DNA from: an uncultured Sphingomonas sp.
GTDB taxonomy: Bacteria; Pseudomonadota; Alphaproteobacteria; Sphingomonadales; Sphingomonadaceae
Assembly (NCBI GenBank): GCA_913776045.1
Contig: CAJYOI010000010.1
Location: 1 to 38,419 of the forward strand
Length of the DNA stretch: 38,419 bases
Direction of reading: 5' to 3'
In this document: one piece after another, positions 1 to 38,419 of the stretch
How the letters are laid out: each line of letters begins with the position of its first letter
How positions within the stretch are numbered: the first letter of the stretch is position 1
Position numbers and translations under genes: made by a program
The notes under the pieces: model-generated
The model's database searches: none
What the model was told of the DNA's origin: nothing
What the model saw: only the letters and a program-made list of their open reading frames with translations

Positions 1-390
1 CAGCATGACGCCGACCGGCTCCCGCAGCGCCATCGCGATGCAGCCGGGCTTGTCCGACGGAATGACCTCGCCACCGATCTGCGTCGTCAGCGCGGCAGCC
101 TCGCGCACCATGCCGACCGCGAGCATCAGGTTGAAGCGCGCCCAGCCTTCGGTCGCGCCGATTTCGCCCATCATCGCATCGACGAACTGGTCGGCCTTGG
201 CAGCCAGCGCATCGGCGGCCTTGGTCAGCGCGGCGCGGCGGGCGTTGGGGCCGAGCGCGGACCAGGCGGGGAAAGCGGCGGCGGCGGCCTCGACCGCGGC
301 ATTGGCCTCGGCCGAACCGAACGCGGCGGCGGTCGTTGCGACCTCGCCCGTCACGGGATTGATGCGATCGAACGTGGTACCGGACGCCAT
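1..390 (-). CDS. NAD(P)-dependent aldehyde dehydrogenase, N-terminal part (aryl aldehyde type)
   Basis: The gene runs off the left edge, so only about 130 N-terminal residues are visible. The start of the protein carries INPVTGE, followed by the helical segment AFPAWSALGPNARRAAL and EIGATEGWARFN. This is the usual N-terminal layout of the aldehyde dehydrogenase superfamily; the catalytic Cys and Glu lie outside the window. The ATG at 390 is preceded by GGAGAG at good spacing, and an in-frame ATG at 405 is an alternative. It lies directly downstream of an aromatic-acid transporter on the same strand. It probably oxidises a lignin-type aldehyde such as vanillin, syringaldehyde or 4-hydroxybenzaldehyde to the acid used by the rest of the locus. 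Family is clear, substrate is inferred from context. Confidence 0.85.
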   Translation of the reverse strand, partial: MASGTTFDRINPVTGEVATTAAAFGSAEANAAVEAAAAAFPAWSALGPNARRAALTKAADALAAKADQFVDAMMGEIGATEGWARFNLMLAVGMVREAAALTTQIGGEVIPSDKPGCIAMALREPVGVML

Positions 391-396
391 CGGGCC

Positions 397-415
397 GCTC
401 TCCATATTTGTTATG
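397..415 (-). promoter_or_regulatory. Leader motif CATAACAAA next to the ribosome site of the aldehyde dehydrogenase
   Basis: On the minus strand the leader reads CATAACAAA, then a short AT spacer and GGAGAGC. Almost the same block stands before the neighbouring MFS gene (1763-1782). The shared stretch is longer than a ribosome site alone needs, so it may be a common regulator or leader element. The role is inferred. Confidence 0.35.
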
Positions 416-446
416 TTTTATAGCTTAAATTGGGTCGTGTATGTCG

Positions 447-1757
447 TCAAGCGGCGGCAGGCCGCCCGCGCATCAGGATCAGTGCGATTGCCGCGACCAG
501 CGATCCGACGCCCATCAGCACCGCCACCGCCTGCAATCCGAAGCCGGCCGCGAACAGGAAACCCGCGACGGCCGGCGCCAGCGCCGAGCCGCCACGGCCC
601 ACGCCGATGACGAAGCCGGTCGCCGTTGCACGCACGCCCGTCGGGAAGCTTTGCGCGATCAGCGCATAGAGCCCGACGACACCGGCGTTGGTCGCAAAGC
701 CGGCGCACGCCGCGACGATCGACAGGCCGGCCAGATCGCTCTGCGCACGACCGAAGACGATGACGAGCGCGGTCGACAGCAGCATCGCGGTAATGGTCAG
801 CGCCAGCAGGCGGATGCGCCCGGTCAGCAGGCCAAGGATCAGCGACCCCGTCGCACCGCCGATGCTGGCCCACACCAGCACGCTTGCGGCCTGCGGCGGG
901 GGAAAGCCCATGTCGACGACGATCTTGGGGATCCATTTCAAGATGAAATAGAAGGTCATGATGTGCGCGAGATACGCAAGCGTCAGCAGCACGGTCGTCC
1001 GCAGCAGCGCGGGGGAGAACAGCGCGACCACGGGGGCCTTGGCGACGGCCGCCCGCGGCTCGGGATCGGGCAACGCATCGACAGGCGGGTGGCCCATCCG
1101 GCGGAGCGTAACGTTGATCCGCTCCAGGGCATCCGCCGGGCGCCTGTGCATCAGGAAGGCGACCGATTCGGGCGCGCGCCACAGCACCAACGGTACGAAG
1201 ACCGCGCTGCAGATCGCGCCGAACACGAAGACCGCGCGCCAGTCGTACTGCGCGAGCAGCACCGCCGACACCGATCCGCCGACGATCGTGCCGACCGGAT
1301 AGCCCGCCGCCATCAGCACGACCGCCAGCGAACGGTGCCGGGCGTTCGCCGCCTCCGCCACCGCCGCATTGGTCGAGGCGAGCATGCCACCGATGCCGAG
1401 GCCGGTCAGCACGCGCCAGGTTGAGAGCGTATAGACGTCATGCGCGGTCGCCGCGCCCAGCATGCCGAGCGTCATCATACCGAGACAGCCGAGGATCGTG
1501 TTGCGCCGCCCGATCCGGTCGGCGACGCCGCCCAGGAACAGCGAACCAATCGCCATGCCGATCAGTTCCATCGACAGGACGATCCCCAGCGCCGCACGGT
1601 CGATACCCCATTCGGCGGCGATGCCGGGCGACGCGAAGCTGATCGAGAGGACGTCGAATCCATCGAGCGCGTTCAGCCCGACCATCGTCGCGACGATGCC
1701 CCACTGGAACCGCGACATCGGCTCGGCGTCGATCACGACGCGTGGATCCTGGGCCAA
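447..1757 (-). CDS. MFS transporter, aromatic acid:H+ symporter (AAHS) family
   Basis: Inner-membrane proton-coupled uptake of an aromatic carboxylate is the likely role (PcaK/VanK type). About 436 residues with twelve hydrophobic segments. The first segment carries LNALDGFDV, with the Asp typical of AAHS carriers. The loop after TM2 has GGVADRIGRR (MFS motif A), and TM4 carries GLGIGGMLASTNA. I chose the TTG start at 1757 because GGAGAG lies six bases before it; an upstream ATG at 1793 is in frame but has no ribosome site. The aldehyde dehydrogenase follows after a 56-base gap with its own leader motif, so the two may be co-regulated. A MetE-core gene diverges upstream. Family is firm; substrate (4-hydroxybenzoate, vanillate, protocatechuate or similar) is inferred. 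Confidence 0.88.
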   Translation of the reverse strand: MAQDPRVVIDAEPMSRFQWGIVATMVGLNALDGFDVLSISFASPGIAAEWGIDRAALGIVLSMELIGMAIGSLFLGGVADRIGRRNTILGCLGMMTLGMLGAATAHDVYTLSTWRVLTGLGIGGMLASTNAAVAEAANARHRSLAVVLMAAGYPVGTIVGGSVSAVLLAQYDWRAVFVFGAICSAVFVPLVLWRAPESVAFLMHRRPADALERINVTLRRMGHPPVDALPDPEPRAAVAKAPVVALFSPALLRTTVLLTLAYLAHIMTFYFILKWIPKIVVDMGFPPPQAASVLVWASIGGATGSLILGLLTGRIRLLALTITAMLLSTALVIVFGRAQSDLAGLSIVAACAGFATNAGVVGLYALIAQSFPTGVRATATGFVIGVGRGGSALAPAVAGFLFAAGFGLQAVAVLMGVGSLVAAIALILMRGRPAAA

Positions 1758-1762
1758 CCGTA

Positions 1763-1782
1763 GCTCTCCAACTTTTGTTATG
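1763..1782 (-). promoter_or_regulatory. Leader motif CATAACAAA next to the ribosome site of the MFS gene
   Basis: Second copy of the CATAACAAA block followed by TTGGAGAGC, matching the element at 397-415. It lies in the 136-base divergent region between the MFS gene and the MetE-core gene. The latter also has TTGGAGAGC but lacks CATAACAAA. Confidence 0.35.
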
Positions 1783-1893
1783 CGATGGAACATATACCTG
1801 GATGCTCGCGGTCGGCAACCGGACATTGCGCGCGCGCGACGGTGCGCTTAGGAGCCGTATGCAACACGTACGATCGCCCTTGGAGAGCACGCC

Positions 1894-3003
1894 ATGCCCA
1901 AACCCCCGTTCCGCGCCGATCACGTCGGCAGCTTCCTGCGGCCCAAGGCTCTGATCGACGCGCGCGAGGCGTATCGTGCCGGCACGATCGACGCCGCCGC
2001 GCTGCGCGCCGCGGAGGACGAGGCGATCCGCGGCGTGGTGCGATTCCAGGAGGATCTGGGGCTTCAGGGCATCACCGACGGTGAATTCCGCCGCACCTAT
2101 TTCCATACCGATTTCCTGCTGCAACTCGACGGCGTGGACGAGGCCGGCGGGACCCAGGTGAAGTTCCACCAGCATGGCGGCAAGGAGCTGGAATATGCCC
2201 CGCCGGTCATGAAGATCACCGGCAAGATCGGCCATGCGAAGGACATCCAGCGCGCGGATTACGAATTCCTCGCCTCCTGCACGTCGCGTACGCCGAAGGT
2301 GACGATCCCGTCGCCGACGATGCTGCACTTCCGCGGCGGGCGCGATGCCATCGACGCGACGGCCTATCCCGATCTCGAGGATTTCTACGCTGACCTGGCC
2401 GCTGCCTATCGCGCCGAGATCGCCAGCCTGGCCGATGCGGGGTGCCGCTATCTTCAGCTCGACGACACCAACCTCGCCTATCTGTGCGACGACACGCAGC
2501 GCGAGAATGCACGGCGGCGCGGCATGGACCCCGACGAACTGCCGCGGCTCTACGCCCGTCTGATCAACGAATCGATCCGCGACCGCCCGGACGACATGGT
2601 CGTGTGCGTCCACCTGTGCCGCGGCAATTTCCGCTCGTCCTGGGCGGCCGAGGGCGGCTACGAGCCGGTCGCCGAAGTGCTGTTCAACGAACTCGCGATC
2701 GACGGCTATTTCCTGGAATATGACGATCCCCGGTCGGGCGACTTCGCCCCCTTGCGCTTCCTGCCGAACGGCAAGACGATCGTCCTCGGCCTCGTCACCA
2801 CGAAGCTCGGCGAGATGGAAAGCGCAGACGATGTGACGCGCCGCATCGACGAAGCGGCGCAATACGCGCCGCTCGACCAGCTGGCGCTGTCGCCTCAGTG
2901 CGGCTTCTCTTCGACCGTCCATGGCAACGACATTCAGGTCGAACAGCAGGCGGCAAAGATGCGGTTGGTGATCGACGTCGCGCGGGATGTCTGGGGAGAC
3001 TGA
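1894..3003 (+). CDS. MetE-core (cobalamin-independent methionine synthase C-terminal domain) methyltransferase-like protein
   Basis: A 369-residue single-barrel protein of the family that includes the C-terminal half of MetE and Bacillus YxjG/YxjH. The N-terminal folate-side half of full MetE is absent. All four zinc ligands of MetE have plausible counterparts: His240 and Cys242 in VHLCRGN, Glu275 in FLEYDD, and Cys336 in SPQCGFSS. The ATG is preceded by TTGGAGAGC. It diverges from the aromatic-acid transporter. Since the locus demethylates methoxy-aromatics onto tetrahydrofolate, the protein could move methyl groups between folate, a thiol and possibly an aromatic or corrinoid donor. That role is inference. 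A paralogue lies at 19962. Other members of the fold act on coenzyme M thioethers or selenium compounds, so a different thiol chemistry is possible. Confidence 0.85.
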   Translation: MPKPPFRADHVGSFLRPKALIDAREAYRAGTIDAAALRAAEDEAIRGVVRFQEDLGLQGITDGEFRRTYFHTDFLLQLDGVDEAGGTQVKFHQHGGKELEYAPPVMKITGKIGHAKDIQRADYEFLASCTSRTPKVTIPSPTMLHFRGGRDAIDATAYPDLEDFYADLAAAYRAEIASLADAGCRYLQLDDTNLAYLCDDTQRENARRRGMDPDELPRLYARLINESIRDRPDDMVVCVHLCRGNFRSSWAAEGGYEPVAEVLFNELAIDGYFLEYDDPRSGDFAPLRFLPNGKTIVLGLVTTKLGEMESADDVTRRIDEAAQYAPLDQLALSPQCGFSSTVHGNDIQVEQQAAKMRLVIDVARDVWGD

Positions 3004-3016
3004 CGCTCCGTCGAAA

Positions 3017-3112
3017 CCGTTCGCGCTGAGCGTGTCGAGCACTGTTCTTCGAGCCGCTAACGATGAGCGTGCGTATCGCAGAACGGCCCTTCGACAGGCT
3101 CAGGCCGAACGG
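3017..3112. repeat. Inverted repeat between convergent genes
   Basis: Two 22-base arms (3017-3038 and 3091-3112) are near-perfect inverted copies built on CCGTTCG, CTGAGC and TGTCGA, separated by about 52 bases. This resembles the CTTCGACAGGCTCAG-type repeat scattered through many sphingomonad genomes (recalled, not searched). It lies exactly between the convergent stops of the MetE-core gene and ligI, where it could act as a two-way terminator. Confidence 0.75.
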
Positions 3113-3115
3113 CTT

Positions 3116-5049
<1,934 letters not shown>

Positions 5050-5177
5050 ATCCTCCCCGGCACGGGGAGGGGGACCGCTCGCAGAGCGGTGGAGGGGGCG
5101 GGCCGCAGAGGGTGTCCTGTGAGGCCCCCCCCCTCCGTCAGCGCTGCGCGCTGCCGCCTCCCCGTGCCGGGGAGGAT
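5050..5177. repeat. 128-bp palindromic intergenic element, copy 1
   Basis: The element begins with ATCCTCCCC and ends with GGGGAGGAT. Each end contains its own hairpin (CCTCCCC/GGGGAGG), and inner hairpins CCGCTC/GAGCGG and CAGCGC/GCGCTG follow. A second element of exactly the same length with the same ends lies at 9083-9210. It sits between the ligK stop and the ligU start. Its left end, read on the minus strand, provides the GGGGAGG ribosome site of ligU. Confidence 0.85.
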
Positions 5178-5184
5178 CTTGTCG

Positions 5185-5856
5185 TCACACATAGCGCAGC
5201 CCCATCGCTTCCAACCGCGGGCGCATGTCGTAGATGTCGAGCCCGAGCTCACCGGCCGCCAGCCGCTGGCGCTTGGCCTCTTCCGCCGCTTCGCGCGCCT
5301 GCGCCTTTCCGAGCACGGCGGCGGCATCGGCGCGCTTCACCACGCAGACCCCGTCGTCGTCGGCGACGATCACGTCCCCCGCCTCGACCGCAGCGCCGGC
5401 ACACACGATCGGCACGTTGACCGACCCCAGCGTGTTCTTGACCGTCCCTTGCGCGAACACCGCCTTCGACCACACGGGGAAGCCCATCTGGGTCAGGTCA
5501 CGCACGTCGCGGACGCCCGCGTCGATCACCAGTCCGCGGCACCCGCGTGCCATCGCGCTGGTCGCCAGCAGGTCGCCGAAATAGCCATCGACGCAAGGGG
5601 ACGTCGGCGCGAGCACCAGGATGTCGCCGTCCTTCAGCTGTTCGATCGCGACATGGACCATCCAATTGTCGCCGGGCGCGGCGGAGATCGTCACCGCGCT
5701 GCCCGCGATCCGCGCGCCCGGATAGATCGGCCGCATGTAATGCGCGAGCAGGCCGATCCGCCCCTGCGCCTCGTGCACCGTCGCGACCCCGGCGGCGGCC
5801 AGGCCGTCGATGACGCCCGCGTCAGCACGGTCGATGTTCTGAACGACGATAGTCAT
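5185..5856 (-). CDS. ligK: 4-carboxy-4-hydroxy-2-oxoadipate aldolase (RraA/LigK family)
   Basis: Last enzyme of the 4,5-cleavage route: it splits 4-carboxy-4-hydroxy-2-oxoadipate to pyruvate and oxaloacetate, and members of the family can also decarboxylate oxaloacetate. It has 223 residues, the class II pyruvate-aldolase RraA-like fold, and a [15 protein letters not shown] segment followed by IDAGVRD with the substrate- and metal-binding Arg116 and Asp117. The ATG at 5856 has GAGGGG upstream; an in-frame GTG at 5883 is less likely. It is the first gene of the leftward unit and diverges from a LysR regulator. RraA itself is shorter and lacks a catabolic context. Confidence 0.93.
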
Positions 5857-5930
5857 GTCGATCCCCTCGCTTCTCGCCACCATCGTCCGCCTGCGCGCGC
5901 GCCTTGGCCAATCGATCTTGCGGTCACCCC

Positions 5931-5945
5931 ATAAGTTTTTGCTAT
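5931..5945 (+). promoter_or_regulatory. T-N11-A site (LysR box candidate) between ligK and its LysR regulator
   Basis: The AT-rich block ATAAGTTTTTGCTAT has the T-N11-A spacing and ATA/TAT ends of LysR-type binding sites. It sits in the divergent ligK/regulator region, just upstream of the GTG start of the regulator. Position and shape fit autoregulation plus control of ligK; no binding evidence exists. Confidence 0.45.
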
Positions 5946-5954
5946 ATCCGGTGT

Positions 5955-7151
5955 GTGAAGCCGTTCGATCTCAATCTGCGCCACCTGCGCGCCATCGGGC
6001 ATATCGTGACGCAGCGCAGTCTGAACCGCGCGGCGGACGCCGCAGGTCTGTCGCAGCCGGCGCTGACGCAGGGGCTCGGCAAGATCGAGCGGCAGCTCGG
6101 CACCCTGTTGTTCGATCGCAACCCCGACGGCATGACGCCGACTGCTGCCGGACAGGCTTTGGCGGATCGGACAGCGCGCGCCTTCGCCCTGCTTGCGGCG
6201 TCGGGTCGGCGTAACGGCAAGCGCGGCTTCGCCCGGCCCGAGGCGCTGATGACCGCGACACAAGCGGAAGCGTTCCTGCATTTCGCCGACGCCGGCAGCT
6301 TCGCCGGCGCGGCGGCAGCGGGCGGGCTGTCGCAGCCGGCGATCCACCGTGCGGTGCGCGAGCTGGAGCAGATCTGGGCGGCGCCGCTGGCCGAACGGCG
6401 CGGTCGCGGGATGGTCCTGACGCCGGCGGGCCGAGCGCTTGCCCGCGGCGTCCGGCTAGCGGCGCGGGAGATCGCGGCGGGCATTGCCGAGACGCGCGGC
6501 GACGGCCAGGGCGGCGGGCGGACCGCGGTCGGTGCGATGCCGCTCAGCCGCGCATTGCTGCTGCCCCATGCCCTCGCGCTGTTTCTGGCTGAGATGCCAG
6601 GCACCGTGATCGACGTGGTCGAGGGTTCGTGGCGCGAGCTCGTCGATCCGCTGCTCGACGGGGTCATCGACCTGATGATCGGCGCGCTGCGGCCCGATCC
6701 GCCCGCCGGACTCGACCAGGTCGCACTGTTCACCGACCGGCTGGCGATCTTCGGCCGTGCCGGCCATCCGCTGGCCGGGCGCGCCGTCGGGCTCGACGCT
6801 CTCGCGGCGCAGAGCTGGGTTGTCGGCCCCGTCGGCACGCCGCTGCGCAGCCATTGGGAGACGCTGTTCGCCGGACGGCCCCTGCCCGCGGTGCCGATCG
6901 AATGCGGATCGGTGATGGTCATCCGCGGGCTGCTGGCCGAAAGCGACCTGCTGACCCTGTTGTCGCCCGATCAGGTCGCGCTGGAGGTCGATGCCGGCCT
7001 GCTCGTCCGGATCGGGCCGGAGTTGACCGAAACCGTGCGGACGATCGGGATCAGTACCCGCACCGGATGGCGCCCGACCACCGCGCAGGCGCGGTTGATC
7101 GCCCTGCTCGAACGCGCATCCAACGAAACCAGACTTCAGGAAAATCGATAG
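5955..7151 (+). CDS. LysR-family regulator with two N-terminal HTH domains (probable lig regulator)
   Basis: Transcription regulator of 398 residues, about 100 longer than normal LysR proteins. Residues 5-65 form one winged HTH ([20 protein letters not shown], then [15 protein letters not shown]). Residues 100-162 form a second, separate one ([20 protein letters not shown], then [16 protein letters not shown]). The effector-binding domain spans roughly 190-388. I chose GTG at 5955 because the HTH begins right after it; the ATG at 5904 would add residues unlike the family. It is divergent from ligK and the first gene of the rightward lig group, as expected for the pathway activator responding to a protocatechuate-type ligand. 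Function in the locus is inferred. Confidence 0.88.
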
Positions 7152-7206
7152 GCGGCGGCGCTTTCCGATTGGCGCAGGCGGCGGCGGCCAGCCTAACCCG
7201 CTCGGT

Positions 7207-8055
7207 ATGGCACGCGAAATCGCCTTCATCGGATTCGGAGAGGCCGGGCAAGCCTTTGCCCGCCCCGGCGACCGTGCCTATGATCGGATGACCGACGACG
7301 CTGCTGCGCGAGCGGACAAGCAGGCAGACTATCGGGCTGCAGGCGTCCTTGGGTGCCAGACGCCCGCCGAAGTGCTGGCCGACGCGTACGCTGTCTTTTC
7401 GCTCGTCACCGCCGACCAGGCACTTCCCGCCGCACAGACCGCTGCCGTGTCGATCGCATCGGGCACGCTGTGGCTCGACATGAACAGCGTCGCCCCCGGC
7501 ACCAAGCGCGCTGCGGCCAAGACGATCGAGGCAGCTGGTGGCCGCTACGTCGATGTCGCGGTGATGTCGCCCGTCCTGCCCGGCCGCCTGTCCGTCCCCC
7601 TACTCGTCGCCGGCCCGCATGCCGCCGCTGCGGCTGAGGTGCTCACCGCGCATGGCTTCACCGACGTCACCATCGCCGGCGCAGCGGTCGGCGATGCCTC
7701 CGCGATCAAGATGATCCGCTCGGTGATGGTGAAGGGCCTCGAAGCGCTCAGTGCCGAATGCGCGCTCGCAGCGCACCGCGCCGGGGTCGCCGATGCCGTG
7801 TTCTCTTCGCTCGATGCCAGTTGGAAGCCGCAGGGGTGGAGCGCGCGGGTCGACTACAACCTCGACCGCATGATGGCCCATGGCCTGCGCCGCGCTGCCG
7901 AGATGGAGGAAGTCGCAGCGACGCTGGGGGAACTGGGCGTCGACCCCGCGATGACCCGCGGCACGATCCGCCGCCAGCGCGCGATGGGTGAGCTGAGACT
8001 CACCCCGTCCGACGGCCTGGCGGCCAAGCTGTTCGCCCTTGGAGATTGCGCATGA
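7207..8055 (+). CDS. NAD(P)-binding oxidoreductase of the 6-phosphogluconate dehydrogenase-like type with DUF1932 C-terminal domain
   Basis: 282 residues. The N-terminal Rossmann motif GFGEAGQAF (residues 9-17) and the helical C-terminal part resemble 3-hydroxyacid dehydrogenase-like proteins carrying DUF1932. SAIKMIRSVMVKG holds the Lys found at the active-site helix of that superfamily. The ATG at 7207 has no strong ribosome site. The stop overlaps ligJ as ATGA, so it belongs to the lig operon. No step of the known protocatechuate pathway lacks an enzyme, since LigC covers the only dehydrogenation. It may act on a side product or a related substrate such as a gallate or methylgallate ring-cleavage product. 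Family firm, role unknown. Confidence 0.8.
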   Translation: MAREIAFIGFGEAGQAFARPGDRAYDRMTDDAAARADKQADYRAAGVLGCQTPAEVLADAYAVFSLVTADQALPAAQTAAVSIASGTLWLDMNSVAPGTKRAAAKTIEAAGGRYVDVAVMSPVLPGRLSVPLLVAGPHAAAAAEVLTAHGFTDVTIAGAAVGDASAIKMIRSVMVKGLEALSAECALAAHRAGVADAVFSSLDASWKPQGWSARVDYNLDRMMAHGLRRAAEMEEVAATLGELGVDPAMTRGTIRRQRAMGELRLTPSDGLAAKLFALGDCA

Positions 8056-9071
8056 TCATCGACTGCCACGGCCATTACACCGTGCTGCCCAAGGGGCATG
8101 ACGCATGGCGCGAAACGCAGGTCGCGGCGTACAAGGCCGGCGAGCCCGCCCCGCCCTATCCCGACATCACCGATGCCGAAATCCGCGAAACGATCGAAGC
8201 GAACCAGTTGCGCCTGATCAGGGAACGCGGTGCCGACCTGACGATCTTCTCCCCCCGCGCCTCGGCGATGGCACCGCATATCGGCGACGAAGCCGTCGCG
8301 ATCGAGTGGGCACGTCGCTGCAACGACCTGATCGCGCGCGTCGTCGGTCTGTTTCCGGAGACCTTCGTCGGCGTTTGCATGCTGCCGCAAAGTCCCAAGG
8401 CCGACATGACCGCAAGCGTCGCCGAGCTGGAGCGCTGCGTGCGCGACCTCGGATTCATCGGCTGCAACCTGAACCCCGATCCCGGTGGCGGGCATTTCAC
8501 CCATCCGCCGCTGACCGACCGCTACTGGTATCCGTTCTACGAAGCGATGGTCGCCCTCGACGTGCCGGCGATGATCCACGTTTCGGGTAGCTGCAACCCG
8601 GCGATGCACGCGACCGGCGGCTATTATATCGCCGCGGACACGGTCGCCTTCATGCAGCTGCTGCAGGGCGATCTGTTCGCCGATTTCCCGACGCTGCGCT
8701 TCATCATTCCCCACGGTGGCGGCGCGGTGCCCTATCACTGGGGGCGCTATCGGGGGCTTGCCGACATGCTGAAGAAGCCGGCGCTCGACACGCATCTGAT
8801 GAACAACATCTTCTTCGATACATGCGTGTACCACCAGCCGGGCATCGACCTGCTGGCAGACGTGATCGACACCAAGAACATTCTTTTCGGCAGCGAGATG
8901 GTCGGCGCGGTGCGCGGCATCGATCCGACGACCGGCCAGTATTTCGACGATACCAAACGCTATGTCGACGCACTGGACATATCCGACGCCGATCGCGCGG
9001 CGATCTTCGAAGGCAATGCCCGCCGGGTTTTTCCGCGGCTGGACGCGAAACTCAAGGAGCGCGGGTTGTGA
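8052..9071 (+). CDS. ligJ: 4-oxalomesaconate hydratase
   Basis: Adds water to the tautomerised 4-oxalomesaconate to give 4-carboxy-4-hydroxy-2-oxoadipate. The 339 residues have an amidohydrolase-like barrel with DCHGHYTVLP at the N-terminus (metal ligands His6 and His8), MIHVSGSCNP in the middle, PHGGGAVPYHWGRYRG, and FGSEMVGAVRG carrying the late Glu used for catalysis in LigJ. The ATG at 8052 overlaps the previous stop as ATGA, with GGAGA six bases upstream. It is followed by the palindromic element at 9083 and then ligA. Motifs and neighbours separate it from decarboxylases of the same superfamily. Confidence 0.94.
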   Translation: MIIDCHGHYTVLPKGHDAWRETQVAAYKAGEPAPPYPDITDAEIRETIEANQLRLIRERGADLTIFSPRASAMAPHIGDEAVAIEWARRCNDLIARVVGLFPETFVGVCMLPQSPKADMTASVAELERCVRDLGFIGCNLNPDPGGGHFTHPPLTDRYWYPFYEAMVALDVPAMIHVSGSCNPAMHATGGYYIAADTVAFMQLLQGDLFADFPTLRFIIPHGGGAVPYHWGRYRGLADMLKKPALDTHLMNNIFFDTCVYHQPGIDLLADVIDTKNILFGSEMVGAVRGIDPTTGQYFDDTKRYVDALDISDADRAAIFEGNARRVFPRLDAKLKERGL

Positions 9072-9082
9072 CTACAAAATTC

Positions 9083-9210
9083 ATCCTCCCTGGAACGGGG
9101 AGGGGGACCATGCTGAGCATGGCGGAGGGGGCTCCCCACAAGCGGCGATCTATGCGGAGGTCCTCCTCCGTCAGCGTTGCGCGCTGCCACCTTCCCGTGC
9201 CGGGGAGGAT
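9083..9210. repeat. 128-bp palindromic intergenic element, copy 2
   Basis: It has the same length and the same ends as the element at 5050-5177 (ATCCTCCC at left, GGGGAGGAT at right), with the shared inner block CTCCGTCAGCG. The inner hairpins differ in sequence (CCATGCT/AGCATGG here). It separates ligJ from ligA. Its right end supplies the GGGGAGG ribosome site five bases before the ligA ATG region. Confidence 0.85.
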
Positions 9211-9214
9211 TTGA

Positions 9215-10668
<1,454 letters not shown>

Positions 10669-10672
10669 AATC

Positions 10673-11620
10673 ATGAAAATCGCACTCGCCGGCGCCGGCG
10701 CTTTTGGTGAAAAGCACCTCGACGGGCTGAAGAACATCGACGGTGTCGAGGTCGTATCGGTCGTCGGCCGCAACCTCGAGCCGACGCAAGCGGTCGCCGC
10801 CAAATACGGCATCGCCCATGCGACGACCGAGCTGGCCGAAACGCTCGCGCTGCCGGGGCTCGACGCGGTCATCCTGTGCACGCCGACCCAGATGCACGCC
10901 GCCCAGGCGTTACAGTGCCTGGAGGCGGGCAAGCACGTTCAGGTCGAGATTCCGCTGTGCGATAATCTCGCCGATGGTGAGGCGGTGCTGGCCATGGCGC
11001 AGAAAACCGGCCTGACCGCGATGGTCGGCCACACACGCCGCTTCAACCCCAGCCACCAGTTCGTCCACAACAAGATCGCGGCGGGCGAGCTGAACATCCA
11101 GCAGATGGACGTCCAGACCTATTTCTTCCGCCGCAAGAACATCAATGCCAAGGGCGAGCCGCGGTCGTGGACCGATCATCTGCTGTGGCACCACGCGGCG
11201 CACACGGTCGACCTGTTCGCGTATCAGGCAGGCCCCATCGTCCAGGCGAACGCGATTGAAGGGCCGCATCATCCCGAGCTCGGCATCGCGATGGACATGT
11301 CGATCCAGCTGAAGGCGGAGAGCGGTGCGATCTGCACCCTGTCGCTGAGCTTCAACAACGACGGCCCGCTCGGCACCTTCTTCCGCTACATCGGCGACAC
11401 GGGAACCTATATCGCCCGGTACGACGATCTGGTGACCGGCAAGGAAGAGCCGATCGACCTGACCGGCGTGGCGGTGTCGTCGAACGGCATCGAATTGCAG
11501 GACCGCGAATTCATCGCCGCGATCCGCGAAGGCCGCGAGCCCAATGCCAGCGTCGCGCAGGTCCTGCCCTGCTACCGCGTGCTCGACGCGCTGGAAAAGC
11601 AACTCGAAGCCGCGCGGTGA
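10673..11620 (+). CDS. ligC: 4-carboxy-2-hydroxymuconate-6-semialdehyde dehydrogenase
   Basis: NADP-dependent oxidation of the ring-cleavage product (as its cyclic hemiacetal) to 2-pyrone-4,6-dicarboxylate. It has 315 residues of the Gfo/Idh/MocA type. The N-terminal Rossmann motif is GAGAFGEKH. Next come LCTPTQMHAAQ and HVQVEIPLCDN, where Gfo/Idh proteins usually have EKP. HTRRFNPSHQFVH and DHLLWHHAAHTVDLF follow in the substrate domain. The ATG has a repeat-borne ribosome site six bases upstream. The stop overlaps pobA as GTGA. Confidence 0.95.
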   Translation: MKIALAGAGAFGEKHLDGLKNIDGVEVVSVVGRNLEPTQAVAAKYGIAHATTELAETLALPGLDAVILCTPTQMHAAQALQCLEAGKHVQVEIPLCDNLADGEAVLAMAQKTGLTAMVGHTRRFNPSHQFVHNKIAAGELNIQQMDVQTYFFRRKNINAKGEPRSWTDHLLWHHAAHTVDLFAYQAGPIVQANAIEGPHHPELGIAMDMSIQLKAESGAICTLSLSFNNDGPLGTFFRYIGDTGTYIARYDDLVTGKEEPIDLTGVAVSSNGIELQDREFIAAIREGREPNASVAQVLPCYRVLDALEKQLEAAR

Positions 11621-12786
11621 AGACCGGGGTCGTCATCGTCGGCGCGGGGCCATCCGGGCTGCTGCTTGGGCACCTGCTTCGCGCGGCCGGGGTCGACTGC
11701 GTCGTCGTCGAGCGCCAGTCGCCTGATTATGTCCTCGGTCGCATTCGCGCCGGCGTGCTGGAAACGGTGACGACCGACCTGATGACGCGGCTCGGGCTCG
11801 ACGCGCGTTTGAAGGCGGAGGGACTGGTCGAGGAAGGCTTCAACCTGGCCACCGCCGACCATCTGATCCGCATCGACATCGCCGCGCTGACTGGCCGCCA
11901 CGTCACCGTCTATGGCCAGACCGAAGTGACCCGCGACCTGATGGACGCGGCACCCGCGCGCGGGCTGCGCGTGATCTACGAGGCGAAGGACGTCACACTC
12001 CACGACGTCGCCGGCGATGCCCCGTACGTGACCTATACGAAGGACGGCGCCGAGCATCGGGTCGACGCGCAGTTCATTGCCGGCTGCGACGGTTTCCACG
12101 GCGCGTCACGCAAGGCGATTCCCGCCCCTGCGGCGCGCGAGTTCGAGCGCGAATATCCCTTCGGCTGGCTGGGCATCCTGGCCGATGTGCCGCCGTGCCA
12201 CCCCGAACTGATCTACGCGAATACAACCAAGGGCTTCGCCCTCGCCTCGATGCGGTCGTCGACGCGAAGCCGCTATTACATCCAGGTACCGCTGACCGAC
12301 CGGGTCGAGGACTGGAGCGAGGAGCGGCTGTGGGACGAGCTTGCCGAGCGGTTCGATCCGCTCAGCGACCACAAGGTCACTCGCGGGCCAGCGCTCGAAA
12401 TGTCGATCGCGCCGCTCAGGTCCTACGTCTTCGAGACGATGCGCCACGGCCGCCTGTTCCTTGCCGGCGACAGCGCCCACATCGTCCCGCCGACGGGTGC
12501 GAAGGGCCTGAACCTGGCCGCCTCCGACGTCGCCTATCTGGCCGACGCGCTGATCGGCTTCTTCACCCGCGGTGACGAAAGCGGCCTGACCGGTTATCAA
12601 GCGCGTGCCCTGGCGCGCATCTGGAAGGCGGAACGTTTCAGCTGGTATCTGACCAAGCTGATGCATCGATTCCCCGAGGATGGCGCGTTCGAGCACCGGA
12701 TGCAGACCGCCGAGCTCGACTATGTCGCGACCTCACGCGCGATGCAGACCGCGATCGCGGAGAATTACGTGGGACTGCCGCTCTGA
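11617..12786 (+). CDS. pobA: 4-hydroxybenzoate 3-monooxygenase
   Basis: FAD- and NADPH-dependent hydroxylation of 4-hydroxybenzoate to protocatechuate, feeding LigAB. It has 389 residues, nearly the length of the Pseudomonas enzyme, with the same landmarks in order: GAGPSGLLLG (FAD), DYVLGRIRAGVLE (substrate and NADPH-binding Arg), YGQTEVTRDLM, GCDGFHG (DG motif), STRSRYYIQVPLT (Ser, Arg and Tyr contacting the carboxylate and phenol), GDSAHIVPPTGAKGLNLAASD (FAD ribityl), and IAENYVGLPL at the C-terminus. The GTG start at 11617 overlaps the ligC stop; the next gene starts within the pobA stop codon. Confidence 0.96.
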   Translation: MKTGVVIVGAGPSGLLLGHLLRAAGVDCVVVERQSPDYVLGRIRAGVLETVTTDLMTRLGLDARLKAEGLVEEGFNLATADHLIRIDIAALTGRHVTVYGQTEVTRDLMDAAPARGLRVIYEAKDVTLHDVAGDAPYVTYTKDGAEHRVDAQFIAGCDGFHGASRKAIPAPAAREFEREYPFGWLGILADVPPCHPELIYANTTKGFALASMRSSTRSRYYIQVPLTDRVEDWSEERLWDELAERFDPLSDHKVTRGPALEMSIAPLRSYVFETMRHGRLFLAGDSAHIVPPTGAKGLNLAASDVAYLADALIGFFTRGDESGLTGYQARALARIWKAERFSWYLTKLMHRFPEDGAFEHRMQTAELDYVATSRAMQTAIAENYVGLPL

Positions 12787-13790
12787 TGACCCTGCCGAGC
12801 CGGACGATCGGTCCGTTCACCGTTTCGAGCATCGGGCTCGGCTGCATGAACCTCAGTCACGCCTATGGCACGCCGCCGAGCGAGGCGGAGGGCGTGGCGC
12901 TGCTCAACCGCGCACTCGATCTGGGCGTGACCTTCCTCGACACCGCCGCGCTCTACGGCGGTGGGGCGAACGAGCGGCTGGTCGCAAAGGTGATGCACCG
13001 CCGCAGTGCGTTCACGCTGGCGAGCAAATGCGTGCTCGACATGCGCGACGGGCAACGCATCCTCGACGGCTCGCCCGACGCCATCGCCGCGACCCTGGAC
13101 GCCGCGCTCGACCGGCTCGGCGCCGATCATATCGACCTTTATTATCTCCACCGGCTCGATCCCGATGTGCCGATCGAGGACTCGGTCGGCGCGCTCGCGC
13201 GGGCCAGGGAGGCCGGCAAGATCGGCGCCATCGGTCTCAGTGAAATGTCCGCCGCGACCATTCGTCGGGCGCACGCGGTCCATCCGATCGCAGCGGTTCA
13301 GAGCGAATATTCGCCCGCCGTCCGTAACCCCGAAGTCGCCGTGCTCGATACCTGCGCCGACCTCGGTATCGGCTTCGTCGCCTTCTCGCCGGTGGCGCGC
13401 GGGTTGCTAGCCGGCAGCGTCCGCGACGATGCCTATGACGCGGGCGACATCCGCCGCAGCATGCCACGCTTCGTCGAGCCGCAACTGTCGCGCAACCTCG
13501 GCATCGTCGCACGGTTCGACGCGATCGCGCGTGACGCCGGGATCACGCCCGCGCAATTGTCGCTTGCGTGGCTGCTCGCGCAGGCGCCGCATGTCGTACC
13601 GATCCCAGGGACGCGGTCGATCGCGCATCTGGACGAGAATGTCGCGGCGGCGACACTGCGCCTGTCGGACGACACGCTCGCTGCGGTCGATGCCCTGCTG
13701 CCCGCCAACCGCCTGGCGGGCGCGCGCTATCCGGCGAGCGCCCAGGCGCAGATCGATACCGAACTGCTGCCCGACGAACCGCTGGCCTAA
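12786..13790 (+). CDS. Aldo/keto reductase
   Basis: NADPH-dependent carbonyl reductase-type protein of 334 residues with a TIM barrel. The catalytic tetrad is visible: DTAALYGGG (Asp and Tyr), LASKCVLD (Lys) and YYLHRLDP (His). IPGTRSIAHLDEN near the C-terminus is the usual NADPH phosphate site. Its ATG overlaps the pobA stop by one base, so it is the last gene of the lig operon. Its stop overlaps the convergent MFS stop by four bases. A role in reducing an aryl aldehyde or ketone is only a guess from the neighbours. Confidence 0.88.
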   Translation: MTLPSRTIGPFTVSSIGLGCMNLSHAYGTPPSEAEGVALLNRALDLGVTFLDTAALYGGGANERLVAKVMHRRSAFTLASKCVLDMRDGQRILDGSPDAIAATLDAALDRLGADHIDLYYLHRLDPDVPIEDSVGALARAREAGKIGAIGLSEMSAATIRRAHAVHPIAAVQSEYSPAVRNPEVAVLDTCADLGIGFVAFSPVARGLLAGSVRDDAYDAGDIRRSMPRFVEPQLSRNLGIVARFDAIARDAGITPAQLSLAWLLAQAPHVVPIPGTRSIAHLDENVAAATLRLSDDTLAAVDALLPANRLAGARYPASAQAQIDTELLPDEPLA

Positions 13791-15025
13791 CCCTCCGCGC
13801 GCCGATAACCGATCGCGAGGACGGCTGCGGCAAGCACCGCGCTCGCCCCGATGATCATGACCGCGCTTGCCGCGCTGATCCCTTGCGCAATCATCACCCC
13901 GCCCACCAGCGGGCCCAGGATTGCACCCCCCCGGCCAACGCCGATCGCCAGCCCGCTGCCGGTCACGCGCAACTCCGCCGGGAAGGATCGGGCGATCAGA
14001 GCGTAGAGCCCGACGATTCCGCCAAACAGCACGACGCCGGTCAAGAACGCGACCGCCTGCATCGCAGCCAGCCCTGTGACGGCGCCGAAGACCGGGAAGC
14101 CCGCCGCGGTCAGCAACATCGCGGCGATCAGCAGACGGACGAGCCCCAGCCGTGGTGCCAACCAACCGAAAGCGAGGCCACCGATCACGCCACCGCTGCT
14201 CATCAGCGCCGAGGTCCGGATCGCGTCCGCGGTCGCGTAACCCATGTCGCTCATCAGCTTCGGCAGCCAGCCGGAAAAGAAGTAGAAGGTCATCATGTGC
14301 AGGAAATAGGCTGCAACCAGCACCAGCGTAGCACGACGATAGCGCCCGGAAAGCAGCGTCAATGCCGGATTGCGGACGGGCGCCTTTTCCACGCGAGGCG
14401 CGTCGACCGGCGTGCGATAGGCCGGGGATTCGGGCAGGCCGATCAGGACCAGCGGGATGAACGCCGCGGTCAGGGCGGTGCCGAGATAGAAGACGAATTG
14501 CCAGCCGTACGGCCCGACCAGATCCGCGACCGCAAGCCCACCGATCAGTCCGCCGGCGGGATAGCCGATCGTCATCAGCCCGATCGACAGGTCGCGCCGC
14601 CGCGCGTTGGAGAATTCGGCGGCCACGGCGTTGATCGCCGCCAGCATCCCGCCGATGCCCATGCCCGTCACGAATCGCCACAGGCACAGCGCCGGCACGC
14701 CGGTCGCGGTCACCGTCAGTCCCATGCCCGCGGTCATGACGACCAGGCAGCCGAGAATCAGCGGCCGGCGGCCGAATTTGTCGCCCAGCGGCGCGAGCAG
14801 CAGCGAGCCCATCGCCATGCCGACGAGGCCGGACGACAGCGCCACGCCCAGCTCAGCCGGTCCGACGTTCCACGCCCGGGCGATACCCGGCAACGCGAAG
14901 GTGATGGCCAGGACGTCGAATCCGTCGAGCGCATTCAGTAAAACCGCACAGGCCACCGCGACCATCTGTACCCGGCTCATCGGCCGGTCGTCATGCCCGG
15001 TCGTGTTCAACATCGCTCCGGCCAC
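13787..15025 (-). CDS. MFS transporter, aromatic acid:H+ symporter (AAHS) family
   Basis: Second aromatic-acid carrier of the window, 412 residues with twelve hydrophobic stretches. It keeps LNALDGFDVLAITFALPGI in TM1, the loop motif GDKFGRRP, GMGIGGMLAAINA in TM4 and FYFFSGWLPKLMSDMG after TM7. The GTG start at 15025 has GGGGAGGG seven bases upstream. It follows the IclR gene on the same strand after 93 bases that contain a 14-bp perfect palindrome. Given its neighbours (purU, metF, O-demethylase), vanillate or syringate is a reasonable substrate guess. It is clearly paralogous to the carrier at 447-1757 but diverged. Confidence 0.88.
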   Translation of the reverse strand: MAGAMLNTTGHDDRPMSRVQMVAVACAVLLNALDGFDVLAITFALPGIARAWNVGPAELGVALSSGLVGMAMGSLLLAPLGDKFGRRPLILGCLVVMTAGMGLTVTATGVPALCLWRFVTGMGIGGMLAAINAVAAEFSNARRRDLSIGLMTIGYPAGGLIGGLAVADLVGPYGWQFVFYLGTALTAAFIPLVLIGLPESPAYRTPVDAPRVEKAPVRNPALTLLSGRYRRATLVLVAAYFLHMMTFYFFSGWLPKLMSDMGYATADAIRTSALMSSGGVIGGLAFGWLAPRLGLVRLLIAAMLLTAAGFPVFGAVTGLAAMQAVAFLTGVVLFGGIVGLYALIARSFPAELRVTGSGLAIGVGRGGAILGPLVGGVMIAQGISAASAVMIIGASAVLAAAVLAIGYRRAEG

Positions 15026-15065
15026 GGCCGCGCCCTCCCCTTCCTTCTGTCACGGCCAGCGTATC

Positions 15066-15079
15066 AGGCGAATTCGCCT
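15066..15079. promoter_or_regulatory. 14-bp perfect palindrome upstream of the MFS gene
   Basis: AGGCGAATTCGCCT is a perfect inverted repeat 41-54 bases upstream of the GTG start of the MFS gene and just past the IclR stop. IclR proteins bind short palindromes of this length, so it is an operator candidate for the adjacent regulator. No run of T follows on either strand, so a terminator is less likely. Confidence 0.4.
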
Positions 15080-15118
15080 TCGCATAGACGATCGCATCAC
15101 GGACGCGATTGCGCGCAC

Positions 15119-15877
15119 TCAGCCGCGTTCGATCAATCCTGCCGTCTTCACCAGAAGATCGACGATCCGGGCCTCCAGTTCGGGATCGTGACGGACGATC
15201 GGATAGGCGACGCTGAACGCGCCGACCGGAACGCCATCGACGATCACCGCGCGGCCCAAGCCGACGATGCCCGCGGTATATTCCTCCTGCGTCCGGGCGA
15301 TGCCGGTCCTGCGGACCTCTTCGACTTGGGCGCGCAAGAGTTCCTCCTCGGTTACCGTCGCATCGGTAAACGCCGTCCGCTCGGTTTCGCGGAAATAGCG
15401 GTCGAGTTCGTCGTCGGACATGGCCGCCATTAGCGCCTTGCCGGCGGCAAACCCATGCAGCCCGTTATGTGCGCCCGGGGGTACGGCGTAGCGCAGGGCG
15501 TGGTCGCTGGTTTCGGTCACCAGCGCCTCCAGTTCCCAGCCCTTGCGCACGAAAAACGAGCTGGTCTCGTTCAGCTGCACGCGCAACGTCCGGGCCAGCG
15601 GCGCGACCATGTCGACCAGGCTGAACGCGTGATCGCGGACCTGCAGCCGCTCCAACCCCGGTCCCGGCGCGTAACGGCGCCCGTCGCGCCGCAGATAGCC
15701 GCGCGCGACCAGCGTCGACAGCAGATAGGACAGGCTGCTGACGGGGATACCCAGACCGCTCGAAATCTCCTGCGCGACCAGCGGGCGTCCGCGGGCGATC
15801 ACCAGTTCGATGATATCCAGCGTTCGCATTGCCGATTTGACGGGAGTTTGCACGGTTTCCGACATGAGCCTCTTCAT
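15119..15877 (-). CDS. IclR-family transcriptional regulator
   Basis: 252 residues: N-terminal winged HTH (about 15-75; VAQEISSGLGIPVSSLSYLLSTLVARGYL) and a C-terminal effector domain with VPPGAHNGLHGFAAGKALMAAM, EEYTAGIVGLGRAVIV and GAFSVAYP, all typical of IclR. IclR regulators such as PcaR and PobR control aromatic-acid genes. The position between purU and an aromatic-acid transporter fits control of this O-demethylation unit. ATG at 15877 or, with AAGAGG just upstream, ATG at 15865; the second is slightly favoured. Confidence 0.9.
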   Translation of the reverse strand: MKRLMSETVQTPVKSAMRTLDIIELVIARGRPLVAQEISSGLGIPVSSLSYLLSTLVARGYLRRDGRRYAPGPGLERLQVRDHAFSLVDMVAPLARTLRVQLNETSSFFVRKGWELEALVTETSDHALRYAVPPGAHNGLHGFAAGKALMAAMSDDELDRYFRETERTAFTDATVTEEELLRAQVEEVRRTGIARTQEEYTAGIVGLGRAVIVDGVPVGAFSVAYPIVRHDPELEARIVDLLVKTAGLIERG

Positions 15878-15919
15878 GACGCAGGATCGGGCCGAAATCC
15901 ATTGCCCGGCGCGCAGGCG

Positions 15920-16777
15920 TCAGTCGCGGAAGACGACTGTCCGCGTGCCGTTCATCAGCACGCGGTCGTTCAGATGCAGTCGCACCGCCTCCGCCAACAC
16001 GCGACGCTCGACATCCCGCCCCTTGCGGACCAGATCGTCGGGCGTGTCGGCATGGCTGGCGAATTCGACATCCTGGTGGATGATCGGGCCTTCATCCAGG
16101 TCGGCGGTGACGTAATGGGCGGTCGCGCCGATCATCTTCACCCCGCGATCATGCGCCTGATGATAGGGTTTCGCGCCCTTGAAGCCCGGCAGGAAGCTGT
16201 GGTGGATGTTGATGCAGCGGCCCGACAGGAACGACGCCAGGTCATCCGACAGGATCTGCATGTAGCGCGCCAGCACGACGAGTTCGGCACCGGTGTCGAG
16301 AATGACCTGCTTCACCGCGGCTTCCTGCGCGGCCTTCGTCGCGGGTGTCGTCGGCAGGTAATGATAGGGGATGGCGCCGATCAGCGAGGTGTGCAGTCGC
16401 TCGCGCGGGTGGTTGGAAATGATCGCCACGACATCCATCGGCAATTCGCCCAGGATCGTGCGGTACAACAGGTCGCCCAGACAATGATCCCAGCGCGACA
16501 CCATCAGCACGACGCGGCGCGCCACGCCGGCATCCTTCAACGTCCAGTCCATCCCCGTGGCCGTCGCGATCGGAGCGAAGGCATCGCGCAGGACCTCCAG
16601 CCCGGCCGCTGCGTCGTACTGGAAGGCGACGCGCATGAAGAATCGCGCATTGGCGGGATCGTTGAACTGCTGCGCATCGACGATGTTGCAGCCGCGCTCA
16701 CTCAAAAAACCGGAAACGCGGGCGACCAGCCCCAGCGCGTCGGGGCATTGCAGGCGGAGAACGGCGACGTCGGCCAT
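15920..16777 (-). CDS. purU: Formyltetrahydrofolate deformylase
   Basis: Hydrolyses 10-formyl-tetrahydrofolate to formate and free tetrahydrofolate. It has 285 residues: an N-terminal ACT domain (about 4-80) and a formyl-transferase fold with [17 protein letters not shown] and [17 protein letters not shown] holding the catalytic Asn, His and Asp. It starts 36 bases after the metF stop in the same direction. Next to an O-demethylase its role would be to release the captured methyl carbon as formate and regenerate tetrahydrofolate rather than to serve purine synthesis. That context role is inference; the enzyme identity is firm. Confidence 0.95.
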
Positions 16778-16813
16778 ATCGAAAGGACCCTCCCTTTGGT
16801 GTGATGCCGCGCG

Positions 16814-17683
16814 TCAATGCGCACGGTCGTAATCGGCGATCCAGGCGACGGTCCTGTCGACCCCGCCGAACGGATAGAAGTGCAGGCGCAACGGGCCATG
16901 ATCGGGCGTCATCCCCGCGTCCAGTGCGGCGATCAACTTGTCCGGCCCCGCCGTCCCCAGCAGCTGCCCGATCGAGATGCCATATTTGGCGAGGACCGCG
17001 GCCGACGCCCCGACCCCGCAACGCGCGGCGAAGCGCACCAGCGTCTTGATCCCGGCCGGTCCCGGCACGCCGATCCGGATCGGGGCATCGATGCCCCGCC
17101 GTCGCGCCTCCGCCACCCAGCGCAGCACCGCGGCGGCGTCGAAGGCGAATTGGGTCACGATCAGCGACGCCATCCCGCGCGCGGCGATATCGGCGCATTT
17201 CGCCTGCAGCACCTGCCAGCCCTGGTCGGCGGTCATATGCGGATGCCCCTCCGGATGGCCACCGATGCCGATCGCGGTGATCCCCGATCGTTCGAACGTG
17301 CCGCTACCGATCAGCGCGCTGCTGTCGGCATAGGGGCCTTCGGGTTCGGACGGATCGCCGGCGATGACGAAGCAGCGGCGCACCGACGCGCGCTCGACCA
17401 CGGTTGCCAGATAGGTTTCGAATTCGTCGGCCGAGGCGATTCGCCGCGCGGAGAAATGCGGCATCGGCTCGAACCCCAGTTCGCGCACCCGTACGGCGGC
17501 CGCCACCCGCGCCTCCATCGCCTCGCCCGGCAGGAACGTGATCGCGACCGGTGTTTCGGCCGGCATCGCCGCCGCCGCGGCATCGAGCGAGGCGATGTCC
17601 TTCGCGGTGATCTCGATCGAATAGCCATCGACCATGTTGTGCGCAGGACGCGCCCAGTTCGGGTGAAGGATCGGTGTCGACAT
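16814..17683 (-). CDS. metF: Methylenetetrahydrofolate reductase
   Basis: Converts between 5-methyl- and 5,10-methylene-tetrahydrofolate with a flavin. It has 289 residues and the MetF barrel: YSIEITAKD (Glu of the active site), FVIAGDPSEPEGPY, IGIGGHPEGHP and LIVTQFAFDA. The ATG at 17683 has GGGAGAG upstream; a longer open frame to 18070 is antisense to the hydrolase gene. It is the first gene of the leftward group metF-purU-IclR-MFS. In SYK-6 a metF next to ligM oxidises the methyl-tetrahydrofolate made by O-demethylation, and the arrangement here implies the same direction of flux. Confidence 0.94.
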   Translation of the reverse strand: MSTPILHPNWARPAHNMVDGYSIEITAKDIASLDAAAAAMPAETPVAITFLPGEAMEARVAAAVRVRELGFEPMPHFSARRIASADEFETYLATVVERASVRRCFVIAGDPSEPEGPYADSSALIGSGTFERSGITAIGIGGHPEGHPHMTADQGWQVLQAKCADIAARGMASLIVTQFAFDAAAVLRWVAEARRRGIDAPIRIGVPGPAGIKTLVRFAARCGVGASAAVLAKYGISIGQLLGTAGPDKLIAALDAGMTPDHGPLRLHFYPFGGVDRTVAWIADYDRAH

Positions 17684-17769
17684 CTCGCTCTCCCAACGTC
17701 GCATTTTCACTAGCTCAGTCGCAACTGTTCGTATAGATGAAACTTCACAAACGCGAATTGGAGAGTGCG
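17684..17769. promoter_or_regulatory. Divergent promoter region of metF and the O-demethylase operon
   Basis: An 86-base region between the metF ATG and the TTG start of the alpha/beta hydrolase. It is AT-richer than its surroundings and contains inverted TTTCA (at 17704) and TGAAA (at 17738), about 30 bases apart. Both starts have matching GAGAG ribosome sites four bases before the codon. Both operons probably start here under shared control; no clear -35/-10 pair was picked. Confidence 0.45.
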
Positions 17770-18501
17770 TTGACACGACTCGTGATCCTGCCGGGGCTGT
17801 TGTGCGACGCACGCCTGTTCGCCGCGCAGGTCGCCGCATTCGACGCGGTTGTGGTCGACGGCTACTACGGCCATGCGGACAGTATCGGGGCGATGGCCGA
17901 TTGGGCGCTTGCGCGGATGCCCGATGGCGCGGCGCTGATGGGGCATTCGATGGGCGGCCGCGTCGCGCTGGAGATGTGGCGACGCGCACCCGACCGGATC
18001 GCCGGTATCGCCATCGCCAACAGCGGTGTCCATCCCGTGCGCCCGGGCGAAGCTGACACGCGACACGCACTGCTCGATCTGGGAAGACGCAGCGGAGCCG
18101 CTGCGCTGGTCGATCGGTGGTTGCCGCCGATGATGGTGCCCGGCACGTCGACCGACGACACCGTCTATCGGACGATTCACGCCATGGCCGTCGATGCCGG
18201 TGTCGATGTCTTCGCCACCCAAATCCGCGCCCTGCTCGACCGGCCTGACGCTAAGAGTGTGTTGCCGACCCTTACCTGCCCGGTCGCCGTCATCGGCGCC
18301 GAGCACGACGCGTGGTCGCCCGTCGCGCAGCAACAGGCGATCGCCGTCGCGGCACCCGACGCGGTGCTGACGATCATCCCCCGGGCGGGGCACATGGCAC
18401 CGGCCGAAGCCCCCGCCGCCTTCAACCGCGTCGTCGACGACTGGCTCGCCCGCATCGACCGCACCGACTTTCACCCGCTCAACAAGAGGATGCCATCGTG
18501 A
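17770..18501 (+). CDS. Alpha/beta hydrolase
   Basis: 243 residues with a full catalytic triad in the usual order: nucleophile motif MGHSMGG, acid in GAEHDAWSP and His in RAGHMAPAEAP. The first strand LVILPGLLCDARLF gives the oxyanion region. I chose TTG at 17770, four bases after GGAGAG; ATG at 17737 is in frame but has no ribosome site. The stop overlaps the O-demethylase start as GTGA, so the two are made together. A carboxyl-esterase role that frees a methoxylated acid, or removes a methyl ester during syringate breakdown, is inferred from this coupling only. Confidence 0.85.
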   Translation: MTRLVILPGLLCDARLFAAQVAAFDAVVVDGYYGHADSIGAMADWALARMPDGAALMGHSMGGRVALEMWRRAPDRIAGIAIANSGVHPVRPGEADTRHALLDLGRRSGAAALVDRWLPPMMVPGTSTDDTVYRTIHAMAVDAGVDVFATQIRALLDRPDAKSVLPTLTCPVAVIGAEHDAWSPVAQQQAIAVAAPDAVLTIIPRAGHMAPAEAPAAFNRVVDDWLARIDRTDFHPLNKRMPS

Positions 18502-19898
18502 CCGACAAGACCCTTCAGGCCGCACTCGACGAACAGGGCAACATCGTCGATTTCCTGCGCAATCAGCAGGTCGGCCCCAATGCCTATCCGGGCGTCCCGG
18601 CCGAATATACCAACTGGCGCGACGAGCAGCGGTCGTGGGCGGAAACCGCGGTGCTGTTCAACCAGAGCTTCCACATGGTCGACCTGCTGGTGACGGGCCC
18701 CGGCGCGTTCGACATGCTGTCGTATCTGGCGCCCAACAGTTTCAAGGGCTTCGTCCCCAACCGCGCCAAGCAGTTCGCACCGGTGACGCCCGAGGGCTAT
18801 GTGATCGGCGACGTCATCCTCTTCTACCTCGAGGAGGAGAAGTTCGAACTGGTCGGCCGCGCCCCGTCGATCGAATGGGTCGAATATTGGGCCTCGACCG
18901 GCAAATGGGACGTGAAGGTCGAGCGCGACGAGCGCACGGCTGCCCGCCCGCTCGACCAGCAGAGCTACCGCCGCAACTATCGCTTCCAGCTGCAGGGCCC
19001 GAACGCGATGAAGGTGCTGGAAAAGGCGATGGGCGAAACGCCGCCCGATCTGAAGTTCTTCCATATGGCGCCGGTCATGATCGCTGGCGTCGAAGTGCGC
19101 GCGCTGCGCCACGGCATGGTCGGCCAGCCGGGGTACGAGCTGTTCGGGCCGTGGGCCGATTACGACACCGTCCGCAACGCGCTGATCGCGGCGGGCGAGG
19201 AATTCGGTCTGAAGCTGTGCGGCGGGCGCACCTACAGTTCGAACACGCTGGAATCGGGCTGGATCCCCTCCCCCCTTCCCGCGCTCTACACCGGCGAAGG
19301 GTCGCAGGGCTTCCGCGACTGGCAGAGCGCCAACAGCTATGAGGGCAAATGCTCGCTCGGCGGCAGCTTCGTGTCGGAAAATATCGAGGATTATTATCTG
19401 ACGCCGTGGGACCTTGGCTATGGCATCATGGTCAAGTTCGACCATGACTTCGTCGGTCGCGAGGCGCTGGAGCGGATGAAGGACCAGCCGCATCGCCGCA
19501 AGGTGACGCTCGCGCTCGACAATGCCGACATCGTTCGCGTCATGAGTTCGATGCTGCAGACCGGCGACAAGGCGAAGTTCCTCGAATTCCCCAGCGCCGT
19601 CTACTGTATGCACCCCTATGATGCGGTGCTGAAAGACGGGAAGCTGGTCGGCCTGTCGACCTGGATCGGCTATACGGTCAACGCCGGCCGTTTCCTGGCG
19701 CTGGCTATGATCGACGAGGAATTCGCCGAGCCGGGCACCGAAGTGACACTGCTGTGGGGCGAGCCCGACGGCGGCACCCGCAAGCCGACCGTCGAACCGC
19801 ATGTCCAGACCGAAATCCGCGCGACGGTGGCGCCGGCTCCCTATTCGGAAGTGGCACGCGACAGCTATGCCGACGGCTGGCGTACGAAAGGCGCCTGA
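18498..19898 (+). CDS. Tetrahydrofolate-dependent aromatic O-demethylase (LigM/DesA family)
   Basis: Transfers the methyl of vanillate, 3-O-methylgallate or syringate to tetrahydrofolate, giving a phenol and 5-methyl-tetrahydrofolate. It has 466 residues of the GcvT aminomethyltransferase fold. Residues known as important in LigM have counterparts: His59 (SFHMVDL), Arg121 (VGRAPS) and Tyr246 (GRTYSSNTLESGW), plus the conserved ENIEDYYLTPWDLGYG and LLWGEPDGGTRKPTVEPH. The GTG at 18498 overlaps the hydrolase stop and follows AGAGGA. An earlier open frame from 18312 is antisense-like extension over the hydrolase. Whether it prefers vanillate (LigM) or syringate (DesA) cannot be decided here. metF and purU diverge nearby. 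Confidence 0.93.
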   Translation: MTDKTLQAALDEQGNIVDFLRNQQVGPNAYPGVPAEYTNWRDEQRSWAETAVLFNQSFHMVDLLVTGPGAFDMLSYLAPNSFKGFVPNRAKQFAPVTPEGYVIGDVILFYLEEEKFELVGRAPSIEWVEYWASTGKWDVKVERDERTAARPLDQQSYRRNYRFQLQGPNAMKVLEKAMGETPPDLKFFHMAPVMIAGVEVRALRHGMVGQPGYELFGPWADYDTVRNALIAAGEEFGLKLCGGRTYSSNTLESGWIPSPLPALYTGEGSQGFRDWQSANSYEGKCSLGGSFVSENIEDYYLTPWDLGYGIMVKFDHDFVGREALERMKDQPHRRKVTLALDNADIVRVMSSMLQTGDKAKFLEFPSAVYCMHPYDAVLKDGKLVGLSTWIGYTVNAGRFLALAMIDEEFAEPGTEVTLLWGEPDGGTRKPTVEPHVQTEIRATVAPAPYSEVARDSYADGWRTKGA

Positions 19899-19905
19899 CC
19901 TTGAA

Positions 19906-19933
19906 GGGCGCGGACGATTCGTCGTCCGCGCCC
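19906..19933 (+). terminator. 12-bp stem hairpin after the O-demethylase gene
   Basis: A perfect 12-bp GC-rich stem (19906-19917 with 19922-19933) with a TTCG tetraloop lies eight bases after the stop. No T-run follows, so it is either a weak terminator or an mRNA 3'-end stabiliser that sets the O-demethylase level apart from the next gene. Confidence 0.6.
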
Positions 19934-19961
19934 TGAACATGTTATCAAGTGGGGAGCAACG

Positions 19962-21086
19962 ATGATCGAAACCACCCATGTCGGCAGCCTGCCGCGCGGC
20001 GACGCGCTGACGCCGCTGCTGCTCGCGCGCGATCATGGCGAGCCCTATGACGCCGCCGACTTCGACCGGGTCGTCCAGACCGCGGTCGACGAAGGCGTCG
20101 CCGCCCAGGTCGCGGCCGGTGTCTCGATCGTCAGTGACGGCGAACTCGGCAAGGTCGGCTATTCGACGTACATGATCGAGCGGCTGGAGGGGTTCGGCGG
20201 CCATATCGACCGCCGCCCGGCCGCCGACCTCGCCGAACATCCCGCGCTCGCGAAAAAGCTGTCGGCGATCATGGGGGCGCAGGAGTTCACGCGCGCATCG
20301 TGCATCGGCCCCGTCCGACTGAAGACGCTCGACCCGCTGCACGACGACATCCGCCGCTTCCGCACTGCGCTCGATCGCCACGGTGCGGGCGTGCGCGCGT
20401 TCATGAATGCCGCCTCGCCGGGTCTCATCACCGCCTTTCAGGTCAATCGCCATTATCCGAGCCACGAGGCCTATCTGGCCGATCTGGTCGATGCGATGCG
20501 CCCCGAATATGAAGCGATCGTCGCCGCCGGGTTCGACCTGCAACTCGACTGTCCCGACCTCGCGATGTCGCGCCACACCGGCTATCAGGACCAGAGCGAG
20601 GCGGAATTCGTCCGCACCGCCGCCGCGAACGTCGAGGCGCTGAACGCCGCCACCGCCGGCATTCCGGCCGATCGGATGCGGATGCATATCTGCTGGGGCA
20701 ATTACGAAGGTCCGCACGATCACGACATTCCGCTCGACCGCGTGATCGACATCGTCGTCGCGGCGCGACCCGCCACGATCCTGTTCGAAGCCGCCAACCC
20801 GCGGCACGAGCATGAATGGACCGTCTGGCGCGACGCCGGCCTGCCCGACGACAAGGTGCTTGCGCCCGGCCTGATCGACACCTGTTCCAACTATGTCGAG
20901 CATCCCGAACTGATCGCCCAGCGGATCGAACGCTTCGCAGCGATCGTCGGCAAGGACCGCGTGATCGCCAGCACCGATTGCGGGTTCGGCACCTTCGCCG
21001 GCTATGGCAAGATCGATCCGGGCGTGACGTGGAAGAAGCTGCGCGCGTTGCGCGACGGCGCCGACCTGGCGGATGCGCGGCTGTGA
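19962..21086 (+). CDS. MetE-core (cobalamin-independent methionine synthase C-terminal domain) methyltransferase-like protein, second copy
   Basis: 374 residues forming only the zinc barrel of MetE. The MetE signature ETTHVGSLPR is at the N-terminus. The zinc ligands appear as His242 and Cys244 (MHICWGN), Glu276 (LFEAANP) and Cys340 (STDCGFGTF). The ATG follows GGGGAG. It lies 63 bases after the O-demethylase, separated by a hairpin, and overlaps the next gene by GTGA. It is only distantly similar to the copy at 1894. Related proteins include archaeal-type core MetE and epoxyalkane:coenzyme M transferase. A thiol methyl transfer fed by the O-demethylase is plausible but unproven. Confidence 0.86.
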   Translation: MIETTHVGSLPRGDALTPLLLARDHGEPYDAADFDRVVQTAVDEGVAAQVAAGVSIVSDGELGKVGYSTYMIERLEGFGGHIDRRPAADLAEHPALAKKLSAIMGAQEFTRASCIGPVRLKTLDPLHDDIRRFRTALDRHGAGVRAFMNAASPGLITAFQVNRHYPSHEAYLADLVDAMRPEYEAIVAAGFDLQLDCPDLAMSRHTGYQDQSEAEFVRTAAANVEALNAATAGIPADRMRMHICWGNYEGPHDHDIPLDRVIDIVVAARPATILFEAANPRHEHEWTVWRDAGLPDDKVLAPGLIDTCSNYVEHPELIAQRIERFAAIVGKDRVIASTDCGFGTFAGYGKIDPGVTWKKLRALRDGADLADARL

Positions 21087-21472
21087 CCGAGGCTGAACGC
21101 GCGGCGATCGAGCAGGCGTGTGCCAGGCTGATCGCGCGCTACGCCAATCTGAACGACGCGGGCGACTGGGCGGGCGTCGCCGCGCTTTATGCGGTCGACG
21201 GGCGCATGGCGCGACCGACCGCACCGGACGACTGGATCGTCGGCCGGGACGCGATCCTCGCCGCCTTCCGTGCCCGCCCCGCCCGGACGACCCGGCATCT
21301 GTGCAGCAACATCGTCGTCGACGTGCTGTCGTTTGAAACCGCCACCGCCGAGTCGGCGATGGCGCTGTTCACACCCGATGCACCGCCGAAGCTCGGCGGG
21401 TTTCACGATCGTTTTGTTCGCGAAGACGGCGTGTGGCGCTTCGCCGAACGCCACGGATTTCTAAGCTTTTAA
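21083..21472 (+). CDS. NTF2-like / SnoaL-type small protein
   Basis: 129 residues predicted as the alpha+beta cone fold: an N-terminal helix pair (IEQACARLIARYANLNDAGDW), then AALYAVDGRM, a loop APDDWIVGRDAI and beta strands ending RFVREDGVWRFAERHG. Proteins of this shape act as small dehydratases, isomerases or ligand-binding partners. The GTG start at 21083 overlaps the MetE-core stop, so the pair is co-translated. It may work on the same substrate as the MetE-core protein; nothing in the sequence fixes a reaction. Confidence 0.78.
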   Translation: MTEAERAAIEQACARLIARYANLNDAGDWAGVAALYAVDGRMARPTAPDDWIVGRDAILAAFRARPARTTRHLCSNIVVDVLSFETATAESAMALFTPDAPPKLGGFHDRFVREDGVWRFAERHGFLSF

Positions 21473-21523
21473 GACGTCCACCACCGCCCGGTTCGATGGC
21501 GGAGAAGGTCGCTCAGACACCGA

Positions 21524-21552
21524 TTGCGAACGACGCCATTCCTCGATACGAT
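21524..21552 (+). promoter_or_regulatory. Sigma70-type promoter candidate for the first TonB receptor
   Basis: TTGCGA at 21524 and TACGAT at 21547 are separated by 17 bases, each matching four of six consensus positions. They lie 46 bases before the receptor ATG in a 125-base gap. Confidence 0.4.
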
Positions 21553-21566
21553 CCAGGATAAGAATG

Positions 21567-21582
21567 TTTCATATATAAGAAA
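21567..21582 (+). promoter_or_regulatory. Palindromic TTTC-N8-GAAA site with T-N11-A spacing
   Basis: TTTCATATATAAGAAA lies just downstream of the promoter candidate and directly before the GGGAGAG ribosome site. Its ends are inverted repeats and its spacing fits a LysR-type site. The NodD-type regulator gene at 24127 is the nearest candidate binder. Confidence 0.4.
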
Positions 21583-21597
21583 TCAGGGAGAGATCGG

Positions 21598-24030
21598 ATG
21601 GGTTGGACCACGTTGGCGGTGACGCTGCTCGGTACGGTCGCGCCACCGCAGCAGACGGCCACCCCATCCGCCGGCGCTGACCAGGCGCCGCCCACCCGAA
21701 CCGCCGATACCGAAACCCAGCCCGGCGACATCGTCGTCACCGCGCAGAAGCGTGAACAGTCGTTGCAGGACGTGAGCGCCGCGGTCAGTGCGATCGGCGC
21801 CGATCGGCTGCAGACCGCGCAGGTCGCGACGCTCCAGGATCTGCAGACGATCGTTCCGTCGGTCAACTTCGGCAGCGACTTCAACCAGGCGAAGATCTTC
21901 ATCCGCGGCGTCGGAGCGAACACGTCGACCACAGGCAGTTCGACCGGCGTCGCCTTCCACGTCGACGGCGCCTATGTCGCGCGCGCCGAGGCGCAACTGA
22001 CCAGCCTGTTCGACCTGGAACGGGTCGAAGTCCTGCGCGGGCCGCAGGGCACGCTCTATGGCCGCAACGCGGTCGGCGGGTCGATCAACCTGATCACCGC
22101 AAAGCCGTCGGCGGACGTCGGCGGCTATGCCCGGTTGACCTATGGCGCGTATAACCAGCTGATCGCCGAAACCGCGCTGACCGGCGCGCTGACCGACGGC
22201 ATCCGCGCGCGTATTGCCGCCCGGATCGAGAACCGCGACGGCTATGGCGTCAACCCGGTCACCGGCCGCGACGTCGACGATCTGAAGCGCCGCATGGTCC
22301 GCGGCCAGATCGCCGTCGATCTGAGCCCCAGCGTCGAATATCTGCTGTCCGGAGAATATTTCCGGCAGGACGACAGCTCGGGCGCGATCCATTACCTGCG
22401 CGCGTCCTTCCCCGGCGTAACCCGCCTGCCGCCGCTCGGTGTCGGTGGATATGCGCAACGCCCGCGCGACCTCGCCTCGGAAAGCCAGGTCGGCACCGAT
22501 ACCGAAACCTGGGCCACTACCGGCACGTTGCGCGCCGATCTGTCGAGCACCATCAGTCTCTCCAACATCACCAATTACCGCCGCTTCCGTTCGTCGCTGT
22601 TCCAGGATCTCGACCTGTCCGGCGTCGTCGACAGTCTGGCGAGCAACGGTCAGGCGACCACCAACCAGGAACGCCGCATCGACAGCAAGCAGTTCAGCAA
22701 CGAACTCCAGCTGAACTACACCGGCCGCCTCGGCAGCGTGGTCCTCGGCGGCTATTATTTCCACGAGCGTCAGCGGCCGATCGACAATGTCGGCTTGGCG
22801 CCACGCAACGGCCAGGCGAGCAACATCGCCGTCCTGACCGCGGCCGGGATCAACCTGAACGAAGCGTACGGCCTGTGCGGCTATGGGCCGGGCACGCTGT
22901 CGGGCGTGCAGGTGATCGCGCCCAAGCGGGTCTGCACCCGGTCGAACCTCGGCACGCGCGCGTTCGCCGTGTTCGGTCAGGCGAACATCGATCTGGCAGC
23001 ACTGTCGGGCGGCCTGAACGGTCTGCGCGTCAAGCTCGGCGGGCGGTACAGCGACGAGCGCGTGACGTCGGAGAACCCGTCGATCGTCATTACCCGCAAC
23101 GGCCTTGGCCCGGTGCTGCGCTACACCGCCGACCAGACCCGCCGCGCCCGCACCTTCCGCGATTTCACACCGGAAGCCGGGCTCGAGTGGAAGGCCAACG
23201 CCGATCTGCTACTCTATTACACCTATTCGGAAGGGTTCAAGGCGGGCTCGGGCGAGAATGCGTCGGGCTCGACGACGATCGTCGACCCGGAACGCATCTT
23301 CAATCACGAAGCAGGCATCAAGGCCGAGCTCAGCCGCGCGCTGACCGTCAACGCGTCGGTCTATCACTATCGGCTCGACGGGTTGCAGCTGAACAAGACC
23401 ATTTCTGGCGGACCGAGCGGCTACACCACGATCTTCCAGAACGCCGCCAGCACCAAGGCCGACGGCGTCGAGCTCGAACTCTTCGCCCGCCCGTCGCGCG
23501 ATGTGCGACTGTCCGGTGCCCTGTCCTATGTCGATGCGCGGTTCACCGACTATCTGACGCTCGATCCGCTCAACCCCGCCAACGTCGCCTCCGCCGGATC
23601 GCCGGCATATAACGCCGCGACCAATCCCGATCCGACCGCCTTCGGCGCGCCCGGCGGCGGTACTATCCAGCTCGCCGGCAATGCGGTGCGCAATACCCCG
23701 CGCTGGGCCTGGAACGTGCACGGCGAGCTCGACACGCCCGACGGCGCGCTGCCCGGCAAGCTGACCGTCCTTGCCGACGTGTCGTACAAGAGCCGCATCT
23801 ATTTCAGCGAATTCGAACGCGAGATCGAAAGTTCGAAAGCCTATACCCAGGTCGACATGGCGATCAGCTATGTGACCGCGGATCGGCGACTGAAGGCGGA
23901 CCTGTTCATGAAGAACGTGTTCGACGTCTTCCGCCCGTCGAGCACGTTCGCGCTCGCGACCAGCCGCCTGATCGGCGTCACCTACCTGCCGCCGCGGACC
24001 TACGGCGTGTCGCTTGGCTACAATTTCTGA
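21598..24030 (+). CDS. TonB-dependent outer-membrane receptor
   Basis: 810 residues. A short hydrophobic signal peptide is followed by a Pro/Ala linker, then the TonB box region DIVVTAQKREQSLQDV at about 42-57. The plug carries RVEVLRGPQGTLYGRNAVGGSINL, and the 22-strand barrel ends in an aromatic residue (SLGYNF). The GGGAGAG ribosome site is five bases before the ATG. It lies between the C1 genes and a LysR regulator. In sphingomonads such receptors import aromatic compounds such as lignin dimers as well as siderophores; no iron-related gene is nearby, so aromatic uptake is favoured. Confidence 0.92.
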   Translation: MGWTTLAVTLLGTVAPPQQTATPSAGADQAPPTRTADTETQPGDIVVTAQKREQSLQDVSAAVSAIGADRLQTAQVATLQDLQTIVPSVNFGSDFNQAKIFIRGVGANTSTTGSSTGVAFHVDGAYVARAEAQLTSLFDLERVEVLRGPQGTLYGRNAVGGSINLITAKPSADVGGYARLTYGAYNQLIAETALTGALTDGIRARIAARIENRDGYGVNPVTGRDVDDLKRRMVRGQIAVDLSPSVEYLLSGEYFRQDDSSGAIHYLRASFPGVTRLPPLGVGGYAQRPRDLASESQVGTDTETWATTGTLRADLSSTISLSNITNYRRFRSSLFQDLDLSGVVDSLASNGQATTNQERRIDSKQFSNELQLNYTGRLGSVVLGGYYFHERQRPIDNVGLAPRNGQASNIAVLTAAGINLNEAYGLCGYGPGTLSGVQVIAPKRVCTRSNLGTRAFAVFGQANIDLAALSGGLNGLRVKLGGRYSDERVTSENPSIVITRNGLGPVLRYTADQTRRARTFRDFTPEAGLEWKANADLLLYYTYSEGFKAGSGENASGSTTIVDPERIFNHEAGIKAELSRALTVNASVYHYRLDGLQLNKTISGGPSGYTTIFQNAASTKADGVELELFARPSRDVRLSGALSYVDARFTDYLTLDPLNPANVASAGSPAYNAATNPDPTAFGAPGGGTIQLAGNAVRNTPRWAWNVHGELDTPDGALPGKLTVLADVSYKSRIYFSEFEREIESSKAYTQVDMAISYVTADRRLKADLFMKNVFDVFRPSSTFALATSRLIGVTYLPPRTYGVSLGYNF

Positions 24031-24036
24031 ATCGAC

Positions 24037-24066
24037 CGCGGGCGTCGCAATCCGTCGACGCCCGCG
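24037..24066 (+). terminator. 11-bp stem hairpin after the TonB receptor
   Basis: Arms 24037-24047 and 24056-24066 (CGCGGGCGTCG and its complement) pair perfectly around an 8-base loop, six bases after the receptor stop. No T-run follows, so termination would be weak or Rho-assisted. Confidence 0.55.
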
Positions 24067-24126
24067 AGTCCGAAGGTGACAAGAATGACGCTATCTTATC
24101 GATCGCATTGATGGCAGCGCAGGCGA

Positions 24127-25041
24127 ATGCGGTTTAAAGGCCTCGACCTCAATCTCGTCGTCGCGCTCGATATCCTGTTGCAGGAGCGCAGCGTGTCGCG
24201 ATCGGCGGAGCGGCTGAAGCTCAGCCAGCCGGCGGTCAGCGCCGCGCTTGCCCGGCTACGCGACTATTTCAACGACGAGCTGCTGGTGTCGATGGGCCGA
24301 TCGATGATCCCGACCGCCTATGCCGAATCGCTGTGGCCGATCGCCCGCGACCTGCTGGCGAAGGCGGACCTGCTGATCGACACTTCGTCGAGCTTCGACC
24401 CCGCCACCTCGCGACGCCGCTTCCGGGTCAGCGCATCCGATTTCATCCAGACCGTCCTGGTCGCGCCGGCGCTGCGCGCGATGCAGGACACCGCGCCGGG
24501 GATCAGCCTGGACGTTGGGCCGACCGGATCGAACAGCATCACCCTGTTCGAAAATGGCGAGATCGACTGCATCATCAGCCCCGAACAATATGCCTCGCCC
24601 TCGCACCCGGTCCGGCCGCTGTTCGCCGACAATCATGTCGTGGTCGGCTGGCGCGACAACCCGGCGATGTGCCGGCCGCTCGATCTGGACAGCTTCCTGA
24701 CGCTCGGCCATGTCGCGGTACGGATCGGGTCGGGGCGCGAGCTGACCTTCGCGGAACGCCATATGCTCCCCTACAGCGACCAGCGGCGGATCGAGGTGTC
24801 GAGTTCGACCTTCTCCGGCGTTCCGCTGATGCTGCCGCGGACGCAGCGGATCGCGGTGTTGCAGCAACGGCTGGCGGCGGCGTTCTGCGATCCGTTCGAC
24901 CTGGTAATGCAACCGCTGCCGTTCGAGATGCCGCCGCTGCGCGAAGTCGCGCAATATCATTCCAGCCGCGCGAACGATGCCGGCATCGCCTGGCTGATCG
25001 ACACGTTCCAAACGGTCGCCGCGAACGGCGCGGCCGGTTAG
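24127..25041 (+). CDS. LysR-family regulator, NodD/NahR type
   Basis: 304 residues with one N-terminal HTH (FKGLDLNLVVALDILLQERSVSRSAERLKLSQPAVSAALARLRDYF). The LDLNLL-type start and the following RFRVSASDF segment are characteristic of the NodD/NahR/SyrM group, which sense aromatic inducers. It lies between the first TonB receptor and the leftward meta-cleavage operon. Its stop overlaps the FAA hydrolase stop by four bases in convergent orientation. It is the likely regulator of the operon and/or the receptor (inference). Confidence 0.92.
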   Translation: MRFKGLDLNLVVALDILLQERSVSRSAERLKLSQPAVSAALARLRDYFNDELLVSMGRSMIPTAYAESLWPIARDLLAKADLLIDTSSSFDPATSRRRFRVSASDFIQTVLVAPALRAMQDTAPGISLDVGPTGSNSITLFENGEIDCIISPEQYASPSHPVRPLFADNHVVVGWRDNPAMCRPLDLDSFLTLGHVAVRIGSGRELTFAERHMLPYSDQRRIEVSSSTFSGVPLMLPRTQRIAVLQQRLAAAFCDPFDLVMQPLPFEMPPLREVAQYHSSRANDAGIAWLIDTFQTVAANGAAG

Positions 25042-25982
25042 GCGCGCACCACCCGCTGCTCGATCGCCCCGAACGGTGCGCGGCCATCGGCCAGCCGCGC
25101 CTCCATCCGCACGGTGTCGCCGAAGCGCATGAAGTCGGTGCGCGCCTTGCCTTCGTCGACGATCTCGATCCCGCGCCGCTCGGCGATGCAGGTCGATCCG
25201 ACCTCGCGGAAATTCGCGTTCGACACGGTGCCCGAACCGATGATTGTTCCCGCCGGCAGCGACCGCGTGCGTGCGGCATGAGCGATCAGGTCGTGGAAGC
25301 CGAACGCCATCGCCGCGCCGTTGGGAGCGCCGAACCGCGCCCCGTTCCAGTCGACCAGCAGGTCCAGGCACACCCGCCCGTCGTGCCAGGCATCGCCCAG
25401 TTCGTCCGGCGTCACCGCGATCCCCGCCATGGCGCAGGCGGGCTTGGCCTGGACCCAGCCGAAGCCGGTCTTCATTTCCGGCCCGGCCAGCGCGCGCAGC
25501 GACCAGTCGTTGATCTGGACGACCAGCCGCACATGATCGAGCGCCGCCGCGGCCGGCGTTCCCATCGGTACGGCATCGACGATCACCCCGAATTCGCCTT
25601 CGAAATCGATGCCGAGATCCTCGGACGGCAGCGGTACATCGTCGTGCGGGCCGTAGAAGCGATCGGACAGCCCCTGGTACATCAGCGGCAAGCCGGTGCG
25701 TTCGGGCGAGATGCCGAACACCTGATCCATCAGCGCGCCGTGGCTGTCGAAGGCCGATCCGTCGAGCCATTGCCACGCGCGCGGGAGCGGCGCGGCGAGC
25801 GTGTGCCGATCGAGCGGATCGGGAAAGTCCGCGATTGCCCGGCAGGTAGCGCCGTGCGCGTCCCACTGCTCGAGCAAGTGCTGCATCGTCGCGACCGGCG
25901 CTGGCGCGCAGCGGGTGCCGTCAGGAGAAACGACGACGAGACGTCCATCGGGCGTGCCGTCGCGAAGAGTGGCGAAGCGCAT
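25038..25982 (-). CDS. Fumarylacetoacetate hydrolase-family enzyme
   Basis: 314 residues of the FAH fold. The metal ligands are visible in DFEGEFGVIVD (two Glu) and QINDWSLRAL (Asp), and IIGSGTVSNANF is the usual glycine loop. Family members hydrolyse, hydrate, isomerise or decarboxylate 2-oxo-acids from ring-cleavage pathways; trihydroxytoluene breakdown uses one (DntG). The ATG at 25982 lies five bases after the cyclase stop, with GAGGA upstream. A longer open frame to 26222 is not used. It is the last gene of the five-gene leftward operon and probably performs the last carbon-bond or tautomer step. Confidence 0.9.
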   Translation of the reverse strand: MRFATLRDGTPDGRLVVVSPDGTRCAPAPVATMQHLLEQWDAHGATCRAIADFPDPLDRHTLAAPLPRAWQWLDGSAFDSHGALMDQVFGISPERTGLPLMYQGLSDRFYGPHDDVPLPSEDLGIDFEGEFGVIVDAVPMGTPAAAALDHVRLVVQINDWSLRALAGPEMKTGFGWVQAKPACAMAGIAVTPDELGDAWHDGRVCLDLLVDWNGARFGAPNGAAMAFGFHDLIAHAARTRSLPAGTIIGSGTVSNANFREVGSTCIAERRGIEIVDEGKARTDFMRFGDTVRMEARLADGRAPFGAIEQRVVRA

Positions 25983-25987
25983 CGGCG

Positions 25988-26767
25988 TCAGTCCTCGAAA
26001 ATCGCAACGGCGCGGGTCCAGCCCGCCGACCCGCGCTTCACCTTGGCGGGGAAGCAGGACACAGTGAAGCCCGAGGCGGGCAGCTGGTCGAGATTGGTCA
26101 GCTTTTCCATGTGGCAATAGCCGATGTCGCGCCCGGCCTTGTGCCCTTCCCAGATCAGCGACGTGTCGCCGGTTTCCGCGACCTTCTTCGCCGTGGCGGC
26201 GAAGGGCGCGTCCCAGCTCCACGCGTCGGTGCCGGTTACGCGCACGCCGCGGCTCGTGAGATACATCGTCGCCTCATAGCCCATGCCGCAGCCTTTCCCG
26301 AGAAAGTCGAGACTGCCGACCGCCGCCCCCGCCGCGGTATTGACCAGCACGATGTCGAGGGGCTGCAGGTCGTATCCGATCCGCTCCAGCTCCGCCTCGA
26401 CGTCGGCCGCGGTTGCGACATAGCCGTCGGGCAGGTGGCGGAAGTCGAGCTTCACGCCGGGTCGGAAGCACCAGTCGAGCGGCACCTCGTCGATCGTGAT
26501 CGCAGGTTTCCCACCGTCCATCGTCGGATGATAATGCCACGGCGCGTCGAGGTGGGTGCCGTTGTGCGTCGTCAGCGTCAGCGTTTCGGACGCCGCGAAG
26601 CCAAGACCGCCCGGCATCTGTTCCGCGGTCAGGCCGGGAAAGAAATTCTGTACTTCCGCGACCGTTTCCTCGTGCGTCTGATAGGTGATCGACGGCCGCA
26701 TGAACGGCGGGTCGGTGATGACGTCCGGGTCGAGCGTGATCGACAGGTCGAGGAACCGGCGGGTCAT
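25988..26767 (-). CDS. Cyclase-family metal hydrolase (kynurenine formamidase-like)
   Basis: 259 residues with the signature HNGTHLDAPWH (His68, His72, Asp74, His78), the metal site of the cyclase/KynB/isatin hydrolase family (PF04199). GVRVTGTDAWSWDAPF and a late SCFPAKVKRGSAGW follow. Known members open lactones, isatin or formamides. In this operon it could hydrolyse a lactone or amide formed after ring cleavage. The ATG overlaps the previous stop (ATGA), so it is tightly coupled to the alpha/beta hydrolase. Confidence 0.88.
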   Translation of the reverse strand: MTRRFLDLSITLDPDVITDPPFMRPSITYQTHEETVAEVQNFFPGLTAEQMPGGLGFAASETLTLTTHNGTHLDAPWHYHPTMDGGKPAITIDEVPLDWCFRPGVKLDFRHLPDGYVATAADVEAELERIGYDLQPLDIVLVNTAAGAAVGSLDFLGKGCGMGYEATMYLTSRGVRVTGTDAWSWDAPFAATAKKVAETGDTSLIWEGHKAGRDIGYCHMEKLTNLDQLPASGFTVSCFPAKVKRGSAGWTRAVAIFED

Positions 26768-27921
26768 GCGACGCGCCCGCCCAGCGTGTCGGCGAACCAG
26801 TCGGCGATGTAGTCGCGGCCGAAGCTCATATTATCGGCGCCGACATGCTCGACCCCGCCCTCGCGCGCGGTGAACAGCTTCAGTTCGCGACGGGGCGCAT
26901 TGACCAGCTGGTCGTGCAGGTCATGGGCATAGGCGACGCTGATCTGGCGATCGTGCGCACCGTGGGTGACCAGGAACGGCACGCGGATGCGGTCCATGTG
27001 GCCGTTTAGGTTCATGTCGGTCGATTTGGCGAGGAAATCGTCCATGTCGGCCGCGCCGAACGCCCACATGACGTGCGCCCAATAGTGCGGGACCGGATTC
27101 TCGCCTTCGCGCTTCATGCGCTTGTCCTGCACCTCGCGCCAATTGTGGTTGGCGCCCCATACCGCGCCGCTGGCGAAGCGCGGTTCGTAGGCGACCGCCC
27201 GCGGCGCGAAATGCCCGCCCAATGAAATGCCGGTCATGCCGATCCGCTTCGGATCGACATCGTCGCGCGCCTCGAGCCAGTCGACGGCCTTCGATGCCCA
27301 ATTTTCGCTATGCGGGTCGACCGGCAGCTCCTGCAGACGCAGCGCCTCGCCCGAGCCGGGCTGGTCGACGCAGAGGGTGGAGATGCCGCGCCGTGCAAGC
27401 GCATGCGGCAGCTTCGACCAGTACAGCAGCTCCTTGCAGCTATCGAGGCCGTTGCAATAGACGACGACCGGCTTCGGCCCGTCGCCCGGCGCGCGGGTGT
27501 AGAGCGCAGGCATCGTGCCCTTGGACAGCGGCACTTCGACGCGTTCGCGCGGCAGGCTTCCTAGCATAGTCGAACGGTCGAACGTCTCGCGCGCCTTGGC
27601 ATAGGTCGCCTTGCGCCCGGGATGGCCGTGCCCCTGCATCCGTTCGGCGACCAGCAGATAGAGCGACGCGCGCTCCAGCTTGTCGGAGGCGGAGAAGCCG
27701 CGTCCGCGCGCCTCGTCCTCCTCGGCCAGGCCGATCAGCGTGTCCGCCATCTCGACCCATTTCGCCATGAACTGCGGCGTCCCGGCGTCCGCTCCGCCCG
27801 CCGCCGCATCGCGGATCGGCTGGCACATGTCGACGATCTCGCCGATCTGCGCGCCGCTTTCCAGCGCCATCGCGACCGACAGGTTCCAGATGTAGTTCGG
27901 GAAATATTCGAACAGCGCCAT
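26764..27921 (-). CDS. Alpha/beta hydrolase with long helical N-terminal domain (C-C hydrolase-like)
   Basis: 385 residues. The first about 130 are helical (ALFEYFPNYIWNLSVAMALESGA and KLERASLYLLVAERMQ). Then comes a hydrolase core with GISLGG (Ser233), THGAHDRQ (Asp324) and GVEHVGAD (His359). This size and layout resemble 2,6-dihydroxypseudooxynicotine hydrolase, which cleaves a C-C bond next to a ring, and related DUF1100/FrsA-type proteins (family comparison from memory). The ATG at 27921 lies five bases after the dioxygenase stop. In the operon it would fit cleavage of a meta-cleavage product or acyl side chain. Confidence 0.85.
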   Translation of the reverse strand: MALFEYFPNYIWNLSVAMALESGAQIGEIVDMCQPIRDAAAGGADAGTPQFMAKWVEMADTLIGLAEEDEARGRGFSASDKLERASLYLLVAERMQGHGHPGRKATYAKARETFDRSTMLGSLPRERVEVPLSKGTMPALYTRAPGDGPKPVVVYCNGLDSCKELLYWSKLPHALARRGISTLCVDQPGSGEALRLQELPVDPHSENWASKAVDWLEARDDVDPKRIGMTGISLGGHFAPRAVAYEPRFASGAVWGANHNWREVQDKRMKREGENPVPHYWAHVMWAFGAADMDDFLAKSTDMNLNGHMDRIRVPFLVTHGAHDRQISVAYAHDLHDQLVNAPRRELKLFTAREGGVEHVGADNMSFGRDYIADWFADTLGGRVA

Positions 27922-27926
27922 GGGTC

Positions 27927-28829
27927 TTACACCTCCGCCGGCTGGAACAGCGCGGGATCGGGCTTGGGATGCGGCATGGTCTGCGGCCCGCCGACACCGA
28001 CGCCCCACTGGTCCATCACCTGCGGTCCCGGCACATGGACCTGCGCCTCGTGCGCGTGGAAATCGACGTCCTCCAGCTCGGACGTATATTCGACCGCGAA
28101 GCCATTGGGCGTCGTGAAATAGCTGAATGTATTGTTGCCCGCCGTGTGACGTCCCGGCCCCCACAGGATGTCGGTGCCCTTCTTCCGCAGCCGGCTGATA
28201 CCGCGCATCATGTCGTCGACGGTCAGCACGTCATAGGCGACGTGGTTCAGGCACGGCGGTCCCGGCAGGAAGGCGATGCGGTGATGTGCCTGGTTGCAGC
28301 GCAGGAAGGCCATGAAGTCGCCCAGCCAGTCGCTCAGCTTGAAGCCAAGCACGTCGATGAAGAACTGCACCGCCGCCTTGTGATCGGGCGAGTGCAGGAC
28401 GATGTGGCTGATCTTCTGGGGCACCGCGTCCCAGCGCGCCATCGTCCGCTTGGAGCCTTCGGCAACGTCGCTCGACACTTCGAACGGCAGGCCGTCCGGC
28501 GAGAAGAAACGGAAGCCATAGCCGCCGCCCGGCGACGTCAGGTCGCGTGGGGCGAAGATGATCCGGCAGCCGGCCGCGACCACCCGGTCGTGGATCGCAT
28601 CGACGTCGGCGCGGGCGTCGGCCGCCAACGCGATCACGTCGACCCGCGCGACATCGTCCCGGCGCAGGCGGACGACGTGATTTTCGGCATGCCCCTGCGC
28701 CTTGAAATAGGCCATGCCATCGTCGCTGGCGACGGGTTCGAGGCCCCAGACGTCGGCGTAGAAGGCGCGTTCGGCCTCCATGTCCGGCATGGCATAGCCC
28801 ACGTAGCGGATGTCTGTAACTCGGCTCAT
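27927..28829 (-). CDS. Type I (VOC-fold) extradiol ring-cleavage dioxygenase
   Basis: 300 residues of two VOC modules in the BphC/2,3-dihydroxybiphenyl dioxygenase pattern. Predicted iron ligands are His142 (KISHIVLH), His196 (CLNHVAYD) and Glu247 (GFAVEYTSE). Active-site neighbours are His183 (QAHHRIAF), His228 (GPGRHTAGN) and Tyr237 before TPNGF. It is unrelated to LigAB, so the window holds two separate ring-cleavage systems. The ATG at 28829 follows GAGGA eight bases upstream; the open frame further upstream is antisense. It lies 40 bases after the flavin monooxygenase, which would supply its diphenol. Confidence 0.92.
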   Translation of the reverse strand: MSRVTDIRYVGYAMPDMEAERAFYADVWGLEPVASDDGMAYFKAQGHAENHVVRLRRDDVARVDVIALAADARADVDAIHDRVVAAGCRIIFAPRDLTSPGGGYGFRFFSPDGLPFEVSSDVAEGSKRTMARWDAVPQKISHIVLHSPDHKAAVQFFIDVLGFKLSDWLGDFMAFLRCNQAHHRIAFLPGPPCLNHVAYDVLTVDDMMRGISRLRKKGTDILWGPGRHTAGNNTFSYFTTPNGFAVEYTSELEDVDFHAHEAQVHVPGPQVMDQWGVGVGGPQTMPHPKPDPALFQPAEV

Positions 28830-28869
28830 TGGTCGGTCCTCGGGTATCTTTGGCGCGGTGGCGGTTGGA

Positions 28870-29985
28870 TCAGATGGGTTGCGAAACGACGGCGAACATC
28901 TCGCGCGTGGCGGCGGCGTTATCGACCGGCTCGGACAGGCCGAGCTGCCCGCGGCAGATCGCCAGGCTGGATCGCACGATGTAGGCACAGCGGTCGTAGC
29001 GTCGGTCACGATAGGCGCGGAAGGCGGCCTCGGGCGTGTCCTGACGCGCGATTTCCTGCGCGAGCACGATCGAATCCTCGATCGCCATGCCGGCGCCCTG
29101 CCCCAGGTGCGGAGTCGTCGCATGCAGCGCATCGCCCAGCAGGACGACGCGCCCGCTATGCCAGTCGCCGTCGACGATCAGCGTTTCGAGCGGGCGATAG
29201 ACGACAGCGTCGTCGTCGATGATCCCGCCCACCAGCGCCTGCACCGCGGCCGGCGCGGCGGCAAGCTTACCCCGCATCGCGGCGGCCAGCCCTTCGCGTG
29301 GATAGCGCGTGCCCGCCGCCTCGGGCGTGGTCACGAACATGTAGATCTGGTCGGCGCTCATCGGCACCAGCCCGATGCCGATCGGCCCGTTGTAGGCCTG
29401 CAGCGCGTCGAGCCCGTCGGGACGCGGCAGATTGTACCGCCAGACCGCCTGCCCGGTATACGCGGGCGTCGGCGCATCCGGAAACAGTCGGCTGCGGGTC
29501 TGCGAATAGACGCCATCGGCGCCGACGACGATGTCGACGGTGCGCTCCTCGCCGGTCGACAGCGTGACGTGAACCGCGTCGCCACAGTCGTCGATGTCTG
29601 TTGCTGTGACGCCCAGCAATACTTCGACCCCGTCGTCGATCACGCGATCGGCCAGAACCCTGTGCAGTGCGGGTCGGGCGATGCCGACGTTGGCCGGATA
29701 GCCCGGAACCAGATTCGGTGACGGCACGCGTGCGACGCAGACGCCGGCCGGCGTAAACACTTCGACGTGGTCGAAACCACAAGCGGCACCGAGATAGGAA
29801 TCGATCAGCCCCAAGTCGCTCATCGCACGGATAACGTTCGACTGTTGGATGATGCCGACACCGTAGACCGACCAGGACGGATCCTTTTCGATCACCGTGA
29901 CCGCGTGACCGTCGCGCCGCAGCGCGATGGCTGCGGTCAGCCCGCCGATACCGCCGCCGATAACCAGAATGTCGAGCCGTTTCAT
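28870..29985 (-). CDS. FAD-dependent aromatic monooxygenase (class A flavoprotein)
   Basis: 371 residues. GGGIGGLTAAIALRRDGHAVTVIEKD is the FAD dinucleotide fold, VVGADGVYSQTR the DG motif, and VVLLGDALHATTPHLGQGAGMAIED the GD motif. It resembles salicylate- or 3-hydroxybenzoate-type hydroxylases and differs from PobA in the substrate region. The ATG at 29985 follows AGGGG. It is the first gene of the leftward operon and is expected to hydroxylate, perhaps with loss of a carboxyl group, a phenolic substrate to the diphenol for the dioxygenase. Confidence 0.9.
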   Translation of the reverse strand: MKRLDILVIGGGIGGLTAAIALRRDGHAVTVIEKDPSWSVYGVGIIQQSNVIRAMSDLGLIDSYLGAACGFDHVEVFTPAGVCVARVPSPNLVPGYPANVGIARPALHRVLADRVIDDGVEVLLGVTATDIDDCGDAVHVTLSTGEERTVDIVVGADGVYSQTRSRLFPDAPTPAYTGQAVWRYNLPRPDGLDALQAYNGPIGIGLVPMSADQIYMFVTTPEAAGTRYPREGLAAAMRGKLAAAPAAVQALVGGIIDDDAVVYRPLETLIVDGDWHSGRVVLLGDALHATTPHLGQGAGMAIEDSIVLAQEIARQDTPEAAFRAYRDRRYDRCAYIVRSSLAICRGQLGLSEPVDNAAATREMFAVVSQPI

Positions 29986-30083
29986 GCCAAGCGCCCCTGC
30001 ACAGCATCCGTCCAACAGCGCTTCGCCGATTCCATCACCCTCTCCCTGCGATATTCGACAAGGCTAAGCGAGCAGGTGCGATA

Positions 30084-30195
30084 GATAAAATGAGTTTATT
30101 GGATCATTTATTATCACTTCTGGTTATGCAACTTCGTGTCCGCAAGCATCATCTTTATCGATTGCCATGTATATAAATTACTCATTTTTATTATC
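30084..30195. promoter_or_regulatory. AT-rich divergent control region with three GATAA...AATGA repeats
   Basis: In a GC-rich window this 110-base stretch is strikingly AT-rich. It holds three related blocks: GATAAAATGAGT at 30084-30095 (plus), GATAATAAATGA at 30104-30115 (minus) and GATAATAAAAATGAGT at 30180-30195 (minus). The first two face each other with starts 20 bases apart, about two helix turns. It lies between the flavin monooxygenase operon and the second TonB receptor, so a regulator bound here could control both. TATAAA at 30172 is a possible -10. Confidence 0.5.
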
Positions 30196-30264
30196 TCTCG
30201 ACGGATCGCATGTTCGCCCCCGAAACGAACCGGCTGGATCGGTCGGATTGGGGAGGATTTTGAA

Positions 30265-32592
30265 ATGCGAGATCGCATGATGGTGTCGCTCATCGCACTA
30301 TGCATGACCGTGCCGGCGATGGCACATGCCCAGGACGCCCCGGCAGCGCCCGCCGCCGGCGGTCAGACCGACGAAGACGACGCCGATCAGGGCCTGAAGG
30401 ACATCGTCGTCACAGCCCAGCGGCGCTCCGAGAACCTCCAGCGGGTGGCGGTGCCGGTCACGGCGGTCACCGGCGACGCGCTGGCGAACGCCGGCGTCAC
30501 CGAAACCGCAAACCTCAGCAAGCTGGTGCCATCGCTTATTGTGCAGCCGACCGGCGGCACGACCAGCTTCTTCCTGCGCGGTGTCGGTACCGCGTCGCAG
30601 AATTCCTTCTCCGAAAACGCGATCGCGTTCAATTATAACGGCGTCTACATCGGCCGCCCGACCGCGCCGGCCGGCGTCTTCTACGATCTGGAACGCGTGG
30701 AAGTGGTGAAGGGGCCGCAGGGCACGCTCTATGGCCGCAACGCGACCGGCGGCGCTATCAACGTCCTGCCGCGCAAGCCCGAACTCCGCAATTTCTCGGC
30801 CGAGGGTCTGCTCGAATACGGCAATTACGACGCGAAGAAGGGGTTCGCCGCGGTCAATCTGCCGGTGGGCGAGTCGGTGGCGCTGCGCTTGGCCGGTCAG
30901 GTCGTTGATCGCGACGGCTATCTGTCCGACGGCTATGACGACGAACGCGGCGAAGCGGCGCGCGCATCGCTGCTGATCCGTCCATCGTCCGACTGGTCGA
31001 TGACGCTCGTCGGCGACTATTATCATCAGCATGGCAAGGGGTCGGGCGCGGTCTTACTTTCGAGCGCCGCCTTCACTGCGCCGCCGCTGAAGGACCGTAT
31101 CGGCCTCGCCGATCCGCGCGCCAATGCGATCATCGCCGGCTATGCCGCGACCGTCTTCGCACCGCCCTTCTGCGGCGGCTTCGGCGGCTTCGTCCGCAGC
31201 GGCTGCGTATCGACCGCGCGCGGCGACGGCTATCTCGACAACCGTTTCTACGGTCTCAGCGCGCAGGTCGAAGGCGACATGGGCTTCGCCTCGCTGACCG
31301 TGCTGCCGGCCTATCGCAAATCGAAGGTCGATCTCGAAACTTACGTCCCCGGTTTCCTCGGCAAGCTGCAGGAGGACACCGACCAAATGTCGCTGGAGGT
31401 TCGCCTGACGTCGCCCGACAGCGGCCGACTGCGCTACGTTCTCGGCACCTTCTTCTTCAACGAACAGCAGGATGCGACCAACTTCTTCCGCCAGGGCAAT
31501 ATCTCGACCACGCGCTTCACGCCCAACGTGAAAACGCAGAGCCTGGCGGCATTCGGCCAGCTGACCTTCGCCGTCACCGACTCGCTGCGCCTGATCGGCG
31601 GCGGTCGCTACACGAAGGAAGACAAGAGCCAGCGCACCGCTGCGGCGTCGGGCGGCCTGCCGGGGCCGATCGAACCGACACTCGGCACGCCGGTCACGGG
31701 TGCCCTGACCTTCGAGAAGTTCACCTGGAAGGCGGGCGTCGAGCTGGACGCCGGTCCGGCATCGCTCGTCTATGCGAACGTCGCGACGGGCTTCAAATCG
31801 GGCGGCTTCTTCGTCGCGTCGCCGCCGAACAACACCTATGCCCCCGAAGAGCTGACCGCCTACACGGTCGGGACCAAGAACCGGTTCTTGGACAACAAGC
31901 TGCAGGTCAATCTCGAGGCGTTCTACTGGAAATATCTCAATCAGCAGATCACCTTCGTCGGCGGCGTGCCGACCGGCAACGGCATCTTCGCGCAAGGGTC
32001 GGTCACGACCAATGCCGGGCGATCGCATATGTACGGCGTCGAGCTCGACCTGCGCTTCGCGCCCAGCCGCTTCGACCAGTTCTTCGTCAACGTCCAATAT
32101 CTGCGCGGCAAATACGACACGCTGCGCACAGCCAACTTCTCGCCGACCGGCAGCCCGGTACCGACCGGCTGCACCGTCACCAGCACGCGCGCCGCCAATC
32201 CCGGCATCAACGGCGCGCTGTTCTTCGACATCGACTGTTCGGGCAAACCGACGGCCAACTCCCCCGAATGGGCGGCGAACATCGGTTACGAGCGGACGGT
32301 GGAACTCGGCGGCGATCTATCGCTGTTGCTGGGCGCACGCACCAATCTTGAAACGTCGCGCTTCCTCAACACCAACTACCGGCCCGAGGAAACGCAGGGC
32401 GGCTTCATGATGTCGGACCTGTACGCGACACTGCGCGGCCCGGAAAACCGGTGGAGCGTCACCGGATTCGTCAACAATGTCGAGAACCGCGCGGTGCTCG
32501 CACGGGCCGGCACCCGACCGATCCTGAACTTCCCCGTCGGGACGCTGCGCCCGCCGCGAACCTATGGCGTTCGCGTCGGGTTCGGTTTCTGA
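30265..32592 (+). CDS. TonB-dependent outer-membrane receptor, second
   Basis: 775 residues. It has a clear signal peptide (MMVSLIALCMTVPAMAHAQ) and an acidic linker, then DIVVTAQRRSENLQ as TonB box at about 50-63. The plug carries RVEVVKGPQGTLYGRNATGGAINV, and the barrel ends in VRVGFGF. The ATG at 30265 is eight bases after GGGGAGG; the open frame from 30136 runs through the AT-rich promoter and is not used. It is divergent from the meta-cleavage operon and overlaps the MBL hydrolase gene by one base. It probably imports the operon's substrate across the outer membrane (inference). Confidence 0.93.
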   Translation: MRDRMMVSLIALCMTVPAMAHAQDAPAAPAAGGQTDEDDADQGLKDIVVTAQRRSENLQRVAVPVTAVTGDALANAGVTETANLSKLVPSLIVQPTGGTTSFFLRGVGTASQNSFSENAIAFNYNGVYIGRPTAPAGVFYDLERVEVVKGPQGTLYGRNATGGAINVLPRKPELRNFSAEGLLEYGNYDAKKGFAAVNLPVGESVALRLAGQVVDRDGYLSDGYDDERGEAARASLLIRPSSDWSMTLVGDYYHQHGKGSGAVLLSSAAFTAPPLKDRIGLADPRANAIIAGYAATVFAPPFCGGFGGFVRSGCVSTARGDGYLDNRFYGLSAQVEGDMGFASLTVLPAYRKSKVDLETYVPGFLGKLQEDTDQMSLEVRLTSPDSGRLRYVLGTFFFNEQQDATNFFRQGNISTTRFTPNVKTQSLAAFGQLTFAVTDSLRLIGGGRYTKEDKSQRTAAASGGLPGPIEPTLGTPVTGALTFEKFTWKAGVELDAGPASLVYANVATGFKSGGFFVASPPNNTYAPEELTAYTVGTKNRFLDNKLQVNLEAFYWKYLNQQITFVGGVPTGNGIFAQGSVTTNAGRSHMYGVELDLRFAPSRFDQFFVNVQYLRGKYDTLRTANFSPTGSPVPTGCTVTSTRAANPGINGALFFDIDCSGKPTANSPEWAANIGYERTVELGGDLSLLLGARTNLETSRFLNTNYRPEETQGGFMMSDLYATLRGPENRWSVTGFVNNVENRAVLARAGTRPILNFPVGTLRPPRTYGVRVGFGF

Positions 32593-33554
32593 TGCTGCGC
32601 TTCTCGCTGATCGCCCTGCTCGCCTTGATCGTCGCGCCGCCTGCCGTCTCTCAGTCGACGGGAGGGAACAGCTTCGTCACTCTGGGCACGATGGGCGGGC
32701 CGGTGGCGAACCCGAAGCGGTCGCAGCCCGCGAACCTGCTGCTGCGCGGAAAGGACGCGTATCTGGTCGATTGCGGTGATGGCGCTGTGCAACAGATGGG
32801 CAAGGCCGGCGTCCTGCTGCCGCAGGTCCGCGCCGTATTCCTGAGCCATCTGCACGTCGACCACACGGGCGGCCTGGCCGCCCTGCTGGGCCTGCGCAAC
32901 CAGACAGAAATCCGATCGGTCCTGACCGTCTACGGGCCGCCGGGCACCAAGGCGCTGGTCGATGGCATCGTGGCGTCGATGGCGCCGGCTGCGAAGGCGG
33001 GATATGGCTATCCCGGTCAGTCCTGGGCCGATCCGGCATCCATCGTGACCGTCGTCGAATTCGGCGACGATGCGCGCGTGTCCATCGACGGAATGACCGT
33101 TACCGCGGTCCAGAACACGCACTACGACTTCCCACGCGGATCGGCAGAGGATACCGCCTACAAATCCCTGTCGTTGCGCTTCGACCTGCCGGACCGGTCG
33201 ATCGTGTACACCGGCGACACCGGCCCGAGCACGGCCGTCGAGCGCCTGGCTAAGGGGGCCGACCTACTGGTCAGCGAGATGATCGATGTCGAAGGCACGC
33301 TGGGGGTCGTTCGGCATAACGCACCCAACATGCCGCCCCCGGCGCAGCAGAAGCTGATCCGGCACCTGACGATGCACCATCTTACTCCCGGAGACGTCGC
33401 GGCCCTGTCGCAGCGCGCCGGTGTGAAGGCCGTCGCGATCACCCATTTCTCCGCCGGCCCGGATAATCCCGAACGGACAGCCAGAGACCTGGCGACCATC
33501 GCGCAGACCTACGCCGGCCCGGTACGGATCGCGAATGATCTGGACCGTTTCTGA
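32592..33554 (+). CDS. Secreted MBL-fold metallo-hydrolase
   Basis: 320 residues with an N-terminal signal peptide (MLRFSLIALLALIVAPPAVSQS), so it acts in the periplasm or outside. The metal motif is SHLHVDHTGG (His86, His88, Asp90, His91). QNTHYDFP, YTGDTGPS and ITHFSAGP supply further ligands, as in RNase Z-like/arylsulfatase-like MBL enzymes. Its ATG shares one base with the receptor stop. A periplasmic ester, sulfate or lactone hydrolase that trims the compound imported by the receptor is a reasonable reading of the context. Confidence 0.88.
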   Translation: MLRFSLIALLALIVAPPAVSQSTGGNSFVTLGTMGGPVANPKRSQPANLLLRGKDAYLVDCGDGAVQQMGKAGVLLPQVRAVFLSHLHVDHTGGLAALLGLRNQTEIRSVLTVYGPPGTKALVDGIVASMAPAAKAGYGYPGQSWADPASIVTVVEFGDDARVSIDGMTVTAVQNTHYDFPRGSAEDTAYKSLSLRFDLPDRSIVYTGDTGPSTAVERLAKGADLLVSEMIDVEGTLGVVRHNAPNMPPPAQQKLIRHLTMHHLTPGDVAALSQRAGVKAVAITHFSAGPDNPERTARDLATIAQTYAGPVRIANDLDRF

Positions 33555-33581
33555 ACCATAGAGCGTGCAGGAGATGCAAGC

Positions 33582-34763
33582 ATGACCGGAAGCGACACGC
33601 AGGCCGCCGCCACCCGGCACGGCGTCATTCTTATGGCGTCGGCGGTGATGCCGGTGATGGCGATCGTGTCGCTTGTGCCGGTGCTGCCGATGCTGATGCG
33701 CGAATTCGCGGCAACGCCGGGCGCGGCGGTGCTGGTGCCGATGATGCTGACGGTCCCGGCCTTGTGCGTCGCGCTCTTCTCTCCCGTCGCGGGGTGGCTG
33801 TCCGACCGGATCGGGCGTAAGCGTCTGCTCGTCGCCGCGCTCTTTCTGTATGGCGCCGTCGGCCTATTGCCCTTGGCGCTGCCCAGTCTGCCGCTGATCC
33901 TCGCAGCGCGAATCGCGCTCGGCCTGACCGAAGCCACGATCATGACGGTCGCGACGACGCTGATCGGCGATTATTTCGACGGTGAACGGCGCGAACGCTG
34001 GATCACGATTCAGACCGCGGTGACCAGCCTGAGCGCCATTCTGCTGATCGCGACCGGGGGCATCCTGGGCGAAGCCTTCGGATCGCGCGGTCCGTTCCTG
34101 CTGTATGTTCTCGCGTTGCCGATCGGCGCCGCCGCCGCCCTGACGTTGTTCGAGCCCGCGGCGACCGCCCGCGTGGTGGCGCGCGATCCCTTTCCCTTCC
34201 GCGCGATCGCTTCGATCCTCGGCCTAACGCTCGGGGCTGCGCTGCTGTTCTACACGCTGATGCTTCAGATCGGTGCCGTGCTCGAAGGGGTCGGCGTATC
34301 CTCTCCGGCGGTCATCGGTGCGGTAGGCGCCGCGGCGAATCTGGGCGTGGTGCTCGGCGCACTGGTGTTCCGCCGGCTGGGCAGGGTGTCGCCCCGAACC
34401 ATGCTGGCGATCGGCTTCGCTTTGGCGGCCGCCGGCTACATCGGCGTCGGGACGACCGGCACATTTTGGCCCGTTGCGGTAATGACTGTCGTCGCGTCGA
34501 TCGGCGGCGGAATCCTGCTGCCCGCGCTGCTGACCTGGGTCTTGCGCGTCCTGCCGCCTTTCGCCCGGGGACGCGGTACGGGGCTATGGACCGGCACCTT
34601 CTTCCTCGGCCAGTTCCTCGCTCCCATCCTGGCCATCGCGCTGACGCAGGCGACCGGCGGCCTGCAACCGACGCTGATGCTGCTCGGCTGGATCGCCGCG
34701 ACCGGCGCCGCCGCGCTAGCCGCGGCCGGTTGGAAAGCAAGGCGAGCGCTGCCGACGGGTTGA
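33582..34763 (+). CDS. MFS transporter (DHA1-like)
   Basis: 393 residues with about twelve membrane segments. The motif A loop is GWLSDRIGRKRLL, and ARIALGLTEATIMTVATTLIGDYF in TM4 resembles drug-efflux or small-molecule carriers rather than the AAHS group. AGGAG lies eight bases before the ATG. It follows the MBL hydrolase gene by 27 bases, forming a receptor-hydrolase-inner-membrane carrier series that could move one compound through both membranes. Export is equally possible from sequence alone. Confidence 0.87.
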   Translation: MTGSDTQAAATRHGVILMASAVMPVMAIVSLVPVLPMLMREFAATPGAAVLVPMMLTVPALCVALFSPVAGWLSDRIGRKRLLVAALFLYGAVGLLPLALPSLPLILAARIALGLTEATIMTVATTLIGDYFDGERRERWITIQTAVTSLSAILLIATGGILGEAFGSRGPFLLYVLALPIGAAAALTLFEPAATARVVARDPFPFRAIASILGLTLGAALLFYTLMLQIGAVLEGVGVSSPAVIGAVGAAANLGVVLGALVFRRLGRVSPRTMLAIGFALAAAGYIGVGTTGTFWPVAVMTVVASIGGGILLPALLTWVLRVLPPFARGRGTGLWTGTFFLGQFLAPILAIALTQATGGLQPTLMLLGWIAATGAAALAAAGWKARRALPTG

Positions 34764-34810
34764 GCGGTTCAGGCGGCGAGATCGGAAGACAAGGCCAAGA
34801 AGGGAACATC

Positions 34811-34833
34811 TGCGCATCGGCCTACGATGCGCA
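34811..34833. terminator. 9-bp stem hairpin between convergent genes
   Basis: TGCGCATCG pairs with its perfect complement around a 5-base loop in the 131-base gap between the MFS stop and the queG stop. There is no T-run on either side; the position suggests a two-way terminator. The rest of the gap shows nothing else. Confidence 0.45.
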
Positions 34834-34894
34834 CGCCAACATTCTCAAAGCATCGCAAACGCATCGCCATCCGCTCCGATGGCATTTCGGGCAG

Positions 34895-35992
34895 CTACCT
34901 CGCCTTTCTCACCGTCTGGCCGTGATCGTCGAACAGCCTCAAGCTCCTCAGCGTCTCCAAGCGGCTCAGCGCCCATTCCGCCGCTTCCGCGACCACCGCG
35001 TCCTCGTCCGCCAGCAGCCGCGTGAGAGGCTCGACCAGCCCGCCATCCCCCGAATTCCCCGCCGCGATCGCCGCGTTGCGCACCATTCGGGCGCGCCCGA
35101 TCCGCTTGATCGGCGAGCCGGCGAACACCTGCCGGAACCCCGCATCATCCAGATCGAGCAGTTCGGCCAGCCGCGGCGCCATCAGCTCGGCGCGCGGCTG
35201 GAATGCCATGTTCGCGCGTGCGGCGGCGGCGAACTTGTTCCACGGGCAGACCGCCAGGCAATCGTCGCAGCCATAGATACGGTTGCCGATCGCTGCACGG
35301 AATTCCGCCGGGATCGGCCCCTTGTGCTCGATCGTCAGGTAGGAAATGCAGCGTCGCGCATCGAGGCGATAGGGCGCGGGGAAGGCATCGGTCGGGCACG
35401 CCCGCTGGCACGCGTCGCACGATCCGCAGCTGTCACGGCCCGGCGCATCCGGCATCAGGTGGAGCGTGGTGTAGATCGCGCCCAGGAACAGCCAGCTGCC
35501 GTCCGTCCGGCTGACGAGGTTGGTGTGCTTTCCCTGCCAGCCCAGCCCCGCCGCCTCGGCCAGGGGCTTTTCCATGACGGGTGCCGTATCGACAAAGACT
35601 TTGAGCTCACCCGGGGCCTGCTCGACCAGCCAACGCCCCAACGACTTCAGCGCCCGCTTCACGACGTCGTGATAGTCACCGCCTTGCGCATACACCGAAA
35701 TCCGACCGCGGTCCCCCACGCCTTCCAACGCCAGCGGATCGCGGCCGGGGGCGTAGCTCATGCCGAGTGCGATGACGCTCTTCACGTCCGGCCAGAGACC
35801 CGCCGGACTCTCGCGGTGATGGGCGCGCTCCTCCATCCAGATCATCGACCCGTGCGCGCCGTCCGCCAGCCATTCGCGCAGCCGGGCGGCTGATCGCGGG
35901 GCGGCGTCGGCGCGCGCGATTCCTGTGGCGGCAAAGCCCAGCTCCGCCGCCTTTTCCTTCAATCGCTGTTCGATCGGCTTGTGTTCACGCAC
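34895..35992 (-). CDS. queG: Epoxyqueuosine reductase
   Basis: Cobalamin- and iron-sulfur-dependent last step of queuosine synthesis for tRNA wobble positions, cytosolic. It has 365 residues: an N-terminal cobalamin-binding part ([41 protein letters not shown]). Two [4Fe-4S] clusters follow at [12 protein letters not shown] and [15 protein letters not shown], then a HEAT-like C-terminus. The start is GTG at 35992 with only a weak ribosome site. It is divergent from the ABC exporter and unrelated to the aromatic genes, marking the end of the catabolic region. Confidence 0.95.
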
Positions 35993-36034
35993 TCGAGCCC
36001 GCTACCACAGGTACGAATGCGATTGGGGGACATT

Positions 36035-36952
36035 TTGACCGATACAACGGCCGTACAGGCAAGCGGCCTCGTCAAGCGCTTCGGCGAGCGGCGGGTTGTC
36101 GACGGCGTCGACATCGCGGTGCCGAAGGGTGCGATCTACGGCGTGCTCGGCCCCAATGGTGCCGGTAAGACGACGACGTTGCGCATGCTGCTGGGCATCA
36201 TCGAGCCGGACGAGGGCGCGCGAAGCCTGCTCGGTCGCGCCCACCCGCGCGATGCCAGCGACAACGTCGGCTACCTGCCCGAGGAACGCGGCCTGTATCC
36301 GAGCATGAAATCGGTCGAGGCGATCGCCTTCATGGGCGCCCTTCGGGGACTCGACTGGTCGACGGGGCGCAAACGCGCGCGGGCGATGCTGGAGCAAGCC
36401 AATCTCGGCCACGCCGCCGACCAGAAGATCAAGAAATTGTCGAAGGGCATGGCGCAGTTCGTGCAACTGCTGGGATCGGTCGTTCACGAACCCGAACTGC
36501 TGGTGCTCGACGAGCCTTTTTCAGGGCTGGATCCGGTCAACCAGGAACGGCTGGAGGCGCTGATCGTCGCGCAGCGCGACCGGGGGGCGACAATCCTGTT
36601 TTCCACCCACGTCATGGCGCATGCCGAACGGCTGTGCGATCGCCTCACCATCATCGCCGGGGGCAAGGCGCGGTTCGAAGGAACCGTCGACGACGCCCGC
36701 GCGACGCTGCCCGTGAAGGCGCATTACGTGCCGCACCATCCTGACCCGGGCATCCGCGACCTTTTGCCGACCGATGCACAGGCCGAGGGGAAAGGCTGGG
36801 TCTTCACATTGCCGCAAGAAGGAATCGAGGGCGTGCTGGTGAAGCTGATCGACGCGGGCTACGGCATCTCCGGCCTGTCGATCGAACCCGCACGACTTCA
36901 CGACGCCTTCGTCAAGATCGTCGGACGCGAAGCATTGGAGCAGGCCGCATGA
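36035..36952 (+). CDS. ABC transporter ATP-binding protein (NatA-like)
   Basis: 305 residues: Walker A GPNGAGKTT (39-47), signature LSKGMAQ in place of LSGGQ, Walker B LLVLDEPFSGLDP, and the H-loop STHVMAH. A C-terminal extension follows, as in NatA/YhaQ exporter ATPases. I prefer the TTG at 36035 with GGGGGA four bases upstream; ATG at 36017 is also in frame. The stop overlaps the permease start as ATGA, so the pair forms one exporter. Confidence 0.9.
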   Translation: MTDTTAVQASGLVKRFGERRVVDGVDIAVPKGAIYGVLGPNGAGKTTTLRMLLGIIEPDEGARSLLGRAHPRDASDNVGYLPEERGLYPSMKSVEAIAFMGALRGLDWSTGRKRARAMLEQANLGHAADQKIKKLSKGMAQFVQLLGSVVHEPELLVLDEPFSGLDPVNQERLEALIVAQRDRGATILFSTHVMAHAERLCDRLTIIAGGKARFEGTVDDARATLPVKAHYVPHHPDPGIRDLLPTDAQAEGKGWVFTLPQEGIEGVLVKLIDAGYGISGLSIEPARLHDAFVKIVGREALEQAA

Positions 36953-38172
36953 ACAAGTCCGTCCGCCAGACGATGACCGTCGCGCGACGCGATTTAATCG
37001 CGACCGTGTTCACGCCCACATTCCTGATCTTCCTGCTGGCGCCGCTCATCATGATGAGCTTCGGCGCGGTCGGCGGCATGGGCGCCGCGACGATGGCCGG
37101 CAGTTCGATCGGCAAGATGCGTGTGGCGGTCGTCGGCGAACCCGCGACTTGGGCCGCGCTGCAGACCGCTGACAGGCAGGTCCGTCCGATGTTCCGCCGC
37201 AGCGAAGCCCCGCCGCAGCTGATCCTGGTCACGCCGGGCGCCGACCCGGCAAAGAGCGCGACCGACGCGATGCGGCGAAAGGACGTCGAGGTCACGGCAA
37301 CGCTCTACGGTCCGCTCGGCGCGCCGACGGTGCTGTATGCCGCCAACGCGGGTCGCAGCGCATCCTACCTCGCCGCACTGGCGGAAACCGCGATACGCGT
37401 CGAGCGCACGGGCGTCGCTCCGCTCAGCCAGGTGACCAAGGTCGAGTTCAAGGCCGGCGCCACCCGCACGACGATCAGCGGCTCCAACCAGGCGGCGTTC
37501 TTCGCGGTGTTCGGCCTGTTCATCCTGACGCTGATGCTGGCGGGCCAGGCGGTCGGCACGATGGCGGAGGAACGGTCGAACAAGGTCATCGAAATCCTGG
37601 CCGCCGCCGTGCCGCTGGAAAGCGTGTTCCTGGGCAAGCTGATCGGCATGTTCGGTGTGGCGGTGCTGTTCGTCGCCTTCTGGGGAACGATCGTCGTCAA
37701 TGTCGGCCAGATGCTGCCCGCTAGCCTGGCGCGCGCGTTCGCCGACGTCGGACCGGCGGTGGGGCCGGTCTTCCCGCTGCTGTTCCTCGCCTATTTCACC
37801 ATGGCGTATCTGCTGCTGGGCGCGGTGTTCCTGGGCGTCGGCGCACAGGCGAGTACGCCGCGCGAGATCCAGATGCTGTCGCTGCCGATCACGATTTTTC
37901 AGGTGGCGATGTTCGGCCTCAGCCAGGCGGCCGCCTCGCAACCTGATTCGATGGTGGCGCGGATCGCGGAGATCCTGCCGTTCAGCTCGCCCTTCGCGAT
38001 GGCCGCGCGCGCGGCGAACCGACCGGAAATCTGGCCGCATCTGCTGGCGCTGGGCTGGCAGGCCTTGTGGGTCGGGTTGACGGTGTGGCTGGGCGCGCGG
38101 CTGTTTCGTCGCGGGGTGCTGCAGTCGGGGAGCCCAGCGTTCTGGAAGCGAAAAAGGGCCGCGGCGGCCTGA
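36949..38172 (+). CDS. ABC transporter permease (NatB-like, ABC-2 type)
   Basis: 407 residues. One membrane segment lies near the N-terminus (FTPTFLIFLLAPLIMMSFG), followed by a large external domain of about 140 residues and five or six C-terminal segments. MAEERSNKVIEILAAAVPLESVFLGKLIG is the conserved cytoplasmic helix of NatB-type permeases. It is coupled to the ATPase by a four-base overlap. NatAB exporters move sodium or small molecules; the substrate cannot be assigned. Confidence 0.9.
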   Translation: MNKSVRQTMTVARRDLIATVFTPTFLIFLLAPLIMMSFGAVGGMGAATMAGSSIGKMRVAVVGEPATWAALQTADRQVRPMFRRSEAPPQLILVTPGADPAKSATDAMRRKDVEVTATLYGPLGAPTVLYAANAGRSASYLAALAETAIRVERTGVAPLSQVTKVEFKAGATRTTISGSNQAAFFAVFGLFILTLMLAGQAVGTMAEERSNKVIEILAAAVPLESVFLGKLIGMFGVAVLFVAFWGTIVVNVGQMLPASLARAFADVGPAVGPVFPLLFLAYFTMAYLLLGAVFLGVGAQASTPREIQMLSLPITIFQVAMFGLSQAAASQPDSMVARIAEILPFSSPFAMAARAANRPEIWPHLLALGWQALWVGLTVWLGARLFRRGVLQSGSPAFWKRKRAAAA

Positions 38173-38214
38173 AATCTTTCGCCCGCGGGGAGCACGACGG
38201 CTCGCTCCATCGTC

Positions 38215-38296
38215 ATCTCCGCGAAGGCGGGGATCAATTCTGGCTGGCTCTTGTGAGACTCACGGCGGTCAGCGACTATTGATTCCCGCCTTCGCG
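38215..38296. repeat. Inverted repeat with CCCGCCTTCGCG arms, right arm cut short
   Basis: The left arm at 38215-38238 and the right arm at 38278-38296 are inverted copies (ATTGAT, then CCCGCCTTCGCG). The left arm continues with the complement of GAGAT, while the right arm changes to AGACCTCTGCG right after CGCG. This looks like an interruption by the element that begins there. Confidence 0.65.
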
Positions 38297-38419
38297 AGAC
38301 CTCTGCGAAAGTAGCTGACTGGCGGTGATGGATCTGATTCACTGCTGGAGAGCAGCGGAAGGGATCGGGATGGATCAGCGTGGGTTTGCCGAGGCGTTCC
38401 TGCCGGCGAGTTTCGGTCG
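38296..38419 (+). mobile_element. Left end of a probable insertion sequence, cut by the window edge
   Basis: GAGACCTCTGCGAAAG begins exactly where the preceding repeat arm is interrupted. It resembles the GAGACCTTTGC-type termini I recall for IS5-group elements. A reading frame starts 74 bases inside. The other end is outside the window, so the call rests on the interrupted repeat, the terminus-like sequence and the frame. Confidence 0.4.
38370..38419 (+). CDS. Start of an open frame, possible transposase (partial)
   Basis: ATG at 38370 has GGAAGGGATCGGG upstream and reads MDQRGFAEAFLPASFGR to the window edge; an in-frame ATG at 38328 is an alternative. Too short to identify. It is placed inside the putative insertion sequence. 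Confidence 0.3.
   Translation, partial: MDQRGFAEAFLPASFG

What the first reader, a model, noticed from the sequence alone, without database searches (positions are those of the whole stretch)
25038..29985. Unassigned five-gene meta-cleavage operon separate from the lig pathway
A flavin monooxygenase, a BphC-like extradiol dioxygenase with intact iron ligands, an alpha/beta hydrolase shaped like C-C hydrolases, a cyclase-family hydrolase and an FAA hydrolase are packed with gaps of 40 bases or less. The chemistry reads as hydroxylate, open ring, hydrolyse, open lactone or amide, then final cleavage. I know of no described pathway with exactly this set. The combination monooxygenase + extradiol enzyme + FAA enzyme recalls dinitrotoluene (Dnt) breakdown, but the two extra hydrolases do not. 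A NodD-type regulator and two TonB receptors flank it. A lignin-related aromatic with an acyl or amide side chain is my best guess.
Basis: partly seen in the sequence, partly recalled or inferred. Interest (0 to 1): 0.78.

Follow-up and report, generated by a model that had tools for sequence, protein, structure and literature searches.

The report
Sphingomonad flavonoid ring-cleavage operon
Five packed genes in a Sphingomonas-type bacterium most likely take apart plant flavonoids (the pigments and signals that roots release) by opening the flavonoid A-ring; the route looks like a new version of a pathway already known from other soil bacteria, with one key enzyme very different and two parts missing.

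Summary
Observation confirmed: five intact minus-strand genes (flavin monooxygenase, BphC-type extradiol dioxygenase, alpha/beta hydrolase, cyclase-family hydrolase, FAA hydrolase) at 25038-29985, gaps 40, 5, -4, 5 bases. The claim that no described pathway has this set is not supported: it matches the fde/ifc flavonoid A-ring cleavage clusters. Against a Burkholderia cluster of that layout the window proteins are 56% (hydrolase), 72% (cyclase), 61% (FAA) and 40% (monooxygenase) identical; the dioxygenase only 27%; Rieske partner and cupin are absent. The hydrolase's nearest sequence and fold is a C-C hydrolase (2jbw). In 396 Sphingomonadales genomes, 40 carry the close dioxygenase. All 22 genomes with a C-glycoside-deglycosidase homologue are among the 40, 13 with both within 20 kb. 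pobA is in 39 of 40 (42 of 356 others), but the lignin gene DesA is enriched too, so co-occurrence is only partly specific. Best reading: C8 hydroxylation, A-ring opening, retro-Claisen loss of oxaloacetate, lactone opening, cleavage to an aryl acid for the neighbouring pobA-lig genes. Nothing was assayed, and no Herbaspirillum or Variovorax protein could be compared. A new variant of a known kind.

The parts
28870..29985 (-). FAD monooxygenase (FdeE/IfcA-like); predicted flavonoid C8-hydroxylase
   Evidence: FAD_binding_3; PRK06847 subfamily 442.6 bits, cut-off 372; GxGxxG and GD motifs present, F motif absent as reported for FdeE; 36-44% to FMOs of the non-sphingomonad clusters, 66-68% to three sphingomonad ones; clade
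27927..28829 (-). VOC-family extradiol dioxygenase, presumed ligands H142/H196/E247; predicted to open the A-ring of an 8-hydroxyflavonoid; far from the FdeC-like enzyme of the Burkholderia cluster
   Evidence: Full-length match to PDB 3b59, 510 bits; 27% to the Burkholderia cluster dioxygenase by BLASTP; ligands invariant in 9 of 9
26764..27921 (-). alpha/beta hydrolase, presumed triad S233/D324/H359; predicted retro-Claisen C-C hydrolase releasing oxaloacetate
   Evidence: Best PDB sequence hits 2jbw and 8qd7; Foldseek order 2jbw, FrsA, SMU_737, Wdyg1p, AntI; triad residues invariant in 19 of 19
25988..26767 (-). cyclase-family metal-dependent hydrolase (FdeG-like); predicted pyranone/lactone opener
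   Evidence: PF04199; 72% to the Burkholderia and Azospirillum cluster cyclases; H68/H72/D74 invariant in 6 of 6; weak hits to isatin hydrolase and kynurenine formamidase
25038..25982 (-). FAA hydrolase; predicted final beta-diketone cleavage
   Evidence: PF01557 + PF18288; 61% to the Burkholderia cluster FAA; PDB 3lzk, then 8gsr and FAHD1 far weaker
24127..25041 (+). LysR-type regulator, convergent with the operon
   Evidence: HTH_1 + LysR_substrate; 35-45% to LysR proteins of six other clusters; a LysR relative within 9 kb in 30 of 41 sphingomonad loci
21598..24030 (+). TonB-dependent receptor 1; uptake role possible but it is not a conserved neighbour
   Evidence: Plug + barrel; as best match it appears beside only 1 of 49 other sphingomonad loci, at 28%
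30265..32592 (+). TonB-dependent receptor 2, divergent from the operon; candidate substrate uptake
   Evidence: Plug + barrel; relatives, often with the MBL gene, beside several operons; some TonB receptor relative within 9 kb in 27 of 41 loci
32595..33554 (+). MBL-fold hydrolase, apparently exported (signal peptide judged by eye); role unknown
   Evidence: Lactamase_B_2; relative within 9 kb in 13 of 41 loci
29986..30264 (.). divergent promoter region; AT-rich inverted pair (30085-30099 and about 30178-30192), possible operator
   Evidence: Sequence; first element searched; not enriched upstream of 38 sphingomonad monooxygenase genes
11617..12786 (+). PobA, 4-hydroxybenzoate 3-monooxygenase; proposed sink for the B-ring acid
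   Evidence: TIGR02360 610 bits, cut-off 538.7; in 39 of 40 operon genomes against 42 of 356 others
9177..10561 (+). LigA and LigB, protocatechuate 4,5-dioxygenase (two overlapping ORFs as listed); proposed downstream route
   Evidence: TIGR02792 and PRK13366 above their cut-offs

Best explanation
A compact sphingomonad form of the fde/ifc flavonoid A-ring meta-cleavage pathway. Proposed chemistry for a 5,7-dihydroxyflavone such as apigenin: (1) the FAD monooxygenase adds OH at C8, giving a 7,8-catechol; (2) the extradiol dioxygenase cuts C8-C8a, leaving a pyran-2,4-dione with an oxaloacetyl side chain; (3) the alpha/beta hydrolase cuts C4a-C5 by a retro-Claisen reaction, releasing oxaloacetate and a 4-hydroxy-6-aryl-2-pyranone (C11H8O4); (4) the cyclase-family hydrolase opens the pyranone to a 5-aryl-3,5-dioxopentanoate; (5) the FAA hydrolase cuts this beta-diketone to an aryl carboxylate (4-hydroxybenzoate) and acetoacetate; PobA and the lig genes in the same window finish the ring. 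Shown here: gene content, conservation, homology, motifs, fold relatives, genome associations. Taken from papers on homologues: steps 1 and 2. Inferred: the C8-C8a position, steps 3 to 5, the exact flavonoid class and uptake by TonB receptors.
For: Homologues of all five genes sit together in fde-like clusters of Burkholderia and Azospirillum, and more weakly (FAA 26-30%, dioxygenase 22-25%) on a Deinococcus plasmid. Of 80 loci found with the hydrolase, 76 carry hydrolase + dioxygenase + monooxygenase relatives. In print: IfcA 8-hydroxylates isoflavones, IfcB gives a product from 8-hydroxydaidzein (incomplete conversion), and the cupin double mutant accumulates 2-hydroxy-5-(4-hydroxyphenyl)-4H-pyran-4-one, the isoflavone isomer of the pyranone predicted here; FdeE and FdeC are given as steps 1 and 2 for naringenin. 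The hydrolase's nearest sequence and fold is 2jbw, with polyketide-shortening enzymes close behind. Deglycosidase alpha-subunit homologue: 22 of 396 genomes, all 22 among the 40 with the close dioxygenase, 13 of 22 within 20 kb; solved relatives of the query include DgpC1, DgpB, DfgB and AgCarC2. pobA in 39 of 40 operon genomes.
Against: No H. seropedicae or Variovorax sequence was compared. The dioxygenase is only 27% identical to the Burkholderia cluster enzyme. No FdeD-like Rieske protein in 41 of 41 sphingomonad loci at E 1e-8 nor, in a search without a positive control, in the genome; no cupin in the operon nor, likewise, in the genome. Disrupting the Variovorax alpha/beta hydrolase did not affect daidzein degradation. 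The window's own genome has no deglycosidase homologue and no GH106 or GH78 match. Co-occurrence is partly non-specific: DesA is enriched too (25 of 40 against 16 of 356), and nothing was corrected for descent. 7 of 41 loci lack the consecutive three-gene core and 6 have no cyclase, cupin or FAA gene within 9 kb. FrsA and a peptidase rank above Ayg1p and AntI among the hydrolase's folds, and the model is weak (pLDDT 68.9, under 50 around S233, D324 and H359).
Confidence: 0.82

Rival explanations
1. Same logic, other substrate: a plant polyphenol with a phloroglucinol- or resorcinol-type ring that is not a flavonoid (xanthone such as mangiferin, chromone, acylphloroglucinol, anthraquinone).
For: C-glycoside deglycosidases were also tested on a xanthone and an anthraquinone glycoside, and some accept them; fold relatives of the hydrolase act on polyketide-derived phenols.
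Against: The characterised related clusters act on flavonoids; pobA in 39 of 40 operon genomes fits a 4-hydroxyphenyl B-ring.
Confidence: 0.1
2. An isoflavone-specific ifc pathway.
For: ifc has a monooxygenase, a glyoxalase-type dioxygenase and an alpha/beta hydrolase of the same kinds; IfcA homologues are reported from Sphingopyxis.
Against: ifc uses the IfcD cupins, absent from the operon and not found in the genome (no positive control); the window monooxygenase lies far from the one Bradyrhizobium plasmid homologue that I took as IfcA-like, though that row has a very long branch and its place is unsure; daidzein degradation in Variovorax did not need its hydrolase, while the hydrolase is the best conserved gene here.
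Confidence: 0.1
3. One reading: a lignin-related aromatic with an acyl or amide side chain.
For: The window carries DesA, LigK, LigA, LigB and PobA; DesA is enriched in operon genomes.
Against: All 22 genomes with a deglycosidase homologue have the close dioxygenase; related clusters degrade flavonoids; the lig genes are a general sink for aryl acids.
Confidence: 0.04
4. A dinitrotoluene-type (Dnt) or other nitroaromatic pathway.
For: Monooxygenase + extradiol + FAA enzyme; nearest solved regulators are 2uyf and 1uth (DntR as recalled).
Against: Hydrolase and cyclase have no place in Dnt (recalled) and belong to the conserved set.
Confidence: 0.01

Closest known systems
fde naringenin-degradation operon, Herbaspirillum seropedicae SmR1
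   Same: FAD monooxygenase for C8 hydroxylation and a dioxygenase for the A-ring (PMC10755750, PMC11303751, PMC8552027: passages read); LysR regulator FdeR (PMC10799723, passages); fde-like clusters elsewhere hold related hydrolase, cyclase and FAA enzymes
   Different: Here the dioxygenase is very different from the fde-like one (27%); no Rieske FdeD, cupin or epimerase in the operon; order monooxygenase-dioxygenase-hydrolase-cyclase-FAA. The H. seropedicae proteins themselves were not compared
ifc isoflavone cluster, Variovorax sp. V35
   Same: 8-hydroxylase, extradiol enzyme and alpha/beta hydrolase of the same kinds; a C11H8O4 pyranone intermediate (PMC11069340, passages and sections 16-17 read)
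   Different: No IfcD cupin here; isoflavone specificity untested; proteins not compared
2,6-dihydroxypseudooxynicotine hydrolase (2jbw); Wdyg1p/Ayg1p; AntI
   Same: Fold, triad residues and predicted C-C bond hydrolysis
   Different: About 24% identity or less in the Foldseek alignments; other substrates; FrsA and SMU_737 rank between 2jbw and Wdyg1p
PDB 3b59, VOC protein
   Same: Full-length relative of the window dioxygenase (510 bits); Novosphingobium origin recalled
   Different: No function in the listed name
Dgp/Dfg/Car C-glycoside deglycosidases
   Same: Homologues neighbour this operon in 12 of 41 sphingomonad loci, and annotated look-alikes lie beside a fde-like set on a Deinococcus plasmid
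   Different: Not found in the window's own genome

Membership tests
fde flavonoid A-ring meta-cleavage cluster | FdeE-like FAD monooxygenase | tested here: met
   40% to the Burkholderia cluster FMO; GxGxxG and GD motifs, no F motif, as reported for FdeE. H. seropedicae FdeE itself not available
fde flavonoid A-ring meta-cleavage cluster | FdeC-type extradiol dioxygenase | tested here: inconclusive
   Same superfamily and ligands, but 27% to the Burkholderia cluster enzyme. That enzyme's best solved relative is also 3b59 (53.5 bits; 1han 36), so a far-diverged orthologue and a separate recruitment are both possible
fde flavonoid A-ring meta-cleavage cluster | Rieske partner FdeD | tested here: not met
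   0 of 41 sphingomonad loci with one Burkholderia query at E 1e-8; none found in the genome, without positive control
fde flavonoid A-ring meta-cleavage cluster | cyclase (FdeG) and FAA hydrolase (FdeI) | tested here: met
   72% and 61% to the Burkholderia cluster; gene letters G and I recalled
fde flavonoid A-ring meta-cleavage cluster | cupin (FdeH/IfcD) | tested here: not met
   None in the operon; the Burkholderia cupin has no match in the window at 1e-5; none found in the genome. Cupin relatives in 20 of 41 other sphingomonad loci, some only 36-46% to the query
fde flavonoid A-ring meta-cleavage cluster | LysR regulator responding to flavonoids | tested here: inconclusive
   LysR beside the operon, 35% to the Burkholderia cluster regulator; response not testable
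fde flavonoid A-ring meta-cleavage cluster | growth on, or 8-hydroxylation of, naringenin | not testable with these tools
   needs enzymes or cultures
ifc isoflavone cluster | IfcD cupin | tested here: not met
   absent from the operon; not found in the genome (no positive control)
ifc isoflavone cluster | isoflavone-specific IfcA | not testable with these tools
   needs enzyme assays; Variovorax IfcA sequence not available
2,6-dihydroxypseudooxynicotine-hydrolase-like C-C hydrolases | alpha/beta core with N-terminal helices and a Ser-Asp-His triad | tested here: met
   best sequence and fold hit; S233, D324, H359 invariant in 19 of 19; the model is poor around the triad
Dnt dinitrotoluene pathway | monooxygenase, extradiol and FAA enzymes without C-C hydrolase or cyclase (recalled) | tested here: not met
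   hydrolase and cyclase are in the operon and in related loci; no Dnt protein was compared

The most novel reading that the evidence does not exclude
The operon, together with DesA, PobA and the lig genes in the same 38 kb, is a route for flavones that are built into or released with grass lignin, above all tricin, so that syringate from the B-ring meets DesA next door: a direct bridge between flavonoid and lignin catabolism, using an extradiol enzyme that may have been recruited independently of FdeC.
Probability: 0.12. Interest if true: 0.68.

Novelty: new variant of a known kind. Interest (0 to 1): 0.47.

Why it matters
It would give a function to a gene set seen in about a tenth of the sampled Sphingomonadales genomes and to a VOC dioxygenase type with a solved structure (3b59) whose listed name states no function. 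It proposes which hydrolase performs the step after ring opening, a step whose gene was left unidentified in Variovorax. It also suggests that many sphingomonads can remove plant flavonoids, some of them starting from C-glycosides.

Tried and rejected
Tried without result: a shared operator upstream of the monooxygenase genes; the AT-rich element in the window is not enriched in 38 upstream stretches. Direct comparison with H. seropedicae Fde or Variovorax Ifc proteins: neither organism was among the 80 loci kept from a capped scan, and the two Marin papers are not held, so what I say of them is recalled or second-hand. PMC4440368 had no fde gene names in its main text. The paper search for fdeB/G/H/I/J found 92 papers, of which the 20 listed were unrelated. 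Ten paper searches in all (open-licence PMC only, listings capped) showed me no description of this sphingomonad operon; PMC11069340 does mention IfcA homologues in Sphingopyxis. One actinobacterial relative of the dioxygenase (43%) was followed: a Rhodococcus cluster with a ring-hydroxylating dioxygenase; not pursued.

Rejected: chance packing (34 of 41 loci keep the three-gene core); a Dnt pathway; an exact fde or ifc member. The genome-level p-values ignore descent and are rough guides. DesA was run as a contrast and came out enriched, which weakens the pobA argument. On re-reading I mended: TonB receptor 1 is not a conserved neighbour; the dioxygenase is far from the fde-like one but separate origin is not shown; the hydrolase's fold list includes FrsA and a peptidase.
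Full report
WHAT IS THERE. The window is G000:C10:1-38419 of a 3.15 Mb genome in 68 contigs. Genome G373, marked 'same genus', has the same dioxygenase coordinates and contig length as plasmid NZ_CP110112.1 of Sphingomonas sp. R1, so the window is from the Sphingomonas group (inference). GC is even (0.672 operon, 0.667 window).

DOMAINS AND ACTIVE SITES. Pfam and NCBIfam give a FAD monooxygenase (PRK06847 subfamily, 442.6 bits, cut-off 372), a VOC extradiol dioxygenase, an alpha/beta hydrolase, a PF04199 'cyclase' and an FAA hydrolase. The dioxygenase keeps H142, H196 and E247, aligned with the BphC ligands (ligand identity recalled), and matches PDB 3b59 over its full length (510 bits). The hydrolase's best solved relatives by sequence are 2,6-dihydroxypseudooxynicotine hydrolase (2jbw, 74.7 bits) and the Yellowish-green-1-like protein 8qd7 (64.2 bits). 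An AlphaFold model of it is moderate (pLDDT 68.9, pTM 0.71; under 50 at 233-236 and 314-364, which hold the presumed triad). Foldseek puts 2jbw first (E 4.5e-18), then FrsA, the peptidase SMU_737, the polyketide-shortening enzyme Wdyg1p, AntI and Ayg1p. That 2jbw, Ayg1p/Wdyg1p and AntI hydrolyse C-C bonds of beta-dicarbonyl-type phenols is recalled; titles speak of polyketide shortening.

RELATION TO KNOWN PATHWAYS. A plasmid of Burkholderia anthina carries, in order, LysR, transporter, hydrolase, EthD protein, VOC dioxygenase, Rieske protein, FAD monooxygenase, MFS, cyclase, cupin, FAA hydrolase, epimerase. This fits the fde operon as I recall it; from papers, FdeC is Hsero_1005 and FdeE Hsero_1007, FdeD is a Rieske partner of FdeE, and fdeA is the first gene, next to fdeR. 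Window proteins against that cluster: monooxygenase 40%, hydrolase 56%, cyclase 72%, FAA 61%, LysR 35%, dioxygenase 31% by global alignment and 27% by BLASTP. Searched the other way, six of the eight Burkholderia proteins find the expected window gene; the cupin and epimerase find nothing at 1e-5. Of these 80, 79 have a dioxygenase relative, 77 a monooxygenase, 76 all three, 37 cyclase or cupin, and 34 the fuller set with FAA. So the window operon works like fde, but its dioxygenase is far from the fde-like one, and the Rieske protein and cupin are missing; the own-genome searches for those two found nothing but had no positive control. Whether the dioxygenase is a separate recruitment is open: the Burkholderia enzyme's best solved relative is also 3b59 (53.5 bits, against 36 for 1han). 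In a tree of 127 monooxygenases the main sphingomonad set (39 rows: 37 other sphingomonads, the window, one Haliea) is a starred clade, and a starred branch joins it with the Pseudomonas/Deinococcus type; the tree is quick and midpoint-rooted.

SURVEY OF SPHINGOMONADALES. Of 396 genomes (a sample of the order), 46 have a dioxygenase match at E <= 1e-60; 40 have one at 66% identity or more, the other 6 at 52-54%. I fetched all 49 places outside the window. For the 41 with a close dioxygenase, counted within about 9 kb and by tblastn at 1e-8: hydrolase 38, monooxygenase 36, the three consecutive on one strand 34, FAA 30, LysR 30, TonB receptor 27, MBL hydrolase 13, deglycosidase genes 12, pobA or ligB 4, Rieske 0. 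A few stretches end at contig ends. Among the 30 loci with FAA, 13 have cupin only, 10 cyclase only, 6 both, 1 neither; some cupin matches are only 36-46% to the query. The window is cyclase-only. None of the 8 loci with a distant dioxygenase has the hydrolase above 50% (one has a 31% relative). The close hydrolase (65% or more) is in 41 genomes and includes all 40 with the close dioxygenase. In the plasmid collection the same 12 sphingomonad records hold the best dioxygenase, monooxygenase and hydrolase matches, though in one Croceicoccus record the best monooxygenase hit lies far away.

SUBSTRATE EVIDENCE. A C-glycoside-deglycosidase alpha-subunit homologue (query from Sphingobium TomTYG65; nearest solved relative 8qvc, then DgpC1 and others; its partner DUF6379 protein hits 8qvc, DgpB, DfgB and AgCarC2) is in 22 of 396 genomes at E <= 1e-30: 13 genomes with a copy of 75-82% identity, 9 with one of 43-46% at best. 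All 22 belong to the 40 operon genomes (hypergeometric p 1.6e-25, no correction for descent). In 13 of the 22 it lies within 20 kb of the dioxygenase. These enzymes act on flavonoid C-glycosides, and some on a xanthone or an anthraquinone glycoside (PMC8563793, passages). pobA (E <= 1e-100) is in 39 of 40 operon genomes and 42 of 356 others, and within 20 kb of the dioxygenase in 12 of the 40. Against over-reading this: the lignin demethylase DesA at 63% or more is in 25 of 40 and 16 of 356, so operon genomes are rich in aromatic catabolism generally. Inside the 81 pobA-positive genomes the deglycosidase link still holds: 21 have it and all 21 are among the 39 with the operon (p 4.6e-9). The window's own genome has no deglycosidase homologue and no GH106 or GH78 match, so it probably uses aglycones or simple glucosides (inference).

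MECHANISM. Steps 1 and 2 rest on work with related proteins: FdeE and IfcA hydroxylate C8; FdeC and IfcB act next (IfcB conversion was incomplete); activity of FdeE correlates with OH at C5 and C7. The Variovorax cupin double mutant accumulates 2-hydroxy-5-(4-hydroxyphenyl)-4H-pyran-4-one (m/z 203.0353), which is what remains of daidzein when carbons C5 to C8 are removed after a C8-C8a cut (my reading). The same logic on a 5-hydroxyflavone gives an oxaloacetyl side chain on a pyran-dione; cutting C4a-C5 is a retro-Claisen reaction, which suits the hydrolase's relatives. That disrupting the Variovorax hydrolase had no effect on daidzein counts against a general need for it; daidzein lacks the C5-OH that makes the side chain a beta-diketone, which may explain it (inference). 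The atom balance for apigenin closes: C15H10O5 > C15H10O6 > C15H10O8 > oxaloacetate C4H4O5 + C11H8O4 > C11H10O5 > 4-hydroxybenzoate C7H6O3 + acetoacetate C4H6O3. Steps 3 to 5 are inference.

NEIGHBOURHOOD. In the first 21 kb lie aromatic-acid MFS transporters, 4-oxalomesaconate tautomerase, LigK, LigA, LigB, a Gfo/Idh dehydrogenase in the place of LigC, PobA and DesA, a likely sink for 4-hydroxybenzoate, protocatechuate and syringate. The regulator's nearest solved relatives are 2uyf and 1uth. Receptor 1 is not a conserved neighbour; receptor 2 with the MBL gene recurs.

VERDICT. A real, conserved operon, most likely for flavonoid A-ring cleavage (0.82). A new variant of a known kind, not a new kind. 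Papers: PMC11069340 abstract, outline, passages, sections 16 and 17; PMC11303751, PMC8552027, PMC10755750, PMC10799723, PMC8563793, PMC10653915 and PMC4440368 passages only; Marin 2013 and 2016 not seen (recalled).

Noticed in passing
window 18513-19898 (+): DesA-type syringate O-demethylase (838.7 bits, cut-off 800), with a 52% relative elsewhere in the genome at G000:C2.
   Followed up: partly
L130-L137 (8 loci): A second sphingomonad dioxygenase-monooxygenase pair (dioxygenase 51-54%, monooxygenase 37-42% to the window) beside a TonB receptor; none has the hydrolase above 50% (L133 has a 31% relative). Substrate unknown.
   Followed up: no
L014 (Burkholderia sp. Ax-1719): Two fde-like gene sets side by side, one of them more diverged.
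   Followed up: no
L142 (Sphingomonas aliaeris plasmid): A cytochrome P450 gene is annotated between the hydrolase and the cyclase of the operon.
   Followed up: no
L005 (Deinococcus aetherius plasmid): Annotated sugar isomerase, DUF6379 and GMC oxidoreductase genes next to an fde-like set with a VOC dioxygenase only about 25% identical to the window's.
   Followed up: partly
window 29986-30264: AT-rich inverted pair in the divergent promoter region; not enriched upstream of other sphingomonad copies.
   Followed up: partly
window 32595-33554 (+): MBL-fold protein with an apparent signal peptide (by eye), with relatives beside the operon in 13 of 41 loci; role unknown.
   Followed up: no
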